Shown here: piece after piece, positions 1 to 64,000 of the stretch
Layout: each line of letters begins with the position of its first letter
How positions within the stretch are numbered: position 1 is the stretch's first letter
DNA from: Ignavibacteria bacterium
Lineage (GTDB): Bacteria; Bacteroidota; Ignavibacteria; Kapaibacteriales; UBA4661
Length of the DNA stretch: 64,000 bases
Assembly (NCBI GenBank): GCA_014654705.1
Contig: JACVZY010000104.1
Location: forward strand, 62,001-126,000
Reading direction: 5' to 3'
Notes under the pieces: model-generated
Databases searched by the model: none
What the model saw: the letters and a program-made list of their open reading frames with translations, nothing else
What the model was told of the DNA's origin: nothing
Translations under genes and position numbers: made by a program

Positions 1-116
1 CTGTAAGGATATTACGATTGGCAAGCAGAAATCCCAACTATGTATAAGAAGCATCAAGACAAATGCGCAGCTTTCCCGCGATAAAAAAAGATGGTGATTG
101 TGCAGAAAGTTCCGTC

Positions 117-917
117 ATGCGCATACTTATTGTTTTCGTTGTCGTCGGATTTTTGGGCTGTCTTGTGACAGGATGTTCGTTGCTTTGGAAGGGTACGAGT
201 ACAAAATCGCTCGGTGAATGGACACCGAGCGAACGTCAGATGTTGACGATGCGGAAGGAGCACGGTATCGGTACTGTGCAAAAAATAATCCCACCCAATG
301 TCCGGGCATTGCTCGTTACCCTAGATGATACGCTCTTGGTAGAGCCAATTATTGCAACGCTGCCTGGTAACGACAATAATCCGCAAACGCTTGATAAATC
401 AGACTCCTCGTTCACCTTTTTTGCCCACAACTATTTTGGTGACGCGCCCACACGTGGGAAAGAAGACGCATTTCGAGTGTGGGACAGCCATTTCGACGTG
501 GATGCAATTACCATTCCCTTCAAATATCGTTTTCGGCAGGGCACAACACTACCCGGCGGGTTTGTTTCCAATGCAAATGTGGGACTTTATGCCGGCTGGC
601 GAGTGGACGTGCTAACGCACCGTATCATGTACACCCAAAACACTTGCCTGAGCGAACTCACATCTGTTGCCTACGGTTTTGGTGTTTTTTCTAGCGTCAA
701 TCCAGTGACGGTTAATCCGTGGAACACCGATTATCGCTTGGATGTAGAGTACGATGGCTTGGGTGTCAATTATGGTATTGCCGCTATTGCAGCATACCAA
801 CAAATGACCGTAGGACTACTGCTGGGGTTTGAGATGCTTCTGGATGAAAACGCACGGTATTGGGTCTTTCACCATAAGCCGTGGATTGGTGTGTCGCTTG
901 GGTTGAATCTCAATTAG
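117..917 (+). CDS. Hypothetical lipoprotein
   Basis: ORF 63..917; the internal ATG at 117 gives a signal peptide with lipobox (MRILIVFVVVGFLGCLVTGC). Confidence 0.7.
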   Translation: MRILIVFVVVGFLGCLVTGCSLLWKGTSTKSLGEWTPSERQMLTMRKEHGIGTVQKIIPPNVRALLVTLDDTLLVEPIIATLPGNDNNPQTLDKSDSSFTFFAHNYFGDAPTRGKEDAFRVWDSHFDVDAITIPFKYRFRQGTTLPGGFVSNANVGLYAGWRVDVLTHRIMYTQNTCLSELTSVAYGFGVFSSVNPVTVNPWNTDYRLDVEYDGLGVNYGIAAIAAYQQMTVGLLLGFEMLLDENARYWVFHHKPWIGVSLGLNLN

Positions 918-927
918 GCGTGCCACG

Positions 928-2115
928 CTATTGTCTCTTTTCCCCTTGCACTCCTGCAAGGCGCTCGTAGGCAAAGCGGTAGTCCACGCCCCAGCGCTCA
1001 ATCAAGCGTAAAAGCGCAATCTTGTATTCTTCGGTTTCCGGTGCAAGGCGCAGTGCTTCGCGGTACGCAAAAAAAGCAGGCAAAGGGCAGCGATTGCGCT
1101 CGTAGATAACGCCTGCTGCAGCGTAAGCAAGCGGTGTAGAGCGCCCAATTTCACGTTGTAGAGTTGCTACCGAATCTCGAACATCCTTTTCGCGGTCGTC
1201 GTACATCTGCGATAAACAGTACTCTTTCGGATTCACTTCGGGCGAAAAGCCTTGTACTTGCACACTCCATCGGTAGCATTGGGATTGGTCTGTGGCAAGA
1301 GCGCGAGCATTCAGGCGTACGGTGGAATCTTGCGTGGTCTGCTCAAACATCACCGCGCCAAATGGCGAGACCACGCGCACGATAAACGTTTGCCCGGGGC
1401 GCTCGCACGACCAGTACAGTTGCACGGTGGAATCAATCAAGTACGTGTCGTGCGGGAAAAGCAGATTCACGCGCGGCGCACGGGCAGACGCTCCGGCAGA
1501 GGCGCTTGCTGAATCTGTTACCGCTCCGCCAAATAACCCTCCCAAGCCGAAAGCATTCAGTGCCGTTTTCGTAGCTGTTTTCGCAATCCCCTCATCAGCG
1601 CTTGTTTTTGACGTGCTTTCGCCCGTGCGTGAAGTTTCTCCCGAAGCGATGCCGAAAAGTTCATTTCCGGTGTCTTTGTTGGCGGCTTTGGTGGTGCGCT
1701 CTGCCATTGCCGTTGCTGCCATACCTTGTTGGTAATCCTTTACGCTTGGTACAGAGTTCTTGAGTTCGCCAAAAATATAACTGGCTACCTTTCCGCTCAT
1801 TGTGCCGCTCACCGACTTTAGCTTTGCGTTCAGTTCGCTGGCGCTGACACTTGTCGTGGTGCGAATTTCCACTGTTTTCCCTTCGGCAGAACTAATAACC
1901 ACATAGCAGGGAGCTTTGGCGCTCAAAACGTCTTTATCACGGAATTTTGCGCCGGTGCTTGCTGCTTGCACAGTGCTTCCATGCTTGATAGTCACGGTTC
2001 CCTTGGCACTCAGGATAGTCAATTCTTGCGCGACTAAGGCGTTTTCTGCAAGGCTAAGAATTGCCAAGGCAAGTAAGAATGAGCTTGTGCGAATAAAAAA
2101 GCTGATTCGTTTCAT
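928..2115 (-). CDS. FecR-like domain protein, exported
   Basis: ORF 928..2274; likely start at 2115 (MKRISFFIRTSSFLLALAILSLAENALVAQE). FecR-like segment ELTILSAKGTVTIKHGSTVQAASTGAKFRDKDVLSAK. Confidence 0.65.
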   Translation of the reverse strand: MKRISFFIRTSSFLLALAILSLAENALVAQELTILSAKGTVTIKHGSTVQAASTGAKFRDKDVLSAKAPCYVVISSAEGKTVEIRTTTSVSASELNAKLKSVSGTMSGKVASYIFGELKNSVPSVKDYQQGMAATAMAERTTKAANKDTGNELFGIASGETSRTGESTSKTSADEGIAKTATKTALNAFGLGGLFGGAVTDSASASAGASARAPRVNLLFPHDTYLIDSTVQLYWSCERPGQTFIVRVVSPFGAVMFEQTTQDSTVRLNARALATDQSQCYRWSVQVQGFSPEVNPKEYCLSQMYDDREKDVRDSVATLQREIGRSTPLAYAAAGVIYERNRCPLPAFFAYREALRLAPETEEYKIALLRLIERWGVDYRFAYERLAGVQGEKRQ

Positions 2116-2170
2116 GGCTATTAAAAAAGGAATGGTTAAATGGGGAGATGAATACGGCTGATTGTTGGCT

Positions 2171-3490
2171 CTACTCCGTCGTTGCAGGAAGGTCGCCGGA
2201 TGAAGTTTCGGCGGAGATGTTCTTTCGCTGTGATGTGCGCAAGGTATGATAAATTTCGTGAATGGTTGGCGCAATCGCCACTACTGCCACTAGGAGCGTA
2301 ACATCCAGTTTTAAGCGAAACCAGTGGAATGCTGCTGTGAATGCCACAAGCAGCGCCACACTTTCGGCAAATTGCAAAGCTAGTTGCAAGGTATCATAAG
2401 CTCTGGGATGGCGGTAATAGAGATACGACAAAAACGAAATGTTCGCAAAGCAAAGCAGTGCAGCAAGTACGTACGCAACAGCATCGGGAAGCGCCGTGAT
2501 GTAATCGCCGGAAAGAATCATCGAAGCGATATTAGCGTGAATAACAGCGCCGTACATATCGGGAAACGTTCTGCCTGCGTACTGCTTGTTCATCGGGGTA
2601 AAGAAAATATCTTCTGCCGAAGGGCGACCAAATGTTTCGCCGAGAAAGCCGAAAATAACAATTTTTCCATGCAGGAACGCAAGATTGGCGCTGTCCGAAA
2701 GCACATCGCCGACATCAAGTGTGTAGAATTTGTCGGTATTACCGCGATAGTTAATCGTTTCGGTGCCATTTTTCCTTGCCAAGAGGCGATTGACGGCGTT
2801 GGAGTCCATATACCATGCGACTTTCACGGCGAAAGCCCATTCTTTATCTTTTTGCCTCGCGCTTTGTATGGCTCCGCTATCCGACAGTGTTTCGTGCGGG
2901 CTGAAGAGGCGAATCATATCGGTAGGAAGCGCATCGGGAGCGTCTTCATCGCTGGAAGAAACCATATTGGCAAAGCCCATTCCGGCGTAGGTATGGAATA
3001 TCGGGTACGAGGTTTGGCGCGTGGCAAATGTTTCGGAAGCGTGGTTGTAATCGGCAAGTTTTGATACCATCACCGTGCGCGGGCAGAACTGGAGCGCTTC
3101 CGAAAGGGCAGCATCACCCGCAGAATCTTTCGGAGCGCGAAACATCACATCCACCCCGATAACACGTGGCTTCTGAGCCGCTACACGCTTGATTTCTTCG
3201 GCAATACCGGCACGGTTCAAGGTGCCGATGTTCACCAGCACAATGTTTGTATCGGCATGTGAAGCTGAGTCGTCGCGGAGGCGTGAAAAAACGAGGTCGG
3301 AAAGCTCAATATCGGAAAAAGCCTTTGCAAGCGGGTCTAAAATTGCTAACGACGACGGCACGTAATATAACAGCCACAACGCGCAAAAAACCAAGGCTGT
3401 CGCGGCAACATTGTCTATGCTGCGGCTCAGAAAGCCTGTGCTGAAAAGGCGCATTGAGGCTTGTCGGATGGAATGAAGAAATTGATTCAT
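2171..3490 (-). CDS. CHASE2 domain membrane protein (no attached output domain)
   Basis: DTNIVLVNIGTLNRAGIAEEIKRVAAQKPRVIGVDVMFRAPKD is CHASE2-like, followed by C-terminal TM helices; no kinase or cyclase domain follows. Confidence 0.75.
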   Translation of the reverse strand: MNQFLHSIRQASMRLFSTGFLSRSIDNVAATALVFCALWLLYYVPSSLAILDPLAKAFSDIELSDLVFSRLRDDSASHADTNIVLVNIGTLNRAGIAEEIKRVAAQKPRVIGVDVMFRAPKDSAGDAALSEALQFCPRTVMVSKLADYNHASETFATRQTSYPIFHTYAGMGFANMVSSSDEDAPDALPTDMIRLFSPHETLSDSGAIQSARQKDKEWAFAVKVAWYMDSNAVNRLLARKNGTETINYRGNTDKFYTLDVGDVLSDSANLAFLHGKIVIFGFLGETFGRPSAEDIFFTPMNKQYAGRTFPDMYGAVIHANIASMILSGDYITALPDAVAYVLAALLCFANISFLSYLYYRHPRAYDTLQLALQFAESVALLVAFTAAFHWFRLKLDVTLLVAVVAIAPTIHEIYHTLRTSQRKNISAETSSGDLPATTE

Positions 3491-3728
3491 GCGTCAATCA
3501 ATGTGAAAAATCTATTGCATAAAATACAAAGTTCTTTGCGTGTATCGGAGAGCAAATACATCGTCGGATTCGTACCATTTTTACCAAGAAAGTTCGTGTT
3601 GAACACCGTTGGCAAATTACGGAAATATGTGTAATATGAGCGTCGAAATTGCAACAATACGTGCTATTTCTCCGTTTTTAATCACGACTAATTCACAGGC
3701 GTTTTTTTACCTTCAGTTTTCTCCTGTT

Positions 3729-6700
3729 ATGAAAAAATGGATTGTTTCCGTGTTCTTGATGTGTGTCGCCGCCGCTTCCACAAGCGCTCCGTCGGATGCT
3801 CAAACCAAAGATGTATTTTTTGCCACCACTCCCGCCGTCAGTCCTGATGGGAAAACGGTCGTTTTTAGCTACGAAGGCGATTTGTGGAAGGTTGGCGTTG
3901 AGGGCGGTGCTGCCGTTCGCTTGACTGCTATGCAAGGCAGAGAGACCTTCCCACGCATTTCGCCCGACGGCAAATGGCTTGCGTTCTCGTCCACGCAGTA
4001 CGGTAATAACGATGTCTTTGTCATGCCGATTGATGGCGGTGCTATCAAGCAACTCACCTTCCACGAGGCGGGAGACCAAGTAGATTCGTGGTCGTGGGAT
4101 TCCGAGCGTATTTATTTCACCTCGAACCGTTACAACAACTTTGCCAGCTACACAGTCAATGTCTCCGGCGGCACTCCAAAGCGGGTGTTTGAGCATTTTT
4201 TTAACACGGTGCATGGTATTGCGGAGCATCCCACAAGTGGCGAACTTTTTTTTACTGACACCTGGGAAAGCCGCCAGTTCGCTAATCGCAAGCGGTATAA
4301 AGGCGATTACAACCCCGATATAAAGTCGTATAATCCCAAAACCCGCGAGTACAAGGAATACACCAATTATCGGGGCAAAGACTTCGGAACAACCATTGAC
4401 AAGTCGGGAACGCTCTATTTTGTGTCCGACGAAGCAAATGGCGAGTTCAATCTTTATACCTTCAATGCCGGACAGAAAGCGCAACTCACGACATTTCCTA
4501 CTTCCATAAAATACCCGTGCGTGAGTGCAAACGGCTCGGTGGTAGTTTTTGAACGAGATTATCAACTCTGGGCGTATGATGTGGTTGCCAAAGCCGCACG
4601 AAAACTGCCCGTCACAGTATTTAACAACCAAACTCTGGAGCGCGAACAGGATTTCAGCACCAAAGGCGCAATCACGGATTTCAGCGTCTCGCCGGACAAT
4701 AAAAAAATTGCCTTTGTCTCACGGGGCGAATTGTTTGTGTCGGACGTGAAAGGAAAATTTGTGCGCAATATCTCCGCAAACCCGCAAGAGCGCGTCGTGG
4801 AGGTCTATTGGACGGATAATAAAACGTTGCTCTTTAGCCGCACGGTGACATCGCTGGGTGGGTACACGAATTGGTTCACGGTAGCTGCTGACGGCATGGG
4901 TGCTGAAAAGCAGATAACAAGCGATGCGCGGAACAATCAAGCGCTGACGCTGAACAAAGACCGTACTAAAGCCGTCTATCAAAGCGGGCGCGAGGAAATA
5001 CGCCTGCTCGACCTGAAAACGCAGCAGAGCCGCACCCTTGCCAAAGACGAGTTTTGGGCGCTTTATCCACAAACAGCGCGGTTTTCGCCCGATGATAAAT
5101 ATGTGGTCTTCACGGCGTATCGCAATTTCGAGCAAGATATTTTTGTGCACAACATTGCTGAGAATAAAACCCTGAACCTCACCAATACAGGCGTGAGCGA
5201 GACAAGTCCATTTTGGTCGCCCGACGGCAAGTACATTTATTTTGAAGCAAGCCGCACTAAACCTTCGTATCCCTTTGGTGCGCCGGATGTTCACATTTGG
5301 CGAATGCCGTTAGAGAAAATCGAACGCGGTTACAAATCGGATAAGTTTGCAGAATTATTCAAGGAAGAAGCGAAAAAAGATGACAAAAAAGACGATAAAA
5401 AAGACGACGACAAAAAAGATGATAAAAAGGACGATAAAAAAGCAGAATCCAAGCCTGCCGTCACAGTGAGCATCAATGCCGAAGGACTGATGCGGCGTTT
5501 GGAGCGTATTAGCCCTGAGTTTGGCTCGCAGTCGAACTCTTGGGTGATTCAGAAAGATGATAAAACAACGGTTTTGTATGTTTCTGACCACGCAGAAGGC
5601 AAAAACAACCTCTGGAAAACAGTGCTTACGCCCTTTGAAGCAAACAAAACCGAAAAAATAGCGGGCGCGGAGGTTGGCGGTTTTGACCTACGGGAAGCAG
5701 ACGGCAAGTATTATTTGCTTGTGGCGGGGAATATCCACAAACTCGACCTTGAGGGCAATAAAACGGAGTTGATTGATATTTCAACCACATTCCGGCGCGA
5801 CCTGCAAAGCGAGTTCCGGCAAATGTTCCATGAACTTTGGGCAAATGTGGAAGAAAATTTTTATTCCGATGATTTTCACGGACTGGATTGGAAGGCAACG
5901 CGCACGCGTTATGCGGCACTGCTTCCGATGCTTAATTCTCGTGCGGATTTGCGAACACTGCTTGGCGATATGCTTGGTGAACTGAACTCTTCGCATCTTG
6001 GTTTCAATAGCTCAGGACGCGAAGAAACCCAGTATTTCGGCACACGCACTCATGCGACAGGCATCATATTCGACAACGACAAGCCATACACAGTGAAGTC
6101 TGTCGTGAAGCGCTCTCCGGCTGATGTGGCGGGCAAAGATATACGCCCCGGCGATGTGCTTGTGAAAGTAAACGGCGTGGCAGTAAACACCGCTCAGAAT
6201 CGTGAGTTTTACTTTGTCAAACCCTCGCTGGATGACGAAATCGAACTGACTTTCGACCGTGCGGGCAAACAGATGAATGTCAAGCTGCATCCGCAGCCGT
6301 ATTTTGCAATCAATGATTTGCTATACGACGAGTGGTTGGACGAGAACCAGCGCCGCGTGGACGCTGCCAGCAAAGAGCGCATTGCCTACGCGCAGATGAA
6401 AAATATGGGACAAGGCGCGCTGGAGCAGTTTTTGATTGAAATGAATTCCGAACTGCACTACAAGGATGCTCTCATCCTCGATTTGCGCTATAACACCGGT
6501 GGAAACGTACACGACGAGGTACTGAGATTTCTGTCACAAAAGCCTTACTTGCAGTGGAAATATCGTGGAGGCAAGTTCACGCCACAATCAAATTTTGCTC
6601 CGGCAGCAAAACCAATTGTCTTACTTATCAACGAGCAGACATTGAGCGATGGTGAGATGACCGCCACAGGATTCAAAGAACTGAAACTCGGCACGGTGAT

Positions 6701-6929
6701 TGGCACAGAGACGTATCGGTGGATTATTTTTACAAGCGGCAAGGGATTGGTGGACGGCTCGTTCTATCGGCTGCCGTCGTGGGGATGCTACACGTTGGAC
6801 GGAAAAAACATCGAAAAAGAGGGCGTAAAACCGGATATGTACGTCAAAACAACGTTCAAAGACCGACTGGAAGGCGCAGATCCACAGCTTGACCGCGCCA
6901 TTGAGCATATTATGAAACAACTGAAATAA
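3729..6929 (+). CDS. Tricorn-like S41 family peptidase (beta-propeller + PDZ + C-terminal protease)
   Basis: Signal peptide from ATG 3729; WD40-like repeats (SPDGKWLAFSS, SPDGKYIYFEA), PDZ (RPGDVLVKVNGVAVN), and the S41 region LLINEQTLSDGEMTATGFKELKLGTVIGTET. Confidence 0.9.
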   Translation: MKKWIVSVFLMCVAAASTSAPSDAQTKDVFFATTPAVSPDGKTVVFSYEGDLWKVGVEGGAAVRLTAMQGRETFPRISPDGKWLAFSSTQYGNNDVFVMPIDGGAIKQLTFHEAGDQVDSWSWDSERIYFTSNRYNNFASYTVNVSGGTPKRVFEHFFNTVHGIAEHPTSGELFFTDTWESRQFANRKRYKGDYNPDIKSYNPKTREYKEYTNYRGKDFGTTIDKSGTLYFVSDEANGEFNLYTFNAGQKAQLTTFPTSIKYPCVSANGSVVVFERDYQLWAYDVVAKAARKLPVTVFNNQTLEREQDFSTKGAITDFSVSPDNKKIAFVSRGELFVSDVKGKFVRNISANPQERVVEVYWTDNKTLLFSRTVTSLGGYTNWFTVAADGMGAEKQITSDARNNQALTLNKDRTKAVYQSGREEIRLLDLKTQQSRTLAKDEFWALYPQTARFSPDDKYVVFTAYRNFEQDIFVHNIAENKTLNLTNTGVSETSPFWSPDGKYIYFEASRTKPSYPFGAPDVHIWRMPLEKIERGYKSDKFAELFKEEAKKDDKKDDKKDDDKKDDKKDDKKAESKPAVTVSINAEGLMRRLERISPEFGSQSNSWVIQKDDKTTVLYVSDHAEGKNNLWKTVLTPFEANKTEKIAGAEVGGFDLREADGKYYLLVAGNIHKLDLEGNKTELIDISTTFRRDLQSEFRQMFHELWANVEENFYSDDFHGLDWKATRTRYAALLPMLNSRADLRTLLGDMLGELNSSHLGFNSSGREETQYFGTRTHATGIIFDNDKPYTVKSVVKRSPADVAGKDIRPGDVLVKVNGVAVNTAQNREFYFVKPSLDDEIELTFDRAGKQMNVKLHPQPYFAINDLLYDEWLDENQRRVDAASKERIAYAQMKNMGQGALEQFLIEMNSELHYKDALILDLRYNTGGNVHDEVLRFLSQKPYLQWKYRGGKFTPQSNFAPAAKPIVLLINEQTLSDGEMTATGFKELKLGTVIGTETYRWIIFTSGKGLVDGSFYRLPSWGCYTLDGKNIEKEGVKPDMYVKTTFKDRLEGADPQLDRAIEHIMKQLK
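5373..5445 (+). repeat. Low-complexity Lys/Asp-rich linker-coding repeat in the S41 peptidase
   Basis: Encodes KKDDKKDDKKDDDKKDDKKDDKKAESKP. Confidence 0.85.
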
Positions 6930-6951
6930 CGTTGTTCGATTTCGTTGATAC

Positions 6952-7006
6952 ATGGCTACAAACAAGAATGGCGGTGCACGACGCACCAAATCATGGTTGT
7001 AGCCAT
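6952..7006 (+). terminator. Hairpin downstream of the S41 peptidase, possible terminator
   Basis: Perfect 10-bp arms ATGGCTACAA (6952-6961) / TTGTAGCCAT (6997-7006), with inner stem GGTGC-ACGAC-GCACC (6973-6987); followed by T-rich sequence. Confidence 0.5.
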
Positions 7007-7155
7007 TTGTATTTCTTGTTTGTTATGCTTCTTGTCCACTCTCGCGGAAATACTTGCGCAAACGCGAACAATTTTCCATATTCGCGGCACTTCCGCCTGC
7101 AGCGTAAGTAATGCCCTCTCTTTATTTTTTTTGTCAACTTCTATTCAAAACTCGC

Positions 7156-7926
7156 ATGAAATGGGATTCTTCGCTTTATGACCGCCAACACTCGTTTGTT
7201 TTCAATTTTGGCAAAGACCTCTTGGGATTGCTCAATGCTCAAGCTGGTGAGCGCATACTCGACCTCGGCTGTGGTACGGCGCACCTGACGCAGCAAATCG
7301 CTGAAACGGGCGCGATAGCTGTTGGTATGGACGCTTCGGCGGAAATGCTTCAAGATGGACGGCGTTTGTATCCGACATTGCCACTCTATGAGGCAGATGC
7401 GGCAAAGTTCTCTTTGGCGGATGTTGGTGCAGACGTGCCATTTGATGAGGTTTTCAGCAATGCTACGCTGCATTGGATTCCGAACGCGGAAGGCGTTGTG
7501 CGAAGCGTATATGCTGCCTTGAAGCCGCAGGGCAGATTTATTGCGGAGTTTGGCGGCAAAGGCAATGTGGCTCTCCTTCGCAAGGCAGCACGGGCGGCGC
7601 TGCTGGAACTGACGGGGCGCGATATTCCTGACACGTTTTATTTCCCTTCGCCTGCGGAATATGCCACGCTTTTAGAAAAAAATGGTTTTCGTGTGGAAGC
7701 ACTATGGCATTTCGACCGCCCAACACCACTTGAAGGTGCAGACGGTGCAGCAAACTGGCTACGAATGTTCGGCGGGGCGATATTTCACGGCGTTGAGAGC
7801 GACGTTCGCGAGGCAGCGTGCCTGCGGGCGCAAGAACTCTTGCGGTCATCAGTGCTGTATAGTGAAGGCGCATGGACGGCGGATTATGTGCGCTTGCGCG
7901 TGGTGGCGCGGCGGATGAGCCAGTAA
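7156..7926 (+). CDS. SAM-dependent class I methyltransferase (trans-aconitate methyltransferase-like)
   Basis: ORF 7111..7926, likely ATG 7156; motif I ERILDLGCGTAHLTQQIAETGAIAVGMDAS. Confidence 0.85.
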   Translation: MKWDSSLYDRQHSFVFNFGKDLLGLLNAQAGERILDLGCGTAHLTQQIAETGAIAVGMDASAEMLQDGRRLYPTLPLYEADAAKFSLADVGADVPFDEVFSNATLHWIPNAEGVVRSVYAALKPQGRFIAEFGGKGNVALLRKAARAALLELTGRDIPDTFYFPSPAEYATLLEKNGFRVEALWHFDRPTPLEGADGAANWLRMFGGAIFHGVESDVREAACLRAQELLRSSVLYSEGAWTADYVRLRVVARRMSQ

Positions 7927-7970
7927 GCATATTGCGAGGGAATCTATAGGGAAAAACAATCAACAAAATT

Positions 7971-8870
7971 ATGATGGAATATCTTTATCAGAGTAATTCA
8001 TTTATGGTACGGGCGGAGCTTCCTTTGTTGTTAAAAATATTAAAGTTAAAGCGGCAAAACGTGGTTGTTTTGTCTGCACTCATGTTGGTTTTTATTATGA
8101 GTCTTGCCGTGCTTCAAGATTGGATGTACTCCCTCCGCAATAGCAGTGCGTTCTATGTGACCGAATCCCTTCTTTTCAGGATTTTCTGGGTCTTGTTTTT
8201 GCCGATTTCGTATGGTGCGCTTTGGATGATGAGCAAGTACGGTGCTCGGTGGCAAGCAGAATCTGTCTTCATGAAGGTTGTGTGTTTTGTGATCTTGGCT
8301 GTTGTTGCTCATGCGTTGCTGTTTTCTGTGCTTGTTTATGGCTTGTCTGCCGTTCTTTTTGACCATACATATTCTATTATCGGCAATTTAAGTTATACGC
8401 TTACGACTGATGTTGTTATCTATTTCCTTCTGTACGGACTGATTGGTGTGCTGTACTTTCGGCTGCGAGATTCTCAAGAGCCGCTTCCTCTTAAGGAAAA
8501 TATTGCAGAGCAACATGGCTCTACGACTGCCGTTGAGCGAATTGTTATTAGTACGGCAAAAAGCTACGTCGCCGTATCGGTGGATGATATTTGCTGCATA
8601 ACCGCCGCCGCGCCGTACATTGCTATTCACACCCACGACAAAGAATATCTTCACTCCGACACATTAAAAGCACTACACGCCACCTTACCTCACCAGTACT
8701 TTGTACGAATACATAAATCAACCGTTGTCAATATTCGGAAGGTTGTTTCCTACACCTCAAGGCTCAATGGCGATTACGATATTCTCCTTGCCAATAACCG
8801 CGAGGTGCGCTTGAGCAGGAATTATGCCAAAGAATTTAAGACGCGCCTTGAGAAAATATCCTCAGCATGA
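7971..8870 (+). CDS. Membrane-anchored LytTR DNA-binding regulator
   Basis: Four or more N-terminal TM helices, then LytTR domain (SYVAVSVDDICCITAAAPYIAIHTHDKEYLHSDTLKALHATLPHQYFVRIHKSTVVNI). Confidence 0.85.
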   Translation: MMEYLYQSNSFMVRAELPLLLKILKLKRQNVVVLSALMLVFIMSLAVLQDWMYSLRNSSAFYVTESLLFRIFWVLFLPISYGALWMMSKYGARWQAESVFMKVVCFVILAVVAHALLFSVLVYGLSAVLFDHTYSIIGNLSYTLTTDVVIYFLLYGLIGVLYFRLRDSQEPLPLKENIAEQHGSTTAVERIVISTAKSYVAVSVDDICCITAAAPYIAIHTHDKEYLHSDTLKALHATLPHQYFVRIHKSTVVNIRKVVSYTSRLNGDYDILLANNREVRLSRNYAKEFKTRLEKISSA

Positions 8871-9010
8871 CAAACGGTATGACGAGTTCATAATGGATGC
8901 ACCTCATCTTGCCATACAATTTCATCAGGACACCGCAGACGAGTTGCAAAGCCTCTGATAGCGGCGGTATATTGTGCGAAAACATTTTTTACCACAAAAA
9001 TCTTTTCGTC

Positions 9011-10249
9011 ATGAGTACCCAAATGATTACCAAAAAAATCTACTTCCACGTGTTCGTCATTCTCCTTTTTGTGTGCACTTCTGCGACGATTGGAAACGCT
9101 CAGATTGGAAACGTTCAGATTGGAAGTGCTCAACATCGTACATCGGTCGTTGGCGAGGGCTGCGACGGGTGCGAATTGATGTACGTTGGGATGCCAAAAC
9201 ACATTAAAGCCGTTGATACAAGCGCAGGTTGGCGGGAATCTGGAACGAAGCTGCTCTTGACCGGAAAAGTCTATCAAGCAGACGGTAGAACACCGGCGGC
9301 AAATGTCATTCTTTATTATTGGCATACGGATAATAACGGTTATTATTCACCTCGCGCCGGCATGGATGAACGCGCAAAGCAGCACGGTCACATACGAGGA
9401 TGGATAAAAACCGATGCCGAAGGGAACTACGCGCTGTACACGATTCGCCCTAAAGCCTATCCCAATCGCACCATTCCGCAGCATATCCATTTTGCTATCA
9501 AAGAACCCACCATTGCCAACGAATACTATATTGACGATATCGTCTTTGATGACGACCCGCTCCTTCTTCCTGATCTGAAGCGTCATCCACCCCAAAAACG
9601 AGGCGGTAGCGGTATTGTGAGGATTGTGCTGGCGGGGAATCTCCATGTAGCGGAGCATCCAATCGTTTTGGGGATGAACATACCGAATTATCCTACCCTT
9701 GCCCTGAAAAACACTCGCTCAGGGTTGCAGAATGGAGATGACAGTCCTTCCTTTATGCCATTTCATGCGTGGGGACCCGATGCAGGAACAAGAGCCTGTC
9801 CGGTCTGCAAATACGGGCGTTTTCACGGTATTTTATACTTTGTGGGCAATAAACCGAATTGGGAAGAAATCAAGCAATGGCTGGTATTTCTGGAAGACGA
9901 AAGCCTAAAACGCGGCAACGAGTTAAAGGTCTATTTCATCTACGGTAATGAAATTGGCTATTCTGCCGAGCAACGAAAAGGAGCGCTGGCGAGTATAGGA
10001 AAAGAACTGCGCTTATCAAAAATCGCACTTACCTTTGTACCCTCTCTGAGCGATGCAGAAAGCGAAGTTCATCTGAACAAGATAAATCCTGATGCAGAAA
10101 ACACGTTTATCATATACAACCATCGAAAAATTGTGGACACCTTCACTAACCTCAAACCCTCGGCTGCCAGTTTTACTCAGATTCGCCAAACGTTGGAGAG
10201 AACCAAAGGGAAGTATTTTCACTTATTGGCACCATCGCATAGTCGATAA
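9011..10249 (+). CDS. Exported intradiol ring-cleavage dioxygenase-like protein fused to a thioredoxin-like domain
   Basis: Likely ATG 9011 with signal peptide; dioxygenase-like LLLTGKVYQADGRTPAANVILYYWHTDNNGYYSP ... IRPKAYPNRTIPQHIHFAI; C-terminal HAWGPDAGTRACPVCKYG ... VYFIYGNE resembles a thioredoxin-like module. Confidence 0.75.
   Translation: MSTQMITKKIYFHVFVILLFVCTSATIGNAQIGNVQIGSAQHRTSVVGEGCDGCELMYVGMPKHIKAVDTSAGWRESGTKLLLTGKVYQADGRTPAANVILYYWHTDNNGYYSPRAGMDERAKQHGHIRGWIKTDAEGNYALYTIRPKAYPNRTIPQHIHFAIKEPTIANEYYIDDIVFDDDPLLLPDLKRHPPQKRGGSGIVRIVLAGNLHVAEHPIVLGMNIPNYPTLALKNTRSGLQNGDDSPSFMPFHAWGPDAGTRACPVCKYGRFHGILYFVGNKPNWEEIKQWLVFLEDESLKRGNELKVYFIYGNEIGYSAEQRKGALASIGKELRLSKIALTFVPSLSDAESEVHLNKINPDAENTFIIYNHRKIVDTFTNLKPSAASFTQIRQTLERTKGKYFHLLAPSHSR
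9088..9132 (+). repeat. 3 x 15-bp tandem repeat at the signal peptide cleavage region
   Basis: gattggaaacgctca / gattggaaacgttca / gattggaagtgctca, encoding IGNAQ-IGNVQ-IGSAQ. Confidence 0.9.
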
Positions 10250-10259
10250 CGCGGCTATA

Positions 10260-12323
10260 TTATTTGCCAATTTTTTCCAGTATCTCCAGCGAGATCAGCC
10301 GTTGTTGTGTTGTGATATCTTCGTTGCTAGATTGCTCTTTGGCGGCATCGGAAGGAATGAAGACAATTGCTGCGGGCGGCATACCAAGTTTTGTCGCAAG
10401 TTGTGATTGCAAGCGTGTTGTCCAGAGTGCAGGTGAGCCAATAACTCGTACTTGTGCGTCGGGTTGGCGTGATGAGTATTCCGCAAATACGGTGTTTTCG
10501 AGATTGTCTTCAAGAATTATCCTATATTTTTCGAGACGATACCGCGGAGAGCTTGATTGCGTGAAATCTCTATCCACACTCACTTCCACAGGGACAGCAT
10601 CAATAGTGCGATTCGCAATATCTGTTGCTTCTACATGGATATTGATTGGATTGCCAGCGCCTGGCAAAGAGCCGCTTTCTTCGTTCATATTCCACCGAAT
10701 GCTGCGGGGGAAATCCTTGCTGCCCTTGAACAAGCCGAGCGTCCGAATTTCGCGGTCTTCAAACTGCGAAATTTCTAACATCCATTCTTTTAAGCCTTGC
10801 CCTGAGCGAATATCCATTTCAATGATGAGCAAAGCAATATTGGGGAGAAGTACAATGGATTCGCTGCGGAGGGGCTGCAAAATTTCGGGCGAGTTGGACT
10901 GGAAGACGATTGTTCGTGCCAGCAATGGTGATGCTTGGGATGATTGTTCGCTTGGTGATAAGCGGACTTCTTTGCCTTGAATACGTTCCGGTGCGACGTT
11001 CCAGACGGCTTGTAAATACTCGCGTACAGAACGTATGCGAGCCTCTGCAACCGGAGAAATGCTGGTCGTGGGTGTATCCTCTTGTAAAGAGCAGATAACA
11101 GTAAGGCTTGCGGCGGGATATTCCGTAAGGCGTTTACCTACAATGTTGAGCGTCTGCGATGCGATAATTGGAGCGGATTGCGTACACAGCTGCTCTGTCG
11201 AAAAGCCTTTTGTGGCTTGCGCTGAAATCCGTTTGTAGGCTGCCGGAATAATGCTGGAGGCATCATTGAAGGTTATCGAAGGCTGCCATTGAATAATGCG
11301 AGAAACGAGTGTTTTTTCTACGGTAATGCGCGGATTGCTGATGGTTTTGCCGGAAAAAGTTGTTCCGCTTACACCGACAATTGATGCTGAAAGACCGCTT
11401 TGTTTCAATTCTTTGAGTTCTTCTTGTATTTTTGTCCGTTCGCTTACAACGGCTTTTTCTATTTCTTGTATTCGCTGCAAACGTGATTCTATTTCGCTCA
11501 AAGCCTTCTCGCGTTCAGGATAATAGCGGACTGCCAGCCCTGCTTTTAGGCTGTTCACACGCCACCACTCATCGTCAGGTCTGTCCATGCGTTGAAACAC
11601 ATTGAATGCGCCCACATCACCCAAAACACGTAGTTCCACCGAGAAAGCCCGAGTATTGCCAAGAGCGAACTCCACACCGAAACCTCCAGTCAGCGCTGCG
11701 TTGAAGTTCGCAATGCCAAGATTCCTTACTTCTGGCAATTCTCCGCGCAGTTCATTACGCACCCGTAAGCCGTTTTCAAATGCGCCGTCAGTTTCGGGTT
11801 GCATTTCCTCGCGCTGGTAATAGTTTTTTTGGAATGCAAAATCACCTCGCAAGCCAGCATACAAGTTGAGTCCTTGAATTGGTGTAATGCCAAAAATCAA
11901 TTCCGGTCCGATAGTTTGCAAAAAAGCATCCATTTTGCGGGACGAAAATAATGTTGTTTCCGTACCGTCGGAACGACCTGCGGGAGTAGCAATAATGGGA
12001 GATTCCAAAAGTCCGCTTTTGTCGTAGAAATTCAAATGTACGCCAAGATTTAACCACGAGAGCAATGGAAATTCTGCAAATACACCGCCGTTTCCATGGA
12101 AGCCAACACCAGCAACATAGCTATAATCAAGGTTTGCAGCTCCGTTATCAATCGTTTCTCGGATGCCGCCCGGCATAGACAGAAAGCGTACAGTATGCAG
12201 GTTGACGCCCACATTACCGCTCAAACCATACCGCACACCGCCCTGCAAAGCTGATGTTTCCTGTGCTTTGGCAGCCAAAAGCGCGAAAAAAAGTATGAAG
12301 CAGAAGGAAGGAATAATACGCAT
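10260..12323 (-). CDS. Outer-membrane beta-barrel protein with possible OmpA-like C-terminal region
   Basis: Signal peptide MRIIPSFCFILFFALLAAKAQE; glycine/aromatic barrel-like N-terminus; coiled coil ESRLQRIQEIEKAVVSERTKIQEELKELKQ; C-terminal region with RIRSVREYLQAVWNVAPERIQ. Confidence 0.6.
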   Translation of the reverse strand: MRIIPSFCFILFFALLAAKAQETSALQGGVRYGLSGNVGVNLHTVRFLSMPGGIRETIDNGAANLDYSYVAGVGFHGNGGVFAEFPLLSWLNLGVHLNFYDKSGLLESPIIATPAGRSDGTETTLFSSRKMDAFLQTIGPELIFGITPIQGLNLYAGLRGDFAFQKNYYQREEMQPETDGAFENGLRVRNELRGELPEVRNLGIANFNAALTGGFGVEFALGNTRAFSVELRVLGDVGAFNVFQRMDRPDDEWWRVNSLKAGLAVRYYPEREKALSEIESRLQRIQEIEKAVVSERTKIQEELKELKQSGLSASIVGVSGTTFSGKTISNPRITVEKTLVSRIIQWQPSITFNDASSIIPAAYKRISAQATKGFSTEQLCTQSAPIIASQTLNIVGKRLTEYPAASLTVICSLQEDTPTTSISPVAEARIRSVREYLQAVWNVAPERIQGKEVRLSPSEQSSQASPLLARTIVFQSNSPEILQPLRSESIVLLPNIALLIIEMDIRSGQGLKEWMLEISQFEDREIRTLGLFKGSKDFPRSIRWNMNEESGSLPGAGNPINIHVEATDIANRTIDAVPVEVSVDRDFTQSSSPRYRLEKYRIILEDNLENTVFAEYSSRQPDAQVRVIGSPALWTTRLQSQLATKLGMPPAAIVFIPSDAAKEQSSNEDITTQQRLISLEILEKIGK

Positions 12324-12390
12324 TGTACGAAATGATGAAGAGTGAAGATTATCGTCTATCCCAACGATGAAGGATAATGATTTTTGGGGA

Positions 12391-15300
12391 TTAACGAATG
12401 ACGGAAATAGTACGAATGGTGCGGCTCTGAGATGTTGCAAGAACAAGAAAATACGTGCCTGTCGGAACGCCACTCAGCGAAAAATTCGTTTGATAACGTC
12501 CTTTTGCTTGTGCCTCAGTGAATATTTCTTTGACCGTTTGACCAAAGATATTCGTGAGTGAAAGCGTGATTTCTGCTTGTTCGGCAAGTTCGTACTCAAT
12601 GAAAGCCTCTTGTGGTGCGGGGTTTGGAGTAAGTGTAAGAATTGTCGGTGCACCCTGCGAACGGTAGAGGCGCGTTCCATTGCCTGTAAACAAGCCCTGC
12701 GCCGTAAATACACCGCTTTCAGGCATAACAACTATTGCATCGCTCGGTGTGGACTGGATATTGGTGAGCATAAGCGGCGTAGCAGCGTTATTCCCCAGAA
12801 CAACGCGAAAACGTGCGGTTGCGAGCGCCTGCCCGGGCGAATTTGTGAGTGAAAAGCGTATCGGAAGCTGCCGCTCACCGTTGGAAACCGATGAAATCTG
12901 CCGCTCTTGTTCGGTAAGCGGCATTAACATCGAAGCATTAAACCGTAGAAAGCCGCTTACAGACTTGCGCTCACGAAGATTACCAGCCAAAGACCGCAAA
13001 ATTATCGGCACTTCTACCGTATCGCCAATGCGGGCTTTGAGCGTGTCGGGAATGGAGAGAATAGCGCGGGGCGCATCGGAAGGAAGCTGAAGCGAAGTCG
13101 AAATTACCGCACCGCCGCGCAATCCGGCATAGAGGTCGGTTCCATTTGCCGAAAATAGCGAATATACCTGCGCTTCCTCGCCGACAATTCCGTCGTTCAC
13201 AGCCTGCCACGTATCGCCATTGTCCGCCGTGCGCCAGACACCATTGCCGTCTGTCGCCACGTACAGCACACCATCAATACTCTGCATGGAGGTTGGTTTT
13301 TCCGAGAGAGCAGGAAATGCGAGTAGTTCCCAGCTTGAACCATTATTGCGACTGCGAAAGAGTCCGGCAAATGTGCCCACAAAAATCGCATTATTGTTGG
13401 TGAAAATACTGTATGCATCTTGTGAAGCGGCATTGGAGGTGGGAAGATTCATCAGAGTCCACGTTCTGCCGTCATCATCGGAGCGAAACGTGCCACTGCC
13501 TCGTGTTGCCGCAAAAATACTTGTTCCCAAGCCTTCTGTAATCGCCGCAACGGGCTTGGAAGCACCCGCAATCCTGAGTAAGCGCCACGCAAAACCGTTT
13601 TGCGATTGCCATATGTGTCCGCTGTCGGCACCTGCATACAGAGCGCGTTCCGTGCTTATCAGCCCGAAAAACGGGTTGCGGTCATTATCTAGTCCTACGC
13701 TGTCTTCCAGCACCTTCGACCACGTCAAACCGTTATCGGCTGAGCGGTACACACCTGGAGTGATGCCGTTTCCGGGATTGTAACTGTCAAATGATGTTGC
13801 ATAGACGATTCCTGCGCGACTGACGAGATTGAACAGCGACCGCGCCGAAAGACCGCTATTAGCGAGTTGCCACGTTACGCCATTATCCACAGACCTGTAC
13901 ACACCGCTTCCAAGTGTGCCCGCCAGCAAAAAACCACGTATTTCCTTGATTGCCGTAACAACTGCACCCGTAAGACCTGTACTAACGGGCTGCCACGCTT
14001 CGCCGCCGTTGGTGGAGCGAAAAATTCCTGCTGTTGTTCCCGCATACAATTCCGCTTCGCTTGCCGCAAGCGTTTGGACGGTTTGTTCGGTCAAGCCGCG
14101 AATAAGTCTGCGCCACGTTTGTCCGGCATCGTCGGAGCGATAGACGCCATCGAAGGTTGAGGCGAAAACAGATGTGCGACTTACAACAATTTGCGAGACG
14201 GTATCTCGAATAAGCTCATTGGTGGATTGTGATTTTTGTACTTGCTCCCACGCAATTTGTGGCGGGCGTTTGAGGAAGATTCCGCGTCCTGCTGTGGCGG
14301 CGAAAATAGTTGCGCCTTGATTTCTGTCGCGCAAAACGGCAAAACCGAGTATTGGTGAGCTTCCTACGCTGAAGTTTTGTTCTCGTAGCCATGTTTGACC
14401 GTTATCCTGCGACGTGATAATGACACTTGCTTGCGAAGTCGTATCCGTCGCGCTAAGAAGTAGAAGCGGAATAGCAATACTCTGCGGGGTTGGTTCGGCA
14501 AAAACAATGTTTAATTTCAAGCCCGCAAAGGCAGGGCTTGTCAAGCGTTCCCATGTATCGCCGCTGCTGCGTGAGAGCCAAAGTTCGCCGTTGGCGCAAG
14601 CGTAGATAGTATTGCGTGTCGAACTCAAGCCTGAAATATTGGCATTTGCAAGTTGAGCCGCATTTTTACGCCATGTTCTACCGTTGTCCTGCGTGCGAAA
14701 GAGACCTTCATCTGTTCCTGCAAAGGCAGCATTTTCTGTTGCTGTAAGAGCGCGAATGACAAGAGAGCTGTTCGCATCTAATCCGCTTGAAGCCTGCAAC
14801 CATGCGGCTCCAGCAGCGCTCGACCGATAGACACCCGTGAGTGTTCCGGCAAAAATTGTTTGGTTGGGCGCAATAGCAAGGCTTTGAACGCTTGCGCTGA
14901 AGGGACCACTTGCTGGCTTCCAGAAAATAGCCGGCAATGCCGTTGCTGAAAGCGGAAGTATTACTTCCCGTGCACCACTGAGTGCTGTGAGTGTTCCCGA
15001 AAGTTTTCCTGTTCCAGTAGGAATACAACGAACCAGAACAGAGATGCGACCACTACTGGCTTGGAGTTGTGTCGGTGAAATGATGAGGTTATCTGAGAAC
15101 GAAGGCAAAGATACTTGCGCCAGAGCACATTGAAAACCGCCGGATGCAGACAAAACTAATGGAGTAGAAGTTTCCGAGACAGTGAAGACGCACGTGGCAA
15201 CGGTAGATTCACCAAAAAGGACAGGCGGAAACGTCAGCATTGATGGACTTGCTGCGATGGTTTGCCCCGAGGTGGATGAGGTGTAAGAAGCCGTCCAACC

Positions 15301-15684
15301 ACGTTCTTGTACATTGCTGTTGGTGCGGAAACGCAGCAGTAATGAGCCTCCTGAACTGGTAATTGGTTGCGGAAGAGCCTGACCGCTTAATCGCGCACGG
15401 ACGGGAGCAAGCGTGTCTGCGCCGTCATACACCGTCAGCACGTCGGCATTGATTTCGGTGGAGAATTGGGTGAACGTCAGCCGGAGTATTTGTCCGTTGG
15501 TGGGCTGAATAAGCCAGTAACAATCAAGACTTGGTTCGTAGAATCCTTGTCGGCTAACGCGGTCGGAAAAGGTCGCAGACGCGGCAGTAAAGCGCTGCAG
15601 GTCGCATGAAGTCTGCGATTGCACTGGTCCCGACACCGTGCACACTGCTGCAAAAACACAGATACAAATAATTGCAGACTGCAT
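12391..15684 (-). CDS. CUB-like + BNR/sortilin-type propeller secreted protein with T9SS C-terminal sorting domain
   Basis: N-terminal CUB-like segment (CDLQRFTAASATFSDR...LTVYDGADT); many GVYRSxDxGxTW repeats; C-terminus LTPNPAPQEAFIEYELAEQAEITLSLTNIFGQ...GTYFLVLATSQSRTIRTISVIR. Confidence 0.85.
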   Translation of the reverse strand: MQSAIICICVFAAVCTVSGPVQSQTSCDLQRFTAASATFSDRVSRQGFYEPSLDCYWLIQPTNGQILRLTFTQFSTEINADVLTVYDGADTLAPVRARLSGQALPQPITSSGGSLLLRFRTNSNVQERGWTASYTSSTSGQTIAASPSMLTFPPVLFGESTVATCVFTVSETSTPLVLSASGGFQCALAQVSLPSFSDNLIISPTQLQASSGRISVLVRCIPTGTGKLSGTLTALSGAREVILPLSATALPAIFWKPASGPFSASVQSLAIAPNQTIFAGTLTGVYRSSAAGAAWLQASSGLDANSSLVIRALTATENAAFAGTDEGLFRTQDNGRTWRKNAAQLANANISGLSSTRNTIYACANGELWLSRSSGDTWERLTSPAFAGLKLNIVFAEPTPQSIAIPLLLLSATDTTSQASVIITSQDNGQTWLREQNFSVGSSPILGFAVLRDRNQGATIFAATAGRGIFLKRPPQIAWEQVQKSQSTNELIRDTVSQIVVSRTSVFASTFDGVYRSDDAGQTWRRLIRGLTEQTVQTLAASEAELYAGTTAGIFRSTNGGEAWQPVSTGLTGAVVTAIKEIRGFLLAGTLGSGVYRSVDNGVTWQLANSGLSARSLFNLVSRAGIVYATSFDSYNPGNGITPGVYRSADNGLTWSKVLEDSVGLDNDRNPFFGLISTERALYAGADSGHIWQSQNGFAWRLLRIAGASKPVAAITEGLGTSIFAATRGSGTFRSDDDGRTWTLMNLPTSNAASQDAYSIFTNNNAIFVGTFAGLFRSRNNGSSWELLAFPALSEKPTSMQSIDGVLYVATDGNGVWRTADNGDTWQAVNDGIVGEEAQVYSLFSANGTDLYAGLRGGAVISTSLQLPSDAPRAILSIPDTLKARIGDTVEVPIILRSLAGNLRERKSVSGFLRFNASMLMPLTEQERQISSVSNGERQLPIRFSLTNSPGQALATARFRVVLGNNAATPLMLTNIQSTPSDAIVVMPESGVFTAQGLFTGNGTRLYRSQGAPTILTLTPNPAPQEAFIEYELAEQAEITLSLTNIFGQTVKEIFTEAQAKGRYQTNFSLSGVPTGTYFLVLATSQSRTIRTISVIR

Positions 15685-15888
15685 AATGACACGACATTTT
15701 CTCAATACGAATATTGCAGTGAACATAAACAAAGCACAGAAAATTGGTTAGCAGTGGTGATTTAGACAGCGTTCTATCGGTGGGGACGAAATGCGTGAGG
15801 AATTATTGAACTAAGCACCTGGAGAATGATTCTTGGAACACAGACAAGTGAGCGTGGCGCTCAGTTTGTGCCACTGAAACCAGTTCTC

Positions 15889-15937
15889 ATGCCGTAGCAC
15901 AGATGCCGTAGCATAGACACTCTTGATCTGTACAGAT
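15889..15937. promoter_or_regulatory. Tandem 14-bp repeat plus perfect palindrome in a divergent intergenic region
   Basis: ATGCCGTAGCACAG (15889-15902) / ATGCCGTAGCATAG (15903-15916), then ATCTGTACAGAT (15926-15937), between genes at 15684(-) and 16121(+). Confidence 0.45.
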
Positions 15938-16120
15938 ATCTGTGCAAATAGTTCACGATGATTTCGTTCAACACCTTGATTTATGCCATGTATATTTTTC
16001 ATGTGAAAGCCCTGTACGGTGTGTGCCAAATCTTGTTTTTCATGCCGAATGTGTTGTATATTGCCGCTTCGCTTCGGTTTATACCGTAATCTTTTTTTTC
16101 TTCTTTTGCCGAGAAACCAG

Positions 16121-18262
16121 ATGAAACGTTTCGCTCAATGGATACTTCTTCTCGCGCTTTGCTGTGCAGAATATATAGTTGCTACGCCAGTGCCACTGTT
16201 TTCGCAATCGCTTGTGCAGCCTTCGGATAAGACTACGCCTACCTTTACAGTACAAATGCTATCGTCCTCCACAGTGACACTCAGCGAATTACAATGGTGT
16301 TATCATGCCGGAGATGACGCAAATCAACGCTCCGCATGGGTCAGCCGCGAGTTTGCCGATAGTGCATGGAAATGTGTGAAGGGTACAGCGTGGAATTTGA
16401 AGGAACTGACAGAGCAGGACTGGAACGGTATCGGTTGGTATCGCTTCCATTTTCGGGTAGATTCTGCGGCGTATTTGGAGGAATTGTGCTTGGATATTGG
16501 TCACCGAGGCGCATCAGAAGTCTATTTGGACGGTAAGCGTATAGGAGTGTTCGGCACACCTGCTGCCACTCGCGCCGGAGAGCAAACAATGCGCCCTTAC
16601 GGTGAGCGCTCGGTGATGCGCTTTCATCTCGCCAAAACTGCCAATGGTGAACACGTTATTGCCGTGCGCTATTCCGATTCGTGGGCGTGGGAGCGGTTCC
16701 GGAGATTCTTTGCCAGCCGCAGCGTCGTCGGGTTTGACCTTAGTTTGGCGACCACTAATAACCTCAACAAAAGTCTTCGCGGTGAGGAAATGTGGGCGAC
16801 GTTGATGATGCTGATTGTCGGCGGTATGGCGATATTATGTCTCTTGCACGTCAATTTGCTTATCTTTACCGGTGGGCGTGAACACTTGTTGTACAGCTTG
16901 TTTACGGGCGGGATTGCGTGGCATTTCGCAACGCGAGTGCTGGAAAAATGGTTGGAGTACCATGTCGAATTGCTGACGTGGATGCTGGCGTTTAATCAGT
17001 ATGTGCTCGTGATGGCATTTATCTCGTGTGTGGGCTTTTTTTACGCGACGTTTTATACCAAACGTCCTATTGGTATTTTTATCGTGAGCTTTTCGCCTAT
17101 TGTGGTCTTTTGGGGTGGAAGTCTTATTCCGTTTTTGCGGGAAAGTAATCGGTCGTTTCTGCTGTTCATGGGCATCATCTTTTTTGACATCATGCGGATT
17201 GTCATTCTTAGCATTATACGCAAGCGGAAAGGTGCATGGTTGTTGGGTGCGGGCGGACTTTCTTTTGCTCTGCTTCTGGGAGCACAAATATTGGCAGAGA
17301 ATAATATCATTGCGCTTCCCTTAAATCAGATGGGCGGCGTACTGGTGGTGGGGAGCTTCTTTAGTATTCCACTAGCCATGTCGGTTTTTCTTTCGCAAAA
17401 AATTGCTTCTACGAATAAAGAACTGGCGCAAAAACTCGTTGAAGTGCAAGAGCTTACCGATAAAGCAATCACGCGAGAAGTTGAACGAAAGGTGCTTCAA
17501 GCAGACAATGAGCGGAAAACCGCCGAACTGGAAGACGCACGAAAACTCCAGCTTTCAATGCTACCTCAGACCATGCCGCAAGTGCAGGGCTTGGATATTG
17601 CAATGTTTATGCAGACCGCAAGCGAGGTAGGTGGCGATTATTACGATTATTTCACCGGTTCGGACGGAACGCTCACCATTGCTATCGGCGACGCAACTGG
17701 GCATGGCGTGAAAGCCGGAACAATGGTCGCTGCCACGAAAAGCCTCTTGGCAGCAATGGTGCAAGTACAGGACGATAAAACAATCGGCTCTGCATCTGAT
17801 GTTCTGAAGCCCACCTCGCCAATTCTGAAACGAATGAATCTGCGCTCAATGTTCATGGCGCTCATGGTCGCTCGCATCAAAACGGATGCTGAAGGTGTGA
17901 AGGTATTGATTGCAAATGCAGGAATGCCTTCGGCACTGGTGTATCGGGCGGAGCATGGATTGGTGGAAGAAATTCTGATGAAATCTATGCCGCTCGGCAC
18001 AATGGCAAATTTTCCCTACGAGGAGCGCCATATCACGCTTTCGCGGGGTGATGCGCTGATACTGATGAGTGATGGCTTCCCGGAACGCTTTAATCACAAT
18101 GACGACATCTTGGGTTATGACGTCGCGCAGGCTGCTTGCGCAAGTGTTGGCGGCATGACGGCACACGAAATCATCCGTCATTGTGTGCGCAAGGCGGAAG
18201 AGTGGGCTGAGGGCGCACTTTTGAACGACGATATGACGTTTGTGGTGGTGCGCGTGGTGTGA
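16121..18262 (+). CDS. RsbU/SpoIIE-type PP2C serine phosphatase with jelly-roll-like extracellular domain and 7TM region
   Basis: ARKLQLSMLPQTMPQVQGLDIAMFMQTASEVGGDYYDYF...AIGDATGHGVKAGTMVAATKS; N-terminal galactose-binding-like segment (WNGIGWYRFHFRVDS...VYLDGKRIG). Confidence 0.85.
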   Translation: MKRFAQWILLLALCCAEYIVATPVPLFSQSLVQPSDKTTPTFTVQMLSSSTVTLSELQWCYHAGDDANQRSAWVSREFADSAWKCVKGTAWNLKELTEQDWNGIGWYRFHFRVDSAAYLEELCLDIGHRGASEVYLDGKRIGVFGTPAATRAGEQTMRPYGERSVMRFHLAKTANGEHVIAVRYSDSWAWERFRRFFASRSVVGFDLSLATTNNLNKSLRGEEMWATLMMLIVGGMAILCLLHVNLLIFTGGREHLLYSLFTGGIAWHFATRVLEKWLEYHVELLTWMLAFNQYVLVMAFISCVGFFYATFYTKRPIGIFIVSFSPIVVFWGGSLIPFLRESNRSFLLFMGIIFFDIMRIVILSIIRKRKGAWLLGAGGLSFALLLGAQILAENNIIALPLNQMGGVLVVGSFFSIPLAMSVFLSQKIASTNKELAQKLVEVQELTDKAITREVERKVLQADNERKTAELEDARKLQLSMLPQTMPQVQGLDIAMFMQTASEVGGDYYDYFTGSDGTLTIAIGDATGHGVKAGTMVAATKSLLAAMVQVQDDKTIGSASDVLKPTSPILKRMNLRSMFMALMVARIKTDAEGVKVLIANAGMPSALVYRAEHGLVEEILMKSMPLGTMANFPYEERHITLSRGDALILMSDGFPERFNHNDDILGYDVAQAACASVGGMTAHEIIRHCVRKAEEWAEGALLNDDMTFVVVRVV

Positions 18263-18333
18263 AACTTCTTTTCCTCTTTGTAGATACCGTCTGAACAAAT
18301 AATTCGTTTCCATTTCATTCAATACTTGCCGTT

Positions 18334-19875
18334 ATGAATTTCGTACGTGGTCTTTTGGGGGCAGCATTTATACTGGTTTGCATAGTTTTTCTGTACGCTA
18401 ATGCCACAGCGCAGACAAAGCCATCACTCGCCGAAGCAAAGGTTCTTTTTGCCGATGGGCGCTATGGCGAAGCCAATGAGATAGTGCGGAAATACTTAGA
18501 ACGCGATTCTTCTTCCGCCGAGGCGTGGCGCTTGCTGGGGCTTTCGCTTTTTGCCAGTGCGGATTATGCGCAATCTGCTGCCGCATTGGAAGCATCGCTC
18601 AAGCGCGATTCCGCCTCCGCGTCTGCGTGGCGCTCTTTGGGGCAATGCTATCGTTTCTTGGGTAATGTCGAACCCGCACGAACGGCTTTTGAAGCAGCAC
18701 TGGCGCGGGATTCCTCCAATACTGCCACTCTTTCCACATACGCCGCATTTTGCGATGAAAACCGTTTGTTTCCCGTTTCCATTCGATTGTATAACCGTTT
18801 GTGTGCGCAGGAGCCAAAAAATCCTTTGTGGTATGTTCGGACTGCGCGGGCGTATGCCGAATCGTCTTTGCCGGGCGCACAGGAACGTGCCTCCGCACAC
18901 TATCTGACAGCGTTGGACCTTCTACCAAAAAATCTTCAATACCGCTTGGAATTAGTTACGTTCTTGGCTAATATCGACAATAATCGGTCAGTGATTGACG
19001 TTGCCGGACGGGGGTTGGTATTTTACCCTGATGAATTACAGCTATGGCGAAGAAAAGCAGCCGCACACAATAAACTGGAACAATACCGTGAAGCACAGAC
19101 GGCGTATTTGCAGTGTTTGCGATTGGGTGATTCTTCTTTAAGCGTTTTGCGCGAACTCGGTGTAATGTATTTTCAACTCAAACGCCCTGATTCTGCGGCT
19201 TTCTTTCTCCGGCTTGCATTCGGAAGGATGCAGGAAATTGATATACGGCTTACCTCATTTCTGGCGTTTGCCGAGCGCGAAGTGAAACAATATAACGACG
19301 CAGTGATATTGTTTAATGTTACTTTGCAAGGCATGAAACGAAAACAATTCGCCAGTATGTTTGTGCAACTCGGTATGACCTATAATGCAATGAAAAATAC
19401 CGACAGAGCGCTTGAATACTATCGTCAAGCACTATTGGTTGATAGCGCAAGCGCCGAAGCACGCTATGCACTGGCAATACTTTATGACCAGATGCATCAA
19501 GAGCGTGCTGCCGTAGCTAAAGCAGGAGAGAACAAGAGCGGCGATGCCAAACTGCGACAACAGGCGGTTGTGTATTTCAAAGAATTTCTCATGCGTTCAG
19601 GAAATACAGCGCTTGCAACGGTTCGATATGCCGTACAAAAACTGAAAGAATATGGCGAGACGCTTCCGCCGATGCCATCGCCAGCCTCGGCGCCAGCGCC
19701 TGTGCTGTCAACGTCGGAAACGCTCTCGGTAACAATCGATACCGTTACTTCTGCAACCGGAGGTACTTCAAGTGGGTCGGCAGGTGATTCCGCGAAAATA
19801 CGTCTGCCCTCTACAGCTGAGGATTCAAGCGCTGCAAAGCGGCGTGATTCCACCAATCGCAATATGCAAAAATAG
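18334..19875 (+). CDS. Exported TPR-repeat protein
   Basis: Signal peptide MNFVRGLLGAAFILVCIVFLYANATAQ; repeated TPR-like helices (AEAWRLLGLSLFASADYAQSAAALEASLKRDSASASAWRSLGQCYRFLG). Confidence 0.85.
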   Translation: MNFVRGLLGAAFILVCIVFLYANATAQTKPSLAEAKVLFADGRYGEANEIVRKYLERDSSSAEAWRLLGLSLFASADYAQSAAALEASLKRDSASASAWRSLGQCYRFLGNVEPARTAFEAALARDSSNTATLSTYAAFCDENRLFPVSIRLYNRLCAQEPKNPLWYVRTARAYAESSLPGAQERASAHYLTALDLLPKNLQYRLELVTFLANIDNNRSVIDVAGRGLVFYPDELQLWRRKAAAHNKLEQYREAQTAYLQCLRLGDSSLSVLRELGVMYFQLKRPDSAAFFLRLAFGRMQEIDIRLTSFLAFAEREVKQYNDAVILFNVTLQGMKRKQFASMFVQLGMTYNAMKNTDRALEYYRQALLVDSASAEARYALAILYDQMHQERAAVAKAGENKSGDAKLRQQAVVYFKEFLMRSGNTALATVRYAVQKLKEYGETLPPMPSPASAPAPVLSTSETLSVTIDTVTSATGGTSSGSAGDSAKIRLPSTAEDSSAAKRRDSTNRNMQK

Positions 19876-19936
19876 CTGACTTTGAATAAATAAACCTGAC
19901 ACAACACCCTTGTTTACTTTTTATCCTTTTTACATT

Positions 19937-22033
19937 ATGAACCGTTTTCCTCTTTTCGCTGCCTTCGCCGCAGCACTCATCCTCATTTTTCAGCCTGCTA
20001 TGGCTCAAACGCCCGCTCAAACTAAACGCTCTCTGGAGGTCGAAGACCTCTTCCGCTTGAAGCGTCTTTCCGACCCGGCAATCTCGCCCGATGGCAAGTT
20101 TGTTGCGTATGTCGTCGGCACAGTGGACAAAGCCGCAAACCGCACCAATACTGATATTTGGCTCGTTGCGCTTGGTGCGAATGGTGTTGCAAGCGGTGAA
20201 CCGCGCCTGATTGTCGCTTCGCCGAAGTCCGATAATCACCCGCGTTGGTCGCCGGATAGCAAGACTCTTTCCTACGTTTCGACCAGTTCAGGCACGTCGC
20301 AAGTATATCTCTATGACGTTGCCACAGGCGCACAGCGTCAGCTTACAAGCCATTTTACGGGTGCTTCGCAGCAGATGTTTTCGCCGGACGGCACGATGAT
20401 GGCGTTTGTGTCGTCGGTGTATCCTGAGTATTCCACGAAGAGCTTTTTGGAATGTCAAAAACTCACGCAAGAGCGCGACGAGGCATTCGAGAACGGCAAG
20501 ATGAAGGGCTTGGTGATTGATAAATTGCTCTATCGTCATTGGGATTCGTGGACGGATTTCAAACGGATGCACATTTTCGTTGTACCTGTTTCCGGCGGCG
20601 AGCCGCGCAATATCACGCCCGGCGACCGCGATGCTGTGCCGAGTTCGTCCACATTTTCAGCAGGAGATGACTTCCACTGGTCGCCGGATAGCAAAGAAAT
20701 TGCGTTCACGGCAAGCGTTCTGCCCGCACGGGAAGAGGCGTGGCGGACAAATTCTGAAATCGTTACGGTGGACGTGAAAACAGGCGTACAAAAAACACTC
20801 ACCGAAAGCAATCCCGCTGCCGATGCCTATCCGCGCTATTCGCCCGACGGAAAATGGCTTGCCTACCGCGCTCAGACACGCGCCGGATTCGAGGCGGACA
20901 AATGGGATATTGTGCTGCTCGACCGCGCAAAAGGTACGTCCTCGCGTATAACCGCAAAATGGGATTACAGCGCCGACCAGTTCGAGTGGACGCAGGACAG
21001 CAAAACGGTTGTGCTTGAAACGCAAGACAACGCCGAAGCCGTCTTGTACGCCCTTGCCGTTGACGGAAAAACTGCTCCCAAAAAGCTCACTGAAGCGGGC
21101 GCTGCGTCATCCATTTCGATTGCGAATAATGGCGTGGTTGCTTTTGCTCATGCCGTACTTACCCGTCCCAGCGAAGTCTTTACGGTTAATCTGAAAGATA
21201 AAAACCCTGCACCGAAGCAAATAAGCGATGTGAACGGAAAAGCGCTGTCGGAAATTGTGTTCGGTAAAGTTGAGAAAATCTCCTACATGGGCGCAAAAGT
21301 GAAGAATCAAGCGTGGATGATACTGCCGCCGAATTTTGACGCAACGAAAAAGCATCCTGTCGTGTTTCTCATTCACGGTGGACCGCAAAGCGCGTGGCTC
21401 AATTCGTGGTCGAATCGCTGGAATATGCAGGTTTGGGCAGCACAGGGATACGTCATTATTGCGCCGAATCCCACGGGCAGCACAGGCTTCGGGCAGGAAT
21501 TTGTGGACGGCGTGTCGCATGATTGGGGCGGCAAGGCGTACACGGACATTATGAATGGTGTTGACTATGCTCTCAAAACCTATCCGTTCTTGGACGAAAG
21601 CAAAATGGCGGCTGCCGGAGCGAGTTACGGCGGTTACATGGTGAACTGGATGAACACGCAGACGAACCGTTTCAAGACGTTTGTGTCGCATTGCGGCGTG
21701 TATAATTTTAGTTCTATGTACGGCACGACCGATGAAATCTGGTTTGACGAGTGGGAAAAAGGGTTGCCGTGGGAGACACCCGACTTTGAGAAATTCTCGC
21801 CGCACAAATATATCCAAAATGCAAAAACACCGACGCTCATTATTCACGACGGCAACGATTTCCGCGTACCGCTTCAAGAGGGAATGCAGTATTTCTCGGC
21901 ATTGCAGCGCCGGGGCGTACCGTCGCGTTTGGTGTATATTCCCGACGAAGGGCATTGGGTCTTGAAGCCACAGAATAGCGCGTTTTGGCACAAAAATATA
22001 TTTGAGTGGCTGGCGGGCTACTTGAAAAAGTAA
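19937..22033 (+). CDS. S9 family prolyl oligopeptidase / acylaminoacyl-peptidase
   Basis: Propeller repeats plus alpha/beta hydrolase domain with nucleophile motif AAGASYGGYMVNW; terminal histidine in PDEGHWV. Confidence 0.9.
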   Translation: MNRFPLFAAFAAALILIFQPAMAQTPAQTKRSLEVEDLFRLKRLSDPAISPDGKFVAYVVGTVDKAANRTNTDIWLVALGANGVASGEPRLIVASPKSDNHPRWSPDSKTLSYVSTSSGTSQVYLYDVATGAQRQLTSHFTGASQQMFSPDGTMMAFVSSVYPEYSTKSFLECQKLTQERDEAFENGKMKGLVIDKLLYRHWDSWTDFKRMHIFVVPVSGGEPRNITPGDRDAVPSSSTFSAGDDFHWSPDSKEIAFTASVLPAREEAWRTNSEIVTVDVKTGVQKTLTESNPAADAYPRYSPDGKWLAYRAQTRAGFEADKWDIVLLDRAKGTSSRITAKWDYSADQFEWTQDSKTVVLETQDNAEAVLYALAVDGKTAPKKLTEAGAASSISIANNGVVAFAHAVLTRPSEVFTVNLKDKNPAPKQISDVNGKALSEIVFGKVEKISYMGAKVKNQAWMILPPNFDATKKHPVVFLIHGGPQSAWLNSWSNRWNMQVWAAQGYVIIAPNPTGSTGFGQEFVDGVSHDWGGKAYTDIMNGVDYALKTYPFLDESKMAAAGASYGGYMVNWMNTQTNRFKTFVSHCGVYNFSSMYGTTDEIWFDEWEKGLPWETPDFEKFSPHKYIQNAKTPTLIIHDGNDFRVPLQEGMQYFSALQRRGVPSRLVYIPDEGHWVLKPQNSAFWHKNIFEWLAGYLKK

Positions 22034-22042
22034 TAAAAATTG

Positions 22043-22161
22043 AGGCTTTCGCAAATAACAGAAACGAGCATTGATGGAGTGCGGGATTTATTTCGCATAG
22101 GTCGGTTTTATGCTGCTTCTGAGGCAGCATACATTCCGCACTCCGGTTTTTTCGTAAGTTC
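22043..22161. repeat. Dispersed inverted-repeat intergenic element, copy A
   Basis: Outer arm AGGCTTTCGCAAA (22043-22055); inner arms GGAGTGCGGGATTTAT (22076-22091) / ATACATTCCGCACTCC (22129-22144); central perfect hairpin ATGCTGC-TTCTGAG-GCAGCAT (22110-22130); right end TTCGTAAGTTCT. Confidence 0.65.
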
Positions 22162-22236
22162 TAAAATTTTGTATTTTGTGCTATCTACTTTCGTTTTCTT
22201 GCGTTGAACACGCACACTTGCATAACCTGAAACAGC

Positions 22237-22815
22237 ATGAATACTTCTCGTTCTCTTGTTTTTCGCAGCCTTGTAGGAAGCGGTCTGGCGGTAGTTTTTT
22301 TGTCGGGACTCTTTGCGACGGGCTGCAAAGCACCGGAGCAAGCGCTCAAGGACGCTGCACGCCCTGATTCCACGCTCGCTCAACTCACTCCCCAAGACAG
22401 CCTCTTATTTGTGACGATACTCCTGAAAAAAGATACCGCCACAAAAGTTGTTACCGCCAGTTTGAAAGATATGATGCTCGTCGCCGGAACGATGAAAAAG
22501 CAGCGCGTGGGCGGTGCGGGGCATTCGGCATCGCTGCTCTTGGTTTCGTATCTGAACGCGCAAGGAAACGTGGTGGACAGCACCTTTGAGGATAATCCTC
22601 TGGAGTCGGTGTACGAATTTACAAACGACCAAAATAACTACGAAAAACGGCACGTTCCTACTGCGGAGGCATACTTACCCTTGCGCATACAGCGCCGTGA
22701 AGCGATAGCCGCCGTGCGTCTTGAACACTGGGTGCAGGCTGATACTCGGACTCCTCCGCTCCAAGAAGCACCGCACAGGCGGTCATTAATCGCGCTTATT
22801 CCTCTTCGCAAATAA
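22237..22815 (+). CDS. Hypothetical lipoprotein
   Basis: Signal peptide with lipobox MNTSRSLVFRSLVGSGLAVVFLSGLFATGC. Confidence 0.7.
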   Translation: MNTSRSLVFRSLVGSGLAVVFLSGLFATGCKAPEQALKDAARPDSTLAQLTPQDSLLFVTILLKKDTATKVVTASLKDMMLVAGTMKKQRVGGAGHSASLLLVSYLNAQGNVVDSTFEDNPLESVYEFTNDQNNYEKRHVPTAEAYLPLRIQRREAIAAVRLEHWVQADTRTPPLQEAPHRRSLIALIPLRK

Positions 22816-22851
22816 TGAATTTTATGTTTTTAATTTCATCTCCTTGTCGTT

Positions 22852-24306
22852 ATGAATACTCCATCTCGTTTTTCGCTTTTCCTTGCACATTGTGTTGCAG
22901 GATGTATTTCAGCATTATCTGCAACAATACTTCTTCTGCAATCGGCATCAGCACAGAGCTTTCCGACAGAAAATTTTATGAATAACGGTCCTCGCTCGAA
23001 CCGTGTCAATCTTGTCTATCTTTCGGATGGCTATACCTCGTCGGAACTTTCCACCTTCAGCGTTCATGCGCGAGACATGAATACCGCACTCTTTGCGACA
23101 TCGCCGTTTAAGGAATATCGTACTTTTTTTAATACCTCACTTGTTCATGTGCCTTCGGCTCAGTCCGGCGTGTTGCATCCCAAAACAGCACCCGATTGTC
23201 CTGCTACGATGCCTGTCATACGCCCCACCACATATTTTGAGACGACATTCGATTACGGCAATATCCATCGTCTCGTTGTGCCCAGACGCACCGATAAAAT
23301 CAACACCGTGCTGGCGGCATCGGTGCCGGATTACGACCAAGCATTTGTCGTTGCCAATACCACCGAGTATGGCGGTTCGGGCGGAACATATCCTGCTGCT
23401 ACGGGCGGCAACACGAGTTCGTTTGAGGTGATGATACATGAGCTAGGTCATAGCTTTGCTTATCTTGCCGATGAATACTGGGCTGGACCACAATATGCCA
23501 TTGAAAAACCGAACATGACGGCTAACGCGAACACGACTACCAATAAGTGGAGTTATTGGCTTGGGCGCGGTAATATCGGGATTTTTCCATATAGCGGAAG
23601 CAATGCATGGTTTCGCCCGACGCAGGGCGGTCAATGCAAAATGGAGGCGCTCGGTCGCCCGTTTTGCTCGGTTTGCGCTGAAGCAATCGTGCTAAAAATT
23701 CATACCCTCGTGGATGTGATTCAAGCAGTTTCGCCTACAAATTTCAATGCGCTCACAGCTCCCGCAAGCGGTACAATTGTTTTCAGGCTGACACTGCTAA
23801 AGCCCGACCCGAACACGCTGACGGTGCGCTGGCTTCTGAACGGCACGCCGTGGGGAAGTGCTAATGCGGAATCTGTGACGATTCCGGTGCAAAATCTTGT
23901 CGTAGGAGCCAATTCGCTTACTGCCGAAGTGGTGGATGCGACGGCGATGATTCGCCCAGCGAACCAGCCCAAGCGTACGCTGACATGGACGATTAACCGT
24001 ACAGCGCCGACGAGCGTTGTGGCTGATGCTTCTGCGGGCGGACTTTCCATTTTTCCGAATCCGGCAGAAGCAAGTTTTGCTGTGCAATACGAGTCTTCAT
24101 GCGCTTCGGCAAATGGTGTGGTCGAAATCGTGGATATGGCGGGAAAGCAACTTTTTACGAAAGCTCTCGGTGCGCAGCGCGTGGGACAAAACCGTGTGGC
24201 GCTGGACATCGTGGAAGCGCATTTGCCTGAGGGTGCGTACTTGGTAAGCATCACGACGGACTGCACACGGCAGACAGGAAAAATGCTTGTTTCCCGTAAG
24301 CGATAA
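22852..24306 (+). CDS. M64 family (IgA peptidase M64-like) metallopeptidase with T9SS sorting domain
   Basis: Signal peptide; zinc motif HELGHSFAYLADEYW; C-terminus LSIFPNPAEASFAVQYES...LPEGAYLVSITTDCTRQTGKMLVSRKR. Confidence 0.85.
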   Translation: MNTPSRFSLFLAHCVAGCISALSATILLLQSASAQSFPTENFMNNGPRSNRVNLVYLSDGYTSSELSTFSVHARDMNTALFATSPFKEYRTFFNTSLVHVPSAQSGVLHPKTAPDCPATMPVIRPTTYFETTFDYGNIHRLVVPRRTDKINTVLAASVPDYDQAFVVANTTEYGGSGGTYPAATGGNTSSFEVMIHELGHSFAYLADEYWAGPQYAIEKPNMTANANTTTNKWSYWLGRGNIGIFPYSGSNAWFRPTQGGQCKMEALGRPFCSVCAEAIVLKIHTLVDVIQAVSPTNFNALTAPASGTIVFRLTLLKPDPNTLTVRWLLNGTPWGSANAESVTIPVQNLVVGANSLTAEVVDATAMIRPANQPKRTLTWTINRTAPTSVVADASAGGLSIFPNPAEASFAVQYESSCASANGVVEIVDMAGKQLFTKALGAQRVGQNRVALDIVEAHLPEGAYLVSITTDCTRQTGKMLVSRKR

Positions 24307-24370
24307 CCGAAAAATTTTGTAGATTAGCCGCCGCTCAATTGTATCAATTCTTTTTCATTGCTTACCCATT

Positions 24371-25468
24371 ATGACCAAAGCTACTGCCGCTCAAATAATT
24401 GCCCGCCATAATCGTCGTGAACGCCGCAAGGCAAGTGCCGGTGCGCTCTCTGTGGATATAGTGCTCGGGATTTATCTGGTGATGCTCCTGCATCGCACGT
24501 TGTGGTTCGGCGTGGTTCATGCCAGCGATGGCGCTCCGGCGATGACTCTTGCGTGGTATGCCTTGTATGCGGTTGTCGGTGCCATTGTAGGGCTTGTGGG
24601 TAATCTGCTGAATGCGTCGCCCGGGCGTATGGTCTTTGGTTTTTTCGATAATCCCGAAGCCGTCAAAGTACGCGGCACGTGGCGCGAAGCGCTGGCGCAG
24701 CACGTGTCGTGGGTGCTGGTGGTGCTGACGGTCGTTGCCGGATGGCTGGTGACGAAGATTTCGCTTGCCGATATATTTTCCAGCGAGGGTTTGGCGGGTG
24801 CACGGCGTATTTTTGCGGCGCTTTTTACGCCGGAATTTTCCATTTTCGAGCAAGCACTTTTTGCGATTATTGAGACGATTTATCTCGCACTGATGGCGAC
24901 GCTGCTTGCGCTGCCGTTTTCGTTTGCGCTCAGTTTCTTTTGTGCCAAAAATTGTGTTGAGGATATTTTTGGCGGTCATCCGGCTGCGTGCTCTGCCTAC
25001 TACGCCATCCGTTTTGTGGCGAATCTTGCGCGTTCGATTGAACCGCTCATCTGGGCGATTGTCTTTTCGGTGTGGGTGGGGATTGGTCCTTTTGCGGGAA
25101 TGTTGGCACTTGCCGTGCATACGGTCGCTTCGCTCGTGAAGCAGTATTCCGAGCAGATTGAGGAAATTGACCACGGGACGGTTGAAGCGCTGGAATCAGT
25201 AGGTGCTGCGCCATTACAAGTGATTTGGTTCGCGGTAGTGCCACAGATTATTTTGCCTTTTCTCAGCTTTACGATTTATCGCTGGGATATCAACGTTCGC
25301 ATGGCGACGGTGATTGGTCTTGTCGGTGGTGGTGGTATCGGGACGCTGCTAGTGCAATATCAAGGTTTGGCGCGGTGGCACGAAGTTGGGTTAATTATTT
25401 TGCTCATTGCAGCGGTGGTGTGGATTATGGATTATCTGTCCTCGAAAATTCGTGCGGCTATTCGATGA
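24371..25468 (+). CDS. PhnE-like ABC transporter permease with N-terminal RDD-like domain
   Basis: Permease motif EEIDHGTVEALESVGAAPLQVIWFAVVPQIILPFLSFTIYRWDINVRMATVIGLVGGGGIG; N-terminal ~110 aa with NASPGRMVFGFFDNPEAVKVRGTWREAL resembling RDD. Confidence 0.8.
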   Translation: MTKATAAQIIARHNRRERRKASAGALSVDIVLGIYLVMLLHRTLWFGVVHASDGAPAMTLAWYALYAVVGAIVGLVGNLLNASPGRMVFGFFDNPEAVKVRGTWREALAQHVSWVLVVLTVVAGWLVTKISLADIFSSEGLAGARRIFAALFTPEFSIFEQALFAIIETIYLALMATLLALPFSFALSFFCAKNCVEDIFGGHPAACSAYYAIRFVANLARSIEPLIWAIVFSVWVGIGPFAGMLALAVHTVASLVKQYSEQIEEIDHGTVEALESVGAAPLQVIWFAVVPQIILPFLSFTIYRWDINVRMATVIGLVGGGGIGTLLVQYQGLARWHEVGLIILLIAAVVWIMDYLSSKIRAAIR

Positions 25469-25483
25469 TGATTTTTGGGGCAC

Positions 25484-25587
25484 GGATTTTCAGGATTGCA
25501 CAGATTTCACCGCTAAAAAAAATTCTGAACGCACCCCACGAACAATCCGTGTTATCTGTGAAATCATTTTCAAATCCGTGTCAAAAA
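25484..25587. repeat. Imperfect palindromic intergenic element between convergent genes
   Basis: cacggattttcaggattgcacagatttcac ... gtgaaatcattttcaaatccgtg; the arms are imperfect reverse complements. Confidence 0.5.
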
Positions 25588-25589
25588 AT

Positions 25590-26279
25590 CTAAGCACAAA
25601 ACTGATTCAAACCCAAGATTCCATCAGGGTCGGGGCAATTTGCAAGGTAACGCTCTCGCTCGGAGAGGCGGCATACGCCCGCGTAGTCGCCCCAGGCATC
25701 TTCCATATCGCATATAACCTGAAAGTGTAGATGCGGCGACCAATTCCCGTTTTCATGCGGTTCTCCAAACTCTGCCAAGCGCTCACCCGTACCTATCGTT
25801 TTTCCTTCGTATAATCCTTCCAAACTTCTGAGTGCCAAATGCCCGTAGAGCGTGTGAAATGAAGCGCCGTCCAGTTCGTGGTGCAAAATAATTGTGCCGC
25901 CGTAATCCCCGAAGGCAGCGTTGTTCTTGAAGCTATGCACACGTCCTCCGAGCGGAGCAAAGACGGGCGTTCCGGCGCTGCCCCAAATATCAATACCCAG
26001 ATGCAAGCGGCGTGGTTCCTCGTGCCTGCTACCAAAATTTGGATATTGATCGTAGAGATTACGATGCTCTGCATAACCGCCAATCGCATACCGTGTGCCT
26101 GTGCGCTCTAGCTCACGTTGAATGAACGCTGTCATTGCACTGGCATTATCCAAAATCTCCCGCGTGAGTGCAGTATGAGCGGTGGTGAGGTCGAGAGCGT
26201 AGAGTTTGTCACTTGTTTCCAAGGGTACTATTTGCGCAAAGGTATGCTGGTGCTTGCGGAAGAGTGCTGCGAAGTTCAT
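25590..26279 (-). CDS. M23 family metallopeptidase
   Basis: LHLGIDIWGSAGTPVFAPLGGRVHSF ... WSPHLHFQV LytM/M23 motifs. Confidence 0.85.
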   Translation of the reverse strand: MNFAALFRKHQHTFAQIVPLETSDKLYALDLTTAHTALTREILDNASAMTAFIQRELERTGTRYAIGGYAEHRNLYDQYPNFGSRHEEPRRLHLGIDIWGSAGTPVFAPLGGRVHSFKNNAAFGDYGGTIILHHELDGASFHTLYGHLALRSLEGLYEGKTIGTGERLAEFGEPHENGNWSPHLHFQVICDMEDAWGDYAGVCRLSERERYLANCPDPDGILGLNQFCA

Positions 26280-26409
26280 GGAGCGACGTAAAAATGAAGG
26301 TGAAAATCAAAGGATGGAAGCAACGAAGAATGGTTGTTGCCCACGCAGTACGAATTTACTAAATTGTTCCGCCTTTTGGACATTTCGGCACAACCTTTTC
26401 CCCAAAAGA

Positions 26410-28428
26410 ATGATTCGTTTTCTCTTTCTTGCTTGTTGGTGGTGTTTTGTACTCTTGCACGAAGCACAAAGCGCAAGCCATGATAGTTTGCGGAGTGTCA
26501 TCATGCGAGATACTGCGCCGCGTGGTGTTGTCAGCGCCGGAACGGTGAAAGCATTGAATGAGTACGCTATGCTCTTGCACGAAACATTTCCCGATAGCAC
26601 GCGGATGCTGGCTTTGCGGGCGCTTACCCTTGCCGATTCGCTCCAAGATTGGAAGGGGAAAGCACAGAGTTTGAATGTGATTGGTGTCTCGTATTTTATC
26701 CAAAACAATTACGAAAAAGCGCTTGAATACTACCTGCAAGCACTGACTTTGCGAGAAAAGGTAAGTGATATGTCGGGCGTGGCAGGAACGCTCAATAACG
26801 TCGGGATGGTCTATCGGGATATGAAAGAATACAGCACAGCTCTCACCTATTATTTCCGGGCGCTCAGGCTGAATGATTCGTTGAAAAATTTGCAATTTTA
26901 TGTGCGGAACTTGAATAATATCGGTGTGGCATATGAGAATATAAACGCCTTTGATTCAGCGCTTGTCTTTCATCGCCGTTCGATTGAGATGAAGCGGGAG
27001 ATTGGCGATAAAGCCGGAATTGCTTCGTCGCTTCGCAATATTGGCAAAGTATATTTGCGCATGAAGCGCTATGGCGAGGCACTCGAAACATTGCGCGAAG
27101 GCTTGCTCATCAAGGAAACGGGTAAGCAAGTGCGGGCGCTCATTCTCCTAGATATGGCGCAAGTCTATGAAGAAACCGACCAAGCCAAGCCTGCTGTCAA
27201 CAACGCCAATGCCGCTATGCTGCTGGGGCGTGAGTTGGGCGCAGCGCTGATTGAGCAAAATGCACACGAGCTTTTGGCACGGCTCTACAAGCGCACCGGC
27301 GACCACAAAAGTGCTTTGGACAATTATCAGCGCTTCATTGCCATACGCGATTCGCTATTCAACGACAAAAGCGCCCGCCGTCTCGCCGCGCTTCAAACCA
27401 ACTACGAAATAGACCGCCAGCGCATTCAAATCGAACTTCTCACCAAAGAGAAAGCGCTGCAAAGCACCGTGCGCAACGGTCTTGTGGGTGGATTTATTCT
27501 GGCGCTGGGGCTGCTTGCGGCAATCGGGGTGGCGTACCGCAATAAACGCCGTTCCGAGAAAGAACTTCGCGCTACTAATGCTGAAATTTTGCGTCAGCAG
27601 GAACTTTTAGAGCATCAAGCGCAAGAAATTCAGGTTTCCAACACAGCGCTTTCCGAAAAAAATCTTGAGCTTGGTGCAGCAAATGAGCGCCTCACAGCAC
27701 TCAATACCGAAAAAGACGAGATAATGAGTATTGTATCGCACGACCTCAAAAATCCTATCGCGGCACTCAGCGGGTTTACGGAGATTCTACGCGATGAAAA
27801 TCTTACTATATCCAGTAGAAACGCCATTCTTGACCAGTTGTCCGTGGTTGGGAATCGGATGTTGGAATTGGTGAAAAACGTTCTAGATTCGTACCGCGTG
27901 GAGTCCGGCGGCTTTGAAATGCACATTGTTACGCTGGATGTTGCGCCCGTGGTGGGTATGACGGTCGAAATCTACCGTGAACGCGCTGCGGCAAAAGAGA
28001 TTACGCTGCATTGGGCGGCTCCACGAGGTGAGTTTCTTGTTGCTGCCGATGAGCAAGTTTTTAATCAAGTGCTGGACAATCTTCTTTCCAATGCGGTCAA
28101 ATACTCCCCGCCCAAGAGAAATGTATTTGTGCGCCTCAAAGCAGACGTTGCAAGCGCATCCATTCGCCTCGAAATTCAAGACGAAGGTCCGGGCTTGAGC
28201 GCGGATGACATGAAAAAACTCTTCGGAAAATTTGCCCGCCTTTCAGCGCGTCCCACGGGCGGCGAGCACAGTACGGGACTGGGACTCAGCATCGTCAAAA
28301 GGATGGTCGAGGCAATGCAGGGGCGTGTCTGGTGCGTATCGGAGTTGGGCAAGGGCGCGACGTTTATTGTGGAATTGCCCGTATCGCGCGGTAATAGTGA
28401 TTCTGTTTCTTTTTCGCAAACTCCATGA
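26410..28428 (+). CDS. TPR-containing sensor histidine kinase (HK1)
   Basis: Likely start 26410 (MIRFLFLACWWCFVLLHEAQS); TPRs (EKALEYYLQALTLREK), one TM, coiled coil, SHDLKNPIAALSG, GGEHSTGLGLSIVKRMVEAMQGRVWC. Confidence 0.92.
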   Translation: MIRFLFLACWWCFVLLHEAQSASHDSLRSVIMRDTAPRGVVSAGTVKALNEYAMLLHETFPDSTRMLALRALTLADSLQDWKGKAQSLNVIGVSYFIQNNYEKALEYYLQALTLREKVSDMSGVAGTLNNVGMVYRDMKEYSTALTYYFRALRLNDSLKNLQFYVRNLNNIGVAYENINAFDSALVFHRRSIEMKREIGDKAGIASSLRNIGKVYLRMKRYGEALETLREGLLIKETGKQVRALILLDMAQVYEETDQAKPAVNNANAAMLLGRELGAALIEQNAHELLARLYKRTGDHKSALDNYQRFIAIRDSLFNDKSARRLAALQTNYEIDRQRIQIELLTKEKALQSTVRNGLVGGFILALGLLAAIGVAYRNKRRSEKELRATNAEILRQQELLEHQAQEIQVSNTALSEKNLELGAANERLTALNTEKDEIMSIVSHDLKNPIAALSGFTEILRDENLTISSRNAILDQLSVVGNRMLELVKNVLDSYRVESGGFEMHIVTLDVAPVVGMTVEIYRERAAAKEITLHWAAPRGEFLVAADEQVFNQVLDNLLSNAVKYSPPKRNVFVRLKADVASASIRLEIQDEGPGLSADDMKKLFGKFARLSARPTGGEHSTGLGLSIVKRMVEAMQGRVWCVSELGKGATFIVELPVSRGNSDSVSFSQTP

Positions 28429-29960
28429 CCAGTATCCGCTCCATTTTTACCCGCAATAGTGCTGAAGCTATTCCTGAGCAGCATCGCGCGGAATTTTGGC
28501 AAGAAATTACCTTTGCCAATTTCAAGCGTATGCGGTCATTATTGCTTTTTGCTATCGGGGTGTGTGGACTGTTAATCTATGGGGTCAATATATTGAATGT
28601 GCTGAATCTCTCGCCGGGGGACAACCGTGTTGTGTTGTGGATGCACCTTCTATTACTTGGTTTATCATTGTTTTGTGCCGCACTGGTCTTCGCCCGTCCT
28701 TTGCGTACGCAGCACGACATAACGCAATACCACACAAGGGTACTGCAATTTTTTACTGTCGGGGTCATACTGGGACCGCAATCATTGATATATGCAGTGA
28801 TTGTTACAAAAGGGCATCCGATTTTTATCTTTGCCGGTGTTGCTATTTGGTACTCCTCCCTGCGGCTTTCGCCGCGTGTATCAGCATCGGTGCTGCTCCT
28901 TTTATTGGCAGGATTATGGGCGCAGCTTTTGCTTCTTTCACCACCGTTTGGCGATAGTCAATTTCGGGCAGCAGCCTATTTTACGTCCGTTGTGGTTACT
29001 ATTGTCCTTATTCTCTCCAGCGCTTTTCTTTTTCGCAGTGCTGTGGAGAGTTTTCGGCAGCGTAAGGCTTTGGAAGAGGAGCGGAATACGGTCGCTGAAT
29101 TAAACACCGAACTGAGTGCAGCGTATTTGGAAGCCGATACTCTCAACCAAGAACTGCACAGCCGCCAAGAAATATTGGAGCATCAAGCAACGGAAATTGA
29201 AATCATCAATACCCAGCTTCACGAGCAAAATGAAATGCTTATGGCGCTGGATATTGAAAAAAATGAACTTCTTGCTATTGTATCCCACGACCTGAAAAAT
29301 CCTATTACTGCGGTGCTTGGGCTTGCGGAAATGTTGCAAAGTGAAGTAGCGCCTCAATCGAATCACGCAGCTGCCATTACAGGGCAAATTATTGTGGCTG
29401 CGAATCAAATGTTGTCATTGGTGAAAAATCTGCTGGATGTTAATCGTTTGGAAGCCGGAGTTATGCCGTTCCACGTGGAGGCGTTTGACCTCATACCGTT
29501 TGTGGCAAGTGCTGTTCAGCAATATGCACCAATTGCTGAGGCAAAACAGATTGCTATTCATTATACTCCGAGAGTTTCATTGGGTCTTGTTTCTGCCGAT
29601 AAACAAGCAGTGGTGCAGATTCTGGATAATCTTCTTTCCAATGCCGTCAAATACTCGCCGTATGGTCAAAGTGTGTATGTCCGTGTCGATAATCGTCCCG
29701 CCTGCGTCAGGATTGAGATTCAGGACGAAGGCGAAGGGATTTCTGAGGACGATATGCAAAAGCTCTTTGGTAAATTTGTTCGTCTTTCGGCTCGCCCGAC
29801 TGGCGGCGAGCACAGCACGGGTCTGGGCTTGAGTATCGTCAAAAAAATGGTAGAAGCCATGAACGGGCGCGTCTGGTGCGAATCGAAAGTGGGCGACGGC
29901 ATTTCGACGGGCGCGACGTTTATTGTAGAATTACCAGTGCCAAAGGAAAAAAATCCGTAG
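28425..29960 (+). CDS. Polytopic membrane sensor histidine kinase (HK2)
   Basis: Multiple TM helices, coiled coil EHQATEIEIINTQLHEQNE, SHDLKNPITAVLG, GGEHSTGLGLSIVKKMVEAMNGRVWC; ATGA overlap with HK1. Confidence 0.92.
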   Translation: MTSIRSIFTRNSAEAIPEQHRAEFWQEITFANFKRMRSLLLFAIGVCGLLIYGVNILNVLNLSPGDNRVVLWMHLLLLGLSLFCAALVFARPLRTQHDITQYHTRVLQFFTVGVILGPQSLIYAVIVTKGHPIFIFAGVAIWYSSLRLSPRVSASVLLLLLAGLWAQLLLLSPPFGDSQFRAAAYFTSVVVTIVLILSSAFLFRSAVESFRQRKALEEERNTVAELNTELSAAYLEADTLNQELHSRQEILEHQATEIEIINTQLHEQNEMLMALDIEKNELLAIVSHDLKNPITAVLGLAEMLQSEVAPQSNHAAAITGQIIVAANQMLSLVKNLLDVNRLEAGVMPFHVEAFDLIPFVASAVQQYAPIAEAKQIAIHYTPRVSLGLVSADKQAVVQILDNLLSNAVKYSPYGQSVYVRVDNRPACVRIEIQDEGEGISEDDMQKLFGKFVRLSARPTGGEHSTGLGLSIVKKMVEAMNGRVWCESKVGDGISTGATFIVELPVPKEKNP

Positions 29961-30152
29961 GTGGTGTGATTTTTCCGTATTTCGATATGTCCGATGTTGA
30001 TATTGAGTACTGTGTTCTGAGGCTCTTGCTCTCTGGGAGAGGATTGGAGGAGGGAGGTGATGAAACACTTGTATGTACTCTGTTTCTCTCCATTTCTTTC
30101 CTTTATGCAGGAAGAATGCACAATGCTTGACCACCAGCCAATACGACACATT

Positions 30153-30196
30153 TTTTGGAATAGAATGATGCTTGTTTTGGAATAGAATGATGCTTG
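30153..30196 (+). repeat. Perfect 22-bp tandem duplication upstream of HK3
   Basis: ttttggaatagaatgatgcttg x2 (30153-30174, 30175-30196). Confidence 0.95.
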
Positions 30197-30222
30197 CGGC
30201 AACAAGAAAAATTATATCTTGC
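30194..30222 (+). promoter_or_regulatory. Candidate promoter TTG-N18-TATCTTGC for HK3
   Basis: TTG 30194-30196, 18-bp spacer, TATCTTGC 30215-30222; resembles Bacteroidota -33 / -7 (TAnnTTTG) architecture; ATG at 30261. Confidence 0.4.
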
Positions 30223-30260
30223 GTTCTAGCCACATCTGCTTTTGTTGTCTGTTCGTAATC

Positions 30261-32531
30261 ATGACTATTTTCTTCGTCATTCTTTTTGTTTGTTGTTCTC
30301 ATTTGGCAATGTACTCGCAAAGCGTGGACAGTGCTGCAATACCTCTTTCTCAAAAAAATGCCCTGCCGCTTCCGCAAACGACATCTATAACGCTTCGCAT
30401 CGGTAACGACATTGCTGCACTGCCTGAATTTGCCATTGTGGAAGATTCGACGCGCGGCCTGACCATTGAAGACATTATTCAGCAGAGCAATCGTTTTCTA
30501 CCCGCAGATAAGAGCCGCTCTTTACAATTTCCGCCAACCGATAATGCCCGATGGATATGCTTCAAGCTGCAGAATTATAGCGGGCAGACTCCCTGTTTGC
30601 TTATTGACGACACGGGTATAGACACCACGCAAACATTTACAGTTCGTCTATACGACACTTCAATAACACGCCGCACAGCAGGTCTCACTTTTTCGTCGAG
30701 CCACCTTAGGGGCTTGCCGCTTCGCGTTATTCCGCTTCTTGATGCTGCTCAAAATGCAGACACAAGCCAATATATTGTTTATGTGCGAATAGTGAGTCGT
30801 GAATTACTAGGGTTATTTTGCTCTATCGGTAGTACTCAAGCAATAATGTCCAAAACGCGCGAGCAGGATCTATTCAATACGTTTTGTATCGGTGTAATGG
30901 TGGCATTGGTATTGTATAATTTGTTCCTGAGCGTCTTTCTTCGCAGTATGCTTTACGCGGTCTATGTTTGTTATGGAAGTACGGCAGTACTCTATACACT
31001 CTATACCACAGGGCTGATTGTACCTTTTGTGGGAGAGCGCTTTACGGAGACTTTTGTGCAGGGGCAAGCAGTACCGATTGCCATGTTGGTTTTGGTCTAT
31101 AGTCTGCTCTTTACGATTTTTTTCTTGGAGATGCGTACCAAAATCCGCGTTTTCTGGATACCGTCGCTTGTGGTTTTAGGGTCACTTCTGAGTATTATCG
31201 TCTTTTGGTTTCTCGGGTTTCAGGGTTTTGTGTACTACGCATTGAATTTTGCGACTATGTCGGTGGTCATTATCTGTGTTGGTGCAGCAATCGTATCTGC
31301 CTGGCGTGGCAATCGCGGTGCCTTGATTTATCTGGCTGCGTGGAGTATATTGTTGTTGGTTTTTGTATTCGTTGGGCTGCTTGTGGGTGGTTTTCTTCCG
31401 CTCGAGCCGATCGTATTTGTGCTACCCCAAATAGGTTTTTCCAGTGAACTTTTATTGATGTCGCTTGCGCTTGCCTATCGTATTCGCATCTTGGAGAATG
31501 CGCGTCGGTCGGCATTGCTGGAAAATGAACGGATAATGCGCGAGCAAAACACACTGCTGGAACGTACTGTTCGGGAACGCACGTTGGAATTGGAGGATAA
31601 CAATCATCAGCTTTCGGCGGCAAATGAAGAAATACAGCGCCAACTGGAAATACAGACCGAGCAAGCTCGTGCTATCGAAATGGCGAACGCTGAACTACAA
31701 GTTGTGTCTGATAACCTTGCATCAGCCAATCAAGAACTTATTGGGAGTAATAAAGCGCAGGATATAGTGAACGCTCAACTGGCACAAAAAAATCAGGAAC
31801 TTGCTACCGCGGAGCAGTTCCGCCTAAATATGCTGAGTATTGTCTCCCACGACTTGAAATCACCCATTAGCGGCGTTCTTGGATTGAGTACTGTACTCTT
31901 GGATGATACGTCGCTTTCACCTCGCGTCCGTGAGGTGCTTGAGCATATTCACGATGCCGGGTCTCGGATGAACAGACTGGTCGTTGAGCTTCTGGATACC
32001 GCCGCACGAGAGATGGGGAAGATACAACTTTTTATGCAGCCTACCGAACTGCGAGAGATTCTTTCCGAGATTGTATCCCGTTATCGTGCCGCCGCCGCAG
32101 ACAAACAGCAGGCATTTATTTTTCCGGAAACGGGGGAATACTGGACAGTTGGTGATGCGCAGCGTATCGGGCAGGTGTTTGATAATATCATTAGCAATGC
32201 TGTCAAATACTCACCTTTAGGGGGGACGATCACGATTACACTTTCTGCATCGCGTGATATGGTGCGAGTGACGGTCAAAGATGAGGGCGTTGGATTCACA
32301 GACGATGATAAATCGAAATTATTCGGATTCTTCCAACGTCTATCAGCGCAGCCCACAGGAAATGAGTCTTCAAGCGGTGTCGGGTTGGCTATCGTGAAGC
32401 AAATTGTGGATGTGCATCAGGGGCGTGTGTGGGTGGAAAGCGACTATGGGAGCGGTTCAACGTTCATTGTCGAACTGCCGGCAGAAAACGAGAGAACAAT
32501 GGAACGTAAGCGCACGGGAGAAAAAAAATGA
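30261..32531 (+). CDS. 7TMR-DISM sensor histidine kinase (HK3), divergent core
   Basis: Likely start 30261; DISM-type extracellular domain (DNARWICFKLQNYSGQTPCLLIDD), 7TM, SHDLKSPISGVLG, GNESSSGVGLAIVKQIVDVHQGRVWVESDYGSGSTFIVELP. Confidence 0.9.
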   Translation: MTIFFVILFVCCSHLAMYSQSVDSAAIPLSQKNALPLPQTTSITLRIGNDIAALPEFAIVEDSTRGLTIEDIIQQSNRFLPADKSRSLQFPPTDNARWICFKLQNYSGQTPCLLIDDTGIDTTQTFTVRLYDTSITRRTAGLTFSSSHLRGLPLRVIPLLDAAQNADTSQYIVYVRIVSRELLGLFCSIGSTQAIMSKTREQDLFNTFCIGVMVALVLYNLFLSVFLRSMLYAVYVCYGSTAVLYTLYTTGLIVPFVGERFTETFVQGQAVPIAMLVLVYSLLFTIFFLEMRTKIRVFWIPSLVVLGSLLSIIVFWFLGFQGFVYYALNFATMSVVIICVGAAIVSAWRGNRGALIYLAAWSILLLVFVFVGLLVGGFLPLEPIVFVLPQIGFSSELLLMSLALAYRIRILENARRSALLENERIMREQNTLLERTVRERTLELEDNNHQLSAANEEIQRQLEIQTEQARAIEMANAELQVVSDNLASANQELIGSNKAQDIVNAQLAQKNQELATAEQFRLNMLSIVSHDLKSPISGVLGLSTVLLDDTSLSPRVREVLEHIHDAGSRMNRLVVELLDTAAREMGKIQLFMQPTELREILSEIVSRYRAAAADKQQAFIFPETGEYWTVGDAQRIGQVFDNIISNAVKYSPLGGTITITLSASRDMVRVTVKDEGVGFTDDDKSKLFGFFQRLSAQPTGNESSSGVGLAIVKQIVDVHQGRVWVESDYGSGSTFIVELPAENERTMERKRTGEKK

Positions 32532-34012
32532 ACCGAATGTGGTCATTTCTTCTTCGGAGCAGCGCAGAATCTATTCCTGAACGGTATCGGGATGAATTTT
32601 GGAGTGAGGTGATTTTCATTACCGCTCGGCGAATTCGTTCACTGCTGCTAGTGAGCTTAGGCGGGTATTCGTCGCTTATCTACCTTGTGAATATCCGCAA
32701 TGCCTTTCAGTTACCCGAAAGCGATAATCGGCTGGTGCTTATGATGCACGTTTCTTTGCTTGTCCTCAACATTTTTTCCCTTATTCTCATCTATGCTCGC
32801 CCGCTTCGTGCGCCCGCCGATGTCACCCCGTTTCATATTGGCGTACTGCGGTTCTTGGGAGTGGGTATTATAGTGAGTACCCAAGCCTTTACATATGTTA
32901 TCCTCAAGACAAGCGGGCACCCAATCTTTGTGTTTCTGGCAATTATCGTTTGGTGTTCGTCGTTACTGATGCCGCCCCGACTCTTGGCAGCCATTCTCAC
33001 GGTGATGGTCGCTGCCTTATGGGTAATCATGATTGTTTTTTCACCTCCCACCGATAATGTGCGCTTCGCAGCGGAGTCCTATTTTACCTCGTTTATGATC
33101 GCTGTTATTCTTATCACATCCGGTTCGCTGCTTTTTAGCCGTAATGCCGAAGCATTTCGGCAGCGCAAAATAGTAGAAGAAGAGCGCAACACGATTGCTC
33201 GATTGAATGCGGAAGCCTTCTCCCTCAATCAGGAGCTTCAGCGCCGCCAAGACGTGCTGGAACATCAGGCAACGGAAATCGAAATTATTAACACGCAGCT
33301 TCAAGAGCAAAATGAGACGCTCCGTGAGCTAGATATGGAGAAGAACGAATTGATGGGCATTGTGGCGCACGACCTCAAAAATCCCATTGGCGCGGTACGG
33401 AGCTTCGCAGACCTGATAGAGAGCGGCTTTGTTCCACCGGAAGATATGCCTCAAGCGCTAGGGCAAATTATTACGACAGCCGACCGAATGCTGGAATTGG
33501 TCACTAATCTTCTGGATGTCAATCGTCTGGATTCAGGCGGAATGCAGTTTCAAATGGTCGAGTTCGATGTCTCGGCGCTTGTGGAAGGCGTTGTGGAGCA
33601 TTTCCTGCAGCGAGCCGCCGCGAAGCAGATTGTGCTCCATTACAGCAATGAAGACGCCAATACTCTTATCTATGCCGACGAGCAAGCGATGATGCAAGTG
33701 CTGGATAATCTCGTCTCCAATGCCGTCAAATACTCACCGCATGGGAAAAATGTGTTTATTCGTCTGAAAACAAGTGATAGCGCCGTGCGTATGGAAGTTC
33801 AGGATGAAGGCGTAGGCATTTCAGCGGAGGACATGAAAAAACTCTTCGGCAAATTTACTCGTCTTGCGGCGCGACCTACGGGTGGCGAACACAGTACAGG
33901 TCTGGGCTTGAGCATCGTAAAAAAAATGGTGGAAGCGATGAACGGCAAGGTGTGGTGCGAATCGGAGTTAGGCAAAGGCGCGACGTTTATTGTGGAATTG
34001 CCACGTGCTTGA
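32528..34012 (+). CDS. Polytopic membrane sensor histidine kinase (HK4), paralogue of HK2
   Basis: Collinear with HK2 in the sensor region (SSAESIPERYRDEFWSEVIF vs NSAEAIPEQHRAEFWQEITF); AHDLKNPIGAVRS; GGEHSTGLGLSIVKKM; ATGA overlap with HK3. Confidence 0.92.
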   Translation: MNRMWSFLLRSSAESIPERYRDEFWSEVIFITARRIRSLLLVSLGGYSSLIYLVNIRNAFQLPESDNRLVLMMHVSLLVLNIFSLILIYARPLRAPADVTPFHIGVLRFLGVGIIVSTQAFTYVILKTSGHPIFVFLAIIVWCSSLLMPPRLLAAILTVMVAALWVIMIVFSPPTDNVRFAAESYFTSFMIAVILITSGSLLFSRNAEAFRQRKIVEEERNTIARLNAEAFSLNQELQRRQDVLEHQATEIEIINTQLQEQNETLRELDMEKNELMGIVAHDLKNPIGAVRSFADLIESGFVPPEDMPQALGQIITTADRMLELVTNLLDVNRLDSGGMQFQMVEFDVSALVEGVVEHFLQRAAAKQIVLHYSNEDANTLIYADEQAMMQVLDNLVSNAVKYSPHGKNVFIRLKTSDSAVRMEVQDEGVGISAEDMKKLFGKFTRLAARPTGGEHSTGLGLSIVKKMVEAMNGKVWCESELGKGATFIVELPRA

Positions 34013-34407
34013 TAATCTCGGACTCAAAAAAGAACCTTGAAGAACGCAAGGAGTAAAGTACACTGAAAAAATCTGCCCTCAAGCAACGCCAATCATACAA
34101 ATTTCGTTGTAGCAATGGTAGAAAAGTTGTAGAATAGAGGTCGTACAAACTCTATCGGTGTCGTTTCCATGATTATCCTGAGAACTCCGAAATTTTTACG
34201 CACCTTTGTAATAAAAAGCCCTGAAGATAAGACTACATCTTGTTTGCGTGGTTTTGATATGTGAAGGGCGGTTTTGTCTAAAACGCTTTCTACGCTAGAT
34301 TCTATCTGAGTTTGAGGTCCGTTAGATGACCTACGATTCTGTCAAATAAAGTTGTCATGTAGGTTAATCGCACTATTACTGCCTTTTTTCACGCCGGTTA
34401 TTTTGCT

Positions 34408-37400
34408 ATGTTTCATCGTTTTTTGTTTCCTCTCTTGCGCATTGCTGCATACCTTGTATTCTTCAATGCCCCTGTTGTATTGCCTTCCCAAGCACTGCAA
34501 ACAAATCCTGCTGCTTCACTCAAAACCTTGTATTTTGAACACCTCCCGACACCAAGCGTAGTGCAAAGCGTCGTTTACTCTATTGTGCAGGATTCGCGCG
34601 GTTTTATGTGGTTCGGCACAAAAGACGGTTTGTATCGGTATGATGGCTTACAATCAATGGTATTCGTCCATAATCCGCTTGATTCCTTGTCTATCAGCGA
34701 TAATCGTATCCTTAATGTCTATGAAGACCTCGACGGCGATTTGTGGATTGCGACGCAAGACGGCGGATTAAACCTTTTTCAACGCACAACAGCAACCTTC
34801 AAACGATACCAGCCCAAAAGCGGCAGTACAACAGCGATTCGGAGCAACCGTGTAGCCTTTGCTTATCAAGACCGTACAAAAATATTTTGGGTGGGTACAG
34901 AAAACGGACTGCATCGTTTTGACAAGAAGCAACAAGCGTTTACGCTGCTTTCATCCAATTTGAATGATTCTACATCGCTTCCGTCCAATTACATTCGGTG
35001 TGTTCTGGAAACGCAAAAAGGAGAATTGTGGTTCGGTACGGTTTTGGGTGGATTAGTGAGGTATAATCAGGCTTCCGGGACATTTACCACCTTCAAGCGG
35101 AATCCTCGTAATTCTCGCACCATTGCGGACAATACAATTCATGCAATGACCGAAGACGATAAGGGTATTCTTTGGCTCGGAACGGCACGCGGACTTAGCG
35201 CATTTAACCCCGCAACGGCTGAAGCGGTGAACTATCTCAATAATCCGACAAATAGCAACAGCCTCAGCGAAAATATTGTCTGGGATGTTGTTTTTACGCG
35301 CTCGCGGCAGCTTTGGGTCGGCACACAAAACGGACTCAATCTTTTTCGACCCGAAACGCAAGATTTTATGAGGTTTACGGAGGATATTGTCAATATTGAC
35401 AATGGCAAACTTCCGAACAGTTATGTCAATGCCTTATACGAAGATGCACGTGGTCGTTTGTGGGTTGGTATGTACGGTGGCGGGGTGAGTATCATTGACC
35501 CCTTCAAGCGGAAATTCGATATTGTGCGGCGCAACGTCTTGCAAAACCATCTTCGCACCTTGCCGGACAATAATATCTGGGCTGTGTATCAAGACAATAA
35601 CTCCCTTGTCTGGATAGGTACTGTTCATGGACTGGCGGCATATAATCCACAAACAAAGGAAATACGAGCTTTTCATACCGATACGGTCAAATTTGGTTCG
35701 ATGAGTGATAATATCAATTTTCTCACGGGTGATTCCAAAGGCAAGATTTGGTGCAGTACCTACGGCGGTGGGATTAATGTCTTCGATGCTTCCAAAGGGA
35801 AATATATTGCACACTATGGCTATGAGGAGGGTAATCCTCGCAGTCTTCCAAATGACCGCGCAACGGTAGTGTATTGTGCAAAAGACAAGCAAATGTGGGT
35901 CGGAACAGTCAATGGTGCTTGCCGCTTTGTTCCAAAAACAAATGACTTTGAACCGGAGTACACAGGGCTGAAAGGCTCTTCACGGCTTACGCATCAGACG
36001 ATTAAGTATTTTTTCGAGGATTCCAAAGGGCGCTTTTGGATTGGGACGGCAAGCGGACTGAATTTGGTTGATCGCGCAACCGGCAATATCACCAGGTTTA
36101 AGGGCATTCCTACGGACACGACGACGCTTTCGCACAATAACATTCGGCAGATACTCGAAGATGCAGAGCATCGTATCTGGATTGCAACGTCGGGCGGCTT
36201 AAATTTACTCATCGAACCCGTTTCAGGTAAGGCTGAAGATATATCCTTTCGACGTATCACCACCGCCAACGGTCTTCGGAACAATCTTGTTTCCGGTGTG
36301 CTTACCGACAGTCGAAATATGCTCTGGATTCCTCACGGTGCGGGCATTTGTTCGTTCGACCCCGTATCATTTCGTGTTGTACGGGAGTTTGATACTGAAG
36401 ATGGTTTGCAAGGGCAGGAATTTCGTGCAACGGCTATCACGAATCTGCGCGGTGGCGGGATGTTCTTTGGCGGCGCAAACGGTTTTAATCTGTTCACGCC
36501 CAGTTCTCTCAGCATGGACTCAACCATTCCGCGTATAGTGCTGACTAATTTTAAGGTACTCAATCAAGACCGACGGTTGCCCGTCCATATCACCGAAGCT
36601 CGTGAAATCACACTTTCGTATAAAGATTATATTTTTTCGTTTGAATTTGCCGCACTGGATTTCACCAATTCTACAAAAACCCGCTATGCCTACAAAATGG
36701 AAGGGTTCGACCAAGAATGGGTACAAAATGGTAATCTCCGAAGCGCAACCTATACGAATCTGAAGGGCGGCGAATATACTTTTCGTGTCAAAGCGAGCAA
36801 CCACGACGGTGTGTGGAATGAAGAAGGTATTGCACTGAAGGTCATTATCGTACCGCCGTTTTGGGAAACATGGTGGTTTCGCGGAGCAGGCGTTTGTGTG
36901 CTTTTGGGAATAATCGTTGTCGGAATAGGCTTGCGCGAACGAGGTATCAAGCGGCAGAACGTACTTCTGGAAGCAATGGTCGCTGAACGTACATCCGCGC
37001 TCAAGGTCAGTAACAATCAGCTTTCTGAGGCAAATGAGCAACTTCGTTTGGCGAACGTAGAAAAAAATGAATTTTTGGGCATTGTTGCGCATGATTTGAA
37101 AAATCCGCTTTCGACTATTCAACTTGCGGCAAATTTCATGCACAAAAACACGGACAGTTTGCGGGACAAGGATATTCAGGAAATGTCCGGTGATATTTTG
37201 ATTACGTCTAATCGAATGTTCGACCTCATTACCAACCTGCTGGATGTCAATAAGTTGGAACAAAATGCGATTACGTTTTTGCCTACGAGCATAGATATTG
37301 TGGGGCTTGTACGTCGCTCCGTTATGCAATATACACCTCAGGCGGATGCAAAAGCCTTACACTTCCGCGTAGAATGTGCCGATGAGAGCATCATTGCATA

Positions 37401-37740
37401 TGTTGACGAAAGCGCAACAATGCAAGTGATGGATAATATTATCTCGAATGCCGTCAAATACTCACCAGAAGGAAAAAATATCACTATTCGCTTACAATCA
37501 CGTGCCGGAGTCGTCCGCATGGAAGTGCAGGACGAAGGCGAAGGAATTTCGCCGGAAGATATGCAAAAACTCTTCGGTAAATTTGTGCGGCTCTCGGCAC
37601 GTCCCACAGGCGGCGAACACAGCACGGGTCTGGGTTTGAGTATCGTAAAAAAAATGGTCGAAGCCATGCAGGGGCGCGTATGGTGCGAATCGGAACTTGG
37701 CAAGGGAGCAACGTTTATCGTGGAATTGCCTTGCGTTTGA
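34408..37740 (+). CDS. Reg_prop/Y_Y_Y beta-propeller sensor histidine kinase (HK5)
   Basis: Signal peptide; repeats such as DLDGDLWIATQDGGLNLF; Y_Y_Y-like TRYAYKMEGFDQEW; AHDLKNPLSTIQL; GGEHSTGLGLSIVKKM. Confidence 0.93.
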   Translation: MFHRFLFPLLRIAAYLVFFNAPVVLPSQALQTNPAASLKTLYFEHLPTPSVVQSVVYSIVQDSRGFMWFGTKDGLYRYDGLQSMVFVHNPLDSLSISDNRILNVYEDLDGDLWIATQDGGLNLFQRTTATFKRYQPKSGSTTAIRSNRVAFAYQDRTKIFWVGTENGLHRFDKKQQAFTLLSSNLNDSTSLPSNYIRCVLETQKGELWFGTVLGGLVRYNQASGTFTTFKRNPRNSRTIADNTIHAMTEDDKGILWLGTARGLSAFNPATAEAVNYLNNPTNSNSLSENIVWDVVFTRSRQLWVGTQNGLNLFRPETQDFMRFTEDIVNIDNGKLPNSYVNALYEDARGRLWVGMYGGGVSIIDPFKRKFDIVRRNVLQNHLRTLPDNNIWAVYQDNNSLVWIGTVHGLAAYNPQTKEIRAFHTDTVKFGSMSDNINFLTGDSKGKIWCSTYGGGINVFDASKGKYIAHYGYEEGNPRSLPNDRATVVYCAKDKQMWVGTVNGACRFVPKTNDFEPEYTGLKGSSRLTHQTIKYFFEDSKGRFWIGTASGLNLVDRATGNITRFKGIPTDTTTLSHNNIRQILEDAEHRIWIATSGGLNLLIEPVSGKAEDISFRRITTANGLRNNLVSGVLTDSRNMLWIPHGAGICSFDPVSFRVVREFDTEDGLQGQEFRATAITNLRGGGMFFGGANGFNLFTPSSLSMDSTIPRIVLTNFKVLNQDRRLPVHITEAREITLSYKDYIFSFEFAALDFTNSTKTRYAYKMEGFDQEWVQNGNLRSATYTNLKGGEYTFRVKASNHDGVWNEEGIALKVIIVPPFWETWWFRGAGVCVLLGIIVVGIGLRERGIKRQNVLLEAMVAERTSALKVSNNQLSEANEQLRLANVEKNEFLGIVAHDLKNPLSTIQLAANFMHKNTDSLRDKDIQEMSGDILITSNRMFDLITNLLDVNKLEQNAITFLPTSIDIVGLVRRSVMQYTPQADAKALHFRVECADESIIAYVDESATMQVMDNIISNAVKYSPEGKNITIRLQSRAGVVRMEVQDEGEGISPEDMQKLFGKFVRLSARPTGGEHSTGLGLSIVKKMVEAMQGRVWCESELGKGATFIVELPCV
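37474..37730 (+). repeat. 257-bp exact duplicate block, copy 1 (HK5 3' end)
   Basis: Base-for-base identical to 40994-41250 (constant offset 3520). Confidence 0.97.
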
Positions 37741-37882
37741 AATAGCAGAACAAACTTGTGTTTACAAGCCAATTTTCTTATCTTCCCTTCGGTGTATTGT
37801 CCTGCATTCCACCTGCCCCGATTATTCCTTGCTTTGCGACCGTATCGTTTATTCCTATCTAACGAATTCACCAAGAACCACA

Positions 37883-40800
37883 GTGATTAAATTGCAACAA
37901 AAGACATGGTTGTATGCGCCTTTGGTGTGCCTCGTTTTTTTCAAGATAACGATGGTCGTTTCTGCACAATACAAGCAGGAAAATAAGCCCTCCTTCAATG
38001 CGGCGTACAGGGCTATTAAGGGAAATACCGTAAAAGCAAGTGTGCCGTCTCTCACGCCGACATTTATTCGGAATTTCAGCGTTGAGCATTTTGCGAGCGC
38101 CCAAGGTTTTGCCAACGAGGGCGTAAAAAGTATTCTCCAAGACCGACATGGTTTTTTATGGGTACTCACCGAACGGTCATTGTACCGCTACAACGGGCAA
38201 AGTTTTCGGTGCTATCTTTCCAATGCTCAAGATTCTACGGCTCTTTTGCCGCACCCTTATGGCAATGGCGGGCTGTACGAAGACCGCGACGGTACGCTCT
38301 GGATAGCGTGCCTCAACGGTTTGCAGCGTTATGATGCACGGCGTGATTGTTTTGTTCGTGTCTCTTTAGGAGCTTCGGCATCTTCATCTCTTACTCCTGC
38401 CGATATCACGGCAATCAATGGCGACAAGGCAACAGGAAATCTGTGGCTTGGCGTCGGCGAAGAAGTCTGGTTGTTTCATCCCGCTACACGTCGTGTTTTG
38501 AGGCGTTATGTTTTGCCTCGTTCCGGTGGTACGGAGCGACGGAATGTTCACTCGCTTACGGTGGACAGTTTGGGGCGTGTCTGGGCTACACGCTGGGATG
38601 ACCACATCGTTTCGATGCTGGAAAGTTCCACGCAAGAATTTCATACGGTGCTTCAGTTACCTTTTGAGTCTGTGTCTGGTTCCGTATGTGTGCATCAGGA
38701 TTCTTTGTGGGTCGGCTCCATCAATGGTGTTCTGCTTTACAGTATTAGGGAGCGCCGAATGCTTACCTCGTATGCACTGTCCAATCATTTTTCCCTGAGC
38801 GCCCCTGCGCCTCAAGTGTCGCAAGTGATTCCGTTTGATTTTTGCCGAGACAATGAAGGGCGCATTTGGGTGGCTACGTGGCAGGGGCTAGCGCTGATTC
38901 ATCCGCGTCGTGAGGGCGTACAATTTTTCCGCCATGAGCCGTTGAACGAGCGAAGTCTCACGACAAACAATATCAATACCATATATCAAGACCGTTCAGG
39001 AATCATCTGGATTGGCGAAGCAGTCTATGGGTTGCATAAATACACACCGCTTAAATATAAATTTCAACTTTATCGCCATAATCCTTTCAACGACCAAAGC
39101 CTGAGTAATAACTACATTCGTGGAATACTGGAAGACCATCGCGGCAATCTCTGGATTGGTACGCAGTTTGGCGGTTTGAATATGCTGGAGCGCGCCACAG
39201 GAAGGTGGACGCATTTTCGCTATGATTCCACGCGCCCACGCAGCCTCACTTCCGACCATGTTCGTGGTTTGTGCGAAGACCGCAATGGCATTCTTTGGGT
39301 GGCGCTGCATGAAGGTTGGCTTTGCTCAATAGATACGAGGCATCCTGAGCGGGGATTTACCCATCATATATTTGCAGAACGAAGTTTCAAAGCGCAGTGC
39401 TTGTATGAAGACCGCGAGGGATATTTGTGGATTGGCACTTCGACTAGTCAAGCCGCTTTGTACAGGCTCTCGCCCGACCGTAAAGCAGTTGAATTCATGC
39501 ACAAAACGCACCTCATGCCTTCCGGCATTGCCGAGATGGAACATATCATGGAAGACCGTACTGGTGCTGTTTGTATAGCCACAACCGGTGGTCTGCTTCG
39601 TTATGATCGTGGTAAGCGTACTTTTCGTCTCTTTCAGCATAATGTGGGTGATTCGACATCACTGCCGAACAATTTTGTTACGCATATTACCGAAACACGC
39701 TCCGGCGAACTCTGGATGGCAACAAAAGGCGGGGGTATTTGCCGCTTTCACCCGACAACAGAGACGTTCAGCACTATATCGGTGCGCGAGGGACTTCCGC
39801 ATGAGAATTGCTATGCGATAGTGGAGGACGAGCAAGGAAACTTCTGGATAAGTACCGATAATGGCTTATGCCTTTATTCGCCAAGTCGTAAGACGCTTCG
39901 CCGCTTTGGTGAGGAAGAAGGCTTGCAGGGCGACGAATTTAACCGTTTTGCACATTTTCGCAGCAAAAGTGGCGAAATGTTTTTTGGTGGTGTTGACGGT
40001 TTGAATAGCTTTTTTCCGAGTGATATTCGCATCAACACGATTCCTCCTAAGCCGGCAGTCGAGCGGGTTCAGTCTATCGCTGGTGTGTTGCTGGCAGACA
40101 ATATATCGCTTCTGGCGCGGCAAACCGTAGAGATTCCACCGCAAACGGGATTTATGGTGGATTTGGCGGCATTGGAATTTACCGTCCCCGAAAAAAATTG
40201 GTACTCATGGCATTTGGACGGTGTAGATACGGCATGGTCGCCCGAAAGCACCGCGAGCCATCACCATCAGGCTCTTTACACCAATCTTGCGCCGGGCGAG
40301 TACACGTTTCGGCTGCGCGTTGCCAATGCCGATAAGGTCTGGAGCAAAGATGACCTCACGCTTGCGATAGTCGTTCTGCCGGCATGGTGGCAAACGTGGT
40401 ATGCACGAGTAGGATTTACGCTGGGGCTGGTAGGATCGGTTTTTCTGCTGTTGCGCTGGCGCGTGCGCACGATTGAAGCGCGGTCGAGAGCATTGCAAGC
40501 ACTCGTTCACCGGCGCACGGAAGAACTACTCGAAAGTAATGAGGAACTGCAAACCACCAACGAGCGCTTATCCACGCTCAATATGGAAATGCAGGAAATT
40601 ATTGGTATTGTCTCGCATGACCTCAAAAATCCGATTACCGCCATTCGCGGTCTTTCCGAGCTTGTTCATAGCGGATTCTCGGAAGGTGAGCAGATAAAGG
40701 AGATTTCGATGCAGATTTCGCGGACTGCCGACCGTATGATGGAACTTGTCAAAAACATTCTGGACATCAATCGCTTGGAATCAGGTTTGATGCACATGAA

Positions 40801-41260
40801 CATCGTTACATTCAGCATTGCGCCAATAATTGAAAACACCCTGTGGGCTTTCATCGAGCCAGCCGCAGCGAAAAATATTACCGTGCACTTCAGTAATGAA
40901 GCGCCCGACGCTCTTGTTCGGGCAGATGAACAGGCGATGATACAGGTTTTGGACAATCTTATTTCTAATGCCGTCAAATACTCACCGCAAGGGAAAAATA
41001 TCACTATTCGCTTACAATCACGTGCCGGAGTCGTCCGCATGGAAGTGCAGGACGAAGGCGAAGGAATTTCGCCGGAAGATATGCAAAAACTCTTCGGTAA
41101 ATTTGTGCGGCTCTCGGCACGTCCCACAGGCGGCGAACACAGCACGGGTCTGGGTTTGAGTATCGTAAAAAAAATGGTCGAAGCCATGCAGGGGCGCGTA
41201 TGGTGCGAATCGGAACTTGGCAAGGGAGCAACGTTTATCGTGGAATTGCCAAAGGCATAA
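37883..41260 (+). CDS. Reg_prop/Y_Y_Y beta-propeller sensor histidine kinase (HK6)
   Basis: ORF 37697..41260 overlaps HK5; GTG at 37883 (VIKLQQKTWLYAPLVCLVFFKITMVVSAQ) gives a plausible signal peptide; propeller repeats; SHDLKNPITAIRG; GGEHSTGLGLSIVKKM. Confidence 0.88.
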   Translation: MIKLQQKTWLYAPLVCLVFFKITMVVSAQYKQENKPSFNAAYRAIKGNTVKASVPSLTPTFIRNFSVEHFASAQGFANEGVKSILQDRHGFLWVLTERSLYRYNGQSFRCYLSNAQDSTALLPHPYGNGGLYEDRDGTLWIACLNGLQRYDARRDCFVRVSLGASASSSLTPADITAINGDKATGNLWLGVGEEVWLFHPATRRVLRRYVLPRSGGTERRNVHSLTVDSLGRVWATRWDDHIVSMLESSTQEFHTVLQLPFESVSGSVCVHQDSLWVGSINGVLLYSIRERRMLTSYALSNHFSLSAPAPQVSQVIPFDFCRDNEGRIWVATWQGLALIHPRREGVQFFRHEPLNERSLTTNNINTIYQDRSGIIWIGEAVYGLHKYTPLKYKFQLYRHNPFNDQSLSNNYIRGILEDHRGNLWIGTQFGGLNMLERATGRWTHFRYDSTRPRSLTSDHVRGLCEDRNGILWVALHEGWLCSIDTRHPERGFTHHIFAERSFKAQCLYEDREGYLWIGTSTSQAALYRLSPDRKAVEFMHKTHLMPSGIAEMEHIMEDRTGAVCIATTGGLLRYDRGKRTFRLFQHNVGDSTSLPNNFVTHITETRSGELWMATKGGGICRFHPTTETFSTISVREGLPHENCYAIVEDEQGNFWISTDNGLCLYSPSRKTLRRFGEEEGLQGDEFNRFAHFRSKSGEMFFGGVDGLNSFFPSDIRINTIPPKPAVERVQSIAGVLLADNISLLARQTVEIPPQTGFMVDLAALEFTVPEKNWYSWHLDGVDTAWSPESTASHHHQALYTNLAPGEYTFRLRVANADKVWSKDDLTLAIVVLPAWWQTWYARVGFTLGLVGSVFLLLRWRVRTIEARSRALQALVHRRTEELLESNEELQTTNERLSTLNMEMQEIIGIVSHDLKNPITAIRGLSELVHSGFSEGEQIKEISMQISRTADRMMELVKNILDINRLESGLMHMNIVTFSIAPIIENTLWAFIEPAAAKNITVHFSNEAPDALVRADEQAMIQVLDNLISNAVKYSPQGKNITIRLQSRAGVVRMEVQDEGEGISPEDMQKLFGKFVRLSARPTGGEHSTGLGLSIVKKMVEAMQGRVWCESELGKGATFIVELPKA
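40994..41250 (+). repeat. 257-bp exact duplicate block, copy 2 (HK6 3' end)
   Basis: Identical to 37474-37730; identity stops exactly before the last codons of each gene. Confidence 0.97.
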
Positions 41261-41430
41261 ATGCGGATGGAGGGAAAATTCAAGACGACGAGAAGATACA
41301 ATGTTGTAAATTCACGTGTCTATTTCTTTTTCGCTTGGCGTGTCGTATCTTGCAAACGCCACAACAATGCATTTCTCATCCTTCGATTGATGTGCAAACG
41401 TACACTTCATTCCTCTCAACGGCTCAGCGT

Positions 41431-43599
41431 ATGAAATCTTTGGTTCTTTTTGGGTTGGTGATTACTTGTCTGATATTCGTGCAATGGGAAAGAGTATATG
41501 CACAAACCCCAACGATTGATTCGCTGGAAAAAGAGCTCCGACGCGGTGGAAAGTCGGACTCCGCACGATTATATCTCTTCTTCCATTTGTCGTATCACCT
41601 CAATAATCTTAATCCGGTTCGTTCGGAAGAATATGCTCGCTCGGCAATAGAACTGTCTCAAAAACTCCGTTTTCGGAAGGAGCTAGCACGGGCATATCGC
41701 TATACAGGCGTGTCGCTACAGATGAGAGCATTCCATCTGCAAGCGCTTAGGTACTACGATTCGTCTCGTAGTATTGCCGAAAGCATTGACGACAAGGAAG
41801 CCATATCGGCAGTCTGGACGAATATGGGGCTTCTCTATGAATCGCAGGGCGATTATCCACGAGCCTTAGACTATGCTCTCCGTGCTTTACGAATAGACGA
41901 GGACTTGAAAAAAAAGGATGCTATCGCTAACTCTCTGTCCAATATCGGTACGCTTTATTACCATCAAAAGGAATACACAACAGCCTTACATTACTACGAA
42001 CGCTCAAAAGGCTTCATAAATGCTGCCACCGACCCTGAGCTAGTCTCAGAAATATGTTACGGCGTTGGTCGAATTTACAAAGACCGTACAAATTTTGACC
42101 AAGCACTAAGGTATTTCGATACAGCGCTGGTGATTGCCAGAATAAACAGTAACGACAGACTGATAGGTATCATTACGCTTGATATTGGCTCCACCCATTT
42201 GCTTCGCGGGGAAATTGCATCTGCAAGAGAGTATTTGCAAGAAGCCTTGAGCGTTCAACAAAAAAGGCAAGATAAAGCCGGTATTGCTAAGGCGATGGCA
42301 GTATTTGGTCATTATTATTTATCGCGTGCCGAGCTTTCTAAAGCCGAAGAATACTGTACGGCATCATTGCGACTTGCCGATGAACTGGGCTTAAAAGAAA
42401 CGCAAATGGAGGTTTGTCGATATTTGGCAGAACTCTACAAACAGCAGGGACAGTTGAAGAAAGCACTGGAGTACAAAGAGCGCGAACTTGCCTGTAGAGA
42501 TTCGCTGGTGAGCGCTGAGCGAAGCAAGGAAATAGGTCGCTTGGAAATGCGGTATCAATTAGAGCAGAAAGACACCGAGAACCAACTGCTCCTGCGTGAC
42601 CGTGCATTGCGGGAGGCAAATGAATCTCGTTCACAGCTATTGCTCATTGCGCTCAGTGTAGTGCTTCTTTTAAGTTTGGGTATTACCTTGGTGCTTTGGC
42701 AATTTGGCAATAAACAGCGCCATATCAACGCCGAGCTACAGCGCCATCAAAATCCTGTCGAAGAACAGGCACGAAAGATAGAAATGGTGAATACGGAGCT
42801 GCAAGACCGGAATATTTTGCTGCTTGATGCCAACAAAGAACTGCAAAGTGCGTACACACAAATTCATCATCAGTCCAAATCTTTACAGGAGCAAAATCTG
42901 GCATTAGAACAGCTTGGTAACGAAAAAAATGAAATTGTGGCTATTGTGGCACATGACCTGAAGAACCCTATTATCGCAATACGCGGGCTTTCTGAACTCC
43001 TAGACGAGGAGTTTGCCGAAGGTGAGCAGGCGAAGGAACTTAACGCTCAGATTTCCCGAACTGCCGAGCGGATGCTAGGGCTTGTTAAGAATGTCCTCGA
43101 TATGAACCGTTTGGAGTCAGGAGCAATACAAATGAAAATTGTCGCTTTCGATGTGAAGCCACTCGTTGAAAACGTTCTTTCGACGTTCATGGAGCAGGCT
43201 GCGGCGAAAGCAATTACGCTGCATTTTCAGGGTGAATTGCATAATATCCTCGTGCTGGCAGACGGGCAAGCCGTAATGCAAGTTATAGAGAACCTTATCT
43301 CCAATGCCCTCAAATACTCGCCGTATGGAAAGAATGTGTTTGTTTGCCTGAAAGCGGTTGATGCCTACGTGCGTATAGAAGTACGCGATGAAGGTCCTGG
43401 TATTAGTCAAGACGATATGAAAAAACTTTTTGGGAAATTTGTCCGCCTCTCTGCTCGCCCCACCGGTGGCGAACACAGCACAGGTCTGGGTTTGAGCATT
43501 GTCAAGAAAATGGTCGAAGCCATGAACGGCAAAGTATGGTGTGAATCGGAACTTGGCAAGGGAGCGACGTTTATCGTGGAATTGCCTGCGGTAGTGTAA
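41431..43599 (+). CDS. TPR-containing sensor histidine kinase (HK7)
   Basis: Likely start 41431 (MKSLVLFGLVITCLIFVQWERVYAQ); TPRs; AHDLKNPIIAIRG; GGEHSTGLGLSIVKKMVEAMNGKVWC. Confidence 0.92.
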   Translation: MKSLVLFGLVITCLIFVQWERVYAQTPTIDSLEKELRRGGKSDSARLYLFFHLSYHLNNLNPVRSEEYARSAIELSQKLRFRKELARAYRYTGVSLQMRAFHLQALRYYDSSRSIAESIDDKEAISAVWTNMGLLYESQGDYPRALDYALRALRIDEDLKKKDAIANSLSNIGTLYYHQKEYTTALHYYERSKGFINAATDPELVSEICYGVGRIYKDRTNFDQALRYFDTALVIARINSNDRLIGIITLDIGSTHLLRGEIASAREYLQEALSVQQKRQDKAGIAKAMAVFGHYYLSRAELSKAEEYCTASLRLADELGLKETQMEVCRYLAELYKQQGQLKKALEYKERELACRDSLVSAERSKEIGRLEMRYQLEQKDTENQLLLRDRALREANESRSQLLLIALSVVLLLSLGITLVLWQFGNKQRHINAELQRHQNPVEEQARKIEMVNTELQDRNILLLDANKELQSAYTQIHHQSKSLQEQNLALEQLGNEKNEIVAIVAHDLKNPIIAIRGLSELLDEEFAEGEQAKELNAQISRTAERMLGLVKNVLDMNRLESGAIQMKIVAFDVKPLVENVLSTFMEQAAAKAITLHFQGELHNILVLADGQAVMQVIENLISNALKYSPYGKNVFVCLKAVDAYVRIEVRDEGPGISQDDMKKLFGKFVRLSARPTGGEHSTGLGLSIVKKMVEAMNGKVWCESELGKGATFIVELPAVV

Positions 43600-43680
43600 A
43601 TTATTGGTTACAGGTCAGGTTCCAAGGTATTGTGAACGCGGACAGCGCGTTGGTAGCCGATACGAGCAGGTTTGTGAAGG

Positions 43681-43793
43681 AGGGACTTTCGCAAACAAAC
43701 TGGAGTACGAACGGGAGTTCGCATAAATACTGCCTTCGCCTTGTCAACCGAACTTCCGTTCGGACTCTCAAAGAGCATCTTTGCGAAAGCCCT
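43681..43793. repeat. Dispersed inverted-repeat intergenic element, copy B
   Basis: Outer arms AGGGACTTTCGCAAA (43681-43695) / TTTGCGAAAGCCCT (43780-43793); inner arms GAGTACGAACGGGAGTTCG / CGAACTTCCGTTCGGACTC. Confidence 0.75.
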
Positions 43794-43819
43794 AAGAGTG
43801 ATGAACAGGCACGGAAGAG

Positions 43820-43851
43820 TTTGCCAAGCAGAGCATAATGTTGTACATTTG
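43820..43851 (+). promoter_or_regulatory. Candidate Bacteroidota-type promoter TTTG-N20-TACATTTG for HK8
   Basis: TTTG 43820-43823, 20-bp spacer, TACATTTG 43844-43851; matches the -33 TTG / -7 TAnnTTTG pattern. Confidence 0.55.
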
Positions 43852-43927
43852 CTTGTCTTTCGTCAAATCATTCTGGGACTGCGAACATCAAATTCCCCGA
43901 AGTCCGCTTGCAGAGTCGTGTTGATGA

Positions 43928-46147
43928 ATGTTTTTCATCCAAATTTGTTTGCCATTCTTGGGAAAATCTGCCCGCAACCAAAGGTCAATAACACCCATGC
44001 CCAGATACTTCCGATATTTCTGCAACTTAGCTTTCTTCAATAGAACATCATTCCTTACTTCGCTACGGTATGTTCTGCTGTTATGGTTGTGGTGCGTGTC
44101 TTTGCAAATAGCGACGGCACAGTCTCCGTCTCCGTCCGTGTCAGTCATTTACCCGCAGATACGCCATAGCAGCCTTGTTGCCTCTACTGAGTATTTGCGC
44201 GACCCTTCACGCCATCTTTCCTTATCGGATATTCTTCAGCCCACGTATTCGCGTGCATTTCGGCAAACGACTTCCGAATCGCTTGTATTTGGCTGGACAC
44301 GTGATGCAGTCTGGTTGCGAACAAGCCTTCGTGCTGTCAATAAAGCAGAAGCGCTTTCGTGGGTCTTGGATGTTGGCTTTATGAGTTTAGATTCCGTATC
44401 ACTTTTTGTACCCGTAAGCGGCGGAAGCGCAAATGGTGCAGGCGCAGAGAGTGCAAGCGCAGGCGGTGTAGCATGGCGTGAACTGCGTTCGGGCGGAAGT
44501 GTTCCGTTTGCCATGCGCGACGAGCGATATGCCAGAGTGATGTTTCCTCTGACTTTGCCATCACAAGACTCCGTGCTAACGGTGTATGTGCGCATAGTGG
44601 CGACCAACAGTATGTATTTGAATATGTTTCTTACGGAGCGCCGGACGCTTGAGAACAGCCTAGAAGAACATAATCTCATTATCCTACTGTTGCTTGGCGT
44701 TATGGTATCGGCATTACTGTACAATGCAGTCATGTTCGTCTCAATGCGTGATAAACTCTACGGTTATTATATTTTCTACACCGCAAGTGTGATTTGTTCC
44801 TATACGACCATTCACGGGCTGGTGATAAAGCACTTTGTTCCTGTACTTGTGCCGTATATCGGTTCTATCATTCCCGTTTCGTTTTTCCTCACCTACATTG
44901 GGGCATTGCTTTTTGGTAAGGAATTTCTTCTCACAAGTCGCTTTGCGCCACGTTTTGAGCGCTTCATGGTGTATTCGGCTTGGTGTCTTGGCTTGTGTAT
45001 TCTGCTGGTGCTGGCGATGCCGTCCGTGGGGTGGATCATACCGATTGCCACCGCGTCGGCGAATGGCGTGTTGCTCGTAGCGGCGTTTCTTTCTGCGCGA
45101 AAAGGGTATCGTCAAGCGTGGTTTTATCTGGCTGCGTGGTCTATGTTCTTGTGTGGAGCTACGTATTTTGGTTCTGTTTCCTCGGGACTCATTGTCGCCG
45201 ACACAACGCCCGTCTTTGCTGTTTTGACAGCAAGCACCGCCTTTGAACTGACAATGTTTTCGTTTGTGCTGGCGTATCGGTTCCGCCATTTACGCGATGA
45301 TATTCGTGCCGCCGAGCGGGAACGACAATTTGCCGAGCAGCAGCGCGAATGGGAGCATCGGCAAAATCTGGAACTTCTTGCAGAAAAAAATAAAACCGAA
45401 GACCTCAATGCCCAACTTCGCGCCAGCAACAGCGAAAAAAGCGAGATTCTGGGTGTTGTCGCGCACGACCTTCAGAATCCTCTGACGAGCATCATGCTCA
45501 GTGGGGAAATTCTCACCGACCTTGTTGCTAAACGCCACTACGACAGTGTTCCGCGAGTGGTCGATAATATCAACGTCGTCGCGGTACAAATGTTGGAGAT
45601 TGTACGAAATTTACTCAATGTAAATCTTCTGGAGTCCGGCGTGCTCACGCTCCGTCAGGAAACCTTCGATATTGTGCCAATACTGCATCGGGCGATTGAG
45701 CAGTACGCTCCGGCGGCACGTGCAAAAAATATCACGCTTCATCTTCGCGCCGAAGAAGCACACACTATGGTTCTTGCCGATAGCCAAGCAGTAGCAAGGG
45801 TTTTAGACAATCTTCTTTCTAACGCCATTAAGTATTCGCCGCAGAAAAAAAACGTTTATGTTCGCTTACAAGCTGCTCAGAATGCGGTTCGCGTGGAAGT
45901 TCAGGACGAAGGCGCAGGTATTTCGCCGGAGGACATGAAAAAACTTTTCGTCAAGTTTGCCCGTCTTTCGGCAGTTCCTACGGGCGGCGAACACAGTACG
46001 GGATTGGGACTGAGCATCGTTAAAAAAATGGTCGAGGCAATGAACGGGCGTGTATGGTGTGAGTCGGGAGTGGGAGACGGTCTTTCGTCCGGCGCGACGT
46101 TTATTGTCGAACTGCCTGCGGCTGCAACGGTGGGAGCAACAGCATGA
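43928..46147 (+). CDS. 7TMR-DISM sensor histidine kinase (HK8)
   Basis: DISM extracellular domain (FGWTRDAVWLRTSLRAVNKAEALSWVLDVGF), 7TM, AHDLQNPLTSIML, GGEHSTGLGLSIVKKM; start may be 43997. Confidence 0.92.
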   Translation: MFFIQICLPFLGKSARNQRSITPMPRYFRYFCNLAFFNRTSFLTSLRYVLLLWLWCVSLQIATAQSPSPSVSVIYPQIRHSSLVASTEYLRDPSRHLSLSDILQPTYSRAFRQTTSESLVFGWTRDAVWLRTSLRAVNKAEALSWVLDVGFMSLDSVSLFVPVSGGSANGAGAESASAGGVAWRELRSGGSVPFAMRDERYARVMFPLTLPSQDSVLTVYVRIVATNSMYLNMFLTERRTLENSLEEHNLIILLLLGVMVSALLYNAVMFVSMRDKLYGYYIFYTASVICSYTTIHGLVIKHFVPVLVPYIGSIIPVSFFLTYIGALLFGKEFLLTSRFAPRFERFMVYSAWCLGLCILLVLAMPSVGWIIPIATASANGVLLVAAFLSARKGYRQAWFYLAAWSMFLCGATYFGSVSSGLIVADTTPVFAVLTASTAFELTMFSFVLAYRFRHLRDDIRAAERERQFAEQQREWEHRQNLELLAEKNKTEDLNAQLRASNSEKSEILGVVAHDLQNPLTSIMLSGEILTDLVAKRHYDSVPRVVDNINVVAVQMLEIVRNLLNVNLLESGVLTLRQETFDIVPILHRAIEQYAPAARAKNITLHLRAEEAHTMVLADSQAVARVLDNLLSNAIKYSPQKKNVYVRLQAAQNAVRVEVQDEGAGISPEDMKKLFVKFARLSAVPTGGEHSTGLGLSIVKKMVEAMNGRVWCESGVGDGLSSGATFIVELPAAATVGATA

Positions 46148-49100
46148 GCAATGATATAAAAATATTTCCTGCCGGTGCTGATGCAATGCGCTCTCTGCTT
46201 TGGGGGGGGCTTGCTGCTCTTATTTTGCCAATTGCCCTTTACGCCCAAGACCAAGCGCCGCCATACCTGAACCCTGATAAAGACCCCACGCAATATATTC
46301 ACAAAGTCTGGCAAACCGAACAGGGATTACCCCAAAATTCCGCGTACGCGCTGTGCCAGACCCGCGACGGATACCTATGGATTGGTACTGCCGAAGGCTT
46401 AGCTCGCTACGATGGTGTCCGCTTCACTGTATTCGACAAAAATACCACCCCCGCGCTTACAAGCAACTGGATTTCCTCTCTGGCAGAAGGCAGCGACGGT
46501 AGGCTGTGGATAGGCACTCGTGCCGGAGTGCTCTCGTATCGTAACGGCGTGTTCAGAAATTATTCTACCGAAGGCAAATTGCCCAAAACTCTGATTCGCT
46601 CGCTTCTCGTTGACCGCAATGGCGGGCTGTGGGTGGGAACAAACGGTAGTGGGCTGCATTACCTCAGTACTGAGCAGCAGAAGGCTCCTCAAGGCAGCGA
46701 CGCAAGGGAATATAAGGGTCGTGAAGGTGTAGAAAAAGGCTTTGAGAAAGGTTTAGAGAGCGGTGTTGTGCTGTCGCTTGCGCAAACCAACGACGGCGCT
46801 GTGTGGGTAGGGATGCAGAATGGAGGCTTGTATCGGCTTCATAAGGGCATTACCACTCACTTCGGTGTACAGGAGGGACTGCCCAATGTGGCTGTTCGCG
46901 TCGTACTGCCGGATCGCGATGGGCGTTCCGTGTGGATTGGTGCTTTTGACGGTTTGTATTGCCTTCGTGAGGGTGCCGTATCGCGCTTTGTCGGCAAAAA
47001 TGCGCTTGCCGGAAGTAGTATTCAATGCTTGCTCCAAGAGAGTAATGGTACGCTTTGGATTGGTTCATACGGCGGTGGTCTGCATCGTCTTAGAGACGGC
47101 GTTTTTACGGCGTTCACCACTTTGCAGGGCTTATCGAATGATATTGTGCAGAGCCTCATCCAAGACCGTGAGGGCAGTCTGTGGATTGGCACATTTGGCG
47201 GTGGGCTGAATAGGTTGCACGATGGCGCATTCACAAGTTATACTCCGAAGCAGGGGCTTTCCAATAAGTTTGTCAATGCCGTGCTGCGTGATGAGCGCGG
47301 TGTTCTCTGGGCTGCCACCAATGGCGGTGGTCTGAACCGCATGGAACGTGGCGCTTTTACGAAATACACCAAAGAAAATGGTTTGCTGAATGATGTTGTT
47401 GCGTCGCTTCTATCGCACAACGGTACGCTATGGATTGGTACTGCCGGAGGCTTGAACCGCTTGTACAACGGGCGGTTGACGGGGTACAGTATGCGGGATG
47501 GCTTATCAAGTAATTCCGTCTGGACGCTCTTGCACGATAGCGATGCCCAAAAAGGTGAAAGCGTGATTTGGTGCGGTACGCAGAACGGTTTGAATCGTTT
47601 CCAGAATGGGGTTTTCACAAAATATACCAAAGAAAACGGCTTGTCGAATAATGTTGTGCTGTGTCTCCGAAAAGACCGCCGCTCAAGTATCAGTGCGGTT
47701 GCGGGCGCAGATGCAGCCTTGTGGATAGGCACACAAAACGGCTTGAACAAACTGCACAATGGCGTAATTACTCACTACACCACCCGTAACGGTATGGCGA
47801 GCGATTTTATTTGGACGATGTATGAGGACGACGAAGGTGCGCTTTGGCTGGGGACGACAGGAGGGCTGCACCGCCTTAAGAATGGTGTATTTACTGCCAT
47901 TACAACGAAAAATGGTTTATTCGACGACCTCGCCTTTTCGATTGTGGAAGACGATTTCGGGTGGTTCTGGATGTCCTGCAATAAGGGTGTGTACCGTGTG
48001 CGTAAAGCAGACTTGAATGCGGTTGCCGATGGGAAACGAGAGCGAATTTCTTGTGAATCATTCGGTACTGCCGATGGTATGGCGAGTGCTGAATGTAACG
48101 GCGGTTCGCCGGGCGCGTGGAAGGATGCGGATGGGCGTTTGTGGTTTGCGACCATAGCAGGTGTGGCGATGGTGAATCCTCGAAATTTACACACCAATAC
48201 GCTTGCGCCCCTCGTGATGGTGGAGAGCATCAAAGTGGACTACAATGAGCGTATTCTCTCGGAGAGCAAAGTGCGTGATGCTTCATATACTGCCAATACT
48301 GAGATTGTCGTACCTCCGAACACTGAAAAGTTTGAATTTCGTTACACCGCCACAAGTCTGCTAGTGCCGGAACGTGTACAGTTCAAGTATATGCTCGAAG
48401 GTTACGATAAGGATTGGACAGAAGCGGGGACGCGCCGCGTGGCGTATTACAACAATCTTCCGCGCGGACGGCACTACCGTTTCCGTGTGCAAGCCTGTAA
48501 TAACAGTGGGATTTGGAGTACGACCGACGGAGAAGTATCATTTTCGCTGGAATCATTTTTCTACGAAACATGGTGGTTCCGTATAGCCTGTGGGCTTGCG
48601 TTCTTTGGTGTGCTTGTCGCTGCGGTGCGTTCACGGCTGCATATTCTCCAACGGCGGGCAACGTTGCTCGAAAAAGCCATTCAAGAGCGCACAAGTGAGC
48701 TTGCATCTTCTAACGAAGAATTGCAAGAAATAAATCGGATGCTGGAAATGCTAAATGCTGAAAAAAATGAACTACTGGGTATTGTGTCGCATGACCTGAA
48801 GAATCCTATTGGTGCGGTGCGCGGGCTTGCTGAACTCTTGCAAAGCGGTTTCCTGACCGAAGAACAAGCTCCCGCCATAGTGTCGCAGATTGTAACGACC
48901 TCTAATCGTATGTTAGATTTGGTAGAAAACTTGCTGGACATTAACCGACTAGAATCCGGCGGAATACAGTTTGTAATGATGGAACTTGATGTAGAACCCA
49001 TTCTCCTCGGCGAAATGAATATTCATCGCGCTGCAGCCGACGCAAAAAATATTACGCTGCATTACAGCAAAGAAGCCACGCATACGGTCATTTCTGCCGA

Positions 49101-49455
49101 CGAGAACGCGGTAATGCAAGTGCTGGACAACATCATTTCCAATGCGGTGAAATACTCGCCGCCGGGGAAAAACGTGTATGTGCGTCTCAAATCACAGCCG
49201 ACACTTGCTTCTGCACAGGGCTTTGTTCGCATTGAAATCCAAGATGAAGGCGAGGGAATTTCGGCAGAGGATATGCCAAAGCTCTTTGGTAAATTTGCCC
49301 GTCTTTCGGCACGTCCGACGGGCGGCGAACACAGTACAGGACTCGGCTTGAGCATTGTTAAAAAAATGATGGAGGCGATGAACGGGCGCGTTTGGTGCGA
49401 GTCGGAGTTTGGTAACGGTGCGACATTTATTGTAGAGTTTTCGTCAATTTCGTAG
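46144..49455 (+). CDS. Reg_prop/Y_Y_Y beta-propeller sensor histidine kinase (HK9)
   Basis: VWQTEQGLPQNSAYALCQTRDGYLWIGTAEGLARYDG; SHDLKNPIGAVRG; GGEHSTGLGLSIVKKM; ATGA overlap with HK8; start may be 46186. Confidence 0.93.
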   Translation: MSNDIKIFPAGADAMRSLLWGGLAALILPIALYAQDQAPPYLNPDKDPTQYIHKVWQTEQGLPQNSAYALCQTRDGYLWIGTAEGLARYDGVRFTVFDKNTTPALTSNWISSLAEGSDGRLWIGTRAGVLSYRNGVFRNYSTEGKLPKTLIRSLLVDRNGGLWVGTNGSGLHYLSTEQQKAPQGSDAREYKGREGVEKGFEKGLESGVVLSLAQTNDGAVWVGMQNGGLYRLHKGITTHFGVQEGLPNVAVRVVLPDRDGRSVWIGAFDGLYCLREGAVSRFVGKNALAGSSIQCLLQESNGTLWIGSYGGGLHRLRDGVFTAFTTLQGLSNDIVQSLIQDREGSLWIGTFGGGLNRLHDGAFTSYTPKQGLSNKFVNAVLRDERGVLWAATNGGGLNRMERGAFTKYTKENGLLNDVVASLLSHNGTLWIGTAGGLNRLYNGRLTGYSMRDGLSSNSVWTLLHDSDAQKGESVIWCGTQNGLNRFQNGVFTKYTKENGLSNNVVLCLRKDRRSSISAVAGADAALWIGTQNGLNKLHNGVITHYTTRNGMASDFIWTMYEDDEGALWLGTTGGLHRLKNGVFTAITTKNGLFDDLAFSIVEDDFGWFWMSCNKGVYRVRKADLNAVADGKRERISCESFGTADGMASAECNGGSPGAWKDADGRLWFATIAGVAMVNPRNLHTNTLAPLVMVESIKVDYNERILSESKVRDASYTANTEIVVPPNTEKFEFRYTATSLLVPERVQFKYMLEGYDKDWTEAGTRRVAYYNNLPRGRHYRFRVQACNNSGIWSTTDGEVSFSLESFFYETWWFRIACGLAFFGVLVAAVRSRLHILQRRATLLEKAIQERTSELASSNEELQEINRMLEMLNAEKNELLGIVSHDLKNPIGAVRGLAELLQSGFLTEEQAPAIVSQIVTTSNRMLDLVENLLDINRLESGGIQFVMMELDVEPILLGEMNIHRAAADAKNITLHYSKEATHTVISADENAVMQVLDNIISNAVKYSPPGKNVYVRLKSQPTLASAQGFVRIEIQDEGEGISAEDMPKLFGKFARLSARPTGGEHSTGLGLSIVKKMMEAMNGRVWCESEFGNGATFIVEFSSIS

Positions 49456-49542
49456 TTTTGTGTCTGTTTTGGCTGAAATGTCAGTGCTTCTATCATTTTT
49501 GGTCATCATCGTAATTCGCTTATCTCCCTATCTACTTCTATT

Positions 49543-50079
49543 ATGGCACAACGACCCACACCAAATAATAAGGAACGTGTTCTCAATGAGCATGATTTTA
49601 TCGTGTCAAAAACCGATACGAAAGGTATTATCAAATATGGCAATCAGATATTTATCGAAATGTCAGGGTATTCCGAGAGCGAACTTATCGGTGCAAATCA
49701 CAATATCATCCGCCATCCCGATATGCCGCGCTGTATTTTTAAGTTTCTTTGGGATACATTGGCGGCAAAGCAAGAAGTCTTTGCTTTTGTCAAGAACCTG
49801 AGCAAAGACGGCTCGTATTACTGGGTTTTCGCCAATATTACGCCGTCATTCGACTCAAATGGTGCAGTGGTGGGGTATTTCTCCGTGCGGCGTAAACCCA
49901 AGTCTGCTAGTATCAAAGTAATCACCGAACTGTATGCAAGGCTGCTTGCCGAAGAACAGCGCGTCGAAGCAGGGCAAGCATCCCGTAGGAAAGAAGCGAT
50001 GGCTGCCTCCGTTGCTCTGCTCACAGAATTTCTCCACTCAAAAAAACTCAGCTATGAAGAATACATCCTTAGCCTCTAA
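49543..50079 (+). CDS. Stand-alone Aer-like PAS domain protein
   Basis: [56 protein letters not shown]...[14 protein letters not shown]. Confidence 0.88.
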
Positions 50080-51664
50080 ATCCTTTGCCTCCACACTGAC
50101 AACCCTTTTCGGAGCATTTGCTGCTCTGGTTGTTGTAACAAGCGCTAGCGCTGCACTCTTGAGCGGCTATTGGGTGTGGCTTGCCGTGTGCGTGGGGACA
50201 CTTGCTTCTGCGGGGCTGCTTATGTATGCGCTGCGACTGGTGGAGAGCGAAACCAGCCTCCTGCCTGCTATTGATGCACTGCTTGGCGAAGTTCGCAGGG
50301 GTGAGTTTGAAAGCCGACTGACGGGTATTGGCGCAGTCAATCAAGTCGGTGCAATCGCGTGGAAACTCAATGATGCACTCGACCAACTAGAAACATTTTT
50401 CCGCGAGCAGAAAACCGCATCGGAATATGTCCGCAATAGAAAATACTTTCGCCCTGCTCTAGCGCAAGGCTTGCATGGCGGCTTTGCTGCTCTTGTTGCC
50501 GATGTAAACGATGCACTCCGGCGCACGCAAGATGCAACCGAAAGTGTCATTTCGCGCCAGCAATATCTAGCAGAACAGGTGGAGCGGATAGCGGAGGTAC
50601 TTTACGCTATTGTGCAAAAAAATCTCTCGCACACCCTTGTCGCGCCAAATCCTGAGGACGAAGTTGGCAAGCTCATTGCGCACGTGAACGATACCACCAA
50701 AGGTTTGCGGCGTATCGTTACGACGATGGGAATTGCTGCTGGCACTGTCTCGGCGGCGTCGGAGCAGATTGCTGTTGCTATGCAGGAAATGTCCACAACC
50801 TTTGAAGACCAAGCAGACCAGTCCGAACAGATTGCTGCGGCTGCGCTCGAAATGACCCAAACTATCCGCGAAACCTCATCGGGAACATTTCGTGCTGCCC
50901 AGCTGACAGAACAAACAGTGCAGTATGCTAATGCCGGACAGAAATCCATGACCAAAACCGTAAGCATGATGAAGGATATTTCGCGGATAGTCCAGGAAGC
51001 CGGAACGGTCGTCGAGCAGCTTGGCGACGCATCGGAGCAGATAGGTGCTATTGTGCAGACCATCGAAGAAATTGCCGACCAAACGAACTTGCTGGCGCTC
51101 AATGCGGCAATCGAAGCCGCCCGCGCGGGCGAGTCCGGTCGCGGCTTTGCCGTTGTAGCCGATGAAGTACGTAAACTTGCCGAGCGGACACAAAAAGCTA
51201 CGAAGGAAATTAGCAAGACCATCGCCGTTATTCAGCAAAATACGCAGGAAGCCGTTGCTGCTTCGCGTAATGGCGGCGAGCAGGTGCGAGCAGGCATAAC
51301 GGTTGCCGAAGAAACCGGGCAATCGCTTTCCATTATCGTTGACGGCATCCGACAACTGAACGATATTATCACGCAAATTGCGGCATCGGCAGAACAGGAA
51401 TTTGCGGTCTCAGAAGATATTGCGGCTCGCATTGAAGCACTATCAACGGCAAGTGCGCAGAGCAGCAGTGTTGCCAATAGTATCACCCAATCGTCTGATG
51501 AATTACAAAAGCAAGCAGCCGGATTGTACCACATCACGACAGAATTTGTTTTTGATAATGCAGCAGCTCACCACAATTCCGACCAACACAATTCAGATCA
51601 TTACGGTTCCGCAAAAGGTGCATCGCTTGGCGCAGGCAATGGAAAACAGCGCCAATTACGATGA
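50054..51664 (+). CDS. Methyl-accepting chemotaxis-like protein
   Basis: Two TM helices; MCP signalling hairpin ([52 protein letters not shown]). Start ATG 50054 overlaps the PAS gene by 26 nt. Confidence 0.92.
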
Positions 51665-51794
51665 CCTGCGAACAATCCGTAACGGACATTGCACAGGGCA
51701 AGGCTGCCGCCGTTGCATTGGAACAGCCCTCAAACTGCATCGTGAAATAAAGAAGTCAAAATGTGATTATCTCATCCATATCCGGCAGAATTGT

Positions 51795-52655
51795 ATGACC
51801 ACATCGCCATCGCCCAACGTACAGCAGCGCACACTGCGTAATGTGATTCTATTTTCCGTCATCGTTCTTGTAAGCGGCTGGCTTGGGTACTGGCTTGACA
51901 GGACGATGCAGAATCCCCCAGACCGTCAGTTGGGAAAGCTCTTGTGGCTTGTGCTACCGCTTCTTACGGCACTCGTACTGCGGGCTTTTGCGGGCGATGG
52001 CTGGAAGGATTTCGGGCTTGCGCTTGCTTTGAAGGGGAATGGTCGCTGGTACGTGGTGAGTGTACTTTTGTATCCCGTTGTAACTGCATTAGGTCTCGCA
52101 CTGTCGGGTGCTTTTGGGCTTGTTACCTTCTCTAATTTTTCGATGCCTTTGGTCTTTTCTGCATTTGTGGCGGGTCTTGCACCGTCATTCTTCAAGAACA
52201 TTTTTGAGGAATTTGCATGGCGTGGCTATCTTGCGCCCAAAGTCAGAATACTTGTTGATAATGATGTGCTGGGGTATTTGATTGTGGGCGTGGTCTGGGG
52301 CTGTTGGCATATTCCGTATATATTATTTTATCTGGGAGCTGCAGAAATACAAGCTGCTACGGCGCAAAACATTACGACGTTTCTTCCTATCGGTATTTTG
52401 AATCTTGTTGTGGCTTCGATTGCGTACAATGAAATGCGCTTTTTGACAGGTTCGGTCTGGACTGCTGTTCTCATGCACACAGTCTGTAATGCTCTTACGG
52501 AAATGCTTGCCGTGCAAGGCTTTATCAGTATAAAAGCAGGTAAGGGTGTGTGGGTCTCGCCGGGGCATAATTCCATACTGACGCTCATTCTGTTTTTGGT
52601 AGTGGGAATCGGCTTGCGTCATGCGCGGAGAAAAAAGGAATCGCTTGCTGCGTGA
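51795..52655 (+). CDS. CPBP family intramembrane metalloprotease
   Basis: ORF 51378..52655 with likely ATG 51795; motifs FEEFAWRGYL (EExxxR), WGCWHIPYI, LMHTVCNAL. Confidence 0.85.
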   Translation: MTTSPSPNVQQRTLRNVILFSVIVLVSGWLGYWLDRTMQNPPDRQLGKLLWLVLPLLTALVLRAFAGDGWKDFGLALALKGNGRWYVVSVLLYPVVTALGLALSGAFGLVTFSNFSMPLVFSAFVAGLAPSFFKNIFEEFAWRGYLAPKVRILVDNDVLGYLIVGVVWGCWHIPYILFYLGAAEIQAATAQNITTFLPIGILNLVVASIAYNEMRFLTGSVWTAVLMHTVCNALTEMLAVQGFISIKAGKGVWVSPGHNSILTLILFLVVGIGLRHARRKKESLAA

Positions 52656-52684
52656 AAATCTTGTGTATATCCTGTGCACGATAG

Positions 52685-52795
52685 TACCTACGAAAAAGAA
52701 CGGAAGCGCAAACGGGAGTTCGTATGAATACTGATTGTTAAGTGCCCGCGCGCGCGAACCTCCGTTCGGACTCCAAAAACTTTGCCTCGTAAGTT
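52685..52795. repeat. Dispersed inverted-repeat intergenic element, copy C
   Basis: aacgggagttcgtatgaatactg ... gcgaacctccgttcggactcc, right end tcgtaagttct shared exactly with copy A; contains (CG)5 at 52747-52756. Confidence 0.65.
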
Positions 52796-52963
52796 CTCAC
52801 CGTTACGATGACAAAATATGCGTCGCTATGCTTTGTAAATCGTTATGAGAATGTTACCTTTGTTGATTACAACCACACAACAAGTGTCGGTGAACTGTAT
52901 GCGATATTGCTCTCTCAACTTCGCTCATTCTCCTTTCTCAAGAGGCGATTTCTGCACAATTTC

Positions 52964-55297
52964 ATGAATCTTAGCTATTGGCTCAATACAACGGCGTACA
53001 CACCGCTTGAACTCACGCTTGCCGTAGTGGGAAACTTGTCGTGGGTGCTGGTCTATATCTTGCTCATCCGCAATGCACGGCAGCAGAAGTTTATGGAGAT
53101 GCCGCTTTTTATTGGTGCCGGCAATCTAGCATGGGAAGCGCTGTACAGCTTCGTTTTCGCGGCGTATATCAATCTTGGTATGGCAATTGTCTGGGGAGTG
53201 CGAGCATGGTTTTTTCTGGATTGCTATATTTTTTATCTTTCCGTCAAGACCGCTCCCAACGAGGTTTCTACGCCGCTCATCCGGCGTTATATCATGCCGA
53301 TAGGTTTGGCACTTTTTCTGGCGTGGTCGGCATTTATTTGGGCAATCGTTTCTGCGGGCTTGGATAATGTTCCGTTTGGCTCTTCCGGCGCGGTCAAGTT
53401 GGGTGGTGTTTCGGCGTATATTCTAAATATGGGCATTTCGCTATTGTTTCTTGTCCAGTATTTGCGGCTCTATACCGTGCAATCATTTTCAAAAGCTATT
53501 GCATGGGCGAAGATGATTGGCACAGGCGTTACGACGATTTTCTTTGCGCTCATTGATCCCCAGAATCTGCTTTTGCTCACGATGGGTGGGATTGTGTTTG
53601 TCGCAGACATGGCGTACATTGTGCTTCAGTACGTGTTGCCCTCCGGTGCCGGGCAATCTTCCGAGAGCCGTGCGGGAGAAAAGGGTTTGCAATCAAAGCG
53701 TTTGGACACGTCGCTTTTGAATTTTCCTCCGAATCCTACATTTGATGCACTCTGGGAACAAAATCCCGACTACCTTGAGTTCGAGGGGTATCGTTTACGG
53801 AAACTGCAACTTCCACACTGGCACTACACTGATGCGGCCTATCACCGCGAGAGTTTTGTCTTGGAGGGAGCAATTATTTGCAACACCGACATCGGTGATT
53901 GCACGGGCGAAGCGGCGCAAAATTGTACGACGCTGGTAAGCGGTATTTTGCAAGAACTACAAATGGACGGCAAGCCATTGTACTTCATCGACAATGCACT
54001 TCGCGTCGGGAAGGCAAATGCTGAAGCCCGTCGCAATGCCAACCATAGTTTTACAACGGTGTTTCGCGGTTTGCATCTCTTCTTGGTAACGACTGACCTG
54101 ATACGCATTGCGTTTCGCCTCACGCGCCCATTTTCACCCGAAACATACCGAAATTGGCGGCTTTTCGGGAGCTTTGATGATGCCTTGAGCGGTATGCTGC
54201 GTACGCATTTTTCCTCATCGCCGCCACCGCTGCTTGCGAATGCTGTTGTATTGCCCCAAGAAGAAGAACAAGGTGAGTCGGAGCAAAGCGCCTTGCCCGT
54301 ATCGTACCACGAAAAGCGCATTGATGAACTCTACACGATCCTTGCCAAAATTGCCTATAATGATTTTCATGATATTCCAATGCCCGTTGTGCCGGAAAAC
54401 GATCTGTACGCCGATATTTTCAAGGCGCTTGTTATCGTTATGGACGACAAGCGTTTGCAAATGGAGCAGGTGCTGGCACAAAAAGAGCAATTAGAAGAGC
54501 AAGCCACACAAATACAATTAGCCAATGTCGAGCTGTCCTTCCAAAATGACAGCCTTGTCGCTCTCAACCGTGAAAAAAGCGAAATCATGGGTATTGTGGC
54601 GCACGATCTCAAAAATCCTATCGGTGCAATACGTGGTCTGGCAGACCTGCTGGAAGCGGATTTTGCCGATACACCGAAGTCACGAGAAATAGCCACACAA
54701 ATTGTGCGGACGGCAAATCGAATGCTGGATTTGGTGAAGAATATTTTGGACATCAATCAACTGGAAGAAGGTGCAATGAGCTTTCATCCGGTACAAATTG
54801 ACCTTGTGCCCATAGTGGAGAGTACCATTTGGCAATATACTCATGCTGCCGAGCAAAAAAATATCACCATTCATTTCCATCATACCAGTGGCGATAAGCA
54901 GCATATAAGCAACGCAGGGACAACGGCTCTTGTTGACGAACAAGCCGTTACGCAAGTCTTTGATAATCTTCTTTCCAATGCCGTGAAATACTCACCGCAC
55001 CGCAGTGAAATTTTTGTTCGGCTCAAAACGGTTGGCACGACTATTCGCGTTGAAGTGCAGGACAAAGGCGAGGGTATTTCATCAGAAGATATGCCGAAAC
55101 TTTTTGGCAAATTTGTACGCCTTTCTGCACAGCCCACTGGCGGCGAACATAGTACTGGGCTGGGACTCAGCATTGTCAAAAGAATGGTCGAGGCAATGCA
55201 AGGGCGCGTCTGGTGCGAATCCGTCTTGGGAGAAGGAGCAACATTTATTGTGGAATTTCCCACTACTCAGACAGATTCTACAATTATTAGGGCATAA
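52964..55297 (+). CDS. Polytopic membrane + STAS/SpoIIAA-like + sensor histidine kinase (HK10)
   Basis: About 7 TM helices; middle soluble region (KPLYFIDNALRVGKANAEARRNANHSFTTVFRG...RNWRLFGSFDDALSGML); AHDLKNPIGAIRG; GGEHSTGLGLSIVKRM. Confidence 0.88.
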   Translation: MNLSYWLNTTAYTPLELTLAVVGNLSWVLVYILLIRNARQQKFMEMPLFIGAGNLAWEALYSFVFAAYINLGMAIVWGVRAWFFLDCYIFYLSVKTAPNEVSTPLIRRYIMPIGLALFLAWSAFIWAIVSAGLDNVPFGSSGAVKLGGVSAYILNMGISLLFLVQYLRLYTVQSFSKAIAWAKMIGTGVTTIFFALIDPQNLLLLTMGGIVFVADMAYIVLQYVLPSGAGQSSESRAGEKGLQSKRLDTSLLNFPPNPTFDALWEQNPDYLEFEGYRLRKLQLPHWHYTDAAYHRESFVLEGAIICNTDIGDCTGEAAQNCTTLVSGILQELQMDGKPLYFIDNALRVGKANAEARRNANHSFTTVFRGLHLFLVTTDLIRIAFRLTRPFSPETYRNWRLFGSFDDALSGMLRTHFSSSPPPLLANAVVLPQEEEQGESEQSALPVSYHEKRIDELYTILAKIAYNDFHDIPMPVVPENDLYADIFKALVIVMDDKRLQMEQVLAQKEQLEEQATQIQLANVELSFQNDSLVALNREKSEIMGIVAHDLKNPIGAIRGLADLLEADFADTPKSREIATQIVRTANRMLDLVKNILDINQLEEGAMSFHPVQIDLVPIVESTIWQYTHAAEQKNITIHFHHTSGDKQHISNAGTTALVDEQAVTQVFDNLLSNAVKYSPHRSEIFVRLKTVGTTIRVEVQDKGEGISSEDMPKLFGKFVRLSAQPTGGEHSTGLGLSIVKRMVEAMQGRVWCESVLGEGATFIVEFPTTQTDSTIIRA

Positions 55298-55419
55298 AGC
55301 CGTGTTTGGTAAGGCAATACTGAGTTATTCCAAAATTGAAAAATCATCATCCCATGCCGCCGGCATCCATGAAGTATTCACCACGTTTGTGTGTATCATT
55401 CGGTCAGTTGTTAGCATTG

Positions 55420-57480
55420 ATGCGTCGTTGTGTCATTGTTTGTGTGGTGCTGAATGTATGTAGTCATGGGGTAGTTTTTACCCAGCGACTTCCTGCGCGA
55501 GTGATTCCGCAGCAGGTGCAGTCCGCCGATAGCCTTTTGCAGCGTTTGGCTTCTGCCCGTGATACGGCGCGGGTGGAGATTTTGGATAGTTTGGCGTGGA
55601 TTTATCGGGGAACGGATTTTGGAAAAGCAATGCAGTATGCACAGCAGGCGGCACGAGAGGTAGCAGTGCTTGGTTATCCCGTCGCTCGTGCCCAAAACAG
55701 TAACTATTTGGGTGTTATTTATCGTAATGTGGGGAACTATGCTAAAGCGATGGAGTATTTCGTGGAAGCACGGAGAATTGCTGAAGAGCAGGGATACAAA
55801 CGCGAAGAAGGGTATGCGCTCAATAACATCGGTGATATTTACAAATATCAACGTCGGTACGACGAGGCAAGAAAGTTTGTGAATCTGGCAATCGGCATCT
55901 TTGAGAGCCTGCGCGATAGCGCCGGTCTGTATTATTGCCACATTCGTCTGGGAGAAATTGCCCAAAGTCTGAGTCAGTACCCTCAGGCGCTTCAGTCATT
56001 CCGCCAATCCCTCACATACTCTTACGTCTTTGGTGATAAGGTCTGGCAGGCGGGAGCGCTGAATCGTATCGGGCAGGTGTATCATTTGCAAGGTTTGTAT
56101 GCGGAGGCATTGGATGCATTCTTTCCTGCACTTGCTATTTCGACGGCTGCGCTGAACGATGAAGACGAAAAGGCTTTGATTCTTGTTCAAATCGGTAAAG
56201 CCTATCTTGCTCGGCAACAGCAGGACTCGGCGTTGCACTACCTTCATCGCGGCTTTGATTTGGCGGAGCGTATTGGTCTCAAGCAGCATTTGCGAGAAGC
56301 CTCTCAAATACTGGCGGAAATTTATACGGCAAAGCGCGATTATGCTCTGGCACTGCGCTTCCGAACGACGCAGATGGCGATGAATGATTCGCTTTTCAGT
56401 GAAGCTGGGCGGCGTGAAATTGAGCGACTTGCGGCGAAGTATGACATAGAAAAACAACAACTGGCTCTGGATGCACTCAGCGCTGAGCAAAAGCAAGAAC
56501 GGCTTATCGGGCTGGCATTGGGGGCGGGAGTGGTGTTTTTGCTTGTGATTGCGGTGCTGCTTTACCGCAATATCCGTTCCGAGCGCCGCGCCAATGCAGA
56601 GATTGTACGCCAGCAACGCATTCTGGAAGACCAATCCGCCGAAATTGAGATGACCAATGCGACGCTGCAAGAGCAAAATGAAGAACTGGCGGCGCTCAGT
56701 ACAGAAAAAACCGAACTCATGGGGATAGTCGCTCACGACTTGAAGAATCCTATTGGTGCGGTACGTGGGCTGGCGGAACTCATCGAAAGCGTTGGAATTT
56801 CGGGAGATGACATCAACGACGTTGTGAGGCAAATTGTTGTTACCAGCGACCGTATGCTGGCGCTTGTGACCAACGTGCTGGACAGTAATCGTTTGGAAGT
56901 TGGGGGGATGCAGTTTAGCATTGTGGAATTTGATATATTGCCACTGGTCGAGGCAACGTATTGGCAATACACCCCGCTAGCGAATGCTAAACAAATCACT
57001 ATTCACTACCTTCCTGAGATTCCATCGGCAATCGTCTTCGCCGACGAGCAAGCATTGATGCAGGTGCTGGACAACCTTTTCTCGAATGCGGTGAAATACT
57101 CACCACCAGGAAAAAACATCATTGTACGAGTGAAGTATGAAAGCGAAAATATGAAATACGAAAGGGAGAAGAACGGGCAGAGACAAACGGCGGCACAAGG
57201 CGCTGAGCTTTCACCGTTTATTCCTTCCTTTGTTCGCATTGAGGTTCAGGACGAAGGCGAAGGAATTTCAGAAGAAGATATGAAGCGGTTATTTGGTAAA
57301 TTTGCGCGTCTTTCTGCACAGCCCACAGGCGGTGAGCACAGTACAGGACTTGGTTTGAGCATTGTCAAAAGAATGGTCGAAGCAATGAATGGGCGCGTAT
57401 GGTGTGAATCCGGAGTGCATGACGGTCTGCCTTCCGGCGCTAAGTTTATTGTCAATTTACCAACAACGCAACCCCATTGA
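55420..57480 (+). CDS. TPR-containing sensor histidine kinase (HK11)
   Basis: ORF 55336..57480; likely start 55420 (MRRCVIVCVVLNVCSHGVVFTQ); TPRs; AHDLKNPIGAVRG; GGEHSTGLGLSIVKRM; ~30-aa insertion in the ATPase domain. Confidence 0.9.
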   Translation: MRRCVIVCVVLNVCSHGVVFTQRLPARVIPQQVQSADSLLQRLASARDTARVEILDSLAWIYRGTDFGKAMQYAQQAAREVAVLGYPVARAQNSNYLGVIYRNVGNYAKAMEYFVEARRIAEEQGYKREEGYALNNIGDIYKYQRRYDEARKFVNLAIGIFESLRDSAGLYYCHIRLGEIAQSLSQYPQALQSFRQSLTYSYVFGDKVWQAGALNRIGQVYHLQGLYAEALDAFFPALAISTAALNDEDEKALILVQIGKAYLARQQQDSALHYLHRGFDLAERIGLKQHLREASQILAEIYTAKRDYALALRFRTTQMAMNDSLFSEAGRREIERLAAKYDIEKQQLALDALSAEQKQERLIGLALGAGVVFLLVIAVLLYRNIRSERRANAEIVRQQRILEDQSAEIEMTNATLQEQNEELAALSTEKTELMGIVAHDLKNPIGAVRGLAELIESVGISGDDINDVVRQIVVTSDRMLALVTNVLDSNRLEVGGMQFSIVEFDILPLVEATYWQYTPLANAKQITIHYLPEIPSAIVFADEQALMQVLDNLFSNAVKYSPPGKNIIVRVKYESENMKYEREKNGQRQTAAQGAELSPFIPSFVRIEVQDEGEGISEEDMKRLFGKFARLSAQPTGGEHSTGLGLSIVKRMVEAMNGRVWCESGVHDGLPSGAKFIVNLPTTQPH

Positions 57481-57528
57481 ATTGGTAGTGTTTTATAGCC
57501 AAATCTTAAGCCAAACGTAAAAATCATT

Positions 57529-59001
57529 ATGCCGCATTTTATTCAAGCTGTGTGGAACAAGATTGTAACTGTGAGAGACTCGTTTTCACGCTCTTTCAGT
57601 AATCGCATCTATCCTGAAACGTTCTTTGAGGAGATTAACGAACAATGCAGAATATTTTTTGTGCCTTACTCGCCAGTCTTTTTCGTTGTGTGGTTGCCGT
57701 ATTTGCATCTTGATGCTGCTCTTTTTCCTGAAGAACCTCTTATTTTGGCATTGCGTATCGGATTGACGCTCGTCGGCGTGTTGGCGTGGGTTGCGCGGTA
57801 TCTTTGGCAGAACCCACAGCGTCATACCATCATTGTCAATGTGATGATTTACTACCTGATTATTGCCACCGGCATCATTACCGGACTCGCCAAGGGTCAT
57901 CCGAGCTACATTGGGGGCTATTGTTTTGTGATTATTGTCATATCGGCTATGCCGCTTCGCCTGCTGCATCTCTACCTTGGGCTTGCGCTGTCGCTTATTG
58001 CCTTTGCGCTTCTTACATGGAATTTTCACGTTTCTTTTGCCGAACCTTCATTGCGCTATAGCCTGCAAGACCTGATAGGCGCTGTCGTTGTGAACGGAGT
58101 ACTCAGTTCCGGCTGGTTCGTATTGCGGCGAAACAGTTTTCAGAAAGGGCGTGCATTGCAGGAATTAAATGAGCAAATCAGTCGGCAACAAGAAGTGCTT
58201 GAGGAGCAAAATAAAGCCTTAGCCCGCACGACGACATTACTAGAGCAAGCAAACACCTATCTTGGCGAGGCAAATCGGGAACTGGAGGAGAGCAATGAGA
58301 CTTTGCAGCAACTTAACCTTGAAAAGACGGAGTTGATGGCTATTGTCTCGCACGATTTGAAAAATCCTATTACTGTCGTGAGTGGTCTGGCAGAAGTGCT
58401 GCGCGATGACACGCTCCCTAAAGAGCATAAAAACACGGTTCTTGACCAGTTGACGTTGGTTGGGAGCAGGATGCTGGAATTGGTCAAAAATCTTTTGGAT
58501 TTGAATCATCTGGAATCTGGTCTGATGCAGTTTAATGAAGATACGTTTGACGTTGCGTATTTGCTTGAGATGACGGTGGCTCAGTATAAAAATGCTGCCG
58601 AGACAAAGCAAATCACCATCCATGTGGGCAAACCAAGCGAGCCAAGCATTGTGGCAGCAGACGAGCAAGCAACCATGCAGGTGCTGGACAATCTTATCTC
58701 CAATGCCGTGAAGTATTCGCCCGTAGGAAAGAGCATTTTCATTCGGCTGCGTGTTGTGCCCGATGCGGTGCGCGTGGAAGTGCAAGACGAGGGACCGGGA
58801 ATTTCTGCAGAAGACATGAAAAAGTTATTCGGCAAATTTGCGCGATTATCGGCGCAACCAACAGGCGGCGAGCACAGCACAGGTCTGGGACTGAGCATTG
58901 TCAAAAAAATGGTTGAAGCGATGAACGGGCGCGTTTGGTGTGAGTCGGAAGTGGGTAAGGGCGCGACTTTTATTGTGGAGCTGCCCTCGGTCTCGGTATA
59001 A
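57529..59001 (+). CDS. Polytopic membrane sensor histidine kinase (HK12)
   Basis: Several TM helices; coiled coil; SHDLKNPITVVSG; GGEHSTGLGLSIVKKMVEAMNGRVWC. Confidence 0.92.
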   Translation: MPHFIQAVWNKIVTVRDSFSRSFSNRIYPETFFEEINEQCRIFFVPYSPVFFVVWLPYLHLDAALFPEEPLILALRIGLTLVGVLAWVARYLWQNPQRHTIIVNVMIYYLIIATGIITGLAKGHPSYIGGYCFVIIVISAMPLRLLHLYLGLALSLIAFALLTWNFHVSFAEPSLRYSLQDLIGAVVVNGVLSSGWFVLRRNSFQKGRALQELNEQISRQQEVLEEQNKALARTTTLLEQANTYLGEANRELEESNETLQQLNLEKTELMAIVSHDLKNPITVVSGLAEVLRDDTLPKEHKNTVLDQLTLVGSRMLELVKNLLDLNHLESGLMQFNEDTFDVAYLLEMTVAQYKNAAETKQITIHVGKPSEPSIVAADEQATMQVLDNLISNAVKYSPVGKSIFIRLRVVPDAVRVEVQDEGPGISAEDMKKLFGKFARLSAQPTGGEHSTGLGLSIVKKMVEAMNGRVWCESEVGKGATFIVELPSVSV

Positions 59002-59038
59002 ATTTTTAGCCGTGTATTTACTTACCTTTGTTCAATGT

Positions 59039-59707
59039 ATGAATCCAATATCACCTTTGCATATTATCGTTGCCGATGACCACGAGATAGCCCGCTTTGC
59101 CTTGATGCAATGGCTACGTGACGAGCAGGAGCGCGATGCTGCTGCTATTGCCGAGGTCGTGGCTGTTGCCTCATGCCAGAAAGCATTGGAAACGATTCGC
59201 ACGTCGCTTGGCAAGGACAATGCAATTGATATGCTCATTATTGATTTAGACCTTCCCGATATGACAGGTTTGGAAGCTATCAAAATACTTCGCGCCGAGA
59301 ACTGGCTAAAGCCGATACTGGTGATTTCCGGCTCATACATTGGCACTGCTAAAGATGCGTTAGCGGCAGGCGCAAACGGCTTTCTCTCCAAGCAAGAGCA
59401 GCAGGATGTTTTTCTGGAGGGATTTCGCTTTATCGTGCAGAATCCTCATTCCCAATGGGTCAGTCCGCAGACGCATCGCCAAATTATGCACTCCGAGGCG
59501 GTTCTTAAAAAAGCTAACCTCACGCCCACCGAAGAAAACGTTCTACGCCATATCAAACTTTCCAACAAAGAAATAGCGGAAAAATTAGGCAGCACTGAAA
59601 GTACCGTTAAAAAGCATTTATGGAGCATCTTCCAAAAGCTCGGTATTGCCTCGCGGTACGATGCGATCACGTTCGCCATAGAAGCGGGATTGATTGTCGC
59701 GCGGTAA
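59039..59707 (+). CDS. NarL/LuxR-family response regulator
   Basis: Receiver (HIIVADDHEIARFALMQWL...LIIDLDLPDMTGLEAIKIL) and LuxR HTH (LTPTEENVLRHIKLSNKEIAEKLGSTESTVKKHLWSIFQKLGI). Confidence 0.92.
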   Translation: MNPISPLHIIVADDHEIARFALMQWLRDEQERDAAAIAEVVAVASCQKALETIRTSLGKDNAIDMLIIDLDLPDMTGLEAIKILRAENWLKPILVISGSYIGTAKDALAAGANGFLSKQEQQDVFLEGFRFIVQNPHSQWVSPQTHRQIMHSEAVLKKANLTPTEENVLRHIKLSNKEIAEKLGSTESTVKKHLWSIFQKLGIASRYDAITFAIEAGLIVAR

Positions 59708-59727
59708 ATATCACTTTACCAGATTCA

Positions 59728-60459
59728 TTACTTCATCACCAGATTTGCCGCTGACAAGCGTTGCAGAAAATCATTGATGGCGAGTTGATAAATGCGGGAA
59801 TCAGCGTATTCATATGCAGCAAAATTGCGGTCTTCGGGTGCAAACGTGTCTTTGGCGGGTGCTTTGGCAAAGATTTTGTCCTGATAGACAACCTTACCGG
59901 ACTTTGTACTGGTGAGTTGTACCTCAATTTCAATCACTCCACCGGTCGGCATTTCTTTTGCCGCACCGACGATTCCCCGCCCGAGATCACCCAGCAAAAC
60001 ATCGCCCACGACGCTTGTGGCATTTTCATAATAGCCGTAGTAATGCTTCACACGTCCTGTCATCACAAGGTCGGTGGGAAATTTTATCATACCGGAGCTA
60101 ATAGAAGGAAAAGCGGCGGCAAAGCTGAAATAGCTTGACGTTAAGGTAAGTAAATCTTCTTTGAAGAGCGAGTAATTTTCTCCGTAACTGAAAAAATCAA
60201 GTTTGTCGGCGGGAGCAGTTTTTGCCCGTTCGGAGCGTTTCATTTCCTCCGGCGGACGCTCATCGGTGAATTCTTCCAGACGAAGTGAGTAGGGTATTTG
60301 CTTCGGCAGAACTTTGATTGTTCGTATGCTAGGATTGCTCCCCGCAAGGCTGATGGAAGAGCCGCCGGAATCTTTCATACGATAAATAGCGCAGGATTGA
60401 AGTATGGTGCCCAAAAGCACAATAACGCAGAGAGTGGATGTTATTCGTGAGTGAGTCAT
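59728..60459 (-). CDS. Hypothetical lipoprotein
   Basis: ORF 59728..60564; ATG at 60459 gives MTHSRITSTLCVIVLLGTILQSC lipobox. Confidence 0.7.
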   Translation of the reverse strand: MTHSRITSTLCVIVLLGTILQSCAIYRMKDSGGSSISLAGSNPSIRTIKVLPKQIPYSLRLEEFTDERPPEEMKRSERAKTAPADKLDFFSYGENYSLFKEDLLTLTSSYFSFAAAFPSISSGMIKFPTDLVMTGRVKHYYGYYENATSVVGDVLLGDLGRGIVGAAKEMPTGGVIEIEVQLTSTKSGKVVYQDKIFAKAPAKDTFAPEDRNFAAYEYADSRIYQLAINDFLQRLSAANLVMK

Positions 60460-60552
60460 ACGTTTGGGAAATGGGAGGTGAAAGAAATCAGAATCCGCTT
60501 GGTAGTGTATGTACGGATACAAAACGAAAATACGAAATATTTCTACAGACAG

Positions 60553-60584
60553 AAATAGAGACAACCTCTGCGTTGTCTCTATTT
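60553..60584 (-). terminator. Strong hairpin, probable terminator for the 60622-61089 gene
   Basis: Perfect 13-bp stem AAATAGAGACAAC / GTTGTCTCTATTT with 6-nt loop CTCTGC, just downstream of the minus-strand gene. Confidence 0.75.
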
Positions 60585-60621
60585 TTGCGGCATCGTTGCG
60601 AAATTTTGACGGTATGATTCG

Positions 60622-61089
60622 TTAATTCCCTGTCCATTGTGTTTCCAACGTCTGCGTTGTGTTAGGTACAGAACCCGTCAAGCGCAGTGTGCTTGAACTC
60701 AATTCGGAAACACGCAGTGGGGCTGTGAAAAACGGCGGGACATTGAAGGTAATTTGTGTCTCCCCGGAGTTGAATGCCCATGTTCCGGTATAAGATGTTT
60801 CTAAATCAGCTCCTAAGGCTTTCACGGCAGCGACGGCTGCAGGTGTGAGCGTAAGAGTCATTGAGCCTGACGAGGCGAATTTGATGACCATACCCGGATA
60901 GGCGACCGCGCCTGCTCCGATGTCGCCGACCGTAAATTTATCAAATTTCCAACCGCCTGCACGAGTCAGAAGCTCTGTTTTTGTTGGTTCGGGAGTTGTT
61001 GTGCCGCAGGAACAGAGAATTCCTGCTACGATAATTGCCATCATTACAAAAAGAACAGCAAAGCGATGAGTTGAACGAAAAGTACGCAT
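60622..61089 (-). CDS. Small lipoprotein of lipocalin-like/unknown family
   Basis: ATG 61089; MRTFRSTHRFAVLFVMMAIIVAGILCSC lipobox; beta-rich body. Confidence 0.65.
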   Translation of the reverse strand: MRTFRSTHRFAVLFVMMAIIVAGILCSCGTTTPEPTKTELLTRAGGWKFDKFTVGDIGAGAVAYPGMVIKFASSGSMTLTLTPAAVAAVKALGADLETSYTGTWAFNSGETQITFNVPPFFTAPLRVSELSSSTLRLTGSVPNTTQTLETQWTGN

Positions 61090-61162
61090 ATAATTGTGGA
61101 GAAAAAGTGTAAAAAAGAAAAGGATTGTTACTTTGAAGAGCAAACCAGAGGATATTCCTGAG

Positions 61163-61170
61163 TATATTTG
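61163..61170 (+). promoter_or_regulatory. Candidate -7 element TATATTTG upstream of HK13
   Basis: Exact TAnnTTTG match 61 bp upstream of ATG 61231; no well-spaced -33. Confidence 0.35.
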
Positions 61171-61230
61171 CCTCATCTGGTGCAAATTTACTTATTTCCA
61201 TACTGCTCTGTAACCGTCTTGAAGTTCTAT

Positions 61231-63306
61231 ATGCCTACTACTAAAAGTTCTATATTCACCTCTAGCTGCCTTGTGGTGCTGATTTTTTGCAGCATGAATG
61301 CTTATGCCCAGACAGAGCCGGAAAAACGCCATCAGGATTCGCTGGACGCGCTTATTCGGAGCGTGGGAAACCGTGCCGATACAGCCGCCGCGAAGATATT
61401 AGCCGATGCTGCCGTTGGGTATATTAACTTCGACAGCGAGTATGCTCTGAAAATCGCTACCCGTGCTGACAATCTTGTGACCAACGCCTCTGTTACACCG
61501 CTCCGCGTTCATGTGAAGATTGCCCTTGCTGATGTTTGCTATGCCGACAATAAATATCCCGAAGCCATCAAATACTACGACAGCGCACTCACAATGGCAC
61601 GGCGCATTGGTGCGAATGCCGAAATAGCCTACGCACTTATCGGGCAGGCGCTCATTGAACGCGACCAAGGAGCGATGGCAAAAGCATTTGCGAAAAGTTT
61701 GGAGGTGATGGAATTTGCCAAACGCCCGGGTGACCACCGCTTGACGGTAACAGCGACCATGAACCTCGGGCTTGGGTACTTCGCAGCACGAGATTTTGTC
61801 AGTTCGGATAGCCTCTATGCTGTTGCCTTACAGCAATGCCGAGGCAGAGAAGATGACGACCTGCGAGCGGCAATTTACAACTACAGAGGCATACTGATAG
61901 ACCAGATGCAGCAGCCTGAACGGGCGATAGAGACATATCGCAATGGACTCACGTTGGAACAACAATTGGGTCGGTCGCGGAGAATTGGGCGTATTAGTAG
62001 CAATATTGCACTAGTATTTATGCGGATTGATAAGTTTGATTCGGCGCTGGCGTATCAAAAAGTTTGTCTGCAAAAGTATGAAAAAACCAAGTACGATGCG
62101 GGGTTGGCTAATTCTCTCAGTATTATTGGCATGACGCAGGTGAAACTTGGTCAATATCAAGACGCGATTGTCTCCGCGAAGCGGGCAATCAAACTCTCGG
62201 AGCCAAGTCATTTTTTTCAGGAAATGAATTATGGCTACTATGTGCTGACCGAGGCGTATTCGGGCTTGGGCGATTACAAAAGTGCACTCGCAATGAATCA
62301 ACAAATGGCTGCCATTCAGGATTCTATGTACAATGCCGCCAGTGCAGAGAAACTTATCGAACTCGAAACCTCAAAAAAAGAGCAACAAATTCAGCTTCTC
62401 CAAAGCCAAAAAGCGCAGGAAAACATCATACGGAATGCTCTTATTGCAGGCGCACTAGCGCTGGCAGTCTTCGTGGTCGTGCTTGTGCGCGGAAACAATC
62501 GCCGAAAGCGCGATAATGCTCGACTCGCCGAACTGAACGACAAACTCTTCGATGCAAATGAAGAACTGAGTCTGCTTACGTCGGAAAAAGATGAAATTTT
62601 GAATATCGTTTCGCATGGTTTGAAAAGCCAAATTTTTGGCATACGCTCTCTTGCCGATAGCATGACGACAGCCTTAGCACTTAGCGGCGCTCCAATAAAT
62701 ACCGCATCCCTTGCCGAAATGTCCCGAACCATCAGCCAAGCCTCGTCGCAAATGTTTTCGCTTGTGACAAATCTTCTGACCGTGAACACGGCTGAACAAG
62801 GCTTGCTGAAGCCAACGCTGTCCAAGACCAACGTCGGAGTAGTATTGAGCGCAGTTTGCGAAGAGTTCAAAGAATTTGCAGCGGTGAAAAATATCACGCT
62901 GAGTATTGAAGCGCCGGAGAGCGAAGCCTTAATCGCGATTGCCGATGAGCAAATGCTTCGCGAGGTGCTGGAGAATCTCCTCTCGAATGCTGTCAAATAC
63001 TCACCGCCGGGTAAAAATGTATTTGTTCGCATGAAAACGAGTAATGATGCGGTAAGACTGGAAGTCCAAGATGAAGGCGAGGGAATTTCGGACGAGGATA
63101 GAAAAAAACTTTTTGGCAAATTCGCTCGGCTCTCTGCCCGACCGACAGGCGGCGAGCACAGCACGGGACTGGGCTTGAGCATCGTCAAAACAATGGTGGA
63201 AGCGATGCAGGGGCGCGTCTGGTGTGAGTCGGAAGTGGGCAAGGGAGCGACGTTTATAGTGGAGTTGCCGAAAGACCCTGCGCCGGAAAGCCAAATCATT
63301 GTCTAA
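61231..63306 (+). CDS. TPR-containing sensor histidine kinase with atypical H-box (HK13)
   Basis: Signal peptide from ATG 61231; TPRs; ILNIVSHGLKSQIFGIRSLADSM; GGEHSTGLGLSIVKTMVEAMQGRVWC. Confidence 0.9.
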   Translation: MPTTKSSIFTSSCLVVLIFCSMNAYAQTEPEKRHQDSLDALIRSVGNRADTAAAKILADAAVGYINFDSEYALKIATRADNLVTNASVTPLRVHVKIALADVCYADNKYPEAIKYYDSALTMARRIGANAEIAYALIGQALIERDQGAMAKAFAKSLEVMEFAKRPGDHRLTVTATMNLGLGYFAARDFVSSDSLYAVALQQCRGREDDDLRAAIYNYRGILIDQMQQPERAIETYRNGLTLEQQLGRSRRIGRISSNIALVFMRIDKFDSALAYQKVCLQKYEKTKYDAGLANSLSIIGMTQVKLGQYQDAIVSAKRAIKLSEPSHFFQEMNYGYYVLTEAYSGLGDYKSALAMNQQMAAIQDSMYNAASAEKLIELETSKKEQQIQLLQSQKAQENIIRNALIAGALALAVFVVVLVRGNNRRKRDNARLAELNDKLFDANEELSLLTSEKDEILNIVSHGLKSQIFGIRSLADSMTTALALSGAPINTASLAEMSRTISQASSQMFSLVTNLLTVNTAEQGLLKPTLSKTNVGVVLSAVCEEFKEFAAVKNITLSIEAPESEALIAIADEQMLREVLENLLSNAVKYSPPGKNVFVRMKTSNDAVRLEVQDEGEGISDEDRKKLFGKFARLSARPTGGEHSTGLGLSIVKTMVEAMQGRVWCESEVGKGATFIVELPKDPAPESQIIV

Positions 63307-63456
63307 GTCTGCCTATCGCGCACCATTGCGCTTTTTTTCTGTTTTCTTTTCTATCGTTTTTTCGGTTATTTTTGTGGCTTACGTTCGCAAACCCAAGTTC
63401 GACTTTTGTGTCGCAACACCATCACCACACACTTGTCCGCCTCACAAGGCTTGATA

Positions 63457-64000
63457 ATGCCCAGACAAAAGCAGCGCACGCTCTCCATGGTCAGTTTTTC
63501 CATGGTCAGTTTCTCCATGCTCACTATCGGCGGGGCAGTCTTGCTTGCTCTTCTCTTTCCGTGTACCGCTATTGGCTTTCAGCGCAGTAATCTGTCTGAT
63601 GCCTCCTTCAATTCATCGTTCGACGCGCCGCCGGTGGAAGTATCCGCTGCACGGCAAACAACCTATTATCTTGGCACATCGGTAGAAATCTTTGCCGATA
63701 CTTCTCGGAAAGCGGTTTTGTCCGACATTGTGCGCGGTGTGTATCAGGGAAAATTTGTTCGTAGTCAGGAGTTGTATCCGAACTGTTTGAACACCAACGC
63801 GGTCTATTGGGTACGAGTGCGATTGCGCCACAGAGAGCCGTCAGTGCGCGGGCAGTGGGTTCTGGATGTTGCCTATCCTGGTATAGATTCGGTACAAGCA
63901 TTTATTCCTTCCGGCGATACGTTACTGAACAGTGTTGTGGTGCTTGGGACGCGCTATGCGTTCCTCCAAAGCGGTGCAAGTATCGTTCCTGCCATGCGGT
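63457..64000 (+). CDS. 5' end of a 7TMR-DISM-type sensor protein, probably another histidine kinase; truncated by window end
   Basis: Open frame from ATG 63457 to the window end (not in the supplied track); VYWVRVRLRHREPSVRGQWVLDVAYPGIDSVQAFIPSG resembles the DISM extracellular domain of HK3/HK8. Confidence 0.7.
   Translation, partial: MPRQKQRTLSMVSFSMVSFSMLTIGGAVLLALLFPCTAIGFQRSNLSDASFNSSFDAPPVEVSAARQTTYYLGTSVEIFADTSRKAVLSDIVRGVYQGKFVRSQELYPNCLNTNAVYWVRVRLRHREPSVRGQWVLDVAYPGIDSVQAFIPSGDTLLNSVVVLGTRYAFLQSGASIVPAMR
63484..63528 (+). repeat. 15-bp tandem repeat in the signal-peptide region of the truncated sensor gene
   Basis: tccatggtcagtttt (63484-63498), tccatggtcagtttc (63499-63513), partial tccatgctca; encodes SMVSFSMVSFSML. 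Confidence 0.85.

Follow-up and report, generated by a model that had tools for sequence, protein, structure and literature searches.

Organization of the kinase array

The window analysed here, a 64,000-nucleotide stretch of the genome designated G000, carries an array of 13 co-oriented histidine kinases, whose principal features are collected in Table 1. Two adjacent members, HK5 and HK6, match HisKA, HATPase_c, Reg_prop and Y_Y_Y domains above the Pfam cut-offs. The open reading frame of HK6 as listed opens at 37697, and a start somewhat 5' of the tabulated one would give a predicted signal peptide. HK5 has an orthologue in G001, the genome of a sister species (G001:C374:354-3686), that is 91% identical in DNA over the whole gene and lies in a syntenic neighbourhood, G001:C374 being syntenic with window positions 20015-37740 save for gained or lost kinases. 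Relative to 26206-37740, this contig (L072) has one additional kinase, whose orthologue in G000 lies on contig C8; the match to C8 already starts within the core of the kinase that precedes the additional one, a pattern expected from recombination at cores.

Table 1. Positions of the kinase genes and of the shared CA-domain block in the window.
Feature	Position	Strand	Composition and basis
HK5	34408..37740	+	Reg_prop propeller and Y_Y_Y sensor, HisKA (DHp), HATPase_c (CA); Pfam; likely donor
HK6	37955..41260	+	Reg_prop and Y_Y_Y sensor, HisKA, HATPase_c; Pfam, ORF list; likely recipient
HK7	41434..43599	+	TPR sensor, HisKA, HATPase_c; Pfam
Array of 13 co-oriented histidine kinases	26206..63306	+	ORFs, repeats; extends downstream on the contig (contig matches)
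Block copy 1	37474..37730	+	CA domain of HK5; exact identity, 257 bp
Block copy 2	40994..41250	+	CA domain of HK6; exact identity, 257 bp
Possible outer tract edge, N-box DNA	37447..37473 (about)	+	24/27 bases in common with HK6, codon alignment

Within the array there is one receiver-domain match (59063-59416), and most of the kinases are orphans by position. The genome as a whole holds a large signalling set, with about 150 HATPase_c and about 130 receiver-domain matches in 5.7 Mb. The gap between HK7 and HK8 contains an imperfect inverted repeat of about 112 bp (43683-43794), dispersed and MITE/REP-like, with strong predicted folding (z -4.5); seven copies at 91-94% occur in G001, and several weaker ones in G000 and G009. 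Several kinase cores, moreover, contain in-frame insertions that differ in length but share a single position, past the N-box and before the following conserved motif, some of them with short repeats of TNDQ type; examples are found in G007:C66 (L086) around 8508, 10921 and 18607 and in the window kinase 55336-57480, among others.

Extent and exceptionality of the identical block

By direct base comparison, the CA-coding blocks of HK5 and HK6 agree at 257 of 257 bases at an offset of 3520, and in both genes the block stops 10 bp short of the gene end. Beyond it on the 3' side, identity drops to 43% and then to 31% per 100 bp (ungapped), while on the 5' side similarity fades through the conserved N-box into a diverged DHp; in codon alignment, the two genes are 47.4% identical over the DHp as against 98.0% over the CA core, and their sensors are 26% identical in protein. 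The first-pass annotation had described exact identity that includes synonymous sites, a clearly diverged DHp-coding flank, and an end just before the last codons, and all three points were borne out. It had also counted matching 75-aa shadow open reading frames as independent evidence; these are implied by the block identity itself and thus follow automatically from it, so they were dropped as separate support.

The exceptional position of this pair becomes apparent against a set of 154 kinases of the same subfamily, drawn from G000 and from five congeneric relatives. Among roughly 2,350 within-genome pairs of this set, which was gathered mainly through core DNA similarity and is thereby biased toward similar cores, mean identity is 67.7% (sd 6.8) for the CA core and 47.5% for the DHp, and HK5/HK6 is an extreme outlier, its near-identical core being combined with an ordinary DHp value. 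A first set of 1014 within-genome pairs had a median exact run of 17 bases; HK5/HK6 headed it with 257, followed by a pair with 98. A GENECONV-like test in which variable sites were permuted across the 13 kinases of the window, a check proposed together with the original claim, gave the same picture: the HK5/HK6 run comprises 176 variable sites and scores 86.5, whereas no permutation exceeded 18.6 (p = 0.001, the floor with 1000 permutations). The block is also the longest direct repeat in the approximately 305 kb of G000 that were read. A run of 257 bases is far beyond chance.

Mosaic structure of HK6 and probable direction of copying

The DHp and the core of HK6 point to different relatives. 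The nearest DHp to that of HK6 belongs to HK7 (64% in nucleotides), the cores of these two kinases being 76% identical, and in the DHp tree HK6 falls in a two-row set with support 97, to which HK7 is the nearest row. A clade of HK5 and HK6 is rejected on the DHp (p-AU 0.002), whereas on the core the two are sisters with support 99/85, so that tract and flank yield discordant phylogenies. With a DHp closest to that of HK7 and the core of HK5, HK6 is therefore a mosaic. Among close orthologues of the HK6 sensor, the one with its 3' end present lies on G007:C88 (56% aa identity), a contig that matches the MAG Candidatus Kapaibacterium sp. Prado071; the core of this orthologue ranks 28th of 28 in similarity to the HK6 core, that is, least similar, and a grouping of the two on the short core is not rejected (AU p = 0.14).

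The direction of transfer was probably from HK5 to HK6, a reading that leans on the single G001 orthologue of HK5. The HK5 core is 88% identical to that of its orthologue over the first two thirds, seven bases that are rare elsewhere are common to the HK5/HK6 core and the orthologue, and the motif ITIRLQSxAG is confined, among the cores listed, to HK5, HK6 and the G001 orthologue; these features suggest HK5 as the donor. Over the last third of the core, the orthologue is closer to other cores and lends no support to HK5 as donor. A core clade of HK5, HK6 and the G001 orthologue was weakly supported, with an SH-aLRT value of 15 in a quick tree, and was not rejected in a careful one (p-AU 0.48).

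Probable gene conversion and competing explanations

Over the 58.7 synonymous sites of the block, HK5 and HK6 differ by no change at all, which bounds dS at 0.051 or less (95%). Since the G001 orthologue stands at a gene-wide dS of 0.34, which serves as the clock, the copying would date to at most about the last 15% of the time since the G000/G001 split. Taken together, the abrupt limits of the identity, the low dS, the divergence of the G001 orthologue and the mosaic composition of HK6 support the recent gene conversion proposed in the first-pass annotation, and we regard it as highly probable that the block arose by recent conversion, most likely non-reciprocal and with the CA DNA of HK5 copied over that of HK6.

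Such conversion may have proceeded by homologous recombination of the RecA type that was seeded in motifs conserved among CA domains and had a non-crossover outcome. CA-domain DNA is the most similar stretch between neighbouring genes and sits at the 3' end of each, and the clearest tracts begin at the N-box, just beyond the DHp, where homology (47%) is presumably too low for a tract to continue. Were recombination at these sites resolved by crossover instead, entire kinases would be lost, duplicated or exchanged; entire kinases do distinguish the G000 array from that of G001. Since the DHp governs the choice of partner and determines response-regulator specificity (PMC2991266), replacement of a CA domain should leave the wiring intact; CA domains may thus act as interchangeable ATP-binding modules, with conversion limited to them being tolerated and pathway insulation preserved.

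The strongest competitor, although unlikely, is that the sensor and DHp of HK6 entered the array by recombination inside the CA DNA of HK5, for example through a circle or unequal crossing over, in the manner of Rhs cores and tips, in which case the second core would be a duplicated target rather than an overwritten one. The state of G001 fits such an insertion: its syntenic HK5 is followed by no HK6 sensor within the 353 bp that remain before the contig end, none is found elsewhere in this 97% complete genome, a C8-type kinase stands between HK1 and HK2, and HK3 and HK4 are absent from the syntenic stretch. A simple crossover, however, yields no second identical copy without repair synthesis, the grouping of the HK6 DHp with that of its present downstream neighbour HK7 suggests old residence, and elsewhere in the genus cores depart from what sensor and DHp predict with no new gene needed.

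It is considerably more improbable that an assembler merged two similar 3' ends. The assembly is fragmented, in 118 contigs, and probably metagenome-derived, its named close relatives being MAGs; yet the two copies retain different flanks on both sides, which merging of a graph bubble would not produce, no other near-identical pair occurs among 116 G000 kinases even though many of their cores are 75-82% alike, and a weaker case of the same kind is present in the assembly of another species (G001:C350). As a repeat of 257 bp can exceed the length of a short read, the link of each copy to its 3' flank, from the last 10 bp onward, is the least certain part of the structure.

Two further explanations retain next to no probability. 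Strong purifying selection on the DNA, or a hidden overlapping feature, might hold the block identical, an idea to which the antisense 75-aa shadow frames and the conserved CA motifs lend some colour and which had been named as the outcome that would overturn the conversion reading; within the block, however, 35 of 257 bases separate the G001 orthologue from HK5 and 23 of 85 codons carry synonymous changes, with a dS (NG86) of 0.60 compared to 0.34 in the rest of the gene, so the block is free to change, and other within-genome core pairs are only about 46% identical at codons for the same amino acid. Constraint at the DNA level is ruled out by the G001 orthologue. Likewise, a recent tandem duplication of a whole kinase followed by replacement of sensor and DHp, suggested by the tandem position of two Reg_prop/Y_Y_Y kinases, scarcely merits consideration and was rejected on sensors at 26% and DHp at 47%, far too diverged for a duplication with dS under 0.05; the HK6 sensor, in addition, has an orthologue of its own in G007.

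Recurrence in related genomes

Beyond HK5/HK6, the recurrence of conversion was assessed by a neighbour test that compares kinases inside the 154-kinase set, covering 80 adjacent co-oriented pairs in related genomes with HK5/HK6 left out. The cores of adjacent pairs are more alike than under shuffled gene order (p = 0.0002). With the comparison restricted to codons that encode the same residue, core identity amounts to 0.523 for neighbours, 0.472 for other kinases on the same contig and 0.459 across contigs (p = 0.0002); the DHp, likewise without HK5/HK6, exhibits no neighbour effect (0.425, 0.421 and 0.406; p = 0.46). Common descent through tandem duplication would raise similarity in the DHp as well as in the core. 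The wider set of 116 G000 kinases points in the same direction, with 0.649 for neighbours against 0.565 in the core and 0.465 against 0.441 in the DHp.

Individual cases accompany this general signal. The second clear one is the adjacent pair 4618/6371 of G001:C350 (core 92.9%, DHp 45%, run of 98), in which the tract begins at the same N-box position as in HK5/HK6; high core identity is also found between G007:C131 51962 and C70 3063, on different contigs (90.8%), and between 67370 and 73369 of G005:C8 (84.7%). The window kinase 61168-63306 compares with G001 at 92% in the sensor, 86% in the DHp and 74% in the core, the latter ranking 8th of 34, and the closest match to its core is found in the kinase next downstream.

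The descent of the domains was followed further in 143 directed pairs of sensor orthologues. Here the sensor orthologue also has the best-matching DHp in 98 pairs and the best-matching core in 37, and the rank of the DHp is better than that of the core in 93 and worse in 12, part of this gap being saturation in distant pairs. Where sensors are at least 70% identical (n = 50), the DHp is the best match in 48 of 50 pairs and the core in 32 of 50.

Regarding secondary tracts, none was significant one by one in a run test on the core with third positions permuted, a procedure that is blind to conversion spanning the whole core, and a GENECONV-like test on DHp plus core picks out many secondary pairs, a result inflated by the lower rate of change in the core. 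Given these flaws of both run tests, reliance is placed on the neighbour test with its DHp control. Altogether, recurrent, local, core-restricted conversion between neighbouring kinases in the genus is supported. The homogenisation described as ongoing in the first-pass annotation accordingly stands as a recurrent local process in related genomes, though not as the sole cause of the uniform cores.

Uniformity of the kinase cores

How far conversion accounts for the uniform cores of the array is limited by a comparison across genomes. Mean core identity of non-orthologous pairs is 67.6% when both kinases come from one genome and 67.0% when they come from two; cores of one genome are thus not clearly more alike, as concerted evolution of the whole family would require, and the homogenising effect is confined mainly to neighbours. 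Core uniformity is therefore mostly a matter of protein constraint and ancestry, the GGEHSTGLGLSIVKKMVEAM...GATFIVEL core being kept mainly as protein across the genus, and the evidence supports conversion as a source of local, episodic homogenisation on top of this constraint. As a mechanism for the uniform cores, conversion consequently retains a local contribution and not the role of main cause. Core similarity does increase with array size (Spearman 0.56); since DHp similarity rises too (0.32), this trend is confounded with recent expansion.

Implications and comparison with known systems

HK5/HK6 offers a case of gene conversion limited to one domain of arrayed kinases, with a date and defined ends, accompanied by a measurable signal across the genus. 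On a broader level, there is perhaps an even chance that arrays in this Kapaibacterium-like genus evolve as two decoupled layers, in which sensor and DHp descend together and the CA domain is time and again replaced from a neighbouring kinase. With equal reserve, sensor and DHp may be seen as keeping pathway identity, the CA domain as a shared, locally homogenised module, and the repeated CA DNA as the joint at which kinases are gained and lost. If general, such behaviour would mean that two histories are confounded whenever trees or orthology of histidine kinases are based on whole genes, and that the DHp/CA boundary marks where swapping is tolerated without cross-talk.

In the titles and abstract openings listed for gene conversion, domain shuffling and concerted evolution of histidine kinases, no CA-domain conversion in arrays is mentioned, and the match for Kapabacteria together with histidine kinases is, judging by its abstract, a salt-lake microbiome survey. 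Segmental gene conversion between bacterial paralogues has been described for ntrX and its partial duplicate in Ehrlichia ruminantium (PMC9937504). Both systems involve copying, non-reciprocal there and most likely so here, between nearby copies of two-component genes, after which part of a gene is closer within the genome than to its orthologues; the ntrX case concerns an inverted partial duplicate of a response regulator, whereas HK5 and HK6 are intact, co-oriented kinases, and the process concerns many loci but a single domain.

A second parallel is offered by Rhs elements, in which core and tip are decoupled through homologous recombination at conserved cores (PMC2935791). There, as in the kinase arrays, a conserved part that recombines evolves apart from the variable domain attached to it; Rhs elements, however, exchange their tips and accumulate dissociated ones, while in the kinase arrays it is the conserved CA domain that appears to be overwritten, and no dissociated kinase fragments were noted.

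In myxobacteria, lineage-specific expansion and domain shuffling of histidine kinases have been discussed (PMC4603909). The resemblance lies in large kinase families with changing sensors, and gene conversion has been named as a possibility in kinase-rich genomes (PMC4603909). That study differs in that it defined orthologues by the entire gene and considered direct shuffling to be rare (PMC4603909), whereas a recent tract ending inside a gene, together with a neighbour effect specific to the core, was measured here.
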